Below, one piece after another: positions 1-64,000 of a DNA stretch of 64,000 nt. The translations under genes and the position numbers were made by a program. Position 1 is the first letter of the stretch, and each line of letters starts with the position of its first letter. The stretch comes from Paraburkholderia phytofirmans OLGA172 (GTDB taxonomy: Bacteria > Pseudomonadota > Gammaproteobacteria > Burkholderiales > Burkholderiaceae): the NCBI RefSeq assembly GCF_001634365.1, contig NZ_CP014579.1, positions 744,001 to 808,000 of the forward strand, read 5' to 3'. The notes under the pieces were generated by a model. That model worked only from the letters and a program-made list of their open reading frames with translations, was not told the origin of the DNA and searched no databases.

Positions 1-1286
1 GCATGGCCCGCGAAAAACTCACCGACATGATGCCGCACGACGGCAGCACCGTGTATTCGGTATCGAGCGACGATCCGTATTTTCACTATGGCAAGCCCGT
101 CCAGGGGCCCGTGGTGTCGAGTTGGCAGGGCGGCTACGCGAGGGTTTCGCCGGTCGGCGGCGGCGCGGACATGCTGACCGTCACGGTGACGATACCCGCT
201 TACGGCGCCCGTCCGCCCGTGCAATTGCAGGTTGCGGCCAGCTGTGTGCCCAACATCCGCACGATGCGCGTGTTCGGCTCGGCGCTCGCCGCGCTGTCCG
301 CGTTGGGGAGTCTCGCCGTGCTGTTGCTGAGTTATTCGGTCACGCGGCTGGGTCTTGCGCCGTTGACGCGGCTGACGAGAGATGCATCCGCGGTAAGCCC
401 GAATAACCGCTCACAGCGCCTGAATACGGCCGCGCTGCCGCTCGAATTGAACGATCTGGCCAACTCCTTCAACGGCGCGCTCGAACGTCTGGACGGCGCA
501 TACGGCCGCCTCGAGTCGTTCAATGCGGACGTCGCTCACGAACTGCGTACGCCGGTGACGATTCTGATCGGCCAGACCGAAGTGGCGTTGACGCGCAACC
601 GCTCGGTCGACGATTTGCGCCACACACTGCAATCGAATCTCGAAGAGTTCGAACGCATGCGCACGATCATCAACGACATGCTGTTCCTCGCCCGTGCCGA
701 CCAGGGCGAGCGCGCGACGGGTCTCGTCGAAGTGTCGCTGGCTGCCGAAGTCGCGCATACGCTGGAGTTTCTGGAGATTCCGCTCGAAGAAGCGCGCGTG
801 CATGCGCAGTTGCGCGGCGATGCGGTGACGCGCGTGAACCGCTCCCTGTTCGGCCGTGCGTGCACGAATCTGCTGATGAACGCGATCCAGCACTGTGCGC
901 CGGGCGCGGCGATTACCGTGACGATCTCGAATGCAGCGGATCAGTTGCGCGTCGCGGTGGCCAACCCGGGCGAGCCGATCGAGCCGGGTGTGCTCGAACA
1001 TTTGTTCGACCGGTTCTATCGTGCGGAAGTGTCTCGCACCAATAGCCGTGAAAACCACGGGCTGGGTCTCGCGATCGTGAAGGCGATTGCCGAGATGCAT
1101 CGCGGCACGGTGTCGGCGCAAAGCGCAAACGGAATCAACACGTTTGCGTTTTCGATTGCGGCGTCGAGTGTGGAAACCAGCTTGCCGGCGGCGCGCACGA
1201 AGGCCGGTGTCCCTGCGGAAGCAGCGGCTTGCGTACCGGCAACGGCCACACGCGCAACGGCACATCCGCAGGCGTCAGGATCGTGA
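1..1286 (+). CDS. heavy-metal-type sensor histidine kinase, 5' end cut by the window
   Basis: The reading frame is already open at the window edge, so the N-terminus (first membrane helix and part of the sensor) is missing; kinases of the CusS/CopS/IrlS type usually have about 460-480 residues and 427 are visible. Seen in order: the end of a periplasmic sensor, a membrane helix near residues 90-110, a HAMP linker, the phospho-acceptor H-box FNADVAHELRTPVT near residue 175, and an ATPase domain with an N-box (NLLMNAIQH) and a GLGLAI motif. A response-regulator partner would lie upstream, outside the window. The last roughly 20 codons run antisense through a dinB relic, so the natural C-terminus has probably been replaced by read-through. 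Family certain, signal unknown. Confidence 0.88.
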   Translation, partial: MAREKLTDMMPHDGSTVYSVSSDDPYFHYGKPVQGPVVSSWQGGYARVSPVGGGADMLTVTVTIPAYGARPPVQLQVAASCVPNIRTMRVFGSALAALSALGSLAVLLLSYSVTRLGLAPLTRLTRDASAVSPNNRSQRLNTAALPLELNDLANSFNGALERLDGAYGRLESFNADVAHELRTPVTILIGQTEVALTRNRSVDDLRHTLQSNLEEFERMRTIINDMLFLARADQGERATGLVEVSLAAEVAHTLEFLEIPLEEARVHAQLRGDAVTRVNRSLFGRACTNLLMNAIQHCAPGAAITVTISNAADQLRVAVANPGEPIEPGVLEHLFDRFYRAEVSRTNSRENHGLGLAIVKAIAEMHRGTVSAQSANGINTFAFSIAASSVETSLPAARTKAGVPAEAAACVPATATRATAHPQASGS

Positions 1287-1413
1287 GGCCGTCGGGCTTG
1301 TCGAGTTCGGAGCCGATTTTCGCCAGCAGCTTGTTCGGCGCCACGCAAATGGAGCAGGTGAGGCCGATCGCCTGATTGACGGCGTGCTTGATGCGCGCGG
1401 CGATCTCGCGGCA
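1228..1413 (-). pseudogene. relic of a second dinB (DNA polymerase IV), internal fragment
   Basis: The minus strand encodes about 60 residues that align by eye with the palm region of DinB, including LTCSICVAPNKLLAKIGSEL and DKPDGLTILTPADVP followed by a WPLPV segment. The intact dinB next door has the matching block LTCSVGIAPNKLLAKL and DMQKPDGVTIL, so this is a different, more Burkholderia-like paralogue and not a duplicate of the neighbour. No start, catalytic N-terminus or C-terminus remains. The fragment overlaps the 3' end of the sensor kinase on the other strand. The simplest reading is that a resident dinB was replaced by an incoming one, leaving this piece. Confidence 0.8.
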
Positions 1414-1427
1414 GGAGGGGGTACGTG

Positions 1428-2573
1428 CTAAAAATCCAGCGTGAACTGCGGTGACTCGTAGCCTTTCTTTTCCCCCGCGCGTTGCAGGTTGCTGGCCTTG
1501 ACCCCTAACAGCCTGATGGATTTGACAAGTTCGACCCGTTTCAGGCACTGAGTCGCCGCGTTACGCAACGCCTTGGCGTCCGCAACAGGTTCCAGAAGCG
1601 TGACGTCACGCGTTATCGTCTGGAAGTCATTGAAGCGCAGCTTGATGCCGATCTTTCGCGCAAGATAGCCCTTTCGCTGCAGATCTAGCGCCACCTGCTC
1701 GCACAGGCGGGTAAATGCGGCACCTAGTTCCTGCCTGTGCCGCACGGCGTGCAGGTCTTGCTCGAATGTTGTCTCCCGGCTCATCGAGACAGGCTCGCTG
1801 TGTGTCACCACTGGCCTATCATCAAGACCATGAGAGACCCTGCGGAGCCACGATCCATAGCTTCGTCCAAAGTGTTCGACTAGCCATCGCTCGTCGCGTG
1901 CGGCAATCTCGCCGATGGTTGTTATTCCGAGAGACTCAAGCTTTGCGCTGGCCTTCGGGCCAATGCCGTTGATTTTGCCGGCTGCCATCGGCCAAATCCT
2001 GGACTCCAAATCCTCAAATCTCAGGATAGTGACGCCGTCCGGCTTTTGCATGTCCGAACACAACTTTGCTAGAAGCTTATTTGGCGCAATTCCGACCGAG
2101 CACGTGAGACTTGTTGCTTCGAATACAGCGGACTTCAAGTTGCGCGCAACTTTCTCCGATGCCTCATTCAGCTGAGAGACGTCGGCGTAGACCTCGTCGA
2201 TTCCGACATCCTCGATGGTCGGACTAACTGACCGAACTGCGTCCTTGAACAGACGCGAGTAGTTTCGATACAGATCGAAGTTTACTGGAAGGAGAATGGC
2301 ATTCGGCGCTAACCGGGCCGCTTTCATCGCTGGCATCCCGGAATGAACTCCCAGCGCTCGCGCTTCGTAGGTTGCGGTCGTTAAGACGCCTCTGCCCGTA
2401 TAGTCGCGTAACCGGGAGAATTCACGGGTGCCGTCCGGCATTGTTCTCGGAGCATCCGACCGACGGCCTGCAACAACCATTGCTTGGCCTCGCAATTCGG
2501 GATACTGCGACAGTTCGCAGGACGCAAAGAATGCGTCCATGTCGATATGGGCTATGCGCTTGTCATCTGGCAT
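1428..2573 (-). CDS. dinB: DNA polymerase IV (Y-family translesion polymerase)
   Basis: A 381-residue Y-family polymerase that would copy past damaged template bases. The N-terminus has the hallmark IAHIDMDAFFASCEL (first metal-binding Asp), then YEARALGVHSGMP of the finger domain, and GIDEVYAD near residue 125, which carries the second acidic pair where SIDEAYLD is usual. The helix-hairpin-helix region (INGIGPKASAKLESLGI) and a little-finger domain follow. Length is normal. By eye the base composition is more AT-rich than both flanks, and a fragment of a different dinB lies directly downstream, so this copy looks horizontally acquired. The stop TAG is at 1428-1430. No SOS box was recognised. 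Confidence 0.93.
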   Translation of the reverse strand: MPDDKRIAHIDMDAFFASCELSQYPELRGQAMVVAGRRSDAPRTMPDGTREFSRLRDYTGRGVLTTATYEARALGVHSGMPAMKAARLAPNAILLPVNFDLYRNYSRLFKDAVRSVSPTIEDVGIDEVYADVSQLNEASEKVARNLKSAVFEATSLTCSVGIAPNKLLAKLCSDMQKPDGVTILRFEDLESRIWPMAAGKINGIGPKASAKLESLGITTIGEIAARDERWLVEHFGRSYGSWLRRVSHGLDDRPVVTHSEPVSMSRETTFEQDLHAVRHRQELGAAFTRLCEQVALDLQRKGYLARKIGIKLRFNDFQTITRDVTLLEPVADAKALRNAATQCLKRVELVKSIRLLGVKASNLQRAGEKKGYESPQFTLDF

Positions 2574-2665
2574 GCGTTAATAAATCACTAGCAATCAATC
2601 GTTTTGTCGGGCCAACGCGACGTTTGTGGGCGGCCTTTTGACATGATTACGCAAGTTGCGGATCT

Positions 2666-2830
2666 TTAGAAGAACAACGTCTCGGCGTCGTTCAGCCAGG
2701 ACGCGCGGGCCGGCCCGTTCGGAAGCATGCGATACAGCAGGAACCCCAGCTGAACGGTCGGCAAGCCTTCGACGAGGAAGAGCCACTGCAATCCATGCAT
2801 GCCGGCCTTCCGCATCATCCAATCCAGTCC
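2666..2830 (-). pseudogene. relic of an MFS transporter (anion:cation symporter type)
   Basis: The minus strand reads about 54 codons to a TAA. They contain MHGLQWLFLVEGLPTVQLGF and then LPNGPARASWLNDAE, the typical loop and helix of ACS-family permeases (the HpaX/phthalate-permease group usually has GW+WLFLLEGLPA followed by a DxPxxARWL loop). Nothing upstream or downstream continues the protein, so only one helix-loop segment survives. It lies in the gap between dinB and the methyltransferase-like gene; nothing else recognisable is in that gap. Confidence 0.65.
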
Positions 2831-2884
2831 TGATGCAGCTCGCAGACAAATTTAGCCGCCTCGGAAAACCCGCAACGAGTCGAG

Positions 2885-3514
2885 TTAAAACACGCCATGA
2901 ACCAACCGGTAGCGCACGCGGCTCATGTACTCGCGATAAGTCGCGTCGTTCGAGAGCAATTGCTCTTCCCTCACGATCCGTACGATTTGCAGCGTCCACT
3001 GGACGACCAGGACGACGACATTGCGAACGCCGAAGTTGGCAACGAGAAAACCGATGTCCGTGACCAGATAGCCCAGGTACAACGGATGGCGAACAACCCG
3101 ATACGGTCCGGCCACGATGACGCCGCGATTGGCCGGCAAAAGACCGAACGAACGCCCTAGCGACCACTTTGCATAGATCTGCACCGAAACCCCGGCAACC
3201 TGAATGACTGCGGCCAGCCCTTCCGGAACCAGCTTGATGCCGGGTGTAATCTGGAACGCGAGAAAGTAAAAAGTTGCGCAGACGGTCACGACGAGGCTGA
3301 GCGGATTCCAGTCACGCTCGCGCGGGACGCGGGCCAACACGGCCAGCACGACGGTCAACACCTCTGCAAACGCGAAAACCAGCAGCGTGACCCGCGATGG
3401 GTCTCTCACGTATTGATGAATGCTCATGGCGACGAACAGGCCTAGCAGCGGCACGGTAAGTGCTCGCACAACGACTTCCGTCGTAAGTTGCGCGCGTGTG
3501 AGGGCCTTATTCAT
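2885..3514 (-). CDS. isoprenylcysteine carboxyl methyltransferase (ICMT) family membrane protein
   Basis: A 209-residue protein with about five hydrophobic segments and the C-terminal ICMT/PEMT signature: GPYRVVRHPLYLGYLVTDIG near residues 140-160, then REEQLLSNDATYREYMSRVRYRL near the C-terminus. The family binds S-adenosylmethionine at the membrane; bacterial members methylate small or lipid substrates that are mostly undefined. It lies 66 bp downstream of tadG on the same strand and could be read from the end of the tad transcript, although a link to pilus biogenesis is not established. The start MNKALTRAQ is the first good Met before the first membrane helix. Confidence 0.85.
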   Translation of the reverse strand: MNKALTRAQLTTEVVVRALTVPLLGLFVAMSIHQYVRDPSRVTLLVFAFAEVLTVVLAVLARVPRERDWNPLSLVVTVCATFYFLAFQITPGIKLVPEGLAAVIQVAGVSVQIYAKWSLGRSFGLLPANRGVIVAGPYRVVRHPLYLGYLVTDIGFLVANFGVRNVVVLVVQWTLQIVRIVREEQLLSNDATYREYMSRVRYRLVHGVF

Positions 3515-3580
3515 GGATCGGAACGGATCGTTGGTTCAGGAGCATCGCGGCTGGCGCCTGCGGTAGTGGAAGACATTGCG

Positions 3581-4654
3581 TCACTGCGCGAGACGCGGCG
3601 GAACATACGCCCCGTAGTAAGGGCCGCCCTGTCCGGCGCCGCCGGTCACTTTGAGATTCGTTATCAGATGGCCCTGGATGTATTTACCGCTGCCGCCGAC
3701 TGCAACATCGATGTGGAAAGCGGCGAAACCGACAATCGTTTCTGTCGACGACGCCAGGCTCTGCACAACCGGTACCAGCACATCGACGTTGGCTGGAACC
3801 GAACTGTAAAGTGTCGTCTTGGCGCCGGGTTCAAGCCAGATGGAATTGCCGATGCTCAAGCCAGTCGGATTTCCGCTACTCATGAGAGCACGCATCGTCG
3901 GCACGTCGTTCGCATCCGTTGCAAATGATGTCCACTGTCCGCCCGAGCAGCTGCCGTAGAGCGAGTCGTTGGTGATCTGAAATGTATAGGCTTGCCCAGT
4001 CGACGGATCGATCGCCGGCGCCCCAGTCTGGGCATTCCAGTACAGGTCGAAAAGGCATTTGTCCAGCGCCACGGGGAACAAACCACCTGGCCCCACATAG
4101 CCCGGCGCCGAAACCACTGCCACCGCAGTCGCAGTCACGGCGGTGGTGTACACGCCGAAAAGGGGAGCAAAGAAAAATACCAGTTGCCCGCCATTCAATC
4201 CTGTCGCGCGCGAAACGGTGACTTGCACCGCCGGGCTATCGTACGTGCCGGGTGTAATAGTCGAAGACTGCATGCCGGCGGGAGACCTGGTCAAATTCCA
4301 GTAACCGCTCTGTACCGTCGCATTAGCCAAAACTATGTGATCCGAAGCATTGAGCTTGACAGCGCTGGCGGCAGCGGCAACAGCGGCGCTCCAGCCAGGC
4401 GCCGACGTTCCGGAAGACAGCGCGCTTGCTCCCGCGAGGGCGGCGGCATCCGCCGCGGTCTGCAACTGGTCCTGGGCGAGATAGTAGTGTCCGATATCCA
4501 CTGAAAACGCTGCGAAAGCCAGCGCCATGAATACAAAAAAAACCAGCACAAAGCTTATCGTCCCACCCTGACGGCGACGCTGGGCAAGCCTGCTGGTGGC
4601 CCGGTTGTGTGTGATGCAAGGCTCGTGGCGCGCGGGAAGCATCGGGGTGGTCAT
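3581..4654 (-). CDS. tadG: TadG-like Flp pilus assembly protein
   Basis: A 357-residue protein with a TadE/G-type N-terminal membrane segment (GTISFVLVFFVFMALAFAAF, about residues 30-49), then SVDIGHYYLAQDQLQTAADA and a short Ala-rich stretch typical of the Tad_N region, and a long secreted domain. It is the last tad gene, 3 bp after tadE. TadG proteins are pseudopilin-like envelope components that may anchor the pilus machine. No von Willebrand MIDAS motif was recognised, so it is the short TadG form. Confidence 0.85.
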   Translation of the reverse strand: MTTPMLPARHEPCITHNRATSRLAQRRRQGGTISFVLVFFVFMALAFAAFSVDIGHYYLAQDQLQTAADAAALAGASALSSGTSAPGWSAAVAAAASAVKLNASDHIVLANATVQSGYWNLTRSPAGMQSSTITPGTYDSPAVQVTVSRATGLNGGQLVFFFAPLFGVYTTAVTATAVAVVSAPGYVGPGGLFPVALDKCLFDLYWNAQTGAPAIDPSTGQAYTFQITNDSLYGSCSGGQWTSFATDANDVPTMRALMSSGNPTGLSIGNSIWLEPGAKTTLYSSVPANVDVLVPVVQSLASSTETIVGFAAFHIDVAVGGSGKYIQGHLITNLKVTGGAGQGGPYYGAYVPPRLAQ

Positions 4655-4657
4655 GGC

Positions 4658-5113
4658 CTATTCGTAAATCATGACGGCTGTTGCGTTCAGAACGACGGGG
4701 GCAACCAGGGCACTAAACTGCGAGCCGAGCAGCAGACCCTGATAGGTGTACGAAACCGCGACCTGCAGTGTGCTTCCGGAGGTCGCTCCGTTCGATTGCG
4801 TCACCGTGACGGTTGGCGAGGTTGCGCTCCCGCCAGAGACCAGGCTGTTCTGCGCGTAGGAGACTGTGAGGGAGGCGATCTGGCTCGTCGTCAGCGGTGG
4901 CACCTGGACTACGATGCCGGCTCTGGCGCCCGCGCGGGCCGCGTTCGTAATGACGGCGTCGTCATAAAAAATCAGATTGACGTCGATGATTCCCACCAGA
5001 ATCATGACCAGAAACGGCAGCAGAATGGCGAATTCGATTGCCGCCGATCCTCGGCTCGCGCGAGGCACCCGGCTTGCACGGTTAGGGTAGGGCATCGACA
5101 TTCCGGGTTTCAT
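4658..5113 (-). CDS. tadE: TadE-like pseudopilin
   Basis: A 151-residue protein with the TadE signature: a basic N-terminus, then GSAAIEFAILLPFLVMILVG (a prepilin-like cleavage region with the conserved Glu in the helix), followed by IDVNLIFYDDAVITNAARAGARAG. TadE pseudopilins are processed by the TadV prepilin peptidase and assist Flp pilus assembly. The start overlaps the tadD stop, and tadG follows 3 bp downstream, so these are translationally coupled. Confidence 0.9.
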   Translation of the reverse strand: MKPGMSMPYPNRASRVPRASRGSAAIEFAILLPFLVMILVGIIDVNLIFYDDAVITNAARAGARAGIVVQVPPLTTSQIASLTVSYAQNSLVSGGSATSPTVTVTQSNGATSGSTLQVAVSYTYQGLLLGSQFSALVAPVVLNATAVMIYE

Positions 5114-6036
5114 CGCACGGTCATAGATGGATTCGTGCCGGACGCGGTGTCGCTCGACGTCGCGCCTGAGCCTATCGACGCCGGCGTCGCCGGCCTTGCC
5201 ATCCGGTCGCGTTGAATCTCATAGAAGCGAAGGTTGTCCTGTACGGAGGCTTTCGGCAGATCCTGTCCGAGGATGGCCGCCGCTGCTTCCGGATTGCCGA
5301 GCAGGCCGTACGCGAGCGCGAGATCCTGGCGCGCCTGAGGCGGCGCACCGGGATAGCGCGTCACGTCGAGCAATACATTCGCGCCGTCACGCGGATTGCC
5401 CCCCAGCGTCAGCGACAATCCAAGGTTGACGCTCAGGCCCGGATCGCCAGGGCTGGCCTTGAGCGCCTGCCGCAGCACGGCTTGCGCCGCGATGTGATCG
5501 CCCTTCAGGTCGAGCGCCGCACCGAGGCCCGCTGAAGCGAGCGGCTCGTCAGGCTTCAGGGCCAGTACCTTTCGATAGATCGAGATCGCATCGTCAAAGC
5601 GCCGCTGACGAATGGCCACGCGCGCCGTGCCGATCATCGGCGCGGTCGCACTGGGGGCGCTCTGCAGTGCCCGCTCGTAGTAGACGGCCGATCGAGTGAA
5701 GTCGCCCACAGCGTAGAGTGTGTCGCCGAGGCCAGTCAGGCCGGCAACCGAGTGGGGGTCGGCGGCCACGACCTTTTCGTAGAGCGTCGTGGCCAGCTCC
5801 ACGTTGCCCGAGTCGAGTGCCGTGCCGGCAATGCGAAGCTCGCCCATGCGGTCAGGCATCTGGTTGCGGGGCTCCACATGCGCTTCTGAGACGTGATATG
5901 TCGTCGTGCAGGCGCCCGCCGCGACAAGTGCGCCGGCGCAGCAGCAAGCGAGCCTGACAAGCCGTGCCACCCGGCGCACCGCGCGTCGGTGTGCCGCGAG
6001 CACACGAAGGTCGATTCGCAGTTCTATGGTTTTCAT
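5110..6036 (-). CDS. tadD: TadD-like TPR lipoprotein of the Flp pilus machine
   Basis: A 308-residue protein. A lipoprotein-type signal ends in LVAAGAC near residue 42, where the Cys would be lipidated. It is followed by at least four tetratricopeptide repeats, for example AGLTGLGDTLYAVGDFTRSA and PLASAGLGAALDLKGDHIAA. TadD is thought to act like a pilotin, helping the secretin or other Tad parts assemble at the outer membrane. The start overlaps the tadC stop by 4 bp and the stop overlaps the tadE start. Confidence 0.88.
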   Translation of the reverse strand: MKTIELRIDLRVLAAHRRAVRRVARLVRLACCCAGALVAAGACTTTYHVSEAHVEPRNQMPDRMGELRIAGTALDSGNVELATTLYEKVVAADPHSVAGLTGLGDTLYAVGDFTRSAVYYERALQSAPSATAPMIGTARVAIRQRRFDDAISIYRKVLALKPDEPLASAGLGAALDLKGDHIAAQAVLRQALKASPGDPGLSVNLGLSLTLGGNPRDGANVLLDVTRYPGAPPQARQDLALAYGLLGNPEAAAAILGQDLPKASVQDNLRFYEIQRDRMARPATPASIGSGATSSDTASGTNPSMTVR

Positions 6037-6995
6037 TGTTTGGCGAAGAACTCCAGAACTTGAATAACTGCCGGACCGGCTGCAATGACGACAACCGCCG
6101 GCAGAATGAACACCATCATCGGCAGCACCATTTTCGGTGCGAGCTTGGCGGCCTTCTCCTCGAGCCCAACGATATGGGCCAGTCGCTCGGTACGAGACAA
6201 GGTTCGCAGCGCCTGAGTGATCGGCGTGCCATATCGCATTGACTGTGTCAGCGCGGAAATCAGCGCGCGAATTGACGGCAGGTCGATCCGCTCGGCAAGC
6301 CGGCGCAGCGCACGCTCGCTGTCGCCGGATAATTTCAGCTCGTCGGCGGTCAGCGAAAACTCCTCCGAGAGCGGCGGGCAGATGGAAGCCAGTTCATTGG
6401 CGACCCGGCGAATGCTCACCGCCAGGCTGTTGCCGGCATTGGTGCAGATCACCAGCAGGTCGAGCGCGTCGGGCAGACAGGACGCCATGGCGCGACGGCG
6501 CCGTTCGGCAAGCAACGCGAGCACATATTCCGGGACGATCATCCCGACCATGAATACGAACACCATCAGGATTGCGCGCGCGGCGGCATAGCGGCCGACG
6601 ACGGGCATGTGCGAACCCAGCATGACCGCCAGCGTCGCACACACAATGCCAAACAGGAACTTGACCGCGACCAGAACGGGAACGGCAAGTTTTCCGCGGT
6701 GACCGCCGCGGACCATCTGTCTGCCGAGTTCTGCGCGATACTTCGCGTCGAACAGCGGCAGCTTGTTCCCCAGCGTCGCCAGGCGTCGCATCAGCTGCGC
6801 GCGCAGTCTGGGATCGTCGCCATCCACGTCGACCGGCGCACTGTCCAGGCGCTGGCTGAATGCCGCCTCGCGCGCGCGTTCGGCTATCCTGCCGCGCCTG
6901 CCGCCGCGCTTCACGGCCCACCATAGCGCTAGCACGCCGAACCATGCCAGCAGCATCAGAAGGTTGAGCAGTGTCTCGAAGCTGGCTGGGCTCAT
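6033..6995 (-). CDS. tadC: TadC, GspF-family inner-membrane platform protein
   Basis: A 320-residue protein with an N-terminal membrane helix, a basic cytoplasmic stretch, a membrane pair near residues 110-160, the type II secretion F domain (CLPDALDLLVICTNAGNSLA and RALISALTQSMRYGTPITQA) and a C-terminal hydrophobic hairpin. With TadB it forms the inner-membrane platform that the TadA ATPase works on. It overlaps tadB and tadD by 4 bp, which fits a tightly coupled operon. Confidence 0.92.
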   Translation of the reverse strand: MSPASFETLLNLLMLLAWFGVLALWWAVKRGGRRGRIAERAREAAFSQRLDSAPVDVDGDDPRLRAQLMRRLATLGNKLPLFDAKYRAELGRQMVRGGHRGKLAVPVLVAVKFLFGIVCATLAVMLGSHMPVVGRYAAARAILMVFVFMVGMIVPEYVLALLAERRRRAMASCLPDALDLLVICTNAGNSLAVSIRRVANELASICPPLSEEFSLTADELKLSGDSERALRRLAERIDLPSIRALISALTQSMRYGTPITQALRTLSRTERLAHIVGLEEKAAKLAPKMVLPMMVFILPAVVVIAAGPAVIQVLEFFAKQ

Positions 6996-7969
6996 CGTGA
7001 GGTATTGAGTTTGGACATCCCGTTGATCACAGCGATACCGACCACGACTGAGATCGACGCGAACGTCAGCAGCTTCTGCCCGGCGGGCCGGTCGAACAGC
7101 ACCATGACGTAAGCGCGATTCAGGCCGTACAGGCCAAGCATGATGACAACCGGAATGGCGGCTAGAATCCGGGTCGTGATCCGCGCTTCCGCGGTCAGCG
7201 CCTTCGTTTTCATGCGGATCTCGCCGCGTGTGCGGACAATGGCGGCCAGGTTTTCGAGCGTTTCCCCGAGTTGGCCGCCCGTCTCACGCTGCAAAAGCAG
7301 ACACACGCAAAAGAACGAGAAGTCAGTGACTTCGATTCGACGCATGGCCACCGCTAGCACTTCTTCCAGGTCGATCCCAAGCTGCAGCGCGTCGCCCATC
7401 AACCGGAATTCGTGACGAAGCGGCTCGGGACATTCGTTGGCAGCCGCACCGATGACGTGGGTGACAGGCACGCCCGCGCGCACCGCTCGCACGATCATGT
7501 CTATCAGGTCCGCGAAGCCATCCAGGAAGCGTCGCCGGAAGCGGGCGACAAGAAAACGATAGGCTTGCACCGCGGCAACGAGGGAAAGTGCGGGCGGCAT
7601 CAACAGTTTGACGACGCCGGGAAGCGGCATGAAACGCGTCATTGCCAGCGCGAGGAGCGCACCAGCGATCGCGGCGCCGATCACGATACGAAGGCCGCTC
7701 GCACCGGCGACCGTCCTGACGCGGGTGATTTTTGGCGCGAGCCAGCGGCTGACGGCATTGCCGCGCCGGTTCACCTTGAAGAGGGACGCGTCAAAGCGGC
7801 CTGCAGCCGGGGCGAGCCCCCCGTCCTGAACCAGAAAAGATCGAAGCATGCGCGCCCTGATCCGCGCGTCGGGCCGGTTGTTTCGCATCTCCTGAACGGT
7901 AAGCACAAGCAGGCCGAGCAACAGCGCGCAAGCGAACGAGGAGAGGGTGACGAGGTCGATCGACGTCAT
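6992..7969 (-). CDS. tadB: TadB, GspF-family inner-membrane platform protein
   Basis: From the chosen start MTSIDLVTLSSFAC the product is 325 residues. An upstream in-frame start exists, but its extension is Arg-rich and antisense-like, and the chosen ATG overlaps the tadA stop as ATGA. It has an N-terminal helix, then a T2SSF domain (FADLIDMIVRAVRAGVPVTH, LQRETGGQLGETLENLAAIV) and two further hydrophobic segments at the C-terminus. It pairs with TadC as the membrane platform of the Flp pilus. Confidence 0.92.
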   Translation of the reverse strand: MTSIDLVTLSSFACALLLGLLVLTVQEMRNNRPDARIRARMLRSFLVQDGGLAPAAGRFDASLFKVNRRGNAVSRWLAPKITRVRTVAGASGLRIVIGAAIAGALLALAMTRFMPLPGVVKLLMPPALSLVAAVQAYRFLVARFRRRFLDGFADLIDMIVRAVRAGVPVTHVIGAAANECPEPLRHEFRLMGDALQLGIDLEEVLAVAMRRIEVTDFSFFCVCLLLQRETGGQLGETLENLAAIVRTRGEIRMKTKALTAEARITTRILAAIPVVIMLGLYGLNRAYVMVLFDRPAGQKLLTFASISVVVGIAVINGMSKLNTSR

Positions 7970-9375
7970 GGTGTCATGGCCTCCAGCAGCGCGTCTTCGA
8001 CGCCGTAATAGGCGGCACGCTCGCAAAAAGCAGGTCTGAGCGCCGCCGTTTCGAAGACACCCCTGACTTCTTCGTTGTAGGCGCTCGCGTCGTACCGGAA
8101 TATGAAGAGATCCTGGGTGATGATGACGTCGCCTTCCATGCCGACCAACTCCGTGATGCGCGTCACGCGCCGCACGCCGTCGCGCATCCTTTCGATCTGC
8201 ACGAGCAGATGGACCGCGCTCGCAATCTGCCGCCGGATCGACATGAGCGGCAGATTGCCGTTCGCCATCATGACCATGCTCTCGAGCCGGGTGATCGCGT
8301 CGCGCGGGGTGTTCGCGTGGATCGTCGTCATCGAGCCGTCGTGGCCAGTGTTCATTGCCTGCAGGACGTCGGACGCCTCCGGCCCCCGCGTTTCGCCGAG
8401 GATGATCCGGTCTGGCCGCATCCGCAGCGCGTTGCGCACCAGATCGCGCTGGGCGACGCCGCCCAGCCCCTCCGCATTCTCAGGGCGCGTTTCGAGGCTG
8501 ACGACATGCGGTTGCTGAAGCTGTAGTTCGGCTGCATCTTCGATCGTAATCACGCGTTCGCGATCGCCGATGAAGTGGGACAGCGCGTTCAGCAAGGTGG
8601 TCTTGCCCGAGCCGGTGCCGCCCGACACGATGATGTTGAGGCGGCACGTGCTGGCGAGCTTGAGAACATTGCTCATCTGCACCGACATGTTGCCCTGCTG
8701 CGCCATCCGATGCAGCGTGATATTGCGCTTCGAAAACTTGCGGATCGCGATACAGGCGCCGTGAATCGCCAGCGGTGGCAGGATGACATTGACCCGGCTG
8801 CCGTCGGCAAGGCGCGCATCGACCATCGGACTGCTTTCGTCCACCCTGCGGCCCACGCCGGCCGCGATGCGCTGTGCCACGTTGACGACGTGGGCGTTGT
8901 CGCGGAACTTGTACGGCGTCAGTTCCAGCCGGCCATGGCGTTCGACATAGACCTGATCGGGGCCGTTGACGAGCACGTCGGTCACGCTGTCGTCCGCGAG
9001 AAGCGGCTCGATCGGACCCACGCCGAACATGTCGTTGAGCAGTTCGCTGACAATCTGGCCCTGCTCCGAAATCGTGATATTCAGCCGCTCATGCGCAGCG
9101 ATCTCCAGGACGAGCTGTTCGACGCCGGGTTTCATCTGCTCGCGCGTCTTCCCGACCGCGGCCGACGCGTTCATCGAGGTGAATACGCCATTGCGGATGA
9201 TCCTGAACAGGTCCGAGCGGACCAATGCCTCGTTACCCTCCGCTAACGCCGGGCGCTCCGGCAAAGTCGCGAGCGCTGCGTCCGCCCGGACGGGAGGCAC
9301 AGCAATTGGCCTCGCGCCTGTATCTGCCTGGGTCTCAACTGCGTCTGGCTGAGGTGGCTGCTTTTGCCCGAACAT
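7966..9375 (-). CDS. tadA: TadA/CpaF secretion ATPase
   Basis: A 469-residue type II/IV secretion ATPase that powers Flp pilus extension (TadA of Aggregatibacter is reported to be bifunctional). Visible motifs: FGVGPIEPLLADDSVTDVLV in the N-terminal domain, Walker A GGTGSGKTTLLNALS near residue 255, the Asp box ERVITIEDAAELQL, Walker B RPDRIILGETRGPEASDVLQ, and the His box GHDGSMTTIHANTPRDAI. The start overlaps the tadZ stop by one base and the stop overlaps the tadB start. Typical CpaF length. Confidence 0.96.
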   Translation of the reverse strand: MFGQKQPPQPDAVETQADTGARPIAVPPVRADAALATLPERPALAEGNEALVRSDLFRIIRNGVFTSMNASAAVGKTREQMKPGVEQLVLEIAAHERLNITISEQGQIVSELLNDMFGVGPIEPLLADDSVTDVLVNGPDQVYVERHGRLELTPYKFRDNAHVVNVAQRIAAGVGRRVDESSPMVDARLADGSRVNVILPPLAIHGACIAIRKFSKRNITLHRMAQQGNMSVQMSNVLKLASTCRLNIIVSGGTGSGKTTLLNALSHFIGDRERVITIEDAAELQLQQPHVVSLETRPENAEGLGGVAQRDLVRNALRMRPDRIILGETRGPEASDVLQAMNTGHDGSMTTIHANTPRDAITRLESMVMMANGNLPLMSIRRQIASAVHLLVQIERMRDGVRRVTRITELVGMEGDVIITQDLFIFRYDASAYNEEVRGVFETAALRPAFCERAAYYGVEDALLEAMTP

Positions 9376-10592
9376 CAGCGTCTCCTGATTCCGAGCTTCT
9401 GGAGAAACGTGCGCTCGGCGGCCATATCCTGGCCGGTGAGATCACTGCCAATACGCCTGATCGCCTGATTGAAACCGATGGCCGCTTTTTCGTCGGGCGC
9501 CTCGCCGAGATTCTCGGCGATCGATACGGCCTTCACTTCGAACGGCACTTCATACAGGACGCTGCGTCCGACGGCCGCCATGAAATCGGCGGCCTGCACC
9601 TTGCCCGCGGTCACGGCATTAGGGCTATTGAGCAGCAGCGAAGCAGCCGGATTGTTGTCGCGGTCCTCGATGTAGCGCAGCAGGCGGACTGTCTCGCGTG
9701 CGGAATGCACCGAGCGGTCGGCAACGAGGTAGACACGCGATGCGTGGTTGAACGCTTCGCCCGCGAGCGGATCGGCGTGGTTTCCCACATCGAGCATCAC
9801 ATAATGGAAACTGTCGTGAAGCACCTCGAGCACGCGCTTGAGCGCGCCAGCCTGGAACGGCCTTGGGGCACCGTAGTCCAGTTCGGAGGACAGGACGAAA
9901 AGCCGGCTCCCCTTCGCGACGAGCGTGCGTTCCACATACTGCGGATCCAGCCGGTGCACGTTCTGCAGCACGTCCATCAGGCCGTTGTTGCTCTGGATGC
10001 CAAGCATGCTGTTCGCGGCGCCGCCGTACACATTCAGGTCGACATAAGCGACCCGGCGATGCGTGTCTTCGGCCAGACGGCGGGCGAGATTCAGGCCGAT
10101 GGTCGTGACTCCAACGCCGCCTCGCGATCCGACGAGTGCAATCGTCTTGCCGGCACGGTTCTGCACGACGGGATTGATCTTGCCCTCGGCGACGCTGACC
10201 GTCCGCTTGAGCAGTTCGACGGTCAGCGGCTTGACCAGATAGTCGCGTACACCGAGCTTGAGCAAATTGCGAAAGAGCCCGACGTCGTTGCGCTCACCCA
10301 GCGCCACGACCTGAACCGATGGTTCGCACACTTCGGCGAGCCGCCCCAGGTCCGAGAGCGGCATCGCCGAGGCATGCAGGTCGACCAGCAGGAATAGTGG
10401 CGAGCGTTCGATCTTCGAGAGGTAGAGAATCGCGTCTTCTATACCGCCGATCGCCACGTGCGCGTGCGGCATCGCCTGCTCGAGCACGTAGTTTTTCAGC
10501 ACCTGTTCCGTGTTGTGATCCGCTACGAACGCAATGAAGTCGACGGCCCGAATCGCTGTCGTGCCTTTGCGGAAACTGAAATCTGTGCTCAT
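9375..10592 (-). CDS. tadZ: TadZ/CpaE, MinD-like ATPase with N-terminal receiver-like domain
   Basis: A 405-residue protein. Residues 1-130 resemble an atypical receiver domain ending in LGVRDYLVKPLTVELLKRTV. From about residue 148 it has a deviant Walker A, ALVGSRGGVGVTTIGLNLA, and a SIMIBI ATPase core (VAYVDLNVYGGAANSMLG, FHYVMLDVGNHADP). TadZ localises the pilus machine, often to the cell pole. An AAGG ribosome site lies just upstream of ATG 10592. The Walker A position that is usually KT reads VT, as in several TadZ proteins, so ATP hydrolysis may be weak. Confidence 0.92.
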   Translation of the reverse strand: MSTDFSFRKGTTAIRAVDFIAFVADHNTEQVLKNYVLEQAMPHAHVAIGGIEDAILYLSKIERSPLFLLVDLHASAMPLSDLGRLAEVCEPSVQVVALGERNDVGLFRNLLKLGVRDYLVKPLTVELLKRTVSVAEGKINPVVQNRAGKTIALVGSRGGVGVTTIGLNLARRLAEDTHRRVAYVDLNVYGGAANSMLGIQSNNGLMDVLQNVHRLDPQYVERTLVAKGSRLFVLSSELDYGAPRPFQAGALKRVLEVLHDSFHYVMLDVGNHADPLAGEAFNHASRVYLVADRSVHSARETVRLLRYIEDRDNNPAASLLLNSPNAVTAGKVQAADFMAAVGRSVLYEVPFEVKAVSIAENLGEAPDEKAAIGFNQAIRRIGSDLTGQDMAAERTFLQKLGIRRR

Positions 10593-10619
10593 GTTGACCT
10601 TAGGTGAGTTTCACGCGCA

Positions 10620-10994
10620 TCAACGGGAATCACGCGTCGTCGTCTTGTCGAGCGGTGTCACATGCTCGGTCTGATAACGGTGCACCGCGCTTGCCGCCAC
10701 AGCGGCGTCGGCCGGTCCGAGCGATTCGGGCCTGACGATGTCCTGCGGATAGGCAAGCTGTGCCGCGAGGTTCGTATAAGTCGCGCAGCCCCACGCCATG
10801 TCAGGGCGCTTCCAGCCGGCGTCGGTCAGGATCGATGGGCGAGCCAGACTGGCACAATCGGGCGGCACGGCAAGCTGCCCGTCGAACCGGATGACCGACG
10901 CGTCAGGCATCGATCTCGGTGCCCTGAAGCATCCGCTGACGCCGGCCGTGACACTGCAAACCAGCATGAGCGCAATAAGTCGTGCAGAAATCAT
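10620..10994 (-). CDS. cpaD: CpaD-family pilus assembly lipoprotein, short form
   Basis: From ATG 10994 the product is 124 residues: a signal peptide with lipobox VTAGVSGC, then a small domain with the CpaD-like block WGCATYTNLAAQLAYPQDIV. The family also uses the fingerprint GC..NLA...A.P.D. CpaD is an outer-membrane-associated lipoprotein that supports the Flp secretin. It sits between the secretin gene and tadZ on the same strand, as expected. It is shorter than the usual 200 or so residues, so only the core is retained. Confidence 0.75.
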   Translation of the reverse strand: MISARLIALMLVCSVTAGVSGCFRAPRSMPDASVIRFDGQLAVPPDCASLARPSILTDAGWKRPDMAWGCATYTNLAAQLAYPQDIVRPESLGPADAAVAASAVHRYQTEHVTPLDKTTTRDSR

Positions 10995-11011
10995 GGCTGT
11001 TTCGCTCAATA

Positions 11012-12409
11012 TCAATAGACATACCCGGCTGCACCGACGAGGCGCGGTTGCCCGGATGGGGTAGAAGCCTCGCCGGACTCATGTCTGAAGCTGTACTCGA
11101 CATCGCTGCTCGGCGACATGAGTGAATCGAGTGGTGTACGAAGCCTGGCTGGATCTGTCGGTTCGACGAGATAGGGCGTCACGATGATGACGAGTTCGGT
11201 CTTGTTGTTCAGGTAATTGGTCGACGAAAACAGCTTGCCGAGAATCGGAATCGATCCCAGGCCCGGCACCTGCGAAACGATGTCGGTCGTGTTGGTTTGC
11301 AGCAAACCGCCGATGGCGAAGCTTTGCCCGCTTGCGAGCTCGACGGTGGTGTCGGCTCGGCGCACGCTCAACCCCGGCACCGTGATGCCATTGGTGGTGA
11401 CACTCGCGGTCGTGTCGATCTGACTGACTTCCGGGCGGACTTTCAGGCTGATGCGGTGCTCATTGATCACCGTCGGGGTGAAATCGAGTTTTACGCCGAA
11501 CTGTTTGAACTCCACGGTAACCGAGCCGTTGTTGGTCTGCGCTATCGGAATTGGAAATTCGCCGCCTGCGAGAAAGCTGGCCGTTTGCCCGGACAAGGCC
11601 ACGAGGTTTGGCTCTGCAAGAACAGTCAGCAAGCCCTCCTGGCTCAATGCGTCGACCATTGCCTGAATGCTCGTGCCACGGCCCCTCTGAACCGTACCGA
11701 AGCCGAAGACAGCAGCTGCGGAGAATTGCCCGACCGTCGAGCCGACCGATGCCCAGTTGATCCCCAACTGCTCCGTGACGTTCCGGTCCACTTCGGTGAT
11801 GCGAACGCGCAACTGCACCTGAAGTGGCCGATCGATTGTGATGCGATTGACGAGCACTTCCTTGTCGGCCAGATAGGGCGAAATCGTCTGCACCACGGCA
11901 TCGGCATCGGCGGCCGAAGGCGCCTCGCCTGAAACCAGCAACGAACCGGGACTGGCTGTCAGTTTCACGTGCAGGTTCGGAAAGCGCGCGGCGATCGCGC
12001 TGCGCAGCGAATCCATGTCGCGGCCGACAACCACTGTCCGTTGAAGCAGTGTCTTGTTGTCCGCACCTAGCACGTACAGTGTCGTTGTACCTGCCTTCTT
12101 GCCCAGCACGAAGACCGCCTTCGGAGAGGGCACGTGGACATCCGCGATCGTTGGGTCGGCGACGAACACAGCGGTCGCGTTCTCGCCTAGACGCACGAGG
12201 GTGCCCTTGCCGGCGTCCACGGCCAACGCTCCCTGTGAACGCAGAGGCCTGTCAGCCACGGTGGGGTCCGGTCCCGGCGGCAGGGCCGCGCGAACAGGCG
12301 CCTCCTCGCCGTAGACGGCAAGCGCGCTAGCCCCGCTTATCACGGCGCAAGCCGTGAGCTTCAAACCGATGCCACCAGGACCCAAACCCGGACTCAACTT
12401 TGTTGTCAT
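11012..12409 (-). CDS. rcpA: RcpA/CpaC outer-membrane secretin of the Flp pilus
   Basis: A 465-residue secretin with a signal peptide, an N-terminal pilus-assembly domain (TAVFVADPTIADVHVPSPKA, VFVLGKKAGTTTLYVLGAD), a BON-like segment, and the secretin domain ending in RADTTVELASGQSFAIGGL, VPGLGSIPILGKLFSSTNY and TELVIIVTPYLVEP. It forms the outer-membrane channel through which the Flp fibre exits. An AAGGATGG ribosome site precedes ATG 12409. Only 17 bp separate it from cpaD. Confidence 0.94.
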   Translation of the reverse strand: MTTKLSPGLGPGGIGLKLTACAVISGASALAVYGEEAPVRAALPPGPDPTVADRPLRSQGALAVDAGKGTLVRLGENATAVFVADPTIADVHVPSPKAVFVLGKKAGTTTLYVLGADNKTLLQRTVVVGRDMDSLRSAIAARFPNLHVKLTASPGSLLVSGEAPSAADADAVVQTISPYLADKEVLVNRITIDRPLQVQLRVRITEVDRNVTEQLGINWASVGSTVGQFSAAAVFGFGTVQRGRGTSIQAMVDALSQEGLLTVLAEPNLVALSGQTASFLAGGEFPIPIAQTNNGSVTVEFKQFGVKLDFTPTVINEHRISLKVRPEVSQIDTTASVTTNGITVPGLSVRRADTTVELASGQSFAIGGLLQTNTTDIVSQVPGLGSIPILGKLFSSTNYLNNKTELVIIVTPYLVEPTDPARLRTPLDSLMSPSSDVEYSFRHESGEASTPSGQPRLVGAAGYVY

Positions 12410-12452
12410 GGCGTTCCATCCTTGCGAGTGGACGCTATGCCCTCTCGGCGCG

Positions 12453-13403
12453 TCAGTGCAGTGCGGGGAGAGACGGCAGTGGCGGTACGTTGTTTCCTGC
12501 GGTACCGCTTGACTGTGCGACGCTGGACGGCGCGTCGCTCCTGTCGGAACCTCTGTATATCGTCACGGTGGGCGGTAAGGCCGATCCGGAACGGGTGGCA
12601 ATGAGCTGAGGGCCTCGTGCTCGCGGCAGATCGCGCACGGCGCGTGAAATGTCTCCGGCCCAAACGGGCGGCGGCAGTGAGTCGGCCGGCACGGACGCGG
12701 CAGGATCCCGGGAAACGGTCGCGAAGCTGCGCAAGGCGAGCGACAGGCTGCCGAGGCGCGCGGCGACGGCAACGACTTCGCCCATCCGTGGCGTGACCTC
12801 AAGCGTCACAGTGCGGGCGCGGTTGGTGACATCCGGGGTATCGCCGCTCTTTGGACGCTGTATTTCCGAGCCGACCGCGAGCACCCGAACATGCTCGACG
12901 ACGGTTTCGCTCGATACGGCGAGGTCTGGCGAATCAGTCCGGCGGTCCATCTGCTGCGTCAGCAACAGGTCCACGTAGTCGCCGGGCTGGATCAGTCCGG
13001 CATTACCCGATACATCGTCGACGGCGACCGACACTGCTCGCATCTCAGGTTTGAGCGTGGCGGCAAGAAAGCCGGGGGCGCTTGGCAGGATGACGTCGTC
13101 AGCGACAACCAGGGTCCCGTTCGTTATCGGGCGACGCAAAAGCGCCCCCTTGAGTTCAACCGCGCCGGGTGCCCCGTAGACAACGGCATTGGGGGGAATG
13201 TCGGTGACGGGCAACGGCTTCCAGGTAAGATCCTCGTCCCGTAGAAGCAGGCCCTGCGGAAGATCGGCGGCACTGACACGGACCTTTTCGGTGCTGGGCA
13301 CGGGCGTCGGCGCATGCGCCACGCTTGCGACCACGACCCGAACGATCAGGGCGATCAGGGTGGCGCAGGCAATAAGCAAACCCACTTTGATGATGTTGGA
13401 CAT
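12453..13403 (-). CDS. rcpC: RcpC/CpaB pilus assembly protein (SAF domain)
   Basis: A 316-residue protein with one N-terminal membrane helix (residues 5-28), then a SAF domain: VRVSAADLPQGLLLRDEDLT, GALLRRPITNGTLVVADDVI, and the RcpC/CpaB continuation VSVAVDDVSGNAGLIQPGDY. CpaB/RcpC is a periplasmic component that may contact peptidoglycan and the secretin. An AGGACGG ribosome site precedes ATG 13403. It lies between tadV and the secretin gene in normal tad order. The Pro/Ser-rich tail after residue 280 has no recognised domain. Confidence 0.9.
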   Translation of the reverse strand: MSNIIKVGLLIACATLIALIVRVVVASVAHAPTPVPSTEKVRVSAADLPQGLLLRDEDLTWKPLPVTDIPPNAVVYGAPGAVELKGALLRRPITNGTLVVADDVILPSAPGFLAATLKPEMRAVSVAVDDVSGNAGLIQPGDYVDLLLTQQMDRRTDSPDLAVSSETVVEHVRVLAVGSEIQRPKSGDTPDVTNRARTVTLEVTPRMGEVVAVAARLGSLSLALRSFATVSRDPAASVPADSLPPPVWAGDISRAVRDLPRARGPQLIATRSGSALPPTVTIYRGSDRSDAPSSVAQSSGTAGNNVPPLPSLPALH

Positions 13404-13415
13404 AGAGACGCCGTC

Positions 13416-13949
13416 CTACCGCATCGAAAGCAAGGGCAGCACGGAAGGCAACACGATGAGTGAGCCGCCGCCGAGTGCAAGCGCTACACCATAGGGCACG
13501 CCTCGCGCTCCCGAAAACATGGCGAGCGTGCGCATCGAGGGCGAGTTCTGCTTCGGGTTCATGTGTCGCGTGGCAAGACTGATCAGGGAAACGCCCAGCC
13601 CGATGACCGAGATGAGGGTCAGGGCTGGCAAAGCGAGACTCCGTCCAAGCCACAGGAAGACAATCGACGCCAGCTTTGCGTCGCCTCCACCCAGCACATT
13701 CGCCGCGAACAAGGCGGCGCAGACCACCAAAACGGCAAACGCAAGCAGCAGATGGGCAAGCACATCGCCGATGGGCATGCGGATGACGACAGCGTTGATA
13801 AAAAACAGTGCGCCGATCATCAGGATCATCCTGCTCGGGAGGCGGCGACAACGCACATCGAAAACCGCGAGCCACAGCAGCGCGCAAAACACGACGAGGC
13901 GGATGGCGATAGATAGTGGCGACACAATCAGCACGGCTCCCGAGAACAT
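13416..13949 (-). CDS. tadV: TadV/CpaA prepilin peptidase (A24 family)
   Basis: A 177-residue, very hydrophobic protein. The two catalytic Asp motifs of A24 aspartyl prepilin peptidases are visible: the first in LAVFDVRCRRLPSRMIL near residue 30, the second as GGGDAKLASIVFLWLG (the GxGD motif) near residue 88. It lacks the N-methyltransferase domain, as TadV does. It would cleave the Flp prepilin and the TadE/TadG pseudopilins. It starts 56 bp after flp. The exact start is not fixed by a strong ribosome site. Confidence 0.9.
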   Translation of the reverse strand: MFSGAVLIVSPLSIAIRLVVFCALLWLAVFDVRCRRLPSRMILMIGALFFINAVVIRMPIGDVLAHLLLAFAVLVVCAALFAANVLGGGDAKLASIVFLWLGRSLALPALTLISVIGLGVSLISLATRHMNPKQNSPSMRTLAMFSGARGVPYGVALALGGGSLIVLPSVLPLLSMR

Positions 13950-14005
13950 GAAGATTGGGTGGAGGCTGCGAAAAGCAGGTGCGTCGAGCCTCCCGGTTGC
14001 GTGAA

Positions 14006-14188
14006 TTACGCGTTGTTCTGGGACGTTGTGACGCTCTTGAACAAACTGGAAAACATTGAGCTGACGCTGGTGTTGAAGGCGGCCGCCATGCCCCCGAGTG
14101 CGAGGACGACGATGCCCGCCAGAACCGCGTATTCCATGGCGCTGACGCCACGCTCGTCACGAACAAATGCTTTCAGAAAGGTGTGCAT
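14006..14188 (-). CDS. flp: Flp/Fap-type prepilin, major pilin
   Basis: A 60-residue prepilin starting at MHTFLKAF: an AGGAG ribosome site ends 6-7 bp upstream of ATG 14188, which rules out the longer in-frame start. The leader is MHTFLKAFVRDERG and cleavage is expected between Gly and VSAMEYAVLAGIVVLA; the Glu at mature position 5 is the conserved pilin Glu and the following Tyr is part of the Flp motif. It is the only flp gene in the window and the first gene of the tad operon. Confidence 0.94.
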   Translation of the reverse strand: MHTFLKAFVRDERGVSAMEYAVLAGIVVLALGGMAAAFNTSVSSMFSSLFKSVTTSQNNA

Positions 14189-14626
14189 TTTTTTCTCCTG
14201 TAACAAGAAGGAAGGGCAGCCTCAATGAATGAGCAACTGGCCCGACGTGAAAAATCGAACGGTCTATTAAAACAGTCTGATCCCATGAGTAAGCGGCGTA
14301 TGGCGCCATTCGACGGTTAATGGAACAATGAGCATGCGCGCAAGGAAAAACCTCCCGGATTAAAGTTAGAAATCCTTATTTACATGCGTGTTGAATATTA
14401 TTCGGTCATGTCTGCATCCGGCGCTCTCCTTGGTGCCTATGAGAAATAAAGAATGCTTAAATTATGTCCGCACATTGGCCGCAGCCAGGAAGCCAGCGTC
14501 TTGCCTGTTCTCATCGTATAGTAGGACAATTTGTGAGAAAGAGAACATTTCTGTTTATAAAACGCTTGCTCAACAGAAGTCTCGAGTTCCGGGCGGAACT
14601 ACACGGACCTTGAACCGGGTACTGTA
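14189..14626 (-). promoter_or_regulatory. AT-rich leader and promoter region of the tad operon
   Basis: This 438-bp stretch upstream of flp has no convincing gene and is more AT-rich than its surroundings, mainly at 14340-14560. The tad promoter must lie here or the operon would lack one, since no same-strand gene precedes flp. I could not fix -10/-35 boxes with confidence. AT-rich DNA ahead of a surface-structure operon would suit H-NS-type or IHF control; that is inference only. Confidence 0.45.
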
Positions 14627-14872
14627 GTGATTCACGTGGTAGCCGCCGGCAGCGTGGCTCACTTAAAGCCGCGGGAACGACACCCGACTCGCGAAGCCAG
14701 CCTTGCACCGCTTCGACCATCGCGACCGGTGGATGATCCCAAGCTTGTTTCGCCCATCATCGTGAGCATGCGGATGCTCGACGAGTCGGCGGATATTCGG
14801 GCGATGCTGGAGCTGATGTACGGACTGTACGATGAGGAAGAGATGACCTGCATGCCGCCGCACGGCGGGTGA
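14627..14872 (+). CDS. hypothetical small protein, weak candidate
   Basis: An 81-codon frame starting with GTG. The second half looks protein-like, for example VSPIIVSMRMLDESADIRAM followed by LELMYGLYDEEEM, an acidic helix-prone stretch. The first half is basic and proline-rich and may not be coding; an internal start near the VSM segment is possible. No strong ribosome site was seen and the family is not recognised. It is convergent with the yceI operon. Confidence 0.3.
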   Translation: MIHVVAAGSVAHLKPRERHPTREASLAPLRPSRPVDDPKLVSPIIVSMRMLDESADIRAMLELMYGLYDEEEMTCMPPHGG

Positions 14873-14899
14873 GGGCGAGATTTGCCCGTTGCCGTATCC

Positions 14900-14935
14900 G
14901 CCTGCCGCACACGCCTGAAGCAGGCTGCGGCAGGC
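14900..14935 (-). terminator. probable terminator of the yceI operon
   Basis: Perfect 10-bp GC-rich inverted repeat GCCTGCCGCA / TGCGGCAGGC with a 16-nt loop, 9 bp beyond the stop codon of the last yceI gene. There is no long T-run, so the termination strength is uncertain. Confidence 0.55.
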
Positions 14936-14944
14936 AGCTGGCTA

Positions 14945-15526
14945 TTACTGCTTGATGCCTTCCGTCTGAATATGCAGCGTGGTCTGCATCTTGAAGCCAT
15001 AGGTCTTGCCGAAATCGATGCCGAAATCGTCGCGATTGAACGTTGCGGTCGATTCGGTGCCGCACACTTCACGCTTGATCATCGGGTTCATGACGCAATT
15101 GAACGATACGATCTTCAGGTTGACCGGCTTGGTCACGCCATGCAAGGTCAGCGTGCCAATCACTTCCACGGGCTTGTCGCCGTCGAAGCGGATCTGCGTG
15201 CCCTTGTAGGTGGCGGTCGGGTACTTGGCGACGTCGAAGAACTTGTCGCTGACCAGTTCCGCGTCGAGCTTGTCGTTACCGATATCCACCGAGCTCAGAT
15301 CGATCGTCACGTCCGCCGTGCCGGTCTTCGCCGCGCGATCCAGCACCACGGTGCCGCTGTTCTTGTTGAACTTGCCGCGCCAGATCGACAGTCCGCCGAA
15401 GTGGTCGGTTTCGAAGCTCGGGTAGGTGTGCATCGGGTCAAGTTGATACGTATCGACGGCGGCCATTGCGTTGAACGACATGGCTGCGGTCAGCGCGCCT
15501 GCGGCGAGCAAAAGTTGCTTTTTCAA
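14945..15526 (-). CDS. YceI-family periplasmic lipocalin-like protein
   Basis: A 193-residue protein with a signal peptide ([18 protein letters not shown]) and a YceI domain: [40 protein letters not shown], and a late [13 protein letters not shown] block. The YceI fold is a lipocalin-like barrel that binds long polyisoprenoid lipids; the physiological role is usually stress related. It is the third gene of a cytochrome b561-yceI-yceI operon, 48 bp after the other yceI. Confidence 0.92.
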
Positions 15527-15574
15527 GTGATTCTCCAGGTTTCAGAAAGGGATGCGATGCTTCGCTGTGCCCAG

Positions 15575-16138
15575 TTATTTCTTCGAAGCGACAATGTGAA
15601 ATTTGATGACGACTTCGTCGGCGACAACCGACGTGTCTTTCCATTCGCCCGTACCGACATCGAACTGCGAACGTTTGATCGGCAATGCGCCGTCGAAGGT
15701 TTGCGTGTTGCCCTGGCTGGCGATGGTGACCGGCACGACGACGATCTGCGATTTACCTTTGATGGTGAGCTTGCCGGTGACCTTGTACTGGTTGCCGCCC
15801 GCCGGCGCGATCGCGCTCGAGACGAACGTCGCGGCCGGATAGGCCGCGCTATCGAACCATTCCTTGCCCTGGGCCTGCTTGTTGTAGTCGTCCGCACCGA
15901 GGTCGTAGCTGCCGGTGTCGATCGACACATTGGCGTTGCCGGCGGCCGGCTTGGCCGGATCGAAATTCAGCTGCGCCGAAAACTTCTTGAATTTGCCGTC
16001 CACCGGCACATTCATCTGCTTCGTCGTTGCAATAACGCTGCTTTTGCCCGTGTCGACATCGGCGTGCGCGAGGCCTGCACCGAAGAAAGAGACGGCGGCG
16101 ACGCCGGCCAGAACGGCGTGATAAAAATTTGATTTCAT
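15575..16138 (-). CDS. YceI-family periplasmic protein, second copy
   Basis: A 187-residue protein from ATG 16138 (MKSNFYHAVLAGVAAVSF signal peptide). The YceI domain reads VDTGKSSVIATTKQMNVPVD, then GSYDLGADDYNKQAQGKEWF, AAYPAATFVSSAIAPAGGNQ and GKLTIKGKSQIVVVPVTI. It differs considerably from the neighbouring copy, so it is an old paralogue and not a recent duplication. YceI proteins encoded with cytochrome b561 are common in proteobacteria, suggesting a role with a lipid-soluble quinone or isoprenoid. Confidence 0.9.
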   Translation of the reverse strand: MKSNFYHAVLAGVAAVSFFGAGLAHADVDTGKSSVIATTKQMNVPVDGKFKKFSAQLNFDPAKPAAGNANVSIDTGSYDLGADDYNKQAQGKEWFDSAAYPAATFVSSAIAPAGGNQYKVTGKLTIKGKSQIVVVPVTIASQGNTQTFDGALPIKRSQFDVGTGEWKDTSVVADEVVIKFHIVASKK

Positions 16139-16245
16139 AGTGGTACGCATCCTATCGAATCCAGGCGCGCAAATTGCACGCCGATGGGAATTAGATTGCC
16201 AACAGGCTGTAGCTAATTGCCGGCTACTCGCCGGTCATTCGTATG

Positions 16246-16800
16246 TTATTTGAGGAACGGAATCATCCGTGCGAGTAATCCGTCGCGGTCGACGAATTGA
16301 TGCTTGAGCGCCGCGAGTACGTGCATGGCCACGAGTGCCAGCAACGTGTAATTGAGCAGCACGTGGACCGTGCGCAAGCCTGCCTTGAGCGCCTGGTCAG
16401 GGCCGATGAGGGTGGGCAGCGGCACGATGCCGAGGTACACCACCTGAATGCCCGAGGCCGAGCTATAGAAGTAGCCGGACAGCGGAATCGCCAGCATCAG
16501 AACATAGAGCGCGCCATGCACGAGATGGGCGGCAGCCTTCTGCCACGTGGGCGTAGCGCTATCGAGCGCCGGCGCGCGGTGAGTGGCGCGCCACAGCACG
16601 CGTGCCACGGCCAGCACGAAGACGGTCACGCCGATCCACTTGTGCCACGAGAAGTACTTCAGCTTGGTCGGCGTGAAGCCATGGATATCGGTCATGATCC
16701 AGCCGATATAAAACCCGCAGATGATCAGTAACGCGATGAGCCAGTGCAGGGCGACGGCCGGGCCGCTGTAATGCTCGATATCTGAAGGACGGGGTTTCAT
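16246..16800 (-). CDS. cytochrome b561 family di-haem membrane protein
   Basis: A 184-residue protein from ATG 16800 (MKPRPSDIEHYSG). The longer upstream frame is not protein-like. Four membrane helices carry the haem-ligand His residues in ALHWLIALLIICGFYIGWIM, FSWHKWIGVTVFVLAVARVL, AAHLVHGALYVLMLAIPLSG and YTLLALVAMHVLAALKHQFV. The family moves electrons between quinol and periplasmic acceptors. It is the first gene of the b561-yceI-yceI operon. Confidence 0.93.
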   Translation of the reverse strand: MKPRPSDIEHYSGPAVALHWLIALLIICGFYIGWIMTDIHGFTPTKLKYFSWHKWIGVTVFVLAVARVLWRATHRAPALDSATPTWQKAAAHLVHGALYVLMLAIPLSGYFYSSASGIQVVYLGIVPLPTLIGPDQALKAGLRTVHVLLNYTLLALVAMHVLAALKHQFVDRDGLLARMIPFLK

Positions 16801-16991
16801 GGGTTCATGCTCGCTATTCGTGGTGCTTGCCGCGTGCGGTGTGTCGCGTGTGAATGCGGATAGTAGAGATGTCAATAGGAGCCGACTAGCCGGGGAGAAG
16901 AGAACAGATTGTTCTAGCAGTGACGTTAATGTGGATGGAGTGAACGTGGGATGGCACACGAGGCGCCCCACTCCCCGGCGGCATTTCGGTC

Positions 16992-18305
16992 ATGGGTTAT
17001 GCTGCAAACTTCACTACCGCGCTTGCGCGCAATCAGAATCCAGGGACCTGCTTGGTGAATTCCGTCTTCCTGTCTTGGGGTATCGCCATGGCCGCCACGG
17101 CCGGCGTCATCACCCGTCCGTTCAAATGGCCCGAGGCGGTGTGGGCCGTCGCCGGCGCGTTATTACTTGTGTCGTTGAAGCTGCTTCCCGTCGATCTGGC
17201 AATCGAGGCAGTCGGCAAAGGCACGGACGTCTACCTCTTCCTGTGCGGCATGATGCTGCTCTCGGAAGTCGGGCGTCGCGAGGGTCTGTTCGACTGGGTC
17301 GCTGTATTCGCGGTCAACCACGCCAAAGGTTCTCCGAGGAGGCTCTTTCTGCTGGTCTATCTGGTCGGCGTGGTCATCACCGCCTTCCTTTCCAATGACG
17401 CCACCGCGGTCGTTCTCACGCCGGCCGTATGTGCCGCCGCTAAAAAAGCGAAGACCCATCCACTGCCCTTGCTCTTCGTCTGCGCGTTCATTGCGAACGC
17501 TGCGAGCTTCGTGCTGCCGATCTCGAACCCGGCCAACATCGTGCTGTACGGCAATCACACGCCCGCGCTCGGCGCCTGGCTGATGCGCTTCACGCTGCCT
17601 TCGCTGCTGTCGATCGCTGCGACCTATGTGCTGTTGCGGTGGACCCAGCGCGAGGCGATCGCCGGCACCTGCGAGGCCGATCTTGAGCCGCTCGAGTTGT
17701 CGTCGAGCGGGCGCGTTGCGCTTGCGGGTATCGCGGTGACGGCCGTTGTGTTGCTGACGGTTTCCGCCTTCGATGTCCCGCTTGGCCTGCCCACCGCGAT
17801 ACTCGGCACGCTGACCGCCGCGGTCGTGCTGATTCAGGAGCGCAAATCGCCGTTGCCGATGATCCAGGAAATATCATGGAGCGTGCTGCCGTTGGTCGCG
17901 GCCTTGTTCGTGCTGGTCGAAATGCTCGATCACACCGGCGTCATCAGGACATTCGTCAATCTGCTGCAAGACGCGACACAACGCAGCGAACTCGCGACGG
18001 CCGGCTGGGCGGGCAGCATCATCGCGATCGGCAGCAATCTGATGAATAACCTGCCGGCGGGTCTGATCGCGAGTTCGACCGTGACGCAGGCGCATAGTCC
18101 GGAGCGCGTGATCGATGCGTTTCTGATTGGCGTCGATCTGGGGCCGAACCTGTCGATCACCGGCTCGCTCGCAACGATCCTCTGGCTCAACGCAATTCGC
18201 CGTGAAGGCGAAGACGTGAGTTTCATGAAATTTTTGAAAGTAGGCGGAGTGGTGATGCTGCCGGCCCTCACGCTGGCGCTTGCCGCGCGAATCCTGATTT
18301 TCTGA
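16992..18305 (+). CDS. arsB: ArsB-like arsenite/anion permease (SLC13-like fold)
   Basis: A membrane protein of up to 437 residues with about eleven hydrophobic segments. ArsB-type fingerprints include FLCGMMLLSEVGRREGLFDW, LSNDATAVVLTPAVCAAA, NAASFVLPISNPANIVLYG, IGSNLMNNLPAGL and LGPNLSITGSLATILWL. The family exports arsenite or related oxyanions. No arsR, arsC or other ars gene is beside it, so the substrate is a guess. The start is unsure: ATG 16992 has no ribosome site, and TTG 17052 or GTG 17055 behind AGGGA also keep the first helix whole. Confidence 0.85.
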   Translation: MGYAANFTTALARNQNPGTCLVNSVFLSWGIAMAATAGVITRPFKWPEAVWAVAGALLLVSLKLLPVDLAIEAVGKGTDVYLFLCGMMLLSEVGRREGLFDWVAVFAVNHAKGSPRRLFLLVYLVGVVITAFLSNDATAVVLTPAVCAAAKKAKTHPLPLLFVCAFIANAASFVLPISNPANIVLYGNHTPALGAWLMRFTLPSLLSIAATYVLLRWTQREAIAGTCEADLEPLELSSSGRVALAGIAVTAVVLLTVSAFDVPLGLPTAILGTLTAAVVLIQERKSPLPMIQEISWSVLPLVAALFVLVEMLDHTGVIRTFVNLLQDATQRSELATAGWAGSIIAIGSNLMNNLPAGLIASSTVTQAHSPERVIDAFLIGVDLGPNLSITGSLATILWLNAIRREGEDVSFMKFLKVGGVVMLPALTLALAARILIF

Positions 18306-18317
18306 TGAATCGGGCGC

Positions 18318-18349
18318 AACACGCGGCGGCTGCCTTGACGCCGCGTGTT
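18318..18349 (+). terminator. probable terminator after the ArsB-like gene
   Basis: Perfect 11-bp inverted repeat AACACGCGGCG / CGCCGCGTGTT with a 10-nt loop, 13 bp beyond the permease stop codon. It is followed by TAT rather than a T-run. Confidence 0.6.
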
Positions 18350-18448
18350 ATCCGCGCCCGTTCAGCGATTGCCGTCGATCGCCGGTGGTGCGCTGGCGGT
18401 CAATCACGTCTTCGCTCTTCGCCGTCACCGTCACCGTCACCGCCAGCG

Positions 18449-18694
18449 TCATGGCCAGGTGCCCGTCGAACGCATGCGCGGCATGGCGGCCGGCGTTTGC
18501 GCGGACTGCTCGAGTGAGCGCAGCGCGGCATCAAGCCGCGCGAGGCGTGCGCGCTGGATCGGCATCAGCGATGTTTTAGGAAGCGTGCCCAGCCGATTGC
18601 GCCAATACGACAGCGGAATGCGATCGTTGGCGGAGATCAGCTTGAATATGTGTTCGAGATGGGCAATCTCTTTGTCTATATCTTGATAGCTCAT
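18449..18694 (-). CDS. hypothetical small protein, 81 aa
   Basis: Begins MSYQDIDKEIAHLEHIFKLI with a GGGA ribosome site about 8 bp upstream of ATG 18694. It is helix-rich, with evenly spaced hydrophobic residues in EIAHLEHIFKLI and RARLARLDAALRSLE, so a small helical bundle or coiled coil is likely. The last residues run through a short CGTCAC tandem repeat. The family is not recognised. It is convergent with the ArsB-like gene. Confidence 0.55.
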   Translation of the reverse strand: MSYQDIDKEIAHLEHIFKLISANDRIPLSYWRNRLGTLPKTSLMPIQRARLARLDAALRSLEQSAQTPAAMPRMRSTGTWP

Positions 18695-18988
18695 CTAAAT
18701 TCCCGAAAATGAAGTGGATGTGGACGATGAACCATGCAGGCGGGATGCCACCAGTTGGACAGATATGTCTAACCAATGGATGCGCCTGGCGTTGGTGAAG
18801 GTTCCAGCAAGTGCCGTGCCCGCACTCCGCGAGGGTGAGTCGGCATCCAGATTTCAAATGCCCCTTCGACACCAGCGCGCCGATGGTCCAGTTCATTGCG
18901 CAATTCAGTGCGCTGCGCAGGCGGAACAAGGTGTTATCGCGCGGCACGGGGATGGCCTGTCGGGACTTGCATTCGTCACATTTAACAT
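18695..18988. other. 294-bp gap without a supported gene
   Basis: The minus strand has an open frame with four clustered Cys residues (KCDECKSRQAIPVPRDN and later ECGHGTCW), but there is no in-frame start with a ribosome site, and I cannot name a family. It could be a decayed zinc-ribbon gene or chance. Nothing else is visible. Confidence 0.25.
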
Positions 18989-19321
18989 TTAACGCGGCAC
19001 CGCCATGACGGGCTGCGCGTAGCTGACGGCAGGAGCGGGCACGATCGCGTAGCTGGTCGGCGCGGGCACCACGACCGTCGTGTACGCGGTAACGGGTTTT
19101 GTCGGCAGCGGCACGGGCGTGCCAACCGCGACAGCAACGGGAGCCGGCGGGGGCGCCACCACATAGACCGGCCTGACCGGCGCGTAGTAATAGACGGGGC
19201 GTGGCGGCGGCGCGTAGACCACGGCAGCGGGCATATAGACGACCACCCGGGCGAACGCCGTCGACGACCAGGCGAGACCGATGGCGGTGAAGGTAGAGGC
19301 GCAGACGAGGCGAATACTCAC
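18989..19321 (-). CDS. secreted Pro/Val/Tyr-rich hypothetical protein
   Basis: A 110-residue protein with a signal peptide (MSIRLVCASTFTAIGLAW, cleavage after AFA), then an almost entirely low-complexity mature part rich in Pro, Val, Ala and Tyr, for example YAPPPRPVYYYAPVRPVYVV. It is probably a periplasmic or surface protein with little globular structure. No family recognised. It stands alone, with an intergenic region on each side. Confidence 0.6.
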   Translation of the reverse strand: MSIRLVCASTFTAIGLAWSSTAFARVVVYMPAAVVYAPPPRPVYYYAPVRPVYVVAPPPAPVAVAVGTPVPLPTKPVTAYTTVVVPAPTSYAIVPAPAVSYAQPVMAVPR

Positions 19322-19431
19322 TTGATGCTCCTGAGACGTTTTGAACGGCGCGGCGCGTCTTCCGGTGAAGAGGCAATGCGGCTGGTTCGGATTGCTTGAG
19401 AGTCCGCCCGAACCGTTGAGGCGTTTGAGTC

Positions 19432-19461
19432 GCTTGAGCTGCTTGAGCTGCTTGAGCTACT
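19432..19461. repeat. short tandem repeat, 9-bp unit
   Basis: About three copies of CTTGAGCTG in the 437-bp gap between the secreted protein gene and the EF-hand gene. The rest of the gap shows no supported gene. Confidence 0.6.
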
Positions 19462-19758
19462 TGTTGCGCCGGCAGACGAAAGATACGCAAACCGCGTTCG
19501 AAACGGCAGCGCGAACTTATTTCATTCAATGTCGCGCGAAAGTGGGGCAGGAGATAAGCGTGCAGGTGTATGAAGCGCATGTTGTGTTGCGGCGCCGGCG
19601 CACACGCCTGCCGCGCCGGCGCTACGAAAACCATGACATACGGCGACATGATTCTGAAATTGCCTTGCGCCGGTGCTTCCTCAAGAATTCGGCCTGTCAT
19701 CGAACGGATCGCGGCGGTTTGCAGGCGACGCACGATGGCTCAATCGAAGGAGTCAGTC

Positions 19759-20052
19759 ATGAAAAAATTTCTCGCCGTTGTGCTGCTGTGCTGCGCATCC
19801 ACCGTCACGTTCGCCCAAACGGCCGCACCGCAGGGCGCCAATCCCCAGCGCATGGAGCGCATGGCGCAGCAGCTGCAAACGCGCTTTGCGAATGCCAACA
19901 CCACGCACGACGGCAAGCTCACTAAAGAGCAAGCCGCCGCGGGCATGCCGATGGTCGCCAAGCATTTCGATGAGATCGACACGCAGAAAGCGGGCTACAT
20001 CACCTTGCCGCAGATCGCGGCATTCATGCAGGAACGCGGGGCAGCGCACTGA
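19759..20052 (+). CDS. secreted EF-hand domain protein
   Basis: A 97-residue protein from ATG 19759, chosen because of the GAAGGAG ribosome site and the clear signal peptide MKKFLAVVLLCCASTVTFA. Two EF-hand-like helices and loops follow: ANANTTHDGKLTKEQAAAG and FDEIDTQKAGYITLPQIAAF. The loops lack several of the usual acidic calcium ligands, so calcium binding may be weak. Small periplasmic proteins of this type are frequent in Burkholderiales beside sensor kinases; a functional link to the downstream two-component pair is inference. Confidence 0.82.
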   Translation: MKKFLAVVLLCCASTVTFAQTAAPQGANPQRMERMAQQLQTRFANANTTHDGKLTKEQAAAGMPMVAKHFDEIDTQKAGYITLPQIAAFMQERGAAH

Positions 20053-20080
20053 GCCGCGCGAGCATCGGCGGGATCGTAGG

Positions 20081-20155
20081 ACCTTTGACGCCCCAACTCA
20101 AGCGGCCTGGTGGACCGCGTTCAACGATCCGGTGCTGAGCGTGCTGGCCACCTAA
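20081..20155 (+). pseudogene. relic of an RND-efflux outer-membrane factor (NodT family)
   Basis: Twenty-four codons read TFDAPTQAAWWTAFNDPVLS and VLAT to a TAA. The W-W-x-x-F-x-D-P-x-L pattern is the conserved N-terminal stretch of NodT-type efflux lipoproteins. No signal peptide or barrel remains. The next relic starts immediately after the stop in the same frame. Confidence 0.55.
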
Positions 20156-20359
20156 TACCCAAGCTGGCTGCTGCCGGTGGCGGTGGTGCTCGCCGTGCCG
20201 CGGGCCTTGCCCGGTACAGCCGGTACGTTTGCCGCGCTCGGTGCGGCCAATAATCTGTACCCGCAGATTGGCCTCGTGCTGTTCATCCCGTCGTTCTATG
20301 TGCTATTGCATCCCCAGGCCGAACGGCACGCGGCGCGTCATACGCCGCCCGACGCTTAA
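20156..20359 (+). pseudogene. relic of an RND-family efflux pump
   Basis: The frame reads YPSWLLPVAVVLAVPRALPG, then AALGAANNLYPQIGLVLFIP and SFYVLLHPQAE to a stop. It matches the C-terminal half of HAE1 pumps (YESW..P..VML.VPLG..GA, then NNLY.Q+GL...IGLAAKNAI), with everything between the NNLY-QIGL helix and the final helix deleted. It ends 16 bp before the response-regulator start. Together with the preceding relic it marks a collapsed efflux operon. Confidence 0.7.
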
Positions 20360-20375
20360 ACCGAGGAGCTTTCAT

Positions 20376-21089
20376 ATGGATCGCCCCGCCAAAATCATCG
20401 TGCTAGACGACGAAGCCGAACTGCGCAACATGCTGCAGCGTTTCCTGCGCAGCCACGGCTTCGACGTGCGGGTCGCGGAGGACGGCAAGCGGCTCGACCG
20501 TTATCTGGAGCGCGAGCCGTTCGATCTGCTGGTGCTCGATCTGATGATCGGCGAAGAAGACGGCCTCGCCATCTGCGCCCGTTTGCGCGAGCAAGGGCAG
20601 ACGTTACCGATCCTGATGCTGACCGCCAAGGGCGATCCGCTCGACAAGGTGGTCGGCCTCGAAACCGGCGCCGACGACTATCTCGCCAAACCGTTTCTCC
20701 CGCGCGAACTGGTAGCGCGGATCAATGCGCTGCTGCGCCGCCAGAAGATCGCCTCGGGCGACGTCACCGTCACCTCGCAGAACGTGCGCTTCGGCGATTT
20801 CAGTCTCGACGTCGGCAAGCAGCAATTGTCGCGTGCTGGAGAGTTGCTGGAGCTTCACTCGGCGCAGATGCTGCTGCTGGTCGCGCTGGCTTCTTCGCCA
20901 AACCGGCCTGTGAGCCGTGACAACCTGCTGGCACGCGCTCGTGGGCGCGAGCACGATGCGCTCGATCGCAGCATCGACGTGCAGGTGCTGCGGCTCAGGC
21001 AGATCGTCGAGGACGATCCGTCGAAGCCGCGCTTCATCAAGACCGTGTGGGGCGTCGGCTACATGCTGGTCGCGGACGTCGACTCGTGA
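20376..21089 (+). CDS. OmpR-family response regulator
   Basis: A 237-residue regulator starting MDRPAKIIVLDDEAELRNML, with ribosome site GAGGAG 7-8 bp upstream. The receiver domain has the acidic pair DDE, the phospho-acceptor in LLVLDLMIGEEDGLAICARL (very OmpR-like) and the Lys in DDYLAKPF. A winged-helix DNA-binding domain ends in PRFIKTVWGVGYMLVAD. It overlaps the sensor kinase start (GTGA). The efflux relics just upstream suggest a former target. Confidence 0.94.
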   Translation: MDRPAKIIVLDDEAELRNMLQRFLRSHGFDVRVAEDGKRLDRYLEREPFDLLVLDLMIGEEDGLAICARLREQGQTLPILMLTAKGDPLDKVVGLETGADDYLAKPFLPRELVARINALLRRQKIASGDVTVTSQNVRFGDFSLDVGKQQLSRAGELLELHSAQMLLLVALASSPNRPVSRDNLLARARGREHDALDRSIDVQVLRLRQIVEDDPSKPRFIKTVWGVGYMLVADVDS

Positions 21090-22483
21090 CGCGCGCGTGG
21101 CTGCAAAGGGCGCTGCCGAAAACGCTGTTGGCGCGCAATATCGTCTTGCTCATCGTGCTGGTCATGCTGAGCCAGGTGTGTGCGCTCGGCGTGTTGCTGC
21201 ACTATGTGCAGCGGCCTCGCGTCGAACGGGCGGCCGCGGTGTTCGCCACCTACGTGACGACGCTCGATAACCTGCTTCAGGCTACGCCGCCGGACGCGCG
21301 CGCCAAATTGACCGCACGCCTCGACGCTCGCGCGCAACGACCCGCCGAAGCCGCCGTTGAGCCGCCGCCCAGTCTTCTGCGCGCCTATCGCACGTATCAG
21401 CGCAACGTGTTTCTCGACAGCTTGCGCGAGCATCTGCCTGCCGACATGCCCGCGCTCTGGCAGTCCGAGGGTGGTCAACGCTTGTGGATTCGCATGCATG
21501 CGCCGGCCGATGCGCCGCACACGCCGTACTGGATCGCGCTGCCGATTCCTGATGACGCGCAAGGCGCCGGACTCGACGCCGCGATCCTGCTGTCGCTCGG
21601 TTTGGGCGCACTGGCGGCGCTGACCGGCTACGTAATCCAGCGCCACCTTAACGAGCCGCTCCAGCAGTTGACGCGGGCGGCGCGCCGCGTGAGTGCCGGC
21701 GAGACGCCCGCGCCGCTGCCGACCGACGGGCCGACCGAGATCGCCGCGGTAAGCAGCGCATTCAATCAGATGACGCATGCGCTGCAACAAGCCGAAGCGA
21801 CGCGCGCACTGATGCTGGCAGGCATCTCGCACGACATCCGTACGCCGCTCACCAAACTGCGGCTCTCGATGGCCATGGCGATGCCGGACGGCAGCGACAG
21901 CAGCTTTGTGGTCGCCGCCGAGTCCTATCTGGACCAGATCGAAACGATCTTGCAGCAGTTCATGGATTACGCGGGCAGCGGCGAGCGCGAAGCGGCCGAA
22001 CCCGGCGATCTCAATGCGCTGATCGAACGGCTCGCCGGCGATTTCGCAGGGCTGGGGCACGAGTTCGCGCTGTCGCTCGCGGTTTTGCCCGCGATTGCGT
22101 ATCGGCCGATCAGCATGCTGCGGCTCCTGATGAACCTCATGCAGAACGCGATCGTATATGGCGGCACCGGGCTCGCCGTGCGGAGTTGGGCCACGGGCGA
22201 AGCCGCGTATGTCGCAGTCGGCGATCGCGGCAAAGGGCTTTCCGCAGAGGAATTGGAGCAGCTCAAAGCGCCGTTTCAGCGTGGCCGCAATGCTCGCGCG
22301 CATAGCGGCGGTACTGGGCTTGGGCTTGCGATTGTCGAGCGGATTGCGCGGCTGCACGGCGGCAGCCTGCAGTTTCATGCGCGCGAGGGCGGCGGCCTGG
22401 AGGTGTGGGTGGTGTTGCCGCTCATTCCAAGGGCCTATCCAGCCACGCGTCCAGCCCCACCCGGAAGGCCACGCCCGCGATAA
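21086..22483 (+). CDS. EnvZ-like sensor histidine kinase
   Basis: A 465-residue kinase whose GTG start overlaps the regulator stop. Domains: first membrane helix (about residues 15-38), a short periplasmic sensor, second helix (about 165-190), HAMP, H-box MLAGISHDIRTPLTKLRLSM, N-box LLMNLMQNAIVYG and G-box GGTGLGLAIVERIA. Order and motifs match EnvZ. The last 62 bp overlap a small convergent gene on the other strand. Signal unknown; osmotic or envelope stress is a reasonable guess. Confidence 0.94.
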   Translation: MTRAWLQRALPKTLLARNIVLLIVLVMLSQVCALGVLLHYVQRPRVERAAAVFATYVTTLDNLLQATPPDARAKLTARLDARAQRPAEAAVEPPPSLLRAYRTYQRNVFLDSLREHLPADMPALWQSEGGQRLWIRMHAPADAPHTPYWIALPIPDDAQGAGLDAAILLSLGLGALAALTGYVIQRHLNEPLQQLTRAARRVSAGETPAPLPTDGPTEIAAVSSAFNQMTHALQQAEATRALMLAGISHDIRTPLTKLRLSMAMAMPDGSDSSFVVAAESYLDQIETILQQFMDYAGSGEREAAEPGDLNALIERLAGDFAGLGHEFALSLAVLPAIAYRPISMLRLLMNLMQNAIVYGGTGLAVRSWATGEAAYVAVGDRGKGLSAEELEQLKAPFQRGRNARAHSGGTGLGLAIVERIARLHGGSLQFHAREGGGLEVWVVLPLIPRAYPATRPAPPGRPRPR

Positions 22484-22694
22484 CCGGCACGGTTAGCATG
22501 AGAATGATGCCGAAGTTGGGAATCTCGTCGCCGTAAGTGATCGGACCGTAGAGCACGACCGTCGCAACGATCGCGAAGACCGCGACGCCGACCGCGACCA
22601 TCAGAAGATTGCGCGACACAATGGACAGATCCTTGCGTTTCGCCTTGCCCGGCGTGGCGCTGGCAGTGGGGACTTCGTCGTGTTGGGCGGGCAT
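22422..22694 (-). CDS. small inner-membrane protein, two helices
   Basis: A 90-residue protein from ATG 22694 (MPAQHDEVPTASATPGKAKR). A hydrophilic N-terminus is followed by two membrane helices, NLLMVAVGVAVFAIVATVVL and FGIILMLTVPVIAGVAFRVG. The C-terminal codons lie antisense to the end of the EnvZ-like kinase gene. No family recognised; the composition is what a real small membrane protein would show, and an upstream GAGA may serve as ribosome site. Confidence 0.6.
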   Translation of the reverse strand: MPAQHDEVPTASATPGKAKRKDLSIVSRNLLMVAVGVAVFAIVATVVLYGPITYGDEIPNFGIILMLTVPVIAGVAFRVGLDAWLDRPLE

Positions 22695-22809
22695 GATGGT
22701 TCTCGTGACTGGAAGAAGGGCGGCAAGTGCGCTGAGCCGGTAGCCGCGTTGAGGCAGGCACAGCCCTAACATCAATATAAGCCGCATCGCCATCTTACCC
22801 AACGGTCAG

Positions 22810-23433
22810 TTACTGCTTGCCCGAAGCGAGCTGCTCGTTGCGCTCAGCGAGAAACCGGATCAGACCGTCCACACCGCTTTCCTGGATCTTGTCGCTGAAC
22901 TGCTGCCGATATGTCTGGATCAGCCAGACGCCGAGCACGTTCAGGTCATACAAGCGCCAGCCCTGCGGCGTGCGGTACAACCGGTAGTCGATTTCTGCTG
23001 GTTCGCCGTTCCTGGTTGCAATCGTGCGCACCACCACGTCCGTATCGGTTGGAGCGAAGTGTATCGGCGGGTACTCGATCCGTTGATCAGGACGGAGCTG
23101 GCCGATAGCGCCCGAATAGGTGTGGATCAGGAGCATCTTGAACTGTTCGACCATTTGCTGCTGCTGCGCCGGCGTTGCCGTGCGCCAGTAGCGGCCCATC
23201 GTGAGCGACGTGGTGCGGCGAAAATCGGTGTAAGGAATGATGTCGCGGTTCACGATATCCATGATGCGGGGAATATCGTCCGGCTCGATCGCGCGGGTGC
23301 GCACCTCGTCGAGGATCTGCTGCGTCGCGGTCTTGATCAGAACCTGCGGCTCCGATTGGTCGATTTCCGCGTACGCCGCACCGCCAAACGAGAGCAAGGC
23401 TGCGCAAAAAGTCACTAGAAAAAGAGTCTTCAT
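22810..23433 (-). CDS. MlaC/Ttg2D-family phospholipid-binding protein (orphan)
   Basis: A 207-residue protein from ATG 23433 with signal peptide MKTLFLVTFCAALLSFGGAAYA. The MlaC fold is shown by IMDIVNRDIIPYTDFRRTTS, GRYWRTATPAQQQQMVEQFK, LLIHTYSGAIG and YDLNVLGVWLIQTYRQQFS. MlaC carries phospholipid between the outer-membrane complex and the MlaFEDB transporter. No mlaABDEF gene is next to it, so it is an orphan copy, perhaps a paralogue of one in a complete operon elsewhere. The long upstream extension of the frame is not coding. Confidence 0.9.
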   Translation of the reverse strand: MKTLFLVTFCAALLSFGGAAYAEIDQSEPQVLIKTATQQILDEVRTRAIEPDDIPRIMDIVNRDIIPYTDFRRTTSLTMGRYWRTATPAQQQQMVEQFKMLLIHTYSGAIGQLRPDQRIEYPPIHFAPTDTDVVVRTIATRNGEPAEIDYRLYRTPQGWRLYDLNVLGVWLIQTYRQQFSDKIQESGVDGLIRFLAERNEQLASGKQ

Positions 23434-23703
23434 GTCGAGAATCCTGGCTGGGTGCATTGGCGTGCTGCTACGCAAGTATCGTCTATCTACGCCAAACATG
23501 TCGCGCCGGCACTCGTCACTGTTGAGAGTCGGAAGCTGGCCGGGCCGCTGATACAAATTTTTACAATCTCTCAAACGCACGCCCCTTGAGCCTTCCGGTC
23601 CCCGTCGGAAGACAACCGAAAGCAACCCTTCACAGGACTTTCCCATACCAATCCTTACCTTTCGTAGGGCACGGTCGTTCCCAATCAACATACGAGGCGA
23701 AGA

Positions 23704-25371
23704 ATGGACAAGATCAGGAAGTGGGTTGGAGTCGGTGCAATATTCAGCGCGAGCGTGCTGGCGTTCGCGAGCATGGGCGCGACAGCGCAGGATCATGATG
23801 GCGATCACCACAACCAGCAGTACACACATATCTTGCTGATCAGTGTGGACGGGATGCATGAGGCCGATCTGGTCAATTACGTCAGGACACACCCGGGATC
23901 GACCTTCGCGAAGCTCGTCAAACATGGTGTCGAGTACACACATGCTTCGACCTCCAGGCCCTCGGACTCGTTTCCAGGGCTTCTGGCCTTTGCAACCGGC
24001 GGCAGCCCCCTTAGCCACGGCGTATTCTATGACGATACCTATGACGCTACCCTGTATCCCCCGGGCAGTAATTGCACCGGCACGCCCGGCACGGAAGTAA
24101 GCAACTTCGAAGCACTCGATTGGGATCTCACCAAGTTGGACGGCGGATCGCCGCCACCCGGCGCAACGTTCGATCCACGCAATCCTCACATCAATCCCGC
24201 GAACCTCGCGCTGCGCAAGACCGCCAGCGGCTGCGAGCAGGTCTGGCCGCATCTATACATGAAGCACCATACGAACACGATCTTCGAGATCATCCATGAG
24301 GCCGGTTTGCGCACCGCATGGTCGGATAAGCACCCGGCCTACGAGATCCTCAACGGGCCGTCGGGGTTGGGACTAGACGAACTCTACGCCCCCGAGATCA
24401 ACTCGACCTCCCTACAAGCGAATGGCTATCCGAACGCGCCTGCGACTGCGGATTGGACCGCCGACCCGACCTATACCCGGACGTACGACGGCTTCAAGGT
24501 CAAGGTCGTCCTGAACTGGATCCACGGACTGGATCAGACCGGGACGAAGCAGGTCGGTGTGCCGGCGATCTTCGGCATGAACTTTCAGGCGGTCAGCGTC
24601 GGACAGAAGGTCACGGCGGCCATGGAAGGCACCACCACGACCCGTGGTGGCTATCTTGACGCAGCCGCGACCCCGACAGTGCCGTTGGAGCAATCGCTGG
24701 ACTTTGTCGATGCCTCGCTGGGTCAGATGTACGATGCACTCAAAGCGGCCCATCTGCTGCAATCGACACTGTTCATCGTCGGCGCCAAGCATGGCCAGTC
24801 GCCGATCGACGTCACGAAGCTTCACATGCTTAGTGGTTCGAAAAACGCTTATGCGACCGCCGACGTGAGCGACCCCGCCACCCTGCTCACCAATGGCGGC
24901 GTAGCGGTCGCCCAGGAAACGGCCGACGACGTGTCGCTCTTATGGCTCAAAAACCACGGCGATAGGGATCAGGCAGTATCGATCCTCAGCGCTGACCAGG
25001 GGAGCGTCAATTCCACCCGCATCCAGACACTCTATGACGGCGCAACCTTGAAGTCGATCTGGGGCAATCCTGCGGAGGGCCGTGTTCCCGACATCATCAT
25101 CCAGCCGATCCATGGGACGATTTACAGCGGGAGCGCGGCAAAGCTCGCCGAGCACGGCGGCCTTTCGGATGACGATACGAACACGCTGCTGGTGGTCTCC
25201 AATCCGAAGCTGGAAAAGAAGGAGGTCGATACGCCTGTGACGAACATGCAAGTGGCGCCGACCATTTTGAAAGCGCTCGGCCTCGACCCACACAAGCTCG
25301 TGGCCGTTCAGCGTGAAGGCACCCATAGCCTTCCGGGCCTCGAGGCCAATGGGGGCGACGATTCGGAGTAA
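23704..25371 (+). CDS. exported alkaline-phosphatase-superfamily phosphodiesterase
   Basis: A 555-residue protein with a signal peptide (VGAIFSASVLAFASMGATAQ). The type I phosphodiesterase/nucleotide pyrophosphatase fold is shown by HILLISVDGMHEADL (first metal Asp) and SRPSDSFPGLLAFATGGSPL, where NPP enzymes carry the nucleophile, then KHGQSPIDVTKLHML and AEHGGLSDDDTNTLLVVSNP with further metal ligands. Here the nucleophile site reads D-S-F-P-G, so a Ser may replace the usual Thr. Substrate unknown; periplasmic phosphodiester or phosphonate cleavage is likely. A GAGGCGAAG ribosome site precedes ATG. Confidence 0.85.
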   Translation: MDKIRKWVGVGAIFSASVLAFASMGATAQDHDGDHHNQQYTHILLISVDGMHEADLVNYVRTHPGSTFAKLVKHGVEYTHASTSRPSDSFPGLLAFATGGSPLSHGVFYDDTYDATLYPPGSNCTGTPGTEVSNFEALDWDLTKLDGGSPPPGATFDPRNPHINPANLALRKTASGCEQVWPHLYMKHHTNTIFEIIHEAGLRTAWSDKHPAYEILNGPSGLGLDELYAPEINSTSLQANGYPNAPATADWTADPTYTRTYDGFKVKVVLNWIHGLDQTGTKQVGVPAIFGMNFQAVSVGQKVTAAMEGTTTTRGGYLDAAATPTVPLEQSLDFVDASLGQMYDALKAAHLLQSTLFIVGAKHGQSPIDVTKLHMLSGSKNAYATADVSDPATLLTNGGVAVAQETADDVSLLWLKNHGDRDQAVSILSADQGSVNSTRIQTLYDGATLKSIWGNPAEGRVPDIIIQPIHGTIYSGSAAKLAEHGGLSDDDTNTLLVVSNPKLEKKEVDTPVTNMQVAPTILKALGLDPHKLVAVQREGTHSLPGLEANGGDDSE

Positions 25372-25382
25372 CGGCAGTGAAA

Positions 25383-25419
25383 GCGCCGGCAGTCACTTTT
25401 AGCTTCAGGCTGCCGGCGC
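25383..25419. terminator. bidirectional terminator candidate
   Basis: Perfect 10-bp inverted repeat GCGCCGGCAG / CTGCCGGCGC with a 17-nt loop, lying between the convergent phosphodiesterase and lipoprotein genes. Confidence 0.65.
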
Positions 25420-25476
25420 AACTGTCTCTTCATGGCCGGCCACTACCTGACGACGCCAGCTTCAAACTGCCTCGGT

Positions 25477-26223
25477 TCACATCATGCTGCTGGCGGCGCT
25501 GCCAGTGCCGGCTGCAGGTGTGGACGTCGTTGTGAGCGGATGGGCGAGACCCGCCGCGGACAGCAGCGCGACGGCAACCGGATCGGGCATGCCATTGACG
25601 TCGATGGCGCCTGCTGTCGCCAGCGCGCCGAGATCGCTGTCGACCCCTGCTTGCCCGACGATAAACGGCGTCGTCAGAAACGCCGGAGCTGTCAGCGTGA
25701 CTGCATAACGCTGCTGCAGATTCGTGACGACTGCCGATTGCGCAGCCAGTACATCGGTTTGATTTGCCAGCGCCCGCTGGAACTGTGAGTTGCTCGGGAA
25801 GCCCGCAATCAGACTGGTCTCGCTCGTGCCAAGTTGCGCAGCGAGGTAGACGAGCATCAGTTCGGTCTCGGGCGTCGTATTGGACGTGCCGTCGACAAAT
25901 GCCAGCGAATGCAGGGTCGTGCCGCCGGAGGTCACGGTGAGGATGCAGGGAAGCGTGGCGTTGAACGTAATGCTGTAGTGTCCACCACCGTCTGTCAGGG
26001 TGGAGCCCGAACCCGACGCACAACTGAAGCTAACCATCGCGCTTGCGAGCGCCTTGCCGATGGCGGCCGTGCCGGATAGGGCGACGTTTGGCATCCCGTC
26101 TCCGCTGCCACAGCCGTCGAGGCCGAAGCAGCTGCTTCCGCTGCACGCGACGAGTGTTGCGAGCGAAGCCCCGCAAAATGCGGCCAGCACCGGACGAACG
26201 AAACGCGCATCGTGAGTGTTCAT
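25477..26223 (-). CDS. hypothetical lipoprotein
   Basis: A 248-residue protein from ATG 26223 (MNTHDARFVRPVLAAF) with a lipobox ending LATLVACSGSS. The mature part starts with a Cys/Gly-rich segment (SCFGLDGCGSGDG), then a carboxypeptidase-regulatory-like beta domain (VALSGTAAIGKALASAMVSF, GGHYSITFNATLPCILTVTS), followed by a helical region. It probably sits in the outer membrane. Family not named with confidence; short lipoproteins with this prealbumin-like domain are common in Burkholderia. Confidence 0.75.
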   Translation of the reverse strand: MNTHDARFVRPVLAAFCGASLATLVACSGSSCFGLDGCGSGDGMPNVALSGTAAIGKALASAMVSFSCASGSGSTLTDGGGHYSITFNATLPCILTVTSGGTTLHSLAFVDGTSNTTPETELMLVYLAAQLGTSETSLIAGFPSNSQFQRALANQTDVLAAQSAVVTNLQQRYAVTLTAPAFLTTPFIVGQAGVDSDLGALATAGAIDVNGMPDPVAVALLSAAGLAHPLTTTSTPAAGTGSAASSMM

Positions 26224-26753
26224 GGCCGCCTGCCGTTGATAGAAGGGGAGAAGGCGAGCCGCCCCACGCAAAGGGACTGGCGCTATTTTAAATTTTAGCG
26301 CCTTATGCCCGGAATCGTTTGTCGCATCAATGACATTCACCGCGTTATCCGCCACTGCGGTTATTCGCGATCGGTCGTTTCAGCGTTCTGCGAATCAGCC
26401 GATGCGCTGTACTACACCGACGGCAAAGGCAACGTGGCGATGCCGCCGGTAACGAGATCAAAAAACCGCATCCATCGCCGCCGCAGGGCCAGGTCAAAAG
26501 CAGGACTCAACCTCGCCGGCCCAGCTCGACGCGATCCGGAATACTCTTTCATCACCCGCGCTCCCGCCCGGCTTGAGCGTACCGCTGTCATTCATCGGCA
26601 AGGCTCTCCTGAGAGAGGCCTGCTGCCACGTGTGCGGCTTACAGATTCAACATTAATCGGTACCGTGATTGCCTCCGGACGTGGGGCGTAGCCGCTTTGC
26701 ATGGCACAATTGTCCCGGGCTGCCGCTTCTCGCTAAACTTACGACCCGTTGTC
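26224..26753. other. 530-bp region without a supported gene
   Basis: Upstream of the lipoprotein gene (minus) and of the ligase/glycosyltransferase gene (plus), so it must hold both promoters. A 128-codon plus-strand frame exists at 26305-26691, but its translation is Arg-rich and without family likeness. AT-rich patches lie near 26285-26310 and 26820. Confidence 0.4.
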
Positions 26754-29162
26754 ATGCGTACCAACCAACTATCAGGCCGTGTCGCCACCGTAGCTGTCGT
26801 GTTGTCGCCAGCTCTAATGCTGTCAATTAGAGGGGGCACTGGCTATTGCTTTTTCGTTATTTTCGCGCTTGCTCTAGCCTATCTTGGCCAAGCCGAGCAT
26901 CGGCGTCGCGCGGCGGCGCTGTTTCGCGAGCACCGGCTTTTCGTCCTGGGTCTGATCGGCATGCCGGCCGTCGTGCTGTTCCAGATAGCAGTTTTGCGAA
27001 GCGGCACGTTCCCAGCGCTCGATCCATTCCTGCGGCTGGCTCTCGTCGTCCCGAGTTTTTTCTATCTGGGGTCGCTGGCGTTCCGGCAACTCCGCCTTGT
27101 GCAATGGGGATTTGTGGCGGGCGCGCTGGGCGCCGGCACCTGGGCCATTTACGCGCACTTTCATCCAGCCGTCTGGGTCTTTCCCGATCGCCTCGGCAAT
27201 TCGTTTACCAACCCGATCCCTTTCGGCGACACGGCATTGCTGCTCGGCTTCCTGTCGATTGTGTCGATTACGCGAGGCAGGCGTGCGCACGCAGCTGAGG
27301 TGGCGATCAAGATTGCGGCGTTTCTGCTCGGCGGATACGCATCATATTTATCGGGCTCGCGCGGCGGCTGGATTGCGGTGCCGTTGCTCGTATGGGCATC
27401 CGTCGGCGGCCGGCACTGGCTAGCCGGCAGGTGGGCACGCATTGCATTGGGCTGCGCGATCGTGGCGTTTTCCGTGGCACTCGCGTCGACCAGCATTGTC
27501 CGTCAGCGGGTCGACGCGATCGTGTCCGACGTCAAGGGGATACAGCAAGGCGACATCGATACTTCAGTTGGCCTGCGCCTTGAATTGTGGCGCGCGTCCG
27601 CGCTCCTGTACTCGCGGCATCCGGCGTTTGGCGTGGGGCGCGGCCGTCTGGAGGAAGCGCTGAACGCGCTCGCCCAGCGTGCCGAGGCGCCGCGAGCGAT
27701 CGTCAACGCGGGCGCACATAGCGACTTCTTCTCGACGCTTTCCCAAATGGGAACTGTCGGTGTGGCCGCACTGCTGCTTCTGTACGTCGGGACCTTCACG
27801 CCGTTCTGGCGGAACCGGCTTAGTGCGGACGGCGAAATCGCTACCGCATCGTATCTGGGACTCGCCCTGGTTGGCAGTATGATCATCTTCGGATTGACGA
27901 TCGACGCGTTGACGCTCGTGATGAGCGCAGCCTTTTTCGCGCTGAGTGTCGCAACACTGGCTGCGTGGATCGAGGCGCGAAAGCGCGAAATCGGCGAAGC
28001 GGACAACTCAAGTCCGCTGAAGCTGAAACGGCCTCCGCGAACGATTCTCGTGGCCTGCCCGCGTCGCATAGGCGATGTGTTGCTGGTGACGCCGCTTATC
28101 CGGTCGATGAAGACGCAATGGCCCGAGGCCGAGATCGATATGATCGTGTTTCGCGGCACGGAGGGGGTACTTGAGCACAATCCGGACCTGCGCCGAGTCA
28201 TTACTTGCGCCCGGCGCGCCCCGCTGCGTGAGCGAATTGCCGACGCTGCGCGGATCTGGCGGCGTTACGATCTCGCCTGCGCAGCCATCGACTCCGATCG
28301 CGCACTCTTTTATACGTGGTTTGCCGGCCGCAAGCGGATCGGGCTCGTCAATGCCGATCGTGTGACGTGGTTCGCCCGCGCCATGCTTCACCGTATCGCG
28401 CTCGACCGGCAACTGCAGGCACACGTGGTGTCGAGCACCCTCGAACTCGCGCCGCTGGTGGGCGTGACGCCGCGCGGGGAGGTGGTCGCACCGGGCATCC
28501 GTCTCGATCCCGAGCGCAGAGCCCGGTTCGAGGCGCGCTTCAATGCGCCTCCCGGCGCGATGCCGGGGCAGCCAATGGTCGTGCTGCACGTGTGCCCCAT
28601 GTACAGGTATAAACAATGGACCGTCGACGACTGGGCCGCAACGATCCGCTGGCTGCGTGCGCAGGGCTTTGCCGTCGCGCTGAGCGGAGGACCGGCGCAG
28701 GCCGAGCGCGAATATGCCGGGCAGGTGGTCGCGGCGGCTGGCGAGCTGGTCCTGAACCTTGTCGGTGAGCTGACGTTCGGCGAAACGGCGGAAATGATCC
28801 GGCGTGCGAATCTCTTCATTGGCCCCGATACGGGGACCACACATGTTGCTGCCGCATGCGGCACGTTGACGATCGCGCTGTTCGGCCCGACGGACCCAGT
28901 TCGGTGGGGGCCGTGGCCATGCAACTGGCCGGTGGGTGAACAACCATGGGCTCGACGCGGCTCAGGCCTGCGCGGCAACGTATACCTGTTGCAGGGGGAG
29001 GGCGAGTGCGTTCCGTGCCGGCAGGAAGGGTGCGGCGGCCATACGGAAAGCACAAGCGATTGCCTGACCGGCCTGCGGGCAAGCCGCGTGGTTGCTGTCG
29101 CTGCGCAACTGCTTGGTATACCCGCGCCGACACAGATTCAGATCGTCGACATCAGCCGATAG
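26754..29162 (+). CDS. fused O-antigen ligase / heptosyltransferase (GT9) protein
   Basis: One uninterrupted 802-residue frame with two domains that are normally separate. Residues 1 to about 410: a polytopic Wzy/WaaL-type ligase with about ten helices and a large periplasmic loop (LELWRASALLYSRHPAFGVG, INAGAHSDFF-like His region read as VNAGAHSDFFSTLSQMG). Residues about 435-790: a glycosyltransferase family 9 domain with CPRRIGDVLLVTPLIRSMKT, FIGPDTGTTHVAAACGTLTI, ALFGPTDPVRWGPW and a CVPCRQEGC cluster. Likely role: making or ligating LPS or a surface glycan. The start is uncertain (an ATG at 26697 is also in frame; neither has a strong ribosome site). No LPS genes adjoin. Confidence 0.88.
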   Translation: MRTNQLSGRVATVAVVLSPALMLSIRGGTGYCFFVIFALALAYLGQAEHRRRAAALFREHRLFVLGLIGMPAVVLFQIAVLRSGTFPALDPFLRLALVVPSFFYLGSLAFRQLRLVQWGFVAGALGAGTWAIYAHFHPAVWVFPDRLGNSFTNPIPFGDTALLLGFLSIVSITRGRRAHAAEVAIKIAAFLLGGYASYLSGSRGGWIAVPLLVWASVGGRHWLAGRWARIALGCAIVAFSVALASTSIVRQRVDAIVSDVKGIQQGDIDTSVGLRLELWRASALLYSRHPAFGVGRGRLEEALNALAQRAEAPRAIVNAGAHSDFFSTLSQMGTVGVAALLLLYVGTFTPFWRNRLSADGEIATASYLGLALVGSMIIFGLTIDALTLVMSAAFFALSVATLAAWIEARKREIGEADNSSPLKLKRPPRTILVACPRRIGDVLLVTPLIRSMKTQWPEAEIDMIVFRGTEGVLEHNPDLRRVITCARRAPLRERIADAARIWRRYDLACAAIDSDRALFYTWFAGRKRIGLVNADRVTWFARAMLHRIALDRQLQAHVVSSTLELAPLVGVTPRGEVVAPGIRLDPERRARFEARFNAPPGAMPGQPMVVLHVCPMYRYKQWTVDDWAATIRWLRAQGFAVALSGGPAQAEREYAGQVVAAAGELVLNLVGELTFGETAEMIRRANLFIGPDTGTTHVAAACGTLTIALFGPTDPVRWGPWPCNWPVGEQPWARRGSGLRGNVYLLQGEGECVPCRQEGCGGHTESTSDCLTGLRASRVVAVAAQLLGIPAPTQIQIVDISR

Positions 29163-29368
29163 ATACGCCACGTGGGCGTCGGCGTTCGGCAGGTCACACC
29201 TTGCGCAATGAACGCCGCCAGTTAGGCAGTCCGCGCTTGCACGTCGCCAGGGCAAACACGATCATGTACATACCGTGCCCTGGCTCTTCGGTACAACAGT
29301 TTCGGCGAACGTCACGCAATGCAGGGGCGCTGCGGTCGCGCGAAAATCGTTGCGTCCTGGTAACTCGT

Positions 29369-29578
29369 TCAATGAATCGAGTCCCAGGTGCTGGCGAGAC
29401 TATGCGAATCCATCCAGTCGTACGACTCACTGCTGTGCGCCCACGCCCAGTTCCTGGCCGCCTCGCGTTTTTTTCCGACCGCCTGTGCGGCCTCTTCGGA
29501 TCGCGAACCTTCGTCATGCTTATCGTTCATGCGCTCGCCGCGGCCGATGTTTATCGAGCTTGATGAGTCGTATTTCAT
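29369..29578 (-). CDS. small hydrophilic hypothetical protein, 69 aa
   Basis: Starts MKYDSSSSINIGRGERMNDK with a good AGGAAG ribosome site about 8 bp before ATG 29578, which favours this start over the internal Met. Highly charged and Ser-rich with a Trp-rich C-terminus (NWAWAHSSESYDWMDSHS). Probably partly disordered. No family recognised. Transcribed in the same direction as the next small gene upstream, 34 bp away. Confidence 0.5.
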   Translation of the reverse strand: MKYDSSSSINIGRGERMNDKHDEGSRSEEAAQAVGKKREAARNWAWAHSSESYDWMDSHSLASTWDSIH

Positions 29579-29612
29579 TGAGCTTCCTGTTTGAGAGTGC
29601 TGTCAACACGCA

Positions 29613-29777
29613 TCAATCCTGCTCCACCAGTTCGTCGCGCGTCAACGCGGCGAGAAGCTCGGCGAAGCGCTCAAGCGCCACGACGGAGCCGTGCACTGTG
29701 CGGTACTCCTGACGTCCAATCTTCGCGTCAAGAACCATCGTCATTCCCGATTTCCGAGCCAGATCAAGGATGTCCAT
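29613..29777 (-). CDS. small conserved-looking hypothetical protein, 54 aa
   Basis: Reads MDILDLARKSGMTMVLDAKI, then GRQEYRTVHGSVVALERFAE and LLAALTRDELVEQD. It has a GGAG ribosome site 8 bp before ATG 29777, a balanced amino-acid composition and an alternating helix-strand-helix pattern. I recall similar short proteins from Burkholderia genomes but cannot name a family. It probably forms a transcript with the 69-aa gene downstream. Confidence 0.6.
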   Translation of the reverse strand: MDILDLARKSGMTMVLDAKIGRQEYRTVHGSVVALERFAELLAALTRDELVEQD

Positions 29778-29862
29778 CTGCTGCTCCACATCGTTGAATC
29801 ATGCGATTCAGTTAGCACTCTGATGCGTGTGAACGGTTTGTCCACGCAATGCATTCTAAGCA

Positions 29863-30033
29863 CTATGCGCTGGACATCAACGCAGCCACGATGAATTCAC
29901 CGTTTTCAAAACAACAACAATAGAGACGGTAGCCGGATGCTGCGAGGTTCCATCCGCATGCCGAATGCGATGAAATACAAATCGTCGGAAGATTGGCCGC
30001 GAAGTTATCCGCGATTGCATCGGCCACGGTCAT
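29863..30033 (-). CDS. small hypothetical protein, 56 aa, weak candidate
   Basis: From ATG 30033 it reads MTVADAIADNFAANLPTICI and ends in SGYRLYCCCFENGEFIVAAL followed by MSSA. The strand-like second half is protein-like. The ribosome site is weak (AGAAAG). It lies between the hybrid kinase stop and the 54-aa gene, on the same strand. Confidence 0.33.
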   Translation of the reverse strand: MTVADAIADNFAANLPTICISSHSACGWNLAASGYRLYCCCFENGEFIVAALMSSA

Positions 30034-30088
30034 CGCTTTCTGACGGTGGCGATCAGTTGTGCCGTTCGCTGGCACTTTCGGTTTCAGT

Positions 30089-32743
30089 TCATTCCGAGAG
30101 TTCGCGCCGCAGCTGCGAGATATCGAGCGGCTTGCCGAGCAGCCGTGCGCCTGGGATGGTGTCGCCGATCTCGGCGCTCTCGCCGTAGCCCGACACCAGT
30201 AACACGCGGATGTCCGGCTGCTGACCTAGCACCGCGCGCGCCAGGTTGTCGCCGGACATGCCGGGCAAGATCAGGTCCGTAAACAGGACGTCGAAACGTT
30301 GCGCGGGCACGAGCCGCAGCGCTTCTTCGGCGCTCGCGACCGCGGTGCAGTCGAGCCCCAGCGTGCCGAGCAGGTCGCTGAGTGCGTCGCGCGAATCGGC
30401 GTCGTCTTCGACCAGCAGCACGCGAGCCGGCGTGCCGGGTTGGCGTGACAGCGGACTGGCCAGGGAATCCGCCAGCGCACTTGCCGGGGCGTTGGCGAGC
30501 AACGTTTCACCCGAAGAGGACGGCTCAGTCAGGCCTTCGCGCGGACCGGAAGCTTCGGATGCGCTGGCCGGATCGTAGACCGAGCGCGGCACGCAAGCGG
30601 CGATCTGCCCATCGTTCACGCTGGCGATTCCAGCGCGCAATACGCTGCGCACCTTGCGCGCGAGATCGTCGCGCCGGTATGGCTTGGAGAGCAGTGTGAT
30701 GCCGGCATCGAGCTTGCCGTGATGGACGATCTCGTCGCGCGTATAGCCGGAGGTGAAGAGGGTCGGCACGGTGGGCGAGCGCGCCGCCGCACGCTGCGCC
30801 AGTTCCACGCTTTTCACCTGGCCGGGCATCACGACATCGGTAAACAGCAGATCAATTGGCACGTCGCTATCGATGAATTCGAGCGCCGCGTCGCCGCTGG
30901 ATGCGGTCAGCACTTTATAGCCGAGTTGCGCGAGCATTTCGACGGCGGTCAGGCGCACATCCGCATCGTCTTCGACCACCAGAATTGTTTCGCCGCCGCC
31001 CACCGGCGCCGCGGTCTGATCGACGGTTTCGGCTGTTTCCGGCTCGCAGCAACGCGGGAAAAACAGCGAGACGGTGGTGCCGCGTCCCACTTCGCTGTCG
31101 ATCACCGTATGGCCGCCGCTCTGCTTGACGAAGCCGAACACCATGCTCAAGCCCAGACCGGTGCCATGGCCGTCGGGCTTGGTCGTGAAGAACGGTTCAA
31201 ACACGTGCTCCAGGATTTCGGGCTTCATGCCGGTGCCCGTGTCGGTCACCGAGAACACCACGTACTCGCCGGGCGAGAGCTCCGGCTTGCCACGGCAAAA
31301 CGCGTGGTCCAGCACGCGGTTCGCCGCGCGGACAGTGAGCGTGCCATCCGCTTGCATTGCGTCGCGCGCATTGATCGCGAGATTGAGCAGTGCGTTTTCG
31401 AGTTGATTGCGATCGGCCTGCACATGCCAAAGGTCGTTGCTCAACACCGTTTCGATCTTGACGGTCTCGCCGAGCGCGCGGTGCAGCATCTCGCTCATGC
31501 CGGCGAGCAGGCGGCGCGGGTTCAACACGGTAGGCGAGAGAGGCTGGCGGCGCGCGAAGGCGAGCAGATGCGCGGCCAGTTTCGCGCCGCGTTTGACGGC
31601 ATCGGTCGCGGCGGACAAGCGCCGCAGCGTGGCCGGACTGCCATTGGCATCGGCGGCGAGCATCTGCAGATTGCCGTTGATCACTTGCAGCACATTGTTG
31701 AAGTCGTGCGCGACGCCGCCTGTGAGGCTGCCGATCGCTTCCATCTTCTGGGCCTGGCGCAACTGCTCTTCGGCTAGCGCCCGTGCCGCGACCTCGTCGG
31801 CGACGCGTTGTTCGAGCGTTTCGGTCAGTTGGCGTAGCGATTGTTCGGCGATCTTGCGTTCGTGGATGTCGATCAGCACGCCGGGAAAGCGGGTCGGCTC
31901 CCCATGGTCGTCGAACTCGCACTGGCCGTTCGCCTGCACCCACATATAGTCGCCATCGGGGCGGCGAATCCGGTACTCGGCGCGAAACGGCTGGCCGGTG
32001 CGCATCGCTTCGACCGTCAAGCGGTCGTTGAGCGGCTGGTCGTCCGGATGGATCACTTGCGCCGTGGCATTGCGTTCGAGTCCTTTCGCGGCCTCTTCCA
32101 GCGGAAAGGAAAAGGTGCGCGCGAAACGTTCGTCACCGGTGACGATGCCGGTGCGCACGTCGAGCACCCATGTGCCGAGCACGGCGCCGGTATTGAGCGC
32201 GAGTTGCAGCCGTTCGTTGGTCTCGCGCAGTTCTGCCTCGGCATGTTGCCGCCAGCGTTCTGTCAGTACGCGCGTGGTGGTTTCGACGACCATCGCGAGT
32301 ACGCCCGCGGGTGCGCCGCTGTCGTCGGCGACCGGGCTGTAGTAGAGGTCCATCCAGACGTCTTCAGGCTTGCCGTCGCGCAGCAGAACCAGTTCCTTGT
32401 CGCGATACGACAGGGTGCCCCCGGCAAGACATGTCGTCATCACGTGACGGTTGAAATCGGCGACCTCCGGCCAGCCGTGTTCGACCGGGCAGCCGAGCAG
32501 ATACGGATGCCGTCCGCCCGCGAATATCGCGTAGGCGTCGTTGTAGATCATGTAGCCCGGTTTGCCCCATAGCAGCACGAGGGGCACAGGCGAGGCGAGC
32601 AGCATTTGAACGGTGGCGGTCAGACTGCGCTGCCAGTTTTCTATCGCGCCGAGGCTGGTCGCGGTCCAGTCGAATTCGCTGATGCGCCGGGCCATTTCCC
32701 CGTTCCAGCCGGGGCAGCCGTGGTCTTGTGCCGGAAATGGCAT
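30089..32743 (-). CDS. cytosolic PAS-PAS hybrid sensor histidine kinase with two receivers
   Basis: An 884-residue protein with no membrane helix. Order: an N-terminal PAS-like domain (YMIYNDAYAIFAGGRHPYLL), a PAS_3-type domain ending in a PAC segment (RAEYRIRRPDGDYMWVQANG), a coiled coil, the H-box IGSLTGGVAHDFNNVLQVIN near residue 345, an ATPase domain (NLAINARDAMQADGTL, GTGLGLSMVFGFVKQSGGH), receiver 1 (IDLLFTDVVMPG, Lys in LLSKPY), a Ser/Ala linker and receiver 2 (FDVLFTDLILPGMSGDNLAR). Both receivers keep the phospho-acceptor Asp. The HDFNN H-box is typical of this PAS-hybrid group. Output partner unknown. Confidence 0.93.
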   Translation of the reverse strand: MPFPAQDHGCPGWNGEMARRISEFDWTATSLGAIENWQRSLTATVQMLLASPVPLVLLWGKPGYMIYNDAYAIFAGGRHPYLLGCPVEHGWPEVADFNRHVMTTCLAGGTLSYRDKELVLLRDGKPEDVWMDLYYSPVADDSGAPAGVLAMVVETTTRVLTERWRQHAEAELRETNERLQLALNTGAVLGTWVLDVRTGIVTGDERFARTFSFPLEEAAKGLERNATAQVIHPDDQPLNDRLTVEAMRTGQPFRAEYRIRRPDGDYMWVQANGQCEFDDHGEPTRFPGVLIDIHERKIAEQSLRQLTETLEQRVADEVAARALAEEQLRQAQKMEAIGSLTGGVAHDFNNVLQVINGNLQMLAADANGSPATLRRLSAATDAVKRGAKLAAHLLAFARRQPLSPTVLNPRRLLAGMSEMLHRALGETVKIETVLSNDLWHVQADRNQLENALLNLAINARDAMQADGTLTVRAANRVLDHAFCRGKPELSPGEYVVFSVTDTGTGMKPEILEHVFEPFFTTKPDGHGTGLGLSMVFGFVKQSGGHTVIDSEVGRGTTVSLFFPRCCEPETAETVDQTAAPVGGGETILVVEDDADVRLTAVEMLAQLGYKVLTASSGDAALEFIDSDVPIDLLFTDVVMPGQVKSVELAQRAAARSPTVPTLFTSGYTRDEIVHHGKLDAGITLLSKPYRRDDLARKVRSVLRAGIASVNDGQIAACVPRSVYDPASASEASGPREGLTEPSSSGETLLANAPASALADSLASPLSRQPGTPARVLLVEDDADSRDALSDLLGTLGLDCTAVASAEEALRLVPAQRFDVLFTDLILPGMSGDNLARAVLGQQPDIRVLLVSGYGESAEIGDTIPGARLLGKPLDISQLRRELSE

Positions 32744-33078
32744 TGCTGCGCTCCACAGAGATCACGTCAATGAGTGTGTTCCCACTCTGCCGGCGCGCAT
32801 GGCGCGCGTGGATGCTCAGCAGGAGGCGGGATGAATCTTCTGCCGTGCACCGCGGGGCGCGAAGCTAAGCTGCCGCGCGGCTGCAATAATTGTAGGCTAC
32901 AACGCTTGGCCGGTGACCTGATCGAGGGTGCTTTACGGGTTTTGCCGAACGGATGCGCGATGAGGGGTTGGCAAGTTTTACCTCGGGGGCCTGGTGGGGC
33001 TATGAATGGCGGAAAGAAGGGCGTGTGTTGGTGGGGCTGATTGGTTCTATATGCTAAACATCACACGAAATGGGCTGT

Positions 33079-33166
33079 CGCCCGCCCCGCACAGGCCCGA
33101 CGCTAATAGACCAATAAGAATTCAAGGAAAGGCCAATGAAGCCAGATCAAGGAAAGGCCAACGCCG
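33079..33166 (+). repeat. dispersed repeat, copy 1, plus orientation
   Basis: Shares about 58 bp with 48903-48962 read on the other strand: a GC-rich lead (GCCCCGCA), then GACGCTAATA, ACCAATA and AATTCAAGGAAAGGCCAA. The last block is repeated again at 33153-33166 and is followed there, as in the other copy, by CGCC-TAGGC. Function unknown. The gap 32744-33262 otherwise holds the hybrid-kinase promoter and no supported gene. Confidence 0.75.
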
Positions 33167-33262
33167 TAGGCGTACAGACAGCAAGCCCCGAGCAGACAAA
33201 AAACCAAAGAGCGGCACCGCCATAAAACCACCCTCGATGCCGCCGCCAAAGGCAAAAAGAAA

Positions 33263-36200
33263 TTAATTCGACAATGACAAATAAGGCGAACTGAGCGGTG
33301 TAGGCGGGAACGGCTGCAAGCCCGTCTGCTTGCTAAAGCTATACCGCACATAAACAGCTGCAAGCCACTCGCGATATTCATAAGCATTGCCGAGCGATGC
33401 AGTCGCCCCAAACGCCAACTGCGGTGCCAGTTGATACTCTCCCACTGCGCCAAGCGAATAGGAAACCCCGGTCTTGCTCTGCCCAGGATAAACCGCACCA
33501 CTATCCACACCCGTGCCGATGAGTTTGGCTTCCCCCGCCGCGTCGCTCTGGCGGTTGGAGCCATCATTGAGCGGGAAGTAGTTCGACGCGTCCTGACGAT
33601 AATGCTGCACGCCGATCGATCCCTTCACGTCGTAGGTAAACGCACCACTGCGCCCGGTCCATTCCACCGGCAAATTCAGGATCACATATTGCTGCGGGCT
33701 GAAATACCCGCCTTGACCATACGTGAAGTAAGACAGATTGTTGTTATAGCGCATCATCGTCGTGTTCACACCGATGGTCAGCGTCTGATCGGCATCTTTC
33801 AACAGGCGCGTGTAGACACCGCCGCCGCCCTTGACGGCGTCATTGCTCGCAACGTGATTGCCCTGGTAGTACTGGTACGCGGCATTCACATACAGACCGC
33901 TGGTGCCGTCATCCCATGCAAGGCTGCCAAGGCCGCCGTTGGAGGTGACGCCACCCCATTCAAGCCCTGAGCCCGAGTCACGCGCGCCAGCGTAGGACAG
34001 CAAACTGTCGGTCACCGCCCGGCGCGCAACAGCCAGCGAATAAGAAACCTTGTCGGTAATGCCGCCGCTGTATTGCAGGCCGGCCACGATGGTCTTCTCG
34101 GGGAAACCGAGCGGCGTCACACCGATATCGCCGCTAAAACCACGGCCCTCGTAGCCGAGCGACAACCCCACGCCGCTGGCAGTCTGGCTGCCGTAGATGT
34201 TGTTGCCAGCAACCGCCGCCGTCGCCGACGTGCTATTGGACAGCCCCGCGCCGAATCGCGCGAGCGTCGATACATTGCCCGAGGCGGTGCCCGCATCCAG
34301 CGTAACCGGGGTCGCCGTCACGACGATATGGCCGTTGCCGGCCTTGATACGCCCCTGAATGGGCGCTTCGATATCCGTCAGCGTCGACAGACCGTCTTCT
34401 CCCGAGCGGTTGCGGAACACAATCCCGCCCGACACGGTGCTCGACTGCTCGCGATTGACCTGCGCCAGTTCTTCGGCGACACCGAGCGTTTGCGTGTTGG
34501 CTACGTTCGGTTGCGCGTAGTTGCCGCCGTTGCCGTTCGCGCCGGGTTGTTGGGGGTAATACGCCTGCGCATAACCGGTCGGCGGCTGCGGGATGTACGG
34601 CTGCTGTTGCTGCGCGTAATAACCCGAGCCCTGGCTCGGATACGGCTGATAGGGCTGCTGACCATAGGCCTGCTGCGGCGGATACGGTTGGTAAGGCTGC
34701 TGCGCGTAACCTTGTTGTTGCTGCGGATAAGGCTGCTGGCCGTAATAGGGCTGTTGTTGCTGCTGCGGGTAGCCTTGTTGCTGCTGCGAATAGCCTTGCT
34801 GCTGCCCATGCGGCGCCTGCGCATAAGCTTGCGCGTTGCGGTTGCTGTTTGACGTGCCGGGCTTCTTGCTTGCCGAGTGTTTCGTGCTCGTGGCCGAACC
34901 CGTGTAACGCGGTTGTTGCGTCGAACCGGCATTAGCCTGCGCTTCACGTGCCGCAGGCGACATCGGCCACGGCGTGGTTGCATAGCCGTCGGGCACCTGC
35001 TGCTGGTATTGCACCTGTTGCGGATATCCACCTTGTTGCGGGTAGCCTGCCTGTTGAGGATAGCCGGCCTGCTGCGGATAACCGGATGGCTGCGGGTAAC
35101 CGGCCTGTTGCGCGTAACCCGCCTGCTGCGGATACGCCGGGTTGTACTGCTGCTGCGGGTCCGGCTGCATTGGTGGCATCTGCGTTTGCATCTGCGCCTG
35201 GCCTTGACCCGGATACGGCTGCAACGGCGCGCCCGACTGGCTCGATCCGTTGCTCTCCTGGCCGTAGCCGCCCGTGTTGGCGCCGGGACGCGGCGCGTTA
35301 TAAGGAACGGCGGTAGGCGCGGCGTTCGGCGCGGCATTGGGCAAATACGGCTGCGCAGGGGCCGTATAAGGCGCGACATAAGGCGCGGGCTGCGAGGGCG
35401 GCGGATAGTTCGGCACGGTCTGTGACGGCAAGGAGGACTGCGAGTACGGAAGCGATGCACGCGCGGCATTGAGGCCGCCGCCGGCAAACGCGGCGTTGTC
35501 GGCGTCGGTCGGCGAGATCGTTGCGGTTTTACCTTCGAAGGGATTGGTGCCGGGCAGCGGCGTCGCGCCGATCCTGCGCATCGCGGCTTCCCAGCCGCGC
35601 GGCACGTTGCTCGATGCATCGGCGCGCGGCGCGTTGGCCATCAGCGGCGTATTGGCCGCAACCAGCGAGCGTTGCAGATAAGTCGACGCGAGCGACAGCT
35701 TGCCTTCGGCGCGATACATGCGGCCGACCGTCGCCAGCACGCCCGGATCGCCAGGCGCCGCAGCGAGCGCCTGATCGGCGAGCGATTCGGCGTAGCTGAA
35801 CTGTTTCGCACCGACCGCCGCAGGGATGGTCGCCTGCAGCAGGTTCAGGTCGTCGGGCTTGCGCTGCAGCGCGACGCGGTAACTGGCGAGTGCGTTACGG
35901 TCGTCGCCGGCGCTCGAATAGAGGCGGCCGAGGGCGGCTTGCAGATCGGGATTGTCGGGCATCGCCGCCAGCCACGGCGCGATCACGTCATAGGCGCTGG
36001 CAAGGTCGCCGCGCTGACGCACCGCGTCGCATTGCTTGATGACGATCCCCAGATTCAGATTGCCGAAATCCGTGCGCTGCTGCGGCGTCAATGGCATCGA
36101 CGCGAGCCGCCGCATCACCATGCCGAGTTCGGCTTCCTGCTGCGTGGCGGACAGAATGCCCGCGTATTGCAGCAGCAAATCGGTGTTGCCGGGCGCCGCG

Positions 36201-38149
36201 TTCATCGCGCTGCGCACGAGGCTCAACGCGCGATTCGGGTCGCCGGCCTGCTGATACGCGGCGGCGATTACGCCGATCAGTTCGGGGCTGTTGCCGGCAA
36301 CCGGTTCGGCCGCGTACAGCGTCGCCAGCGCTTGTTGCGACTGGCCGTTGCGCGCCATCCGCGTCGCGAGGTCGGCCTGCTGATGCACCCACAAACGGTG
36401 CTGCAAGGTCGTCATCGCGTCGGTGCGTTGCGCGGGCGGAATCCGGTCGAGTTGCGCGAGACCGGCTGCCCAGTCCTGCGTTTCCGCCGACAGCAACGCG
36501 CTCGCATACAACGCGTCGGTCATGTCGGGATGCGCGGCGAGCAGCCCGTCCATCATGCTGCGCGCATTCGCAACGGCGCCTTGGCGCACGTAAATGCGCG
36601 CGAGGTCCAGACGCAGCCAGGGATCGTCGGGGTCGTTCAGCAGCGCGTCTTCGAACAGGCTGCGCGCGCTGCCGAGATCGCCGCGCGCTTCGGCCGCGCG
36701 TGCCTGCGCGGCCTGCGCTTCGCCACGCAGACGGTTGATGCCGCCGGCCTTGGACTGTTGTTCGCCGTTCAGCTGATTGGCGAATTGCAGCGCTTCGTCG
36801 CCGCGGCCTTGCGCGGCGAGCGCGCCGACGAGGCCGCGAATCGCATCGGGATTGTCGGCCTGGCGGCGCAATGCCATCCGGTAGGCCTGCTCCGCGCCGA
36901 CCGGGTCGCCGTTCGCCAGCAGCATTTCGCCGAGCAGCACCTGCGCGGTGACATCGGACGGATTTAGCGCGATCGCGCGTTCGAACAGCGACTTCGCCTT
37001 CGCGACCTCGCCATTGCTGCGCGCGCCGATCGCGTCGCTGGTATAGGTCCAGTAGGTCGCGCTATCGAGCGCGGTTTTCCAGCGCGCCGGATTGCCGCTG
37101 CGCGACGCGCGTTCCAGATAGTTGCGGGCTTCGGCAAAGCGTTCCTGCTTCAACGCGGCGATACCCATGCCGCCGAGCGCGTCGGTGTCGTTCGGACTGC
37201 TCGCGAGGACTGACGAAAACTTCGCGCGTGCCGTGCCGAGGTCGCCACGATCGAGCGCGGCGAAACCGTCGGCGATGGTGCGGCCGCGGGCGTCGACGGC
37301 GGCATTTTCCTGGGCGCGGTCGCGGGCCGCCTTGTCCTGCTGAACCATCGATTCGAAGCGCGCCTTGACCGCGGCGTCGTCGGGTGCACCTTGCAGATAG
37401 GCTTCGTACAGCGCGGCGTCGGAGGGCCGTGCGTCGAGCCATAACAACGCCTGGCGCCAGCTCTTCTTCGCCGACGCGCCGACCGTGCTGTCGCCGGCGA
37501 GCTTCTGCAGCCGCGCGATACCGTCGCGGCGCGTCACATCGCGATACGTCAGATGCTGTGCATAGGCGAGGGCGTAGCGCGGATCATCGGGGTTGTCGCG
37601 GGCAAGTTGTTCGAGGCCGCGGCGCGCCTGATCCCAGCCTTGGGGCGTGGCGGAGAGCGCCTGGTAATACTCGAGCTGCAGTTCGGGCGTGGCCGGTTTG
37701 CCATTCAACGCGCGCTGATACTGCTCCACCGCGCTCGCGCTCTGACCGCTTTGCGCAAGCCGCCGCGCGTCGTTGACAGTCTGGTCGCGCAGGCTCGATT
37801 CGCCGAGACGCCGGCCCAGTTCGTCCAGATTCGGATAGTTCGGCGCGACCGCTTTCAGACGCGCCAGATACTGCTGCGCGCCCGCGCCGTCCTTGCGGTC
37901 GGCGAGCACCATGCCCATGCCGTAGAGCGCATCGGGTTGATTCGGGTCGATGCGCAGCACTTTCTGCCACGCCTGTTCGGCGAGGTCGCCGCGGTGATGC
38001 GATTGCCAGTACTTGCCCTGATCGATCAGCACGCTCAGCGGATCTTTCGATGCCTGCGCCAATGCGTCGGGCGAGGCCGTCGCCACGCAGCAGACAGCCG
38101 TGAGGCTCAGCGCGAACCGCAATGAAAACGCGAGGGCGCTCAGTCGCAT
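33263..38149 (-). CDS. bcsC: BcsC, cellulose export outer-membrane protein with TPR superhelix
   Basis: From ATG 38149 (MRLSALAFSLRFALSLTAVC signal peptide) the product is 1,628 residues; E. coli BcsC has about 1,160. Residues 30 to about 880 are tandem TPR repeats forming the periplasmic superhelix that guides the glucan. Residues about 900-1215 are a Q/P/Y/G-rich linker with many GYPQQ-type units. The rest is the BCSC outer-membrane barrel (QVNREQSSTVSGGIVFRNRS, GLSLGYEGRGFSGDIGVTPL). The ATG lies inside the bcsZ 3' end. It is the last gene of the operon. The extra length is almost entirely the linker. Confidence 0.95.
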   Translation of the reverse strand: MRLSALAFSLRFALSLTAVCCVATASPDALAQASKDPLSVLIDQGKYWQSHHRGDLAEQAWQKVLRIDPNQPDALYGMGMVLADRKDGAGAQQYLARLKAVAPNYPNLDELGRRLGESSLRDQTVNDARRLAQSGQSASAVEQYQRALNGKPATPELQLEYYQALSATPQGWDQARRGLEQLARDNPDDPRYALAYAQHLTYRDVTRRDGIARLQKLAGDSTVGASAKKSWRQALLWLDARPSDAALYEAYLQGAPDDAAVKARFESMVQQDKAARDRAQENAAVDARGRTIADGFAALDRGDLGTARAKFSSVLASSPNDTDALGGMGIAALKQERFAEARNYLERASRSGNPARWKTALDSATYWTYTSDAIGARSNGEVAKAKSLFERAIALNPSDVTAQVLLGEMLLANGDPVGAEQAYRMALRRQADNPDAIRGLVGALAAQGRGDEALQFANQLNGEQQSKAGGINRLRGEAQAAQARAAEARGDLGSARSLFEDALLNDPDDPWLRLDLARIYVRQGAVANARSMMDGLLAAHPDMTDALYASALLSAETQDWAAGLAQLDRIPPAQRTDAMTTLQHRLWVHQQADLATRMARNGQSQQALATLYAAEPVAGNSPELIGVIAAAYQQAGDPNRALSLVRSAMNAAPGNTDLLLQYAGILSATQQEAELGMVMRRLASMPLTPQQRTDFGNLNLGIVIKQCDAVRQRGDLASAYDVIAPWLAAMPDNPDLQAALGRLYSSAGDDRNALASYRVALQRKPDDLNLLQATIPAAVGAKQFSYAESLADQALAAAPGDPGVLATVGRMYRAEGKLSLASTYLQRSLVAANTPLMANAPRADASSNVPRGWEAAMRRIGATPLPGTNPFEGKTATISPTDADNAAFAGGGLNAARASLPYSQSSLPSQTVPNYPPPSQPAPYVAPYTAPAQPYLPNAAPNAAPTAVPYNAPRPGANTGGYGQESNGSSQSGAPLQPYPGQGQAQMQTQMPPMQPDPQQQYNPAYPQQAGYAQQAGYPQPSGYPQQAGYPQQAGYPQQGGYPQQVQYQQQVPDGYATTPWPMSPAAREAQANAGSTQQPRYTGSATSTKHSASKKPGTSNSNRNAQAYAQAPHGQQQGYSQQQQGYPQQQQQPYYGQQPYPQQQQGYAQQPYQPYPPQQAYGQQPYQPYPSQGSGYYAQQQQPYIPQPPTGYAQAYYPQQPGANGNGGNYAQPNVANTQTLGVAEELAQVNREQSSTVSGGIVFRNRSGEDGLSTLTDIEAPIQGRIKAGNGHIVVTATPVTLDAGTASGNVSTLARFGAGLSNSTSATAAVAGNNIYGSQTASGVGLSLGYEGRGFSGDIGVTPLGFPEKTIVAGLQYSGGITDKVSYSLAVARRAVTDSLLSYAGARDSGSGLEWGGVTSNGGLGSLAWDDGTSGLYVNAAYQYYQGNHVASNDAVKGGGGVYTRLLKDADQTLTIGVNTTMMRYNNNLSYFTYGQGGYFSPQQYVILNLPVEWTGRSGAFTYDVKGSIGVQHYRQDASNYFPLNDGSNRQSDAAGEAKLIGTGVDSGAVYPGQSKTGVSYSLGAVGEYQLAPQLAFGATASLGNAYEYREWLAAVYVRYSFSKQTGLQPFPPTPLSSPYLSLSN

Positions 38150-39348
38150 GCATTTCTCCAACTGGGCACCAGACGGCCGGCTTCGTCGAAACGATAGCGG
38201 CCGTCGATAAAACCGGTGCCGAACAAGCCCAGCACACGATCGTAGTAGACAGGGTCGCGGCCCGGCGCGCTGGTGTCGAGCACGGCGAGATGGGTCCGCG
38301 CGAGACCGAGGCCGCGCTCGTCGCCGAGCGCCTGGAAGTACGGCGCGAGCGCACCCCAGTAGCTCAACGGTCCTTCGCCGCTCGCCGAGCCGGTGGTCGA
38401 CGCAACCTTCTCGGGCGGGATGCCGGTTTGCGCAACCTTCGCGCGCATGCCGCCGAGCGCCGCGAGCCAGGGTTTGGCGAGCGGATCGGCGGGCGAGGCG
38501 AGGCCGGCCCACAGATAGACGCGGATCGCGTCGTAGCTGCCGGTGTCGCCTTCTTTCGGATCGACCACGAACTGGCCGTTCTGCCACGCGGCCCAGTCGG
38601 GCGCGAAGCCTTGCGGCGCTGTGGTCCTGATCAGCTTGTAGGCGCTGTCGGCGAGCCTGGCCCACGGGCCGTTCGGCATGTCCCTGGCCAGCGCGCGCAG
38701 CACCGGCAAGGGCAGATAGCTCGGATTCAGGCGCGTCACGCCGCCATTCCTGAAGCCTTGCGGTCCGGGCAGCAGCATCGGGCCGACGCCGGGCAGCGTG
38801 GTCATTTCCTGGCGAGCGATTTGTGCGGCGAGCGCCTGACCGAGTTGCGTATAACTTGCCTCATGCCAGAGGCGGCCGGCTTGCAGCAGATCGTAGGCGA
38901 TCCACAGATCGGAGTCGGATGCGGAATTCTGATCGAGCACGCCGAACGAGCCGTCCGGTTTCTTGCCCCACAGCCACGACGGCAGCCGCACGTTTTGCGC
39001 GTCGAACTGATTGCCCGCGAGATTGGTGCGGGTCCAGTTGAGCAAGCGGTCGAAGGTCGCGCGGTCGTTCGCGGCCAGCGCGAAGAACAGGCCGTACGAT
39101 TGGCCTTCCGAGGTGGTTTTCAGCTGTGCCGAGGAGTAATCGATCACGCGGCCATCGGCCTGCACGAAGTGTTCGACGAACGTGCGGTAGGCCGGCCAGT
39201 CGGAGTTGCATGGACCGGCCTGGCCGGGCGCCGGGGTGGTCTGCGCCACCTTGGCGATACTGGCCGAACTCGTGGTCGCTGCAAGCGCGAGGCCAACGCC
39301 AAGCCCCAAGGCGAGTGTCATAGAGATCTTGTTGATTCGAACCGGCAT
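38140..39348 (-). CDS. bcsZ: BcsZ, periplasmic endo-1,4-beta-glucanase (GH8)
   Basis: A 402-residue secreted family-8 glycosidase. Signal peptide up to about residue 31, then FVQADGRVIDYSSAQLKTTS, EGQSYGLFFALAANDRATFD with the catalytic acid Glu, PDGSFGVLDQNSASDSDLWI with the catalytic-site Asp, and YDAIRVYLWAGLA. BcsZ trims nascent glucan and is needed for normal cellulose secretion. It starts 10 bp after the bcsB stop and its end overlaps the bcsC start by 10 bp. Confidence 0.95.
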   Translation of the reverse strand: MPVRINKISMTLALGLGVGLALAATTSSASIAKVAQTTPAPGQAGPCNSDWPAYRTFVEHFVQADGRVIDYSSAQLKTTSEGQSYGLFFALAANDRATFDRLLNWTRTNLAGNQFDAQNVRLPSWLWGKKPDGSFGVLDQNSASDSDLWIAYDLLQAGRLWHEASYTQLGQALAAQIARQEMTTLPGVGPMLLPGPQGFRNGGVTRLNPSYLPLPVLRALARDMPNGPWARLADSAYKLIRTTAPQGFAPDWAAWQNGQFVVDPKEGDTGSYDAIRVYLWAGLASPADPLAKPWLAALGGMRAKVAQTGIPPEKVASTTGSASGEGPLSYWGALAPYFQALGDERGLGLARTHLAVLDTSAPGRDPVYYDRVLGLFGTGFIDGRYRFDEAGRLVPSWRNACD

Positions 39349-39358
39349 ATCAGTCCTA

Positions 39359-41920
39359 TCAGTCCCTCAGGCGGCGCGCGGCGATCGAACGCAGCGTCCG
39401 GTAGAACAGGCCCGCGATGATCAGCGCGGCGAGCACGCCGCCCAGCATCAGCAACAGCGGATGCGACGACAGCGCCCAGCGCAGATACTCCTGCGGCGAC
39501 AAATGGCCGACATAGTACGCTTCGCCGTTCGACGTGATGGTGACGGTGCGGCCGTGGATCACGGCCATCGCGCCTTGAATTCCCTGCAGCACGTCGGCGT
39601 CGAGCAGGGCGGCGGACAGATCGGCATCCGACTGGCCGGCCGCGCTCACCAGCGCGACGGCGCTGCGGTTCTTGTGCAGCGGCGATTCGAAACCGGTCAG
39701 GAGCGCATCGCCGTTCGAACTCACGAGCGTCAGATCGGCGCGCGCTGGCGAGCGTTCGACACCGCGCTCGCCATGCCACCAGTCCTCGAGCTTGAAGACC
39801 ACGTCCGAGAGCGCGAAAGTGCGCGAATCGCCGTCGCTGGAGAACGGCATCGATTTGGCCCAGCGCTGCAGCAGCGGTTGCTTGCCCGGCGCGCCGAAAA
39901 TCAGCAGGTCCTTGTCGGCGTACTTGTCGACGTCGTCGGCCGTGCCGACGGTGACGCCATTCACCGGGTAACCCGTCGATGCGCCCATGCGGCCCATGGT
40001 CATCAGGTACAGGCTGTAGTCGCTCGAATCGGCCTCGTCCGGCAGGATCACGGCGGTCTCGGAGAGGTCGGCCATCCGCGTGAAGGGGAAGCCGCTGTTG
40101 GCGAAGGCGGCCAGATCGGGCAGCGCCATGTAATGCGGGAACGACGACAGGTCGATGGTCGAGTTCGGATCGATTGCCCCGACTACGTTATCCAGCAGAC
40201 GGCCGTGGCATTCGCCGGTGTTCGGAATGTCGTAGAAGAAATGCAGACGCACTTGCGCGCGCGGCGTCAGCAGCAGCGGCGGAATATGGAGCGTGCGACT
40301 CGCTTCGGCGGTCCTGTCCGGCAACACGCGCGCGAAGTAATGGCTCAACTCGAACACCGAGGCCGACTCGGCTGGAATCGGCAAAGCCTGCACGAAGCCG
40401 TCATTGACGCTGACATTCAGCGACGAACGGTCCCGCAGCGGACGCACCGTATAGCGGTAGCGCAGATCGATCGGCGCGCCCTTGGTATGCCACATGAACA
40501 GATCGGGCGGGACGCGCAGATTCACGCGGACGGCGTCGGCGTCGTAGCCGGACACGGTCAGGTCGCGCGGATCGGCGAGTTCGCCGAAACGCACCGGACG
40601 GTTGGTGGGCAGCCAGTTCGGCGCGTCGTACGGCGCGCGCGGCGCGAGTTCGTTCAACTGGGTGATCGTCGCGCTCGGGCCGCTCAGCGTGTTCTGGCCG
40701 ATGCCGAGTGCCTTGGCGGCGGTTTTCAGTTCGGCTTCGGTGCGGCCGAGCACGAGCAGCAGCTTGCCGCGTGCCGGCGCTTCGCGATCCACCACGGCGA
40801 TCGTCGGGCCGGAGATCGCCGGAATCGTCACGCCGGCCGGGCGCTGGTCGTCGGTCGCGAACACCACCGCGTTGCCCGACAGCGGCGCGTGATCCAGTTG
40901 CGCCGGAAACACCGCGCCACGATAGCCGGCGAGCGCGCCGAACCATGACGCGACGATGCCGCCCGCTTCGAGCGTAGCGGCGCCGGGTTTTTGCGGGAAC
41001 ACGAACGGCAGCTCGAGACGGCGCACGTCGCGGCGGTCGAAGAACGGCTGCGGCAATGCCGCCAGGTCCGGCTTGCTGGCGAGCGACGCATAGGTCAGAT
41101 CGAGCGAACTGGCGTTGCTGACAGTGGCCCACAGCGACGAATTCGCCGGGTCTTCGCAGCTCGTCGTGTAATGGCCGATCAACTGCACGTTCAGGTGGTT
41201 GAATTCGGTGATGAAACGCGGATCGATCGAGACGTCGCGCGCCACCAGCATGCCGGCCTGTTCGTGCGGCACGGGCAGCGTCGCGGCGACTTCGCCGTTC
41301 ACCAGCACTTTCAGCTGGGAAATATTCGCGAGCAGCGCGGGCGAGTAGCTATAGACCAGATGCAGGACCGCGCCGGTCACCACTTCGTCGCCGCGCACGG
41401 AGAAGGCGACGCCGTTCTGGCCGTCGGTGCCGCGCAGTTGCAGCGGATCGTGCGCGCCCAGGTCGGCGAAGGTGAGCGTCTGGCGGCGGCCGCCCGGCAC
41501 CAGCGTGCCCGGTTCGGCGGTGGTGGGCGTTCTGATACCCAGAGCTTTCACCGACGACGCGGCGAGCGCCGGCGTGGGCGTGGCCAACTGCGCTTGCGCG
41601 AGCGTGTTCGGATCGTAAGGGATGGCCGCGCTCGGCGCGGGCACACTGCCCGCGCCAACGGCGACGCGCGCAGCCGGCGCGTCCTGGGTCACTGCCGCCT
41701 GGCCGGCTTGCGGCGCACTCGCGCCGCCGATGGCCGCCGCGGCCACTTCAGCCGCCGAAGCCAGCGGCGCCGCCAACGCGGTCTGCAACGCGAGCCAGCA
41801 GGCAAGCCCGCGCATCAACCGCTGCGAGCGGGGGCGTCCAGACAGACGTGCCTTCGGTTCCATCACACTGCGCTCGTGATTCGAGCGTTCGACGTTTGAC
41901 TTCGCCATCCTGTTGCCCAT
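39359..41920 (-). CDS. bcsB: BcsB, cellulose synthase periplasmic subunit
   Basis: An 853-residue protein (start at 41920, or an internal Met at 41908 or 41863). A signal/anchor lies near residues 35-58, then an Ala-rich linker, the two jellyroll/flavodoxin-like pairs (GVAFSVRGDEVVTGAVLHLV, YTTSCEDPANSSLWATVSNA, LDHAPLSGNAVVFATDDQRP) and a C-terminal membrane anchor LMLGGVLAALIIAGLFYRTL. BcsB passes the glucan from BcsA through the periplasm and its anchor is required for synthase activity. It begins 3 bp after the bcsA stop. Confidence 0.95.
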   Translation of the reverse strand: MGNRMAKSNVERSNHERSVMEPKARLSGRPRSQRLMRGLACWLALQTALAAPLASAAEVAAAAIGGASAPQAGQAAVTQDAPAARVAVGAGSVPAPSAAIPYDPNTLAQAQLATPTPALAASSVKALGIRTPTTAEPGTLVPGGRRQTLTFADLGAHDPLQLRGTDGQNGVAFSVRGDEVVTGAVLHLVYSYSPALLANISQLKVLVNGEVAATLPVPHEQAGMLVARDVSIDPRFITEFNHLNVQLIGHYTTSCEDPANSSLWATVSNASSLDLTYASLASKPDLAALPQPFFDRRDVRRLELPFVFPQKPGAATLEAGGIVASWFGALAGYRGAVFPAQLDHAPLSGNAVVFATDDQRPAGVTIPAISGPTIAVVDREAPARGKLLLVLGRTEAELKTAAKALGIGQNTLSGPSATITQLNELAPRAPYDAPNWLPTNRPVRFGELADPRDLTVSGYDADAVRVNLRVPPDLFMWHTKGAPIDLRYRYTVRPLRDRSSLNVSVNDGFVQALPIPAESASVFELSHYFARVLPDRTAEASRTLHIPPLLLTPRAQVRLHFFYDIPNTGECHGRLLDNVVGAIDPNSTIDLSSFPHYMALPDLAAFANSGFPFTRMADLSETAVILPDEADSSDYSLYLMTMGRMGASTGYPVNGVTVGTADDVDKYADKDLLIFGAPGKQPLLQRWAKSMPFSSDGDSRTFALSDVVFKLEDWWHGERGVERSPARADLTLVSSNGDALLTGFESPLHKNRSAVALVSAAGQSDADLSAALLDADVLQGIQGAMAVIHGRTVTITSNGEAYYVGHLSPQEYLRWALSSHPLLLMLGGVLAALIIAGLFYRTLRSIAARRLRD

Positions 41921-41923
41921 AGA

Positions 41924-44128
41924 TCAGTCTTTGGTTTTTAGCTTCTTGACGTCCACCGGACGGCTTTTCATCGCGCTTCGAAGGTCGGCATAAAGATGCT
42001 CGAAGAGCCCCGCAATGCCGCGTGCGCCGACCGTCAGCACATGCGACAGACCGCGCAACGGCGTGTCCTGCTGACGCCCTTCGGCCCAGCCGGTCCACGC
42101 GTCGGCGCGCGCGAAGGTGGTCTTGACGAACTCGTATTCCTGCTCGCGCGTCATCGCCGAGAAGCGCAGGCCCACGCGGCCCGGCTCCGTGAAACCGACG
42201 GTGGCGGGGAAGGCGTATTCCTCGTCGCCGCGAAACAGCGACACGCTCACGTGTTCGTGCAACGGCACTTCGATTTTCGCCGGCAGCGCCACGCCGACGC
42301 CGCCTTCCGAATAGTCGATGGTTTCGCAGGCAAGTGTGCGGCCGGTCGAGAACTTCAGCATCACGGGCATCTGCATCGCCACGCGGTGCACGGCGCGAAT
42401 CTGCCGGCGCTCGCTCGCCGCGGCCACGCTCGCGCCGAGTATCAGCATGTTGTAGATGGTCCAGCCGAGGTTCAGGATGGTCGTGTTCACCACGCTGCGG
42501 ATGTGCCAATTCAGATAGATATGCACGATGCCCACGACAAAGCCGATCAGGTTCAGCAACAGCAGGAACAGATACGGCCGCGAGATCGCCCAGTCGAAGT
42601 AGTTCTTCTCGATCTGGCCACCCTTGGCCGTCACGTTGAACTTGCCGAGCTTCGGATTGATCAGCGCGAGCAGCGTAGGCGCGGTGATGTACGACGCCAG
42701 CACCGATTCGTACACTTCGGCCCAGAACGAATGGCGGAACGAGCGCTGCATCCGCGAGTTGGTGATGCTCGCGTGCATCATGTGCGGCAGTGCGTAGATC
42801 GCGATCGTGCTGGCGGCGGCTTCGATCACGTGCGCGCCGAAGAACAGATACGACAGCGGTGCGGTGAGGAACACCAGACGCGGGATGCCGTAGAAGAAGT
42901 GCATCATCGCGTTCAGATAGCAGAGCCGCTGGCCGAGTTTCAGGCCCTTGCCGGTCAGTGGATTGTCGATCCGGAAAATCTGCGTCATGCCGCGTGCCCA
43001 GCGAATCCGCTGGCCGATGTGGCCGGAGAGACTTTCAGTGGCGAGACCCGCCGCCTGCGGGATCGCCAGATACGCGGTGGTGTAGCCGAGGCGGTGCAGC
43101 TTTAACGCGGTGTGCGCGTCTTCGGTAACGGTCTCTACTGCAATGCCGCCGATCTCTTCGACCATGGTCCGGCGCAGCAACGCGCAGGAGCCGCAGAAGA
43201 ACGTGGCGTTCCACAGATCGTTGCCGTCCTGCACGAGGCCGTAAAACAGTTCGCCTTCGTTCGGCACCTTGCGGAAGGTGCCGAGATTGCGTTCGAACGG
43301 GTCGGCGGAGAAGAAGTGGTGCGGCGTTTGCAGCATCGACAGCAGCTTGTCGCGCAGGAACCAGCCGAGGCCGATCTGCAGGAACGAGCGGGTCGGAATG
43401 TGATCGCAGTCGAAGATCGCGAGGTATTCACCCTGGGTGATCTTCAAGGCTTCATTGATGTTGCCGGCTTTCGCGTGGCGGTTGTGCGTGCGGATCGTCC
43501 AGTTGACGCCGACCTCCTCGCAGAACGCCTTGAACTCGGGACGGCGGCCGTCGTCGAGCACGTGGATCGAGATTTTCTCGGCCGGATAGTCGAGCGCGAG
43601 CGCGGCGAAGATGGTTGGCTTCACCACCGAGAGCGGCTCGTTGTAGGTCGGGATGAAGACGTCGACGGACGGCCACAGGTCGCGCGAAGCAGGCAGCGGC
43701 ATCGGCGTGCGCTTGAGCGGCCAGGCGGTCTGGAAGTAGCCGAGCAGCAGCACGAGGGTCGAATAGACTTCGGCCGAGACCAGCAGCAGGCCCCACGCGG
43801 CGTCGAGCGGATGTTCCCAGTACGTGGTCGAAGTGAGCCGCCAGTACATATAGCGGCCCGACGTGACCACCGAGAGCATGATCATCACCATCGTCGCGTA
43901 ACGGCCAGGCAGGCGGCGGAACCACAGGGCGGTGACGAAGCAGCAGGTTGCGAACGTCAGTTGCTCGTAGAACGCGAGCGGCACCGTGAACACGAAGTAC
44001 AGCATCATCAGCGCGAACAGCGTGACCAGACCCGTCACGATCCGGCTGTTCCAGAAGCGTGCGTCGACGAAGCGTTCGAGCCGCGATGGCTCGGCGCCTT
44101 CGAGGCCTGGCGATGAAGGCGTAGTCAT
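41924..44128 (-). CDS. bcsA: BcsA, c-di-GMP-activated cellulose synthase (GT2)
   Basis: A 734-residue catalytic subunit from ATG 44128, which overlaps the bcsQ stop as ATGA. About eight membrane helices flank a family-2 glycosyltransferase domain: VFIPTYNEPLSVVKPTIFAA, DDG near residue 190, FDCDHIPTRSFLQ near 240, TEDAH near 336 and QRIRWARGM near 374. The C-terminal PilZ domain has the RRQIR and DYSEGG(VG) motifs near 575 and 604 that bind c-di-GMP. It makes beta-1,4-glucan from UDP-glucose. All catalytic and allosteric motifs are intact. Confidence 0.97.
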   Translation of the reverse strand: MTTPSSPGLEGAEPSRLERFVDARFWNSRIVTGLVTLFALMMLYFVFTVPLAFYEQLTFATCCFVTALWFRRLPGRYATMVMIMLSVVTSGRYMYWRLTSTTYWEHPLDAAWGLLLVSAEVYSTLVLLLGYFQTAWPLKRTPMPLPASRDLWPSVDVFIPTYNEPLSVVKPTIFAALALDYPAEKISIHVLDDGRRPEFKAFCEEVGVNWTIRTHNRHAKAGNINEALKITQGEYLAIFDCDHIPTRSFLQIGLGWFLRDKLLSMLQTPHHFFSADPFERNLGTFRKVPNEGELFYGLVQDGNDLWNATFFCGSCALLRRTMVEEIGGIAVETVTEDAHTALKLHRLGYTTAYLAIPQAAGLATESLSGHIGQRIRWARGMTQIFRIDNPLTGKGLKLGQRLCYLNAMMHFFYGIPRLVFLTAPLSYLFFGAHVIEAAASTIAIYALPHMMHASITNSRMQRSFRHSFWAEVYESVLASYITAPTLLALINPKLGKFNVTAKGGQIEKNYFDWAISRPYLFLLLLNLIGFVVGIVHIYLNWHIRSVVNTTILNLGWTIYNMLILGASVAAASERRQIRAVHRVAMQMPVMLKFSTGRTLACETIDYSEGGVGVALPAKIEVPLHEHVSVSLFRGDEEYAFPATVGFTEPGRVGLRFSAMTREQEYEFVKTTFARADAWTGWAEGRQQDTPLRGLSHVLTVGARGIAGLFEHLYADLRSAMKSRPVDVKKLKTKD

Positions 44129-44913
44129 GCGACGTTCCTCGGCGAGACGGCGATCGCATCGACCGCCGCCGTCAGCCAGTTGCCGCACGAGCGAAAATCC
44201 GCGGCTGCCTGGCTGAGTGGATCGTAGTGAATCAGCGTGGTGTCGCAGGCGAGCGCTTCGCTCACGCCTTCGTCCAGATGGATCACGCCCGGGAAAAGCT
44301 TGTCGCCGAGCATCTGGCGCAAGACCTTGAGGACGTCTTTGGTCAACTGGCGCGACTGGTCGATCTGGTTGATCACATAGCCAACGCCGCCGAACTCGGG
44401 ACGCGGCGCCGCATACGTTTCAATCAGCCGTTCCATTAACGGAATGGCCGCGTAAGAGGCGGCGTCGGCCAGCACCACGTTCAGCGCGAAGGTGGCCGCG
44501 CATAATGCCGTGCGTACGTACACGGACGAACCCGGCGGCGTATCGATGATGACGATGTCGGATGCATCGAGCCGCAGCGTCTGCAGCGACTGCGCGAGCC
44601 ACCCCGGCTCCTGGTCGATACGCGCTTCGAAGCGGCGGCGGTCGTCTTCGAGCAGCGCGCCATAGGGCAGCACGGTCACGCCGTCTACGCCGTCGAACAT
44701 CACCGATTGCCATGGATCGCCCGTCAACGTGGCGCGCGACAAGCCGTCGATGCTGTCGAGCGGCACGCCGAAATGCAGGCGCAGCGCGTTCTGCGGATCG
44801 AGGTCGAGGGCAATCACCCGGCGGCCGCTAGCGGCCAGCACGGAAGCGAGATTGGCGGCGAGGGTGGTTTTGCCGACCCCGCCTTTGGCAGACACGACTG
44901 CAATGACCTTCAT
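44125..44913 (-). CDS. bcsQ: BcsQ, MinD/ParA-like ATPase of cellulose synthesis
   Basis: A 262-residue SIMIBI ATPase starting MKVIAVVSAKGGVGKTTLAA, a canonical deviant Walker A, then VIALDLDPQNALRLHFGVPL and DIVIIDTPPGSSVYVRTAL. BcsQ positions the cellulose machine, reported at the pole in E. coli, and is needed for synthesis. The start overlaps the bcsP stop and the end overlaps bcsA. The upstream in-frame extension is antisense noise from bcsP. Confidence 0.94.
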   Translation of the reverse strand: MKVIAVVSAKGGVGKTTLAANLASVLAASGRRVIALDLDPQNALRLHFGVPLDSIDGLSRATLTGDPWQSVMFDGVDGVTVLPYGALLEDDRRRFEARIDQEPGWLAQSLQTLRLDASDIVIIDTPPGSSVYVRTALCAATFALNVVLADAASYAAIPLMERLIETYAAPRPEFGGVGYVINQIDQSRQLTKDVLKVLRQMLGDKLFPGVIHLDEGVSEALACDTTLIHYDPLSQAAADFRSCGNWLTAAVDAIAVSPRNVA

Positions 44914-45641
44914 GAGCGACGAGGGCCGTTGATCAGCCACGAGTTGGAGGCGGCGGGCGTGACGGCGCGCGGTGCGCCCGCCGGCACGGCGGCCGCTTGA
45001 GTGGCTGTGCCGCGCAGACGGTCGAAGACCGATTGCAGCGGTGCGGATTCGCTTGGCGGGGCGGCGGGCCGCGGCGGCGCGAGTGTGGGTTCCGGGGCGA
45101 ACAGTTTGCCAAGGATCGAAGCGGGCGGCTTCGGCGCAGCAGGCGCAATCGTGTGGGTGTGGGCGGGTGCCTGTGCCTGTGCCCACGCCTGGGCAGGCGC
45201 GGGAGCAGGCGCTTGAACCCACGCGGGCGCGGCTTCCGGGTGCGGCGCCGGTGCGGTTTCATCTTCCGTATCGGGCGCGCCAAAACGCGAAGCGCCGCTC
45301 GAAGCGGCAGGCTGAACAGTGACGACGACCGGCGGGATGTCGCGCCTATGTGAGCGGGTGAACAGCGGCGTCTTCGCGCGCGTGACGGAGGCGGCGTCTT
45401 TGGGCGTCGTGTCCTGAAGATCGGCAGTGGGCGCCGCGTCTTGCGCCGATGCCTCGCTAGCAGCGACTGCACGGCGTTGGCCGATCGCCGGAATCGCCGG
45501 CTGGGTCAAATCCAGCGTCACCAGCAGCGGCCAACGTGTGCGCGCCGAACGCGCTTCGTTTTCGCGGCCGATTTCCTGGTACGCGTTGGCGTCGCCCCCA
45601 AAATGATCGAATAGTTTCTCGATGTCGCTCGATGAACTCAT
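44910..45641 (-). CDS. bcsP: BcsP, Pro/Ala-rich cellulose biosynthesis protein (BcsR-like N-terminus)
   Basis: A 243-residue protein from ATG 45641 (MSSSSDIEKLFDHFGGDANA). The N-terminal 45 residues, including YQEIGRENEARSARTRWPLL, match the BcsR/BcsP family start. The middle is a long disordered Pro/Ala/Gln stretch. The C-terminus ends in a short conserved block, PLQSVFDRLRG, then TPAASNSWLINGP. BcsR-type proteins work with BcsQ on the cytosolic side. The stop overlaps the bcsQ start. The name relies on operon position and the two conserved ends. Confidence 0.85.
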   Translation of the reverse strand: MSSSSDIEKLFDHFGGDANAYQEIGRENEARSARTRWPLLVTLDLTQPAIPAIGQRRAVAASEASAQDAAPTADLQDTTPKDAASVTRAKTPLFTRSHRRDIPPVVVTVQPAASSGASRFGAPDTEDETAPAPHPEAAPAWVQAPAPAPAQAWAQAQAPAHTHTIAPAAPKPPASILGKLFAPEPTLAPPRPAAPPSESAPLQSVFDRLRGTATQAAAVPAGAPRAVTPAASNSWLINGPRRS

Positions 45642-45728
45642 AGTGCCGCCGTCTTGTACATGACTTGCCTTGCCACGATCCACACGCTTGCTCGCGGCGC
45701 CAGAACTGATTTCAACTTCACGATCCGC

Positions 45729-46184
45729 TCAGACCGGATGCCGGCCCATTCGAAACTCGATCGCGGTGTCTGTGCCGTACTCGCTGGTTTGTGCGACCGA
45801 CAGGCCGTGCGCGCCCAACGCGCTCAACCAGGTCTGATAGACGCCTTCGAGAAACGCCGGGGTCCACGCGAGCGCCGTGTTGCCGAACGCCTGCAGCGGC
45901 GCGCAGTAATGAAGGATGCGCAAAGATTCGGCTTCGTCGGACAACTCCACGAAGCCCCAATCCATCCCATGCCAGACCAGATTCAATGCCTGAGCGAGTT
46001 CCGCCGTCGACCCGCAAGCCGGCAACTGATGCGCCGCGGCAAACCGGCAGCCGATGCGGTACATCAGTTGGCGCAGTTCGTCGCGGCCGATCTGCGCTTC
46101 GAACTCTGTTGCCAAAGCGGTCAGCATGCCACGCCATTGTGGCGAGATCTGGCGTTCCAGCAGGTAATCGAGAATTGGGACCAT
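45729..46184 (-). CDS. bcsD: BcsD, cellulose synthase subunit D
   Basis: A 151-residue protein of the BcsD (AxCesD) family, which forms a cylindrical octamer that organises glucan chains. Recognisable segments: LERQISPQWRGMLTALATEF, LRQLMYRIGCRFAAAHQL, LNLVWHGMDWGFVELSDEAE and AWTPAFLEGVYQTWLSALGA. It is the first gene of the operon, 87 bp ahead of bcsP. Its presence together with BcsQ and BcsP gives a mixed operon layout of the kind seen in beta-proteobacteria. Confidence 0.92.
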   Translation of the reverse strand: MVPILDYLLERQISPQWRGMLTALATEFEAQIGRDELRQLMYRIGCRFAAAHQLPACGSTAELAQALNLVWHGMDWGFVELSDEAESLRILHYCAPLQAFGNTALAWTPAFLEGVYQTWLSALGAHGLSVAQTSEYGTDTAIEFRMGRHPV

Positions 46185-46521
46185 ATTTTCCAGGAAAGGG
46201 CCGTTGCTTCAGCCGTGTATGAAAATGGGCACCGACGGTCAAATACAAGTGAACGTGTTAAGGAAAGCCGCGCGTTGCACGCGTCTTAGGTTATTTTTAC
46301 CGAATTGTCCAGTCTGTTCGCCACACTTCGCAGGAGTCTACTTAAGACATTAACTTTTAGCCACTTTACATTCGTCGGAACTATAGATGCAAATTGGGGT
46401 GGGTGGCCGCGTAGCCCCTCGGAGCGGGGCGCAATTCTATTTGCGGGCAGGCTAAATATTTGTCAGACGGTTGCCGTTATACATCGGACGAGTGACCGGA
46501 GCCAGTCTGATATCTATCAAT
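46185..46521. promoter_or_regulatory. divergent promoter region between bcsD and the GGDEF-EAL gene
   Basis: A 337-bp gap with AT-rich patches near 46240-46300 and 46340-46400. Both the bcs operon (minus) and the c-di-GMP enzyme (plus) must be read from here. No operator could be fixed by eye, though shared control is likely from the layout. No small gene was seen. Confidence 0.5.
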
Positions 46522-48855
46522 ATGCTTTCCACCTCAACGAAGCAACTGTCCGATTCCGGTTTGCGCGACCGTTTTCATCGACGATCGCTGGAACACCAGC
46601 GTCCACTTTCGACCGTGGCGATGGCGTTTACTGTTGTCGCCTTCCTGTGTTTCGTGGGGGTGCGCAACATGGTCGCCGGCCCGGCGACGCCGCTCCCCTA
46701 CCGGCTCGCCTGTGCGCTGATGCTTGCCCTGCTGGCGATAGCGATTCCACGCACCGGCTCGACCCGGATGTTCGGCGCAATCGGTGTCGCGTACTCGCTG
46801 GTGCTGATGGCCGGGCTCGCGCTGAACGTTTCCGGCGTCGAGCAACCGTTGCTGTGGGCACTGCCGGCAATGGTGGCAATCCCGATCTGCGCCGCGCCGC
46901 TATGGCTCACGCCGCTGCATTTCTTCGCCGGCAGCGCGCTGTTCTATGGGGCGGCGCTTGCCTTGCTGTTTGGCGAGCCGCACACGCATGACGTCGACGT
47001 CGTCGTGTGGATGTGGGTGGTGGCGATCGGCATACCGGCTTCGGTTGTGTTTCACTTCGTTTTCTACCGGTTCCGGCGCAACCACTTTCTGCTCGAGAGC
47101 CAACTGGCGCAACTCGCCGCGACCGATCCGCTGACCGGCCTGCAAAACCGCCGCGCGTTTGTGAAGCAGGGCGAGCGCCGCCTCGAAACCATGACGCCCG
47201 ATGCGCGGGTCAGCGCTATTTTCCTAGACATCGACAGTTTCAAATCGCTGAACGACCGCTTCGGTCACGCGATCGGCGACCACACGCTGTACCAGGTCGC
47301 CCAGGTGCTGATGGAGGAGACCTCCGCGGACGACAGCGTGAGCCGGATCGGCGGCGAGGAGTTCGCGGTGCTGCTGCGCGACGGGCTGGCAGGCGCACTG
47401 GCGCTGGCCGAGCGCCTGCGCTGTGCGATTGCCGCGATCGAGCGGCCGGACGGCCATCTGACCGCGAGCTTCGGCGTGGCCGAACACCGCAGCGGCGAAA
47501 ACATCATGGTGCTGCTCGATCGTGCCGATGAAGCCTTGCTGCGCGCCAAGCATTCGGGCAGAAACCGCGTGTGCGCCGAACGTGCGTTGCCGTTCGAGGC
47601 GCCGCACATGCTCTCCGATGCCGCGCATGAGGAGGATGGGGCGGCTGCGTTGCGGCATCGCTGGGAGGACTATTACCTGACCTCGCACTTCCAGCCGCTC
47701 TATAGCTTGTCGCATCAGAAGCAGGTGGGGTTCGAGGCGTTGCTGCGCGGCGAGCAGGACGACGGCACGCTGGTGCCGCCCGTTGTCCTGTTCGCGCCGA
47801 AGCCGTCCCGCGACGAAGGCGCGCTCGATCGCGCGAGCCATGCCGTGCATCTGGCCAATGCGCGCGAATCGCTGCCCGGCGGCGCGTGGCTGTTCCTCAA
47901 TATTTTGCCGGCCACGTTTATCGCCGAAGGCTATGCGGATCAGCTCGCCATGATCGTGCGGGCGGTGGGGCTCGAACCGGAGCAGGTGATTCTCGAGATT
48001 CTCGAATCGCATGGCGGCAGCGTCGACGACATGTCGCGGGCGGCGGCTTTGTACCGCGAGCATGGCTTTCTGATCGCCGTCGACGATTTCGGCGCGGGGC
48101 AATCGAACCTCGACCGGTTGTTGCGGATCCGGCCGGATCTCGTGAAGCTTGACGGTGAGCTGATTCGCGCAACCAGTCACGGTTCCGGGCAGCCGATCTT
48201 GCCGAAGCTCGTTTCGCTGTTGCATCAGGCGGGGATGCTGGTGGTTGTGGAGGGCGTAGAGACCACTGAGGAATTGATTCTTGCTGTTGAGTCGAATGTG
48301 GATTTCGCGCAGGGGTATCTGCTCGGGCGGCCGGCGACCGAGATTGCGCCGCCTGAATCGGTGCATCGGCGGATCGATGATGCTTTTGATGTGATTGCTC
48401 AGGGGAGGGCGCATCAGCATGCGTTGTTCGAGTCGGAAGTGGAGCCTTATCGGGTTGCGTTGAGGCTTGCTGCGGATGGTTTGGTGGCCGGTGTTCCAAT
48501 GCGGGAGGCGTTTGCTTTTCTGGCGACGTTTGATCGCTGTATCAGCTGTTTTATTCTCGATGATTCGGGTAGGCAGATTGGGGCTGAGGTGCCGGGGCCG
48601 GCGTGGAGCAGCGATGCGGCTTCGCTGCAGCCTGTCGCGAATCCGCGGGATGCAAGGTGGGATCATCGGCCTTATTTTCGTAATGCGGTTTTGTTGCCTG
48701 GGGTGGCTGTGGCTAGTAATCCTTATCTTTCTTTGGCCAGCGGCCGGCCTTGTGTTGCGGTTACCCTGGCTGTGCAGTTCGCTAATGGTAGGGCTGTTGT
48801 TGGAGTGGAGCTGGATTGGTCGGTGGTGGGGTTGCCTTGGCCGGCGGGGGATTAA
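46522..48855 (+). CDS. membrane GGDEF-EAL c-di-GMP enzyme
   Basis: A 777-residue protein from ATG 46522. A TTG at 46471 would add 17 residues; neither start has a good ribosome site. Six membrane helices (about residues 30-190), then a GGDEF domain with active motif GGEEF near 277, and an EAL domain with FEALLR near 405, LNILPATF, ILEILES, VDDFGAGQSNLDR, KLDGELI, VEGVETTEE and QGYLLGRP. All usual catalytic residues of both domains appear present. The last 140 residues form a ligand-sensor-like domain (FLATFDRCISCFILDDSGRQ) of unknown family. Divergent from the bcs operon, so it may tune BcsA. Confidence 0.93.
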   Translation: MLSTSTKQLSDSGLRDRFHRRSLEHQRPLSTVAMAFTVVAFLCFVGVRNMVAGPATPLPYRLACALMLALLAIAIPRTGSTRMFGAIGVAYSLVLMAGLALNVSGVEQPLLWALPAMVAIPICAAPLWLTPLHFFAGSALFYGAALALLFGEPHTHDVDVVVWMWVVAIGIPASVVFHFVFYRFRRNHFLLESQLAQLAATDPLTGLQNRRAFVKQGERRLETMTPDARVSAIFLDIDSFKSLNDRFGHAIGDHTLYQVAQVLMEETSADDSVSRIGGEEFAVLLRDGLAGALALAERLRCAIAAIERPDGHLTASFGVAEHRSGENIMVLLDRADEALLRAKHSGRNRVCAERALPFEAPHMLSDAAHEEDGAAALRHRWEDYYLTSHFQPLYSLSHQKQVGFEALLRGEQDDGTLVPPVVLFAPKPSRDEGALDRASHAVHLANARESLPGGAWLFLNILPATFIAEGYADQLAMIVRAVGLEPEQVILEILESHGGSVDDMSRAAALYREHGFLIAVDDFGAGQSNLDRLLRIRPDLVKLDGELIRATSHGSGQPILPKLVSLLHQAGMLVVVEGVETTEELILAVESNVDFAQGYLLGRPATEIAPPESVHRRIDDAFDVIAQGRAHQHALFESEVEPYRVALRLAADGLVAGVPMREAFAFLATFDRCISCFILDDSGRQIGAEVPGPAWSSDAASLQPVANPRDARWDHRPYFRNAVLLPGVAVASNPYLSLASGRPCVAVTLAVQFANGRAVVGVELDWSVVGLPWPAGD

Positions 48856-48902
48856 GGTTTTTTTTGCTTTTTTGCCTGCGGTGCTTTGGCTGTTTGCCTA
48901 GG

Positions 48903-49165
48903 GCGTTGGCCTTTCCTTGAATTGATATTGGTTTATTAGCGTCGCCCCTATGCGGGGCGGCACTCACTTTCTTTGCCGCCGCAAAGAAAGTAAGCAAAGA
49001 AAGCGGCTCAAACCGCTAATGCTAAGTGGGCACCGTGGTCTGCACGGGGTAGTGGTGCATCTGGAATCCGGGCCCTCGCACCTTCAGGCACCAGTGACAA
49101 AGGATTCATCAGCTCCCACTCCGCACTACGTGCGTCGCGGACGGGTCTGCATGGGAAACCACAGG
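48903..49165 (-). repeat. dispersed repeat, copy 2 (Burkholderia-type REP-like element)
   Basis: Positions 48903-48962 match the copy at 33079 on the opposite strand. Next to it is a perfect hairpin with 11-bp arms at 48966-48976 and 48981-48991 (ACTTTCTTTGC / GCAAAGAAAGT, CGCC loop) and an A/G-rich tail with CAAAGAAAGCGGCTCAAACC. The remaining stretch to about 49165 has the look of a repeat I know from many Burkholderia intergenic regions. It begins 48 bp after the GGDEF-EAL stop and reaches the hpaI pseudogene. The right boundary is approximate. Confidence 0.65.
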
Positions 49166-49535
49166 CTTCGCCCCGGCTCAATAAGCCCGTGTCCGTCCCC
49201 ACCGCCACAAACGTCGCGCCCGCCGCCAGGTACTCGGCCGCAATGGCCGTCCGGTGCTAGTACACCCGCCGGCTTTGCCGGCGTCCCGCACCTTCCCGAT
49301 GTCCGCTTCCATCTCGATGCCCGCGCCAACGCACTCCCCACGCCACGAATGCCCCGCGGTGGGTAGCGCGTCGCCGCGACGTCGTTCGGTGCGTGCTCGT
49401 TGTCGATCAATAGCCAGTCGAAACCGGCCGTGGCCAGCAACTCGGTCACGTATGCGTCGGCAAGCGCCCCCATAAGCCGAATTGCGGTTTGCCTTCGGTC
49501 AGCGCACGCTTGAATGTGTTTTGCAGTAGAGACAT
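49160..49535 (-). pseudogene. hpaI: hpaI pseudogene (4-hydroxy-2-oxo-heptanedioate aldolase)
   Basis: The start is intact ([20 protein letters not shown]), but a frameshift follows at GLWG and the first frame stops after 29 codons. In the next frame [31 protein letters not shown] and then [20 protein letters not shown] are fused, so about 65 residues are missing between NDV and AATRYPP. A second deletion and frame change bring in a C-terminal piece, [20 protein letters not shown]. The real enzyme (about 265 residues) cleaves the ring-derived product to pyruvate and succinate semialdehyde. Position 10 bp after hpaH fits the usual hpa gene order. Confidence 0.9.
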
Positions 49536-49545
49536 GTCGGCACAC

Positions 49546-50349
49546 TCAAATGAAGTTCAAACCAATGCCGCCCAGCGGACCATAGTCGACATGGAAAGTG
49601 TCGCCCGCTCGTGCCGGGATCGGGCTCGTGAACGAGCCGCTCAGAATGACGTCGTTTGCGTTCAATACTTCGTCATACGAAGCGATCTTGTTCGCGAGCC
49701 ATGCAACGCCAATTGCAGGGTGATTCAGCACGGCCGCGGCAAGTCCGCTTTCTTCCACAGCCCCATTCTTGTAAAGCAATGCGCCCACCCAACGAAGGTC
49801 GACGTCCAGCGGGCGCACCGGGCGGCCGCCCAACACAATGCCGGCATTCGCCGCGAAGTCGGAGATGGTGTCGTAGACCTTGCGCGGCGCCTTCGTCTCA
49901 CGGTCGAATTGCTCGATGCGCGCGTCGATAATCTCGACCGCAGGGCTCACGTAGGCCGTGGCATCCAGAACATCGAACAGCGTGACGCCAGGGCCCTTCA
50001 AAGGCTTGCTCAATACGAAGGCCAGTTCGACTTCCACGCGCGGTGCAATGAATCGGTCGGCGCGGATGTCCTGGCCGCTTTCGATGAACATGCTGTCGAG
50101 CAGCGGCGCATAGTCGGGTTCGTCAATCTGCGACGAACGCTGCATCGCGCGTGAGGTCAGGCCAATCTTACGGCCCTTGATCACATGCCCCTCGGCCAGT
50201 TTGAGCTTCACCCACTCGCGCTGAATCGCGTAACCGTCCTGTACAGTCATCCCGGGATACCTGGCCGAAAAGTGGCGCAGCTGGGTACGCGTTTTCTCGG
50301 CGTTGTCGAGCTGCGCCGCGAGATCGCGGATAGTCTGTTCGTCTAGCAT
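49546..50349 (-). CDS. hpaH: 2-oxo-hept-3-ene-1,7-dioate hydratase
   Basis: A 267-residue protein from ATG 50349 ([20 protein letters not shown]) of the 2-keto-4-pentenoate hydratase family. Visible blocks: [57 protein letters not shown] and [20 protein letters not shown], which hold the metal-binding acidic residues. It adds water to the 2-oxo-hept-3-ene-1,7-dioate formed by HpaG. It is the last intact gene of the operon. Confidence 0.93.
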
Positions 50350-50415
50350 GATGGATTCTCTATGAGCAGCCGACAGGCCCGGCTGCCGGGCCGGAATATT
50401 AGGCCGGAATGTCAA

Positions 50416-50519
50416 GCTCAAATTCCAGGCTCAAATCCCAGGCACAAGTCTCAGGCACAGATATCAGGCACAAGTCTCAAGCCCAAATCTCAAGCCCAAA
50501 TCTCAAGCCCAAATCTCAG
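50416..50519. repeat. VNTR, eight 13-bp units between hpaF and hpaH
   Basis: Eight tandem 13-bp units of the form GCMCARRTMTCAR, from GCTCAAATTCCAG to GCCCAAATCTCAA, at 50416-50519. Units 6 and 7 are identical; others differ at one to five positions. The hpaF stop codon lies in the last unit. Confidence 0.9.
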
Positions 50520-50914
50520 GCCTTTAGCCGCGCGTGCAAGTTATTGTGCTTCCACGTTTCCGCTTCGCTGAGTTCATTGATTTCCAACGACAACGCCAGC
50601 CCGTGTTGTTGAAACTCAGCGGCGAAGTGCTGTTTGATCGCTTCAAAAAGCGCCTCTCCGGTCGCTTTTTTAGTGGCGTCCGAGCGGCCCGGGGCGATCT
50701 TCAGGTTCGCGTGCAGGAAGGCGGCGTCGGCTCTGCCGTCGGCGATGCAGTAATGATCGCAGCGCAAGGCGCGCACGCGGATGCCGCCGAGCGGATAAAC
50801 GCGTTGTTCGTTCTCGCGCTGTGCGCCGAGGCATTCAGCGAGGGATGCGCAAAGCTGCCCGATGCTGTTTTCATCAGCAAGATTGGCGCTGTATTCGAGT
50901 GTCAAATGTGGCAC
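50516..50914 (-). CDS. hpaF: 5-carboxymethyl-2-hydroxymuconate delta-isomerase
   Basis: A 132-residue tautomerase-superfamily enzyme beginning MPHLTLEYSANLADENSIGQ; the Pro exposed after Met removal is the catalytic base. RVYPLGGIRVRALRCDHYCI and DAAFLHANLKIAPGRSDATK are family blocks. It isomerises 5-carboxymethyl-2-hydroxymuconate in homoprotocatechuate breakdown. It lies 21 bp after hpaD. Its stop codon falls within the last unit of the 13-bp tandem repeat. Confidence 0.93.
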   Translation of the reverse strand: MPHLTLEYSANLADENSIGQLCASLAECLGAQRENEQRVYPLGGIRVRALRCDHYCIADGRADAAFLHANLKIAPGRSDATKKATGEALFEAIKQHFAAEFQQHGLALSLEINELSEAETWKHNNLHARLKA

Positions 50915-50935
50915 GGCAGGTTCCTTTTTCAGAGT

Positions 50936-51799
50936 TTAAGCAGGCAGGGGCGTCACGGGGAAGATCGCATTGATCTGGCCGGTGCCCGAACTGCCGAAAT
51001 ACGGCGTAACGACTTCAACCTTGCCGTCGTAACGATCCCAGCCGAGCGCACCGAGCAGCATCGCGGTGTCGTGCATGCCGCCTTCGCCCCAGCATTTCTC
51101 GTTATACAGCGGCAGCATCTCGCAGAAGGTCTTCCAGTCGCCGGCTTCCCACAACTCGACCACCTTGCGGTCCATCTGTTCGAGAAATGGACTCCACACC
51201 TTGTGCATGAATTGCTCGGCGGTGCCGTTGTTGGCGAAGTGGTGGCTCAACGACCCGCTCGCCAGAATCGCCACGGTGCCGTCGTAGCGTTCCTCGATGG
51301 CCTTGCGTACCGCGAGGCCGAAGCGCGCGCTGGTTTCGAGGTCGTGCCACATGCACCAGCCGGCTACCGACACGGTCTTGAAGTGCTGGTCGCTATTCAT
51401 ATAGCGCATGGGCACCAGTGTGCCGTATTCGAGTTCGAGCGTGGTCTCGCTGTGCGCACGGCTCTTTACGCCCATTTCATTGGCGACTTCCGCAATCAGA
51501 TCGCCGAGCCCGACATTGCCAGGATACGCGTACGGCATGTTCTTGATGAAGTGCGGCAACTCGTTGCTCGTGTAGGCACCCTCGAATTTCGGCGCGCAAT
51601 TGATATGGTATTCGCTGTTCACCAGCCAATGCACGTCGAAGACGACGATCGTATCCACACCCAATTCGCGGCAGCGTCGCCCGATTTCATGGTGGCCGTC
51701 GATCGCGGGCTGACGGCAGCCTTTGTGCGGGCCGTCGAGTTCGGACAGATATAACGACGGGACGTGAGTGACTTTTGCTGCCAACGCGAGTTTGCCCAT
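50936..51799 (-). CDS. hpaD: 3,4-dihydroxyphenylacetate 2,3-dioxygenase
   Basis: A 287-residue class III (LigB-type) extradiol dioxygenase that opens the homoprotocatechuate ring with Fe(II). Candidate ligands and second-sphere residues lie in VTHVPSLYLSELDGPHKGCR, AIDGHHEIGRRC, TIVVFDVHWLVNSEYHINC and ASGSLSHHFANNGTAEQFMH, with a late CWGEGGMHDTAMLLGALGWD block. The start MGKLALAAKVTHVPSLYLSE is 61 bp after hpaE. Length normal. Confidence 0.95.
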   Translation of the reverse strand: MGKLALAAKVTHVPSLYLSELDGPHKGCRQPAIDGHHEIGRRCRELGVDTIVVFDVHWLVNSEYHINCAPKFEGAYTSNELPHFIKNMPYAYPGNVGLGDLIAEVANEMGVKSRAHSETTLELEYGTLVPMRYMNSDQHFKTVSVAGWCMWHDLETSARFGLAVRKAIEERYDGTVAILASGSLSHHFANNGTAEQFMHKVWSPFLEQMDRKVVELWEAGDWKTFCEMLPLYNEKCWGEGGMHDTAMLLGALGWDRYDGKVEVVTPYFGSSGTGQINAIFPVTPLPA

Positions 51800-51860
51800 C
51801 GCGGTCTCCTATTCTGTGTGGCGCGAGGCGTGATGCCCCCGCGCGCAAATGACCGGCGTG

Positions 51861-53318
51861 TCAGACGCCCCATCGCGGAATGTGATGCGAGCCGAGCGAC
51901 ACGCACACGTTCTTCGGTTCGAGGAACACTTCGTAGCTCCACGTGCCGCCTTCGCGGCCCACGCCTGATGCCTTGGTACCGCCGAACGGCTGGCGCAGAT
52001 CGCGCACGTTCTGGCTGTTGACGAAGCACATGCCCGCGTCGACAGCTGCGGCGACGCGATGCGCGCGGCCGGTGCTCTCGGTCCAGATGTAGCTCGACAA
52101 ACCATAGGAAATGTCGTTGGCGAGTTTGACCGCATCGGCTTCGTCGTCGAACGGAATCAGGCAGGCAACCGGGCCGAAAATCTCTTCCTGGGCAATCCGC
52201 ATGCGGTTGTCGACGTCGACGAACACGGTCGGTTGAACAAAGTTGCCTTTGCGCATGGCTTCGGGCAAGTCGGGCGCGTCGAGTCCGCCGCACGCGAGCG
52301 TGGCGCCTTCTTTGGGACCGAGTTCGATATAGCTGCGGACTTTGGCCAGATGTCCCTGGCTGATCATCGGGCCGACGATCGTGCTGTCGGTCAGCGGATC
52401 GCCCACGGTCAAGCGTTTTGCGCGTTCGATGAAACGTTCGGCAAAGCGCGCGTAAATCGAGCGCTGCACCAGAATGCGCGAACCCGCCGTGCAGCGCTCG
52501 CCGTTGTTCGAGAAGATCATGAATACTGCGGCGTCGAGTGCGCGCTCGAAATCGGCGTCGTCGAAAATCAAGAATGGTGATTTGCCGCCCAGTTCCATCG
52601 AAAACTTTTTCAGGCCGGCCGTTTGCACGATGCGGTTGCCGGTTGCCGTCGAGCCAGTGAACGACACCGCATGCACGTCCGGGTGCGCCACCAGCGGTTC
52701 GCCGGTGTCCTTGCCGAAGCCATGCACGACGTTCAGCACGCCGGCAGGAATGCCGGCCTCGAGGGCGAGATTGCCGAGCATCGAGGCGGTCAGCGGCGAC
52801 AGTTCGCTCATCTTCAACACGGCGGTATTGCCGAATGCGAGGCAGGGCGCGACCTTCCAAGTGGCCGTCATGAACGGCACGTTCCACGGCGAGATCAGCG
52901 CGCAGACGCCGACCGGGTGGAACAGCGTGTAGTTCAGGTGCGTATCGGTGGGATACGTATGACCGTCGACTCGGGTGCACATCTCCGCGAAATAGCTGAA
53001 GTTGTCGGCGGCGCGCGGCACGAGTTGCTTGCGCGTCTGCGAGATCGTCTGGCCGGTGTCCTTCGTTTCGGTCTCCGAGATGTCCGGCACGTTCTTCGCG
53101 ATCAGTTCGCCGAGCTTGCGAATGACTTTTGCGCGCTCCGCCGCGGGTTTGCCGGCCCACGCCGGAAACGCCTGTTTGGCCGCACGCACGGCGGCGTCGA
53201 CTTCTTGCGCACCGCCGCGGGCCACTTCCGCGAGCACGTCCTGCGTTGCCGGATTAACCGTCTCGAAGTAGTCTTTCGCGGTGCTCGGTTTGCCGTCGAT
53301 CAGGTGTTCGATTCGCAT
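51861..53318 (-). CDS. hpaE: 5-carboxymethyl-2-hydroxymuconate semialdehyde dehydrogenase
   Basis: A 485-residue aldehyde dehydrogenase from ATG 53318 (MRIEHLIDGKPSTAKDYFET), preceded by an AAGGACA ribosome site. Catalytic and cofactor motifs: ISPWNVPFMTATWKVAPCLA, VSFTGSTATGNRIVQTAG, the Glu in SMELGGKSPFLIFDDADFER, and the Cys in IFSNNGERCTAGSRILVQRS. It oxidises the HpaD ring-cleavage product with NAD. It sits between hpaG2 and hpaD as in the classical hpa order. Confidence 0.95.
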   Translation of the reverse strand: MRIEHLIDGKPSTAKDYFETVNPATQDVLAEVARGGAQEVDAAVRAAKQAFPAWAGKPAAERAKVIRKLGELIAKNVPDISETETKDTGQTISQTRKQLVPRAADNFSYFAEMCTRVDGHTYPTDTHLNYTLFHPVGVCALISPWNVPFMTATWKVAPCLAFGNTAVLKMSELSPLTASMLGNLALEAGIPAGVLNVVHGFGKDTGEPLVAHPDVHAVSFTGSTATGNRIVQTAGLKKFSMELGGKSPFLIFDDADFERALDAAVFMIFSNNGERCTAGSRILVQRSIYARFAERFIERAKRLTVGDPLTDSTIVGPMISQGHLAKVRSYIELGPKEGATLACGGLDAPDLPEAMRKGNFVQPTVFVDVDNRMRIAQEEIFGPVACLIPFDDEADAVKLANDISYGLSSYIWTESTGRAHRVAAAVDAGMCFVNSQNVRDLRQPFGGTKASGVGREGGTWSYEVFLEPKNVCVSLGSHHIPRWGV

Positions 53319-53375
53319 GCCTTGTCCTTTCTCTGGTCCCATAGCGCTTACCCCGATCCCATATAAAGCCGCCGA

Positions 53376-54134
53376 TCAGGCGCGGCCGAAGTCCGCGTCG
53401 GATGCAATCGTATTGACGAGACGGCCAAGCCCGTCGATTTCGCAGACCACTTCGTCACCCGCATTGACGTTGACGATGCCTTCCGGCGTGCCGGTCAGGA
53501 TCACGTCGCCGGGTGCGAGGGTCATGAAGCTGCTCAGGTATTCGATCAACGCCGGGATATCGGTGACGAGGTCGCGCGTGTTGCCGTGTTGCTGCCGCGT
53601 GCCATTCACGAACGTGCGCAATTCGAGTTGCGTGACGTCGTCGACATCGGCGGCGTCGACGAACCAGGGACCGAGCACCGTGCCGCCGTCGCGATTCTTC
53701 ACGCGCAGGTTGGGGCGGTAATAGTTTTCCAGATAGTCGCGGATCGCGTAGTCGTTGGCGATCATGTAGCCGGCCACATGCTGCATGGCGTTTTCACGCT
53801 TGACGTTCTGCGCGGTTTGGCCGATCACGACAGCCAGCTCGCACTCGTAGTGCATAAAGGCGACATCGGCGGGGCGGCGCGTGAAGCCGCGGTGACCAAT
53901 CACCGTGCCCGGGCCTTTGAGAAAGACCAAAGGTTCTTCCTGATTGTTGAACTGCAATTCCTTGGCGTGCTCGGCATAGTTCAAACCGAGCGCGAAGATC
54001 GTGCCGACCTCGATCGGTGCGAGCCACACCACTTCATCCTCACGACGCACGCGGCCGTCGGCGAGGCGTACGCCGTTGGCGTCCGGATAAGCTTCGTGAA
54101 TCGCGCCTGCATACGCAACACGGCCACGCATCAT
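53376..54134 (-). CDS. hpaG2: HpaG C-terminal-type subunit: HHDD isomerase / OPET decarboxylase
   Basis: A 252-residue fumarylacetoacetase-family enzyme. Key blocks: GLNYAEHAKELQFNNQEEPL, VFLKGPGTVIGHRGFTRRPA, FMHYECELAVVIGQTAQNVK (metal-binding Glu pair) and DVILTGTPEGIVNVNAGDEV. In E. coli HpaG both halves are one 429-residue protein; here they are two overlapping genes. It decarboxylates 5-oxopent-3-ene-1,2,5-tricarboxylate and/or isomerises 2-hydroxyhepta-2,4-dienedioate. Confidence 0.92.
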   Translation of the reverse strand: MMRGRVAYAGAIHEAYPDANGVRLADGRVRREDEVVWLAPIEVGTIFALGLNYAEHAKELQFNNQEEPLVFLKGPGTVIGHRGFTRRPADVAFMHYECELAVVIGQTAQNVKRENAMQHVAGYMIANDYAIRDYLENYYRPNLRVKNRDGGTVLGPWFVDAADVDDVTQLELRTFVNGTRQQHGNTRDLVTDIPALIEYLSSFMTLAPGDVILTGTPEGIVNVNAGDEVVCEIDGLGRLVNTIASDADFGRA

Positions 54135-54904
54135 GGCTGTTCCCCATCTTGTTCTTCTGCACCGGCAAACGATACTTCGAGCGGCGCCAATCCGCCAATC
54201 GATAGCGTGGCCGTGTTGCCGATATGGGCGATGGGAGAACCATAAGGCACGCCGAGCGTGATGACGTCACCGGCGCTCAGTGTCATGAAATCGGTTACGT
54301 CCGCAATCAATTGCGCGGCCTTGCGTACCGACGATGCAGTACTCGCCGTGAAGACCTCACGTCCTGGAAGCGAAACCTTGATCGTCAGATCGTCGGGCGT
54401 AGCAATATGACGCGCTGCAACCACCGCCGGTCCGATCACGCAAAAGCCGTCGCGTGCCCGGAACCGTACCGAGGGCCGGTACACGCTCGCATGCGGCACG
54501 CTCAGGTCGGCGACCAGCGTGTAGCCGGCGATATAGTCGAACGCCTGGCCGGCGCCGACGCGTGTTGCAGTGCGGCCAATCACGATACCCAGCGAAGCGC
54601 CGACTTCCACACCCAATGCATCATCAGGCACGACGACACGTGCGCGATGACCGGCAAAGCTATTGCGCGGCTTCAGATAGAGAATCGGCGCTTGCGGCGG
54701 TGCTTTATACGGTGTGGCATGCACCGCATCGCCCAATGCTTCCAGCGCGGCGCGGTCGTTCAGCAAGGTTCCATAGACAGCGCCGGAAACGGGTGCGCGG
54801 CAGGCCATGCCGCGTGCGAGCAGCGCGGCAACAGTGTCCGCATCCACGTCGCGAGGCAGCGCGTCGCCTTCGGGGTGCAACAGGTGATCGGCTAATGCAA
54901 ACAT
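54131..54904 (-). CDS. hpaG1: HpaG N-terminal-type subunit
   Basis: A 257-residue fumarylacetoacetase-family protein: YKAPPQAPILYLKPRNSFAG, LGVEVGASLGIVIGRTATRV, GYTLVADLSVPHASVYRPSV and SAGDVITLGVPYGSPIAHIG. In this half the acidic pair is weaker (EVGAS where hpaG2 has ECELA), as known for the N-terminal half of HpaG. It is the first gene of the operon and overlaps hpaG2 by 4 bp. The promoter lies in the gap to the divergent hpaR. Confidence 0.9.
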   Translation of the reverse strand: MFALADHLLHPEGDALPRDVDADTVAALLARGMACRAPVSGAVYGTLLNDRAALEALGDAVHATPYKAPPQAPILYLKPRNSFAGHRARVVVPDDALGVEVGASLGIVIGRTATRVGAGQAFDYIAGYTLVADLSVPHASVYRPSVRFRARDGFCVIGPAVVAARHIATPDDLTIKVSLPGREVFTASTASSVRKAAQLIADVTDFMTLSAGDVITLGVPYGSPIAHIGNTATLSIGGLAPLEVSFAGAEEQDGEQP

Positions 54905-54930
54905 AAATTAGCTGTCTCTCGGAGAAAACG

Positions 54931-54973
54931 CTAACATATTAGTAGTATTGCGCTTGATATCATCCACGGTCAA
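54931..54973 (-). promoter_or_regulatory. candidate hpaG promoter with HpaR operator
   Basis: On the minus strand a -35 TTGACC (54968-54973) and -10 AATACT (54944-54949) are 18 bp apart. A 12-bp imperfect palindrome, CTAACATATTAG (54931-54942), overlaps the expected transcript start about 33 bp upstream of the hpaG1 ATG. A MarR-type repressor bound there would block the operon. Boxes were read by eye only. Confidence 0.42.
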
Positions 54974-55036
54974 TAGCCTGTCGGCTGATCGCGGGTTTTC
55001 CCTTAAGTTTCGACGGCTGCCTTTAACTTATCCGCC

Positions 55037-55489
55037 ATGTCCGCTTCCGCTTCTACCCGAGTTCTGCACCGCAATCTGCCGATGTTGCTGCTGCGCGCCA
55101 GAGAAAAAATGATGGAGCGTTTCCGCCCATTGATTACCGCGCACGGACTGACCGAACAGCAGTGGCGCGTGATTCGCGCACTCAATGAGCACGGCTCGAT
55201 GGAGCCGCGCCACATCTCCGAGATCTGCACGATTTCGAGCCCGAGCATGGCCGGCGTGCTCGCGCGCATGGAGAGTATGGAACTGGTGACGAAGGAGCGT
55301 TTCGCGGAAGACCAGCGCCGCGTGCTGGTGTCGCTCACCGACACGAGCGTGGAACTGGTGCGCGTGATCTCGAAGGATCTCGAAGCGCACTATCGCGAGC
55401 TGGAGCGTAAGGTAGGGCCGGAAATCGTCGAGCGCGTGTATCGCGCGGTCGACGATCTGCTTGCCGGCCTTGAGGAAGAGGATGAGTGA
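55037..55489 (+). CDS. hpaR: HpaR, MarR-family repressor of homoprotocatechuate degradation
   Basis: A 150-residue MarR regulator: NLPMLLLRAREKMMERFRPL, ITAHGLTEQQWRVIRALNEH, then the winged helix ISEICTISSPSMAGVLARME and KERFAEDQRRVLVSLTDTSV. HpaR/HpcR represses the hpa operon and is released by the aromatic substrate. It is divergent from hpaG1 with 132 bp between them, as is usual for this system. Confidence 0.92.
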   Translation: MSASASTRVLHRNLPMLLLRAREKMMERFRPLITAHGLTEQQWRVIRALNEHGSMEPRHISEICTISSPSMAGVLARMESMELVTKERFAEDQRRVLVSLTDTSVELVRVISKDLEAHYRELERKVGPEIVERVYRAVDDLLAGLEEEDE

Positions 55490-55596
55490 AAGCCGTGGCT
55501 CAATCGCCCTTGTCGGGCGCAGCCCGTTTTCGGGGCCGCACGGGTGCGGTTCAGAGTTGTTCGGTCTTTTCTTTACCGGCTCAGGCGGGCAGCAGA

Positions 55597-56016
55597 CTAC
55601 CGATACTCGTCGATTTCGATAGTGCCGCCAAGCGACTCCATCATTACGCGAATATCGTCAGGGACGTCGGGTACACGATCGCCCGTCTCGTTGTGCCAAT
55701 AACAGAAGAACCGCATGCGCGCGTCGGTTCTCGCGATGGTCGCGCGCAAGTCGTCCCGAGGCAGTCCAAGCCGCTCGACCAGGTACCTGAGGTGCGGCTC
55801 AAGTCGGTTGCTCCTTACTGCTGCTTCACTGCTAACGCTCCAGTAGCCGAAGCGCCATCTGCTTTCGCTGACACGGCCTGACGGCAAGACCTTGAGTTCG
55901 CCTTTCACGCCGGAGCGATCTGGCAGCACATTGAAATACGCGGTCCAGAAATCTGGGGGTTCGGCATCCTGATAGATTGAAAAAGACGCGTATGCGAGGG
56001 GGGTATCCATTGACAT
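55597..56016 (-). CDS. DUF4279 domain protein, possible immunity protein
   Basis: A 139-residue protein from ATG 56016 (MSMDTPLAYASFSIYQDAEP); the longer upstream frame is not coding. The DUF4279 pattern is clear: FWTAYFNVLPDRSGVKGELK, RWRFGYWSVSSEAAVRSNRL, EPHLRYLVERLGLPRDDLRA, RMRFFCYWHNETGDRVPDVP and a final LGGTIEIDEY. DUF4279 proteins are often encoded near polymorphic toxins, and a toxin-like tail lies 13 bp upstream on the same strand, so an immunity role is plausible but unproven. Confidence 0.85.
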   Translation of the reverse strand: MSMDTPLAYASFSIYQDAEPPDFWTAYFNVLPDRSGVKGELKVLPSGRVSESRWRFGYWSVSSEAAVRSNRLEPHLRYLVERLGLPRDDLRATIARTDARMRFFCYWHNETGDRVPDVPDDIRVMMESLGGTIEIDEYR

Positions 56017-56029
56017 TGTGGCTTGTTCC

Positions 56030-56165
56030 TTAAGGTGCATAGACATGCATGTTGTCGATTTTTCCGCCGTTGAAATACACGTCTCCGTTGTCATGCCAGA
56101 TGACGTTGTCGTCTCCACTCGACACTTTCGCCATCCGCCGAAACCGCGTCGTACTCGGGAAACTG
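56030..56165 (-). pseudogene. possible C-terminal tail of a polymorphic (RHS/CDI-type) toxin, no intact gene
   Basis: The last about 45 codons of a minus-strand frame read TTRFRRMAKVSSGDDNVIWH, then DNGDVYFNGGKIDNMHVYAP and stop 13 bp before the DUF4279 start. W-H-D-N-G-D-V with a following G-x-K-I-D-N-x-H looks like the end of some secreted polymorphic toxins. Upstream frames carry no delivery domain, RHS core or intact toxin. Either a displaced toxin tip or a decayed small gene. The 5' limit is arbitrary. Confidence 0.35.
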
Positions 56166-56354
56166 CGCACCAGTCGCGCATGCATGATTCGGCAGGATGC
56201 GCAATGCGTGAGCGCCACGTCGATACAAGGTAAACTGCTTCGTCCGTAACGAAGTCGACAGCTTGACCCGCTAAAGTGTGCGCTTGAGCGAGGTGGGGCA
56301 GGCAATGTCTGCCGTCCATCGAATCCATGTCGCTTCCATTTGAAGAGAAGTCCA

Positions 56355-57530
56355 ATGCCGTTGTCACATGGACCGTCGAGCGGTCCCTCAAGCGGTCCCT
56401 CAAGCGGTCCCTCAAGCGGTCCGTCAGGCGCCGCTGACGGGTCGGCCAGCATGTCGCATGATCCCGCCTCTCGTCCAGCTGAAGGCTCGCAACAAAGTGC
56501 CCTGAAACAGGGGGTATTTCTGCACACGGGCTGGCGCAGCGCCGGAACGTGGATCTGGTCACGCCTGCGCGCACTCGATTCCGTGACCGGATTCTATGAA
56601 CCGTTCAGCAACGTGCTCGCCGATCTGAGCCTCGCCGACGTTTCCGCATCGCGTCCTACCTTGACTTCCGGGCATCCGCCGCTCGCCGCGCCGTATTTCG
56701 AAGAGTACCGGCCGTTTCTGCAAGAGGGGGCGCGCGGCGTAGCCGGATACAGGAAGCGCTTCGGCACGGATCGCTTCTCACCTGTACCCGACGCGGAATT
56801 CCCCGCGCTGCAGGCCTATTTGGCCAACCTGTGCGAGCGCGCCGCCGGGCAAGGCAGCGTACCCGTTTTCAAGTTTTGCCGTTCGTCGGGCCGGCTGCCG
56901 TGGCTCAAGCGCGCGTTTCCGCAAGCCATGCATGCAGCCGTGCTGCGAAATCCCGCATCGCAGTTTGCCTCGGGGTGGCTGCTCAATCAGCAATGGAGCA
57001 ATCCGTTCTTCGTGGCCGCGCCGTTTCGCGTGCTGGGTCTGAATCAGACGGAGCCGCTGGTCCGGCAGGCCATCGAAATCTGCGGCGTGAGCTTGCCGCC
57101 TGTTGTGGCGGCTTCGGATGACGCCTACGCCATCGCATGCGAACAATATGCGCGCACGGCGGAAGGCAACAACGCGTATCGGGCGTTCGTCGCGTTGTGG
57201 ATTCTTTGTGCGTTGCGGATGGCGGACGGCGTCGATCTGATGATCGACGTCGACCGGCTGGGACAGTCGCGTGAGTATGCGGCCGGATTGCGCGCCGGGT
57301 TCCAGGCGCAAACCGGTTTGTCGCCTGACTTCAGCGGCGCGCGCGATCTGGTCGAGGAGACGCGTCGCAGCGCGGCGCGCATGGTCGGAATCGATGGCCG
57401 CTCGATGCGAGCGGTTCATTCCGCGGCGCTGAAATTCCTCAAGGCGCAGAGCGGAACGGACGCCGCCTTTATCGAACTCATCCGCGAGAAGATGGTGCTC
57501 GCCAACGAATTGACCGAGCAATGGCGCTGA
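56355..57530 (+). CDS. sulfotransferase-like P-loop protein
   Basis: A 391-residue protein from ATG 56355, preceded by GAAGAGAAG. After a 45-residue Gly/Pro/Ser N-terminus comes a sulfotransferase-like fold: VFLHTGWRSAGTWIWSRLRA resembles the PAPS 5'-phosphosulfate loop (usually P-K-S/T-G-T-T-W), VFKFCRSSGRLPWLKRAFPQ follows, and AVLRNPASQFASGWLLNQQ resembles the RNPxxxxxS 3'-phosphate motif. Substrate unknown. The first residues are five GPSS-type units encoded by a 12-bp tandem repeat. No glycan or nod genes adjoin. Confidence 0.72.
   Translation: MPLSHGPSSGPSSGPSSGPSSGPSGAADGSASMSHDPASRPAEGSQQSALKQGVFLHTGWRSAGTWIWSRLRALDSVTGFYEPFSNVLADLSLADVSASRPTLTSGHPPLAAPYFEEYRPFLQEGARGVAGYRKRFGTDRFSPVPDAEFPALQAYLANLCERAAGQGSVPVFKFCRSSGRLPWLKRAFPQAMHAAVLRNPASQFASGWLLNQQWSNPFFVAAPFRVLGLNQTEPLVRQAIEICGVSLPPVVAASDDAYAIACEQYARTAEGNNAYRAFVALWILCALRMADGVDLMIDVDRLGQSREYAAGLRAGFQAQTGLSPDFSGARDLVEETRRSAARMVGIDGRSMRAVHSAALKFLKAQSGTDAAFIELIREKMVLANELTEQWR
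56370..56429 (+). repeat. 12-bp tandem repeat, five in-frame units
   Basis: Five 12-bp units starting GGTCCCTCAAGC (first GGACCGTCGAGC, last GGTCCGTCAGGC), three of them identical, coding GPSS in the N-terminus of the sulfotransferase-like protein. Copy-number change would keep the reading frame. Confidence 0.9.
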
Positions 57531-57619
57531 ATGTTCGATAGGTACGCGGCAGTGCGAATCGTCGCGTACTTGTGCCGGGCGTGATTTCAGTTATCAGCAC
57601 CTAATGCGGCTCTAACGCT

Positions 57620-57880
57620 CTAACGGCCGCCGGGACCGCCGTCCGGATTGCGGCGCCATGGCGCGTCGGAGAAGTACTGGTCCGGCTTGAAAAATACCGC
57701 GCTGCCCGTTACCGCGACCAGCTTGCCGAGCCTGCCTTCCTCGATCGGTTGCTTCGCTCGGGCCATGATTGGGCTGTGAGCCCGGTGATGACCGACCAGC
57801 ATTTTCACGCCGGAGCGCTCGACCTCGTCGACGAGCGTCTCCGCTTCCTCAACCGTGGACGCGAGCGGTTTTTCGGGCGG
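57620..57880 (-). pseudogene. relic of a Gfo/Idh/MocA-family oxidoreductase
   Basis: About 85 codons read from the catalytic EKP motif (EKPLASTVEEAETLVDEVER) through SGVKMLVGHHRAHSPIMARA and LGKLVAVTGSAVFFKPDQYF to SDAPWRRNPDGGPGGR and a TAG. The Rossmann N-terminus and the substrate domain are both gone. In full-length relatives the GGP is followed by a conserved HxxH-type helix; here the sequence diverges and stops. The short gap around it contains no other gene. Confidence 0.78.
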
Positions 57881-57939
57881 CTACGGCGATCCGGGTCCGG
57901 TTCATGGATAAGCTTTCTCCGGTGGCAGAAAGAGCGGGG

Positions 57940-59346
57940 TTATACGAGCGCTTTCTTGGCCTCAGCCATGGTCTGGGCCCGCTGCAGTTCGTATTCGTGC
58001 TTGTCGATCGGAACGGCATTGCGTTCGCCCAGGTCGCTCAGCTTGACGCGGAAGTTCTCGCGTGCGCTCCAGGCCGTTACCGCTGCAACGATCGTGATGG
58101 CAAAGGTGATTGCGCCGATGGTGAGCGGAACATCGTGCGATCCGGGCGGCGCCACATAGGCGAACAGCGCCGGCAGCAGCGCGGTAATCGTGGTGCCGAT
58201 GTTCTGGCCGATCGCCATCGCGGACACGCGTGAGCGGGTCGGGAACAGCTCCGGAAAGAAACTCGGAAAGATGGCGTTATAGCCTTGATAGATGATGCCC
58301 CACATAAGGATCGACATGACCATCGCGAGCGGCACGTTCTTGATGCTGATCGCGTAGAGATAGCCGAACGAGAGCAGCCCCGCGCCGAGCGCGCCGACGA
58401 TGATTGGCAGGCGGCGTCCGATCCGGTCGGACAGATTGCCCACGTAGGGAATCACCAGCACGGCGACGATGTTGCCGATTACCGGAATCCACAGATAGAC
58501 ACTCTTGGAAAAGCCGATGCCGTACGATGGCTGAACCGCATACGCCGCGCCGAAAATGGTGGCGACGACAGGGATCACGTTCATCAGCGAGCAGCCGACC
58601 ACCCGCAACATATCCCCCCAGTTATAACGGAAGGCTTCGACGATCGGTGACCTGGGTATGGCGCCGCTGGCGTCTTCCTTGGTGAAAGCCGGCGTTTCAT
58701 GGACCTCGCGGCGAATGATGTAGCCGGCAATCAGCACCACCGAACTCAACAGAAACGGAATCCGCCAGCCCCACGAGTTGAACGCGCTCTCTTCCATGAA
58801 GTAGGCGAGTGGCAGGAATACGGCCGCGGCGAGAATCTGCCCCGCTTGCACGCCTTGCAGCGTGAAGCTTGCGTAGTAGCCGCGCCGCCCGAACGGTGCA
58901 TGTTCGAGAATCATGGAGCTCGCGCCCGAGATTTCGCCGGCCACGGCAAAACCCTGGATCAGGCGGAGAACGACTAGCAGTGCCGGTGCAAGCAGGCCCA
59001 CCTGGCGGTAGGTGGGCAGAAAGCCGACCGCCATCGTCGAGAGGCCCATCAGGAACATGCATACCAGCAGGACGTTTTTCCGGCCGTGCGTGTCGCCCCA
59101 GTGCCCCAGCACGACCGCGCCGATGGGCCGCGCAACATAGCCGACGCCATAGGTCGCGAGCGATGCGACGATGGCGATCTTCGGATTGCCGGATGGAAAG
59201 AACAACTGAGGAAAGATAAGGGCCGCTGCCTGCGCGTAGATGAAGAAATCGTAGTATTCGAGCGCCGAGCCGATCCAGCCGCTAGCGGTCGCCTTGCGAG
59301 CCTGCGAGCGACGCTCGCGGCCGCCTGCCGATGCGTTCGTTTCCAT
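57940..59346 (-). CDS. MHS-family MFS transporter (metabolite:proton symporter)
   Basis: A 468-residue, twelve-helix permease of the metabolite:H+ symporter group (ShiA/ProP/KgtP-like). Signatures: ATASGWIGSALEYYDFFIYA, ARPIGAVVLGHWGDTHGRKN, LRLIQGFAVAGEISGASSMI and YNAIFPSFFPELFPTRSRVS. Substrate not determinable; an organic acid or betaine is likely. Between it and the divergent mmsA lies a 482-bp gap. The codons around the start METNASAGGRERRSQARK are normal. Confidence 0.93.
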   Translation of the reverse strand: METNASAGGRERRSQARKATASGWIGSALEYYDFFIYAQAAALIFPQLFFPSGNPKIAIVASLATYGVGYVARPIGAVVLGHWGDTHGRKNVLLVCMFLMGLSTMAVGFLPTYRQVGLLAPALLVVLRLIQGFAVAGEISGASSMILEHAPFGRRGYYASFTLQGVQAGQILAAAVFLPLAYFMEESAFNSWGWRIPFLLSSVVLIAGYIIRREVHETPAFTKEDASGAIPRSPIVEAFRYNWGDMLRVVGCSLMNVIPVVATIFGAAYAVQPSYGIGFSKSVYLWIPVIGNIVAVLVIPYVGNLSDRIGRRLPIIVGALGAGLLSFGYLYAISIKNVPLAMVMSILMWGIIYQGYNAIFPSFFPELFPTRSRVSAMAIGQNIGTTITALLPALFAYVAPPGSHDVPLTIGAITFAITIVAAVTAWSARENFRVKLSDLGERNAVPIDKHEYELQRAQTMAEAKKALV

Positions 59347-59828
59347 GTCGTCTCCTGAACAGAAATGTTTTGATCAGCTTCTGTGGCTGCTTCATTTGCG
59401 TCTTTAAAGTGAATTTTTGCAAGCCAGGACTTATCGGGAAGCGGCTGTCAATTGCCGTCGGCGGTCCGGTGCGGGTGCCGAAATGCACTGCCGCGTGGAT
59501 AGATCTGCCAGTGAGACCGGGTTAACCAGTACTTTGGGATCCATGGTATTTCGTCTGATCAGCTTCGCTTGCCTGATCCAAGCGCACTCGTCACGCATGG
59601 CGTGGGCGGCATTTGAGCGGAGCCTGGCGTATGGAGGCCACCCGGATAGGGTCACGAATGGATGCCCTTTCCTGAGGTTGCACCGGTCAGACTGACCAGC
59701 ACAGTTGCCATACGAAAAACAATACAGTGAGGCGCGGTTTTATTGTGCTGTATCGGGAATATGGCCGGCACCGTCGATACAGTTGGCGGGTCCACCCTTG
59801 CGGCCTTTCCCGAACACGAGGTAACGAA
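59347..59828. other. 482-bp divergent gap between the MHS permease and mmsA
   Basis: Must hold the promoters of both genes. A short minus-strand frame (59431-59655) has no family likeness. AT-rich patches lie at 59360-59410 and 59705-59760. No operator was recognised. Confidence 0.4.
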
Positions 59829-61352
59829 ATGAATGCAGTGAACGAACAAGCGAAGTTGTCGGTGCAGCAGTTGGGCCATTACATCGGCGGCGCGCCGGCA
59901 GCGTCGATTAGCGGCCGCTTCAAGGACGTGTTCAATCCCGCCACGGGCAAGGTGACCGGCTCGGTCGCATTGGCGTCGGTTGAGGAAGTGGATGCGGCGG
60001 TGCAGGCCGCCAAGGCCGCCTTTCCCGCCTGGAGCGAAACTGCGCCGATCAAGCGCGCCCGCATTCTGTTCAAGTTCAAGGAGTTGCTGAACCAGCATCA
60101 CGACGAACTCGCCATGCTGATCACGCGTGAACACGGCAAGGTGTTCACGGACGCGCAAGGCGAAGTGGTGCGCGGCATCGAAGTGGTCGAGTTCGCCTGC
60201 GGTATTCCGAACCTGCTGAAGACCGATTTCACCGACCAGATCGGCGGTGGCATCGATAACTGGAACCTGCGTCAGGCGCTGGGCGTGGTAGCGGGGATCA
60301 CGCCGTTCAATTTCCCGGTGATGGTGCCGATGTGGATGTTCCCGGTGGCGCTCGCTTGCGGCAACACGTTCGTGCTGAAGCCGTCGGAGCGTGACCCGTC
60401 GGCGTCGTTGCGCATTGCTGAATTGTTGAAGGAAGCCGGTCTGCCGGACGGCGTGTTCAACGTCGTGAACGGCGACAAGGTAGCCGTGGATGCGCTGATC
60501 GCGCACCCGGACGTCGCGGCGCTGTCGTTTGTCGGGTCAACGCCGATTGCCGAATACATCTATACGGAAGCGTCGAAGCGCGGCAAGCGTGTGCAGGCGC
60601 TCGGCGGCGCGAAGAATCATCTGGTGGTGATGCCGGACGCCGATCTGGACCAGGCGGTCGACGCCTTGATCGGCGCCGCCTACGGTTCTGCAGGTGAGCG
60701 CTGCATGGCGATTTCGGTCGCGGTGGCGGTTGGCCATGTCGCCGATGAACTGATCGAGCGCCTCGTGCCGCGCGTGAAGTCGCTGGTGATCAAGAACGGC
60801 GAAAACCTCGACGCCGAAATGGGTCCGTTGGTTACCGCCGAACATAAGGCCAAGGTGGCCGGCTATATCGATTCGGGCGTGGCGGAAGGCGCGAAACTGA
60901 TTGTCGATGGCCGCGCGCATCCGGTTGCGAATGAAGACGGCTTCTTTATCGGCGGGACGCTGTTCGACCAGGTCGGCACGCAGATGAAGATCTACAAGGA
61001 AGAGATCTTCGGCCCGGTGCTGGCCGTTGTGCGCGTGCCCGATTTCGCGAGCGCGGTCGAGTTGATCAACGCGCACGAGTTTGGCAACGGTGTGTCGCTC
61101 TTCACGTCGGATGGCGGCGTGGCGCGCGCGTTCGGCCGGCAGATCCAGGTGGGCATGGTCGGCATCAATGTACCGATCCCGGTGCCGATGGCATGGCACT
61201 CGTTCGGCGGCTGGAAGCGCTCGCTGTTCGGCGACCACCACGCGTATGGTGAAGAGGGCGTGCGTTTCTATACGCGCTACAAGAGCATCATGCAGCGCTG
61301 GCCGGATAGCATCGCGAAGGGTGCCGAGTTCACGATGCCGGTCGCCAAGTAA
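59829..61352 (+). CDS. mmsA: CoA-acylating methylmalonate-semialdehyde dehydrogenase
   Basis: A 507-residue dehydrogenase from ATG 59829 ([20 protein letters not shown]), with a GAGG ribosome site. Family blocks: [60 protein letters not shown] and the catalytic Cys in [25 protein letters not shown] turns methylmalonate semialdehyde into propionyl-CoA in valine, inositol or uracil breakdown. No mmsB or iol gene adjoins; the divergent MHS permease could import a substrate. Confidence 0.95.
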
Positions 61353-61367
61353 GCAATAAAGCAGCCC

Positions 61368-62708
61368 TTAAACGCCAGCGGACGAATCTTCTTCCGCTTC
61401 GCTCAACACGGCATTCTGCACCGCCGTGGCAGGGCTGACATAAGGCGGCGCCTGGCGCGGGTCGTCGATGCTGTAGCGCAACCGGCCCGCCTCGACATAC
61501 ACGCGCAGCTGCCGATACTTCACCAGATAGATCAAGCCGACGATCGCCGCCGCGAAACCCGATGCAGCGCCGACCCCGAGCGCCCAACGCGGGCCGAAGC
61601 GATCCGCGACCCAGCCCACGACCGGCGCGCCGAGCGGCGTGCCGCCAAGCGCGATGGCCAGCAGGATCGCGATCACCCGGCCGCGCATGGCCGGCTCGGT
61701 GCTAAGTTGCACGAGGCTGTTCGTCGACGTGGTGAACGTCTGCGTCGACACGCCGATCACGACGAGTGCAAGCCCGAACAGCACATAGTTCGGCATTAGC
61801 GCGGCGACCGTGCAGCCCACGCCGAAAATCGCCGCTGCGCCGAGCAGAAGGGCCATGCGAGGTTTCGCTCTGCGTGCGGCGAGCAGCGCACCGGTCACCG
61901 AGCCGACCGCCATGGTCGAGCTCAGCACGCCGTATTGACTCGCGCCTGCATGAAAGGCGGTGACCGACATGGTGGAGATGAAGATCGGGAAGTTCAGCCC
62001 GAAAGTGCCGATCAGAAACAGCATCAAGAGCGCGGCCTTCAGATCGGGGCGCGTCCACACATACTTGAAGCCTTCCACGAAGCTGCCGCGTGTGCGTATC
62101 GCACGCGGTTTCAGATTCAGTTCGCTGAGGCGCAGCATGCGCAGCGAACCGAGCACGGCGACGAAAGAGAGCGCGTTGATCAGAAACACCCAGCCGGTGC
62201 CCACGGAGGCGATCAACAGCCCCGCGACCGCGGGCCCGATCATGCGCGCTGCGTTGAACGAGGTGGAGTTCAACGCGACCGCGTTCGACAGATCGGCTTC
62301 TCCCACCAGATCGGAGACGAAGGTCTGACGCGCCGGTGAATCGAATGCGGTGACGCAGCCGAGCAAGCCCGCAAACACATAGACCTGCCATAACTGGACG
62401 AGGCCGGTAACGGTGAGAAGCCCGAGGCATAAGGCCAGCGTGCCCATTGCCGCCTGGGTGGCGAATAGCAGCTTGCGGCGGTCGAAATGATCGGCCGCAT
62501 AGCCGGTTAGGGGCAGCAGGAGCATTTGCGGCCCGAACTGCAGCGACATCACAATGCCTACGGACGTTGCATTGTGATGCGTGAGTTCCGTGAGCACGAG
62601 CCAGTCCTGCGCCGTGCGCTGCATCCATGTCCCGATGTTGGAGACGATCGCGCCGCTGGCCCAGACCCGGTAGTTGAACGTGCGCAGCGAACGGAAGGTG
62701 CCGCTCAC
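61368..62708 (-). CDS. MFS transporter (EntS/MFS_3-like exporter)
   Basis: About 446 residues from GTG 62708, chosen because GGGGAT lies about 7 bp upstream; an in-frame TTG at 62744 would add 12 residues. Twelve helices with SLRTFNYRVWASGAIVSNIG, WMQRTAQDWLVLTELTHHNA, SLQFGPQMLLLPLTGYAADH and FDRRKLLFATQAAMG, as in the EntS-type exporter group. Likely a drug or siderophore exporter. Convergent with mmsA, 15 bp apart. Confidence 0.9.
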   Translation of the reverse strand: MSGTFRSLRTFNYRVWASGAIVSNIGTWMQRTAQDWLVLTELTHHNATSVGIVMSLQFGPQMLLLPLTGYAADHFDRRKLLFATQAAMGTLALCLGLLTVTGLVQLWQVYVFAGLLGCVTAFDSPARQTFVSDLVGEADLSNAVALNSTSFNAARMIGPAVAGLLIASVGTGWVFLINALSFVAVLGSLRMLRLSELNLKPRAIRTRGSFVEGFKYVWTRPDLKAALLMLFLIGTFGLNFPIFISTMSVTAFHAGASQYGVLSSTMAVGSVTGALLAARRAKPRMALLLGAAAIFGVGCTVAALMPNYVLFGLALVVIGVSTQTFTTSTNSLVQLSTEPAMRGRVIAILLAIALGGTPLGAPVVGWVADRFGPRWALGVGAASGFAAAIVGLIYLVKYRQLRVYVEAGRLRYSIDDPRQAPPYVSPATAVQNAVLSEAEEDSSAGV

Positions 62709-62760
62709 CGGGACATCCCCGTGTGAACGATCTGCGCCGTGCAACAGTTTAAACGCGTGG

Positions 62761-63324
62761 TCATGCGCGCGATGTCTCGAGCAGATCGAGGACGTCCTGT
62801 GTCGTGCCGGTTTCGCCGAGGCGCGGGAAGATTCGCGCGACGCTGTTGGTATGAGCGTCGAGGTTCATGTCCGTCATCGCGTCGACTGCGAACGTGACAT
62901 TGAAGCCGAGTTCGTGGGCGAAACGCGCGGTGGACTCGACGCCGATGCTGGTGGACACGCCGACGAGCACGATCTGCGTGACGCCTTGTTGGCGCAGATA
63001 CGCTTCGAGATCCGTGTTCGTGAACGCGCCCCAGGTGCGCTTGGTCACCAGATGATCCGACGGCTGCCGATTCAGTTCGGGCACGAGATCCGCAAAGCCT
63101 GCGGGGAAATCACCGGTAGGACGCGACTGTTCCGCGCGGCCCGGCGCGCCAGCCGTCACGTTGACGAGCACCACCGGCAGACCGTGGCGGCGAAACGCAT
63201 CGGCCAGATCAGCGGAGCGCTTGACGATCTCGCCCGTAGCGTGGACGGTGGGCAGCGCGACGATGCCTCGCTGCAAATCGATGACGACCAATGCGGTCTT
63301 TGCGTCGAGCGTAGTGAGAGCCAT
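62761..63324 (-). CDS. isochorismatase-like hydrolase lacking the usual Cys
   Basis: A 187-residue protein from ATG 63324 (MALTTLDAKTALVVIDLQRG), behind an AGGAAAA ribosome site. The catalytic Asp is in VVIDLQRGIVALP and the Lys in HLVTKRTWGAFTNTDLEAYL. Where cysteine hydrolases have Cys, this has Gly (VGVSTSIGVESTARFAHELG), as in isochorismatase proper and a common Burkholderia subgroup. Thus it is probably not an amidase. It is 16 bp after a MarR gene and may be controlled by it. Confidence 0.9.
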   Translation of the reverse strand: MALTTLDAKTALVVIDLQRGIVALPTVHATGEIVKRSADLADAFRRHGLPVVLVNVTAGAPGRAEQSRPTGDFPAGFADLVPELNRQPSDHLVTKRTWGAFTNTDLEAYLRQQGVTQIVLVGVSTSIGVESTARFAHELGFNVTFAVDAMTDMNLDAHTNSVARIFPRLGETGTTQDVLDLLETSRA

Positions 63325-63340
63325 GGTGTTTTCCTGAGCG

Positions 63341-63808
63341 TTACGAGTCGATGAGGCGTTTGAGCAAGTCGACGCCAATCGCGAGTTGTTTCTGTTCGGC
63401 GGCGGAGAAACGGGTCTGGATCGTACGGAATAGCCAGTCTTCGCGTGCCGCACGGCTTGCCTTGATCTTCTTGCGGAAGGCGGGCGTGAGGGAGAGAACG
63501 GTTTGCCGCCCGTCGTTAGGGTCTGGAGTACCGCTCACGAGTCCGGCAGCTTTCAGAACTGAAAGCGTTTCGCCCATGGATTGCGGTCGCATACCCTGAA
63601 GGCGCGCGAGCGTAGTGACCGTTGCTGGACCTTCGCGTTCCAGCAGGCCGAGCACCTGCACCTGCGACGGTGTGAAATCGCCCACATGCGCTTCTTCGCG
63701 CAACCGGCGGCGCAGTTTGCCGACGAGTACGCGCAGGTCTTCCGCCGTGGCGTGCAGGGCGTCCGGGTTGGAAGGGGGGCGGGTGGGCTGAGAGTCGTTG
63801 CTGGACAT
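63341..63808 (-). CDS. MarR-family regulator
   Basis: A 155-residue regulator (MSSNDSQPTRPPSNPDALHA): DLRVLVGKLRRRLREEAHVG, FTPSQVQVLGLLEREGPATV, the recognition helix in LARLQGMRPQSMGETLSVLK, and the wing GLVSGTPDPNDGRQTVLSLT. The ATG starts one base after a 48-bp inverted repeat, with no Shine-Dalgarno sequence. It heads an operon with the isochorismatase-like gene and probably controls itself, and perhaps the MFS exporter 16 bp beyond that gene. Confidence 0.9.
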   Translation of the reverse strand: MSSNDSQPTRPPSNPDALHATAEDLRVLVGKLRRRLREEAHVGDFTPSQVQVLGLLEREGPATVTTLARLQGMRPQSMGETLSVLKAAGLVSGTPDPNDGRQTVLSLTPAFRKKIKASRAAREDWLFRTIQTRFSAAEQKQLAIGVDLLKRLIDS

Positions 63809-63809
63809 A

Positions 63810-63857
63810 CCGGCAGATGTGAAGGTTACCTTGGTAGGTTACCTTCACATCTGCCGG
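63810..63857. promoter_or_regulatory. 48-bp inverted repeat, candidate MarR operator
   Basis: Arms of 22 bp match at 21 positions (CCGGCAGATGTGAAGG...CCTTCACATCTGCCGG). Inside, AGGTTACCTT occurs twice as a direct repeat 4 bp apart, and each AAGGTTACCTT is itself a near-palindrome. It abuts the marR start codon, so it is probably the autoregulatory site. The remaining 143 bp to the window end show nothing recognisable. Confidence 0.7.
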
Positions 63858-64000
63858 GAGTCAAGTTGCGGAAGTTGGCAGCGGAATGCGAGGGGGCCGT
63901 GCATTCCGTGTCTCGCTTTAGTGATCGAAGGTATCCAGCGGAGAGCCGGACGACATCGGTCCGCTTTTCCGTGATGGACTTTTCCGTAACGGATTGAGGC

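Follow-up and report, generated by a model that had tools for sequence, protein, structure and literature searches.

The window, by which we mean the whole 64,000-nucleotide stretch of Paraburkholderia phytofirmans OLGA172 DNA that was analysed, carries a single gene that joins a WaaL-type O-antigen ligase to a glycosyltransferase of family GT9. Translation of its frame gives 802 residues with no internal stop; in 20 mononucleotide shuffles of the window, the longest stop-free run was 368 codons. The features of the locus are as follows:

26754..29162, + strand: fused gene, WaaL-type ligase plus GT9, 802 aa (translation, Pfam, fold match)
26754..27992, + strand: ligase half, residues 1-413, with 12 predicted membrane helices
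27360..27362, + strand: R203, aligned with R191 of WaaL 7tpg, nearly invariant (90% or more) in alignment A3
27576..27578, + strand: R275, aligned with R265 of WaaL 7tpg, nearly invariant (90% or more) in alignment A3
27717..27719, + strand: H322, aligned with H313 of WaaL 7tpg, in the large predicted periplasmic loop, nearly invariant in A3
27993..28037, + strand: linker (residues 414-428); L055 has a separate WaaL, which ends at the matching point (...KREIGEA-stop)
28038..29123, + strand: GT9 half, residues 429-790
28074..28076, + strand: D441 in the GDV motif, the same in all 13 aligned fused proteins
29007..29063, + strand: four-cysteine block C752-x2-C755-x4-C760-x9-C770 (motif search)
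26588..29326, + strand: stretch common to the window and the closest relative, L053, at 95% DNA identity (DNA comparison)

An earlier note had read this locus as an uninterrupted 802-codon fusion with a junction near residue 420. Indeed, the frame holds no stop, it contains two Pfam domains and two complete folds, and fold matching puts the join at about residues 413-428, the same place as in the relatives. The reading would have fallen with a stop or frameshift, or with a fusion confined to one assembly; the uninterrupted architecture is present in six other genomes, which rules out an assembly or frameshift artefact. If translation began at the in-frame TTG at 26697, the protein would be 821 aa long; most of the 13 aligned fused proteins use a start equivalent to ATG 26754. 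The separate ligase of L055 stops just where the fused linker runs on, and linker length varies among fused proteins, with 13-16 additional residues in P0007 and P0008. Separate production of the GT9 half from an internal ATG is unlikely in P0001, where no methionine occurs between the linker and M452, which already lies past the GDV motif; a linker methionine is present in P0007, P0010, P0012 and P0013.

The membrane half matches Wzy_C at residues 188-340 with 67.1 bits, above the cut-off of 31.7. In the predicted model of the fused protein (mean pLDDT 85.8, pTM 0.65), both enzyme folds are complete by fold match, and 12 long membrane helices can be counted before residue 413. The half resembles WaaL 7tpg, which we take to come from Cupriavidus metallidurans, over the whole fold (22% identity over 394 residues) and in two arginines and a histidine, R203, R275 and H322, whose counterparts in 7tpg are presumably catalytic. 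Alignment A3, on which their conservation was scored, holds 74 sequences out of 146 proteins. Unlike the stand-alone 7tpg enzyme, the fused protein continues after its last helix into a GT9 enzyme. With the N-terminus inside, the predicted topology makes the 80-residue loop 245-324, which includes R275 and H322, periplasmic and the GT9 half cytosolic. The placing of the GT9 half in the cytosol that the earlier note had proposed is thus predicted, with the ligase active site on the periplasmic side. Loop charge agrees mildly, with 14 lysines and arginines in 65 cytosolic residues versus 14 in 119 periplasmic ones.

The C-terminal half matches Glyco_transf_9 (Pfam) at residues 505-721 with 109 bits against a cut-off of 22, and adopts a GT-B fold by fold match. 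Its best NCBIfam match is heptosyltransferase III (TIGR02201, WaaQ type), with which it shares this fold and the GDV and PDTG motifs. It differs in its membrane tether and its four-cysteine block, and its 144 bits lie under the curated cut-off of 170.2, so HepIII is a family-level guess and we file the half as GT9, HepIII-like. Three GT9 relatives from the core cluster discussed below score 151-157 against the same model, and L105, outside that cluster, passes with 175.8. Residues D441 and P691-D692-T693 are invariant in the 13 aligned fused proteins, and by analogy with WaaC we take D441 to be catalytic. Two HepI-like GT9 genes also occur in this genome, at L078:7018-7938 and L077:6727-7668, with 255 and 359 bits to TIGR02193.

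Among the sequence blocks first listed for this half, PDTG and FGPTDP are present; the cysteines are spaced C-x2-C-x4-C with a fourth cysteine beyond, rather than C-x2-C-x3-C. In a search that tolerated 6-12 residues ahead of the last cysteine, the block was found in 14/14 fused Paraburkholderia-type proteins, in all 120 of the matches listed for a second, Ramlibacter-type fusion, and in 28 of 30 separate GT9 rows, the exceptions being L069 and L073, both distant GT9s. The block is a possible metal site by analogy with TibC, described as an autotransporter heptosyltransferase with an iron finger (PMC4358343). Both are heptosyltransferase-type proteins with a four-cysteine motif, but the TibC spacing is unlike ours (Cys339-342-358-370), and TibC is a dodecamer that acts on protein.

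The protein search returned 26 relatives. A full-length fusion was found in 7 of 144 genomes of the same genus and in 1 of 299 sampled across the family, this genome itself (the surveys scored the best candidates per genome, seven and three, respectively). The other six carriers are P. ultramafica, P. podalyriae, P. oxyphila, P. panacisoli, P. elongata and P. translucens. The architecture is retained down to 57% identity among the 13 aligned fused proteins, and dN/dS against six fused relatives is 0.21-0.32 for the ligase half and 0.24-0.36 for the GT9 half. Both halves are under purifying selection; together with the conserved residues, this rules out degenerate halves. Titles and abstract openings in the open-licence literature yielded no report of a ligase-heptosyltransferase fusion. 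The JGI names of some relatives already read "heptosyltransferase/O-antigen ligase."

The gene seems to travel without its neighbours. In flank comparisons of at most 10 kb (less in L050 and L053), the only resemblance between its surroundings in the window and in the six named relatives was a cellulose-synthase-like stretch in L053, 34% identical. In L053 (P. elongata), the fused gene is bracketed by a 161-bp repeat whose inverted ends measure 20 bp, present in two direct copies at 9427-9585 and 12687-12847, which hints at a way in which the gene moves. A related copy (73%) lies beside the fused gene of L050 at about 7300-7490. In the window, the repeats found around the gene amount to one direct pair of 19 nt and three inverted pairs, and no pair brackets it as in L053. 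A clean empty site was not found, the flanking genes lying at different places in relatives among the matches listed. The segment 22800-33200 appears mosaic-like, its blocks matching different places in relatives, again among the matches listed.

Ten nearby genes were scanned and none is an LPS gene, as had been noted at the outset. The fused gene adjoins a gene for a hybrid sensor kinase (30089-32743) that has a PAS domain and two receiver domains. About 4 kb downstream, at 33263-44038 (-), there is a cellulose synthase operon with GH8, BcsB, a BcsA-like gene with PilZ and, at 33263-38665, a frame that looks BcsC-like to us. The fusion sits on contig C2 and the dnaE-msbA core-LPS cluster on C1. 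Such surroundings could suggest that the fusion ligates a glycan other than LPS, for example, an exopolysaccharide or one carried by a different lipid, and the earlier note had drawn a similar conclusion. However, the neighbours say little about role, because this genome's own core cluster lacks a ligase and the neighbourhood is different in each of the six relatives.

The trees exclude P0002, P0004 and matches with fewer than 220 aligned residues. In the ligase tree (47 rows), all 17 fused rows form one clade (100/99), and in the GT9 tree (57 rows) all 18 fused rows of the Paraburkholderia type do so (96/98). The separate GT9s that share a fork (99/99) with the fused clade lie between dnaE and msbA in all eight loci read (L055-L057, L060, L061, L063, L074 and L106). 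The nearest separate ligases do so in two of three cases (L055 and L056, not L058); that fork stands at 86/93, forks there are weakly resolved and most of the other nearest rows have no known place. The next two ligases, L059 and L073, also lie outside the interval. The order in L055 is dnaE (DNA polymerase III alpha)-GT4-GT9-WaaL (Wzy_C)-GT4-type-GT9-GT2-ABC transporter; the name MsbA for this transporter, like the name WaaC used here, is our own assignment. Another GT9 gene located between dnaE and msbA is that at L072:7226-8347, which the tree places close to the Ramlibacter-type GT9 halves. A report on B. cenocepacia (PMC5462993) mentions a wabO-dnaE cluster with core-oligosaccharide genes. 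The company kept by the nearest separate enzymes, GT9s in 8/8 loci and ligases in 2/3, weakens the idea of a separate glycan; with the position of L058 and the absence of LPS neighbours still in its favour, we consider it highly improbable.

In L056, from Trinickia dinghuensis (ligase P0023), the ligase and a GT9 gene are adjacent on the same strand. A fusion of neighbouring genes can be explained without coupling: the stop and spacer of such a pair may simply have been lost, with no gain from joining. The variable linker and the completeness of both halves fit this account, which concerns coupling and is compatible with an LPS role. Against it stand the retention of the Paraburkholderia-type fusion down to 57% identity and a same-order fusion in Ramlibacter and Caenimonas, and we regard it as possible but on the doubtful side.

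The second fusion was apparent from the P0027 query, which returned 155 proteins; both domains were present in 120/120 of the matches listed, for which the sources given are Ramlibacter, Caenimonas and one unnamed Pseudomonadota bacterium. These proteins resemble ours in domain order, similar length, short linker and cysteine block. Yet in the six compared, identity to our GT9 half is 36-39% and the ligase half can barely be aligned with ours, at a best E of 3e-4; the GT9 halves also stand apart from the Paraburkholderia type in the GT9 tree. There, the nine Ramlibacter-type rows are placed elsewhere, which forces two state changes. Of the 120 Ramlibacter-type proteins listed, 9 entered the GT9 tree and none the ligase tree. 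In the GT9 tree, 12 rows, among them L120 and L072, are flagged as long branches that meet, and three rows as having an unusual composition. The two changes could be one gain and one loss; two gains are favoured because the ligase halves are barely alignable, and a second origin of the ligase-GT9 fusion is the simplest reading of the sequences. A search of one family's 74 genomes gave no genomic place for the Ramlibacter-type fusion, and P0027 matched over both halves in 1 of 300 genomes sampled across the order, the one that holds the window. That the fusion couples two steps is what we infer, and the Ramlibacter-type fusion makes it more likely.

In this genome, only the fusion and a PglL-type protein (Wzy_C_2 and PglL_A domains) score over the Wzy_C cut-off. 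The dnaE-msbA cluster comprises a GT2, MsbA, a GT4, a WaaC-like gene and another GT2, and no ligase was found in it. A Wzy_C gene lies near msbA in 15 of 17 other genomes (6/6 with the fusion and 9/11 without it; the two lacking one are G164 and G322, both fusion-free), and the normal ligase is retained in six of the seven fusion genomes. This genome encodes a Wzt_C-containing ABC exporter adjacent to genes of the rhamnose pathway, which points to an O-antigen that has to be ligated. Two weak Wzy_C proteins (26.6 and 20.5 bits) both lie among Wza/Wzc-type genes, the second about 28 kb from the Wzt gene; neither gave a sequence match to any solved structure. They are more likely polymerases, though they could be divergent ligases. 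Three further matches reach 11-12 bits. The fused protein is probably the O-antigen ligase of this genome, and in the six other genomes it would be a second ligase beside the resident one.

The co-occurrence with a resident ligase in 6/7 genomes allows a bolder reading, in which the fusion is a portable core-conversion module. The GT9 half would add a heptose that serves as a new acceptor, and the fused ligase would use this acceptor. A single acquired gene would in this way compete with the resident ligase and redirect O-antigen, or a different lipid-linked glycan, to a new site on the core. A solitary gene whose neighbours differ between fusion genomes, its presence in 7/144 genomes, the repeats in L053 and the joining of two barely alignable ligases to the same GT9 class all fit. 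However, acceptor specificity is unreadable from sequence, and this genome lacks a resident ligase to compete against; we think this reading rather unlikely. In its fullest form, a portable single-gene LPS conversion enzyme would work on both membrane faces: in the cytosol it would put in place the heptose that serves as its acceptor, and after the flip it would ligate the glycan to this heptose in the periplasm, perhaps with channelling of the core between the halves. Such an enzyme would have been invented at least twice from different ligase classes. We put this forward equally tentatively. It overlaps with our preferred explanation, as do the other rivals, and the weights we give to the readings do not sum to one.

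The best reading, which we favour with some reserve, is a two-enzyme LPS protein that spans the inner membrane. Catalysis by either half, the sugar, the acceptor and a benefit from coupling are what we infer in the following scheme. One inner-membrane protein would hold two LPS enzymes. Its cytosolic, C-terminal HepIII-like GT9 would transfer heptose from ADP-heptose to the growing lipid A-core, MsbA would flip the core to the periplasm, and the N-terminal membrane half would attach O-antigen to the flipped core; in this genome, a Wzm/Wzt-type ABC transporter would export the lipid-linked O-antigen. The protein may have originated when two genes of a Burkholderia/Trinickia-like core cluster fused, one for WaaL and one for a HepIII-type GT9, and the fusion would then have spread among Paraburkholderia genomes as a solitary gene.

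The enzyme families are already known; the novelty is that one chain combines them, that this probably came about more than once and that the combination spread as a lone gene. Building of the LPS core and ligation of O-antigen are regarded as two distinct steps, one on each face of the inner membrane. One chain with both enzymes, apparently evolved repeatedly, suggests that a ligase and a core transferase benefit from being joined. The fusion is also a natural construct for asking which core sugar the ligase uses, and in this genome it may explain the whereabouts of the O-antigen ligase.
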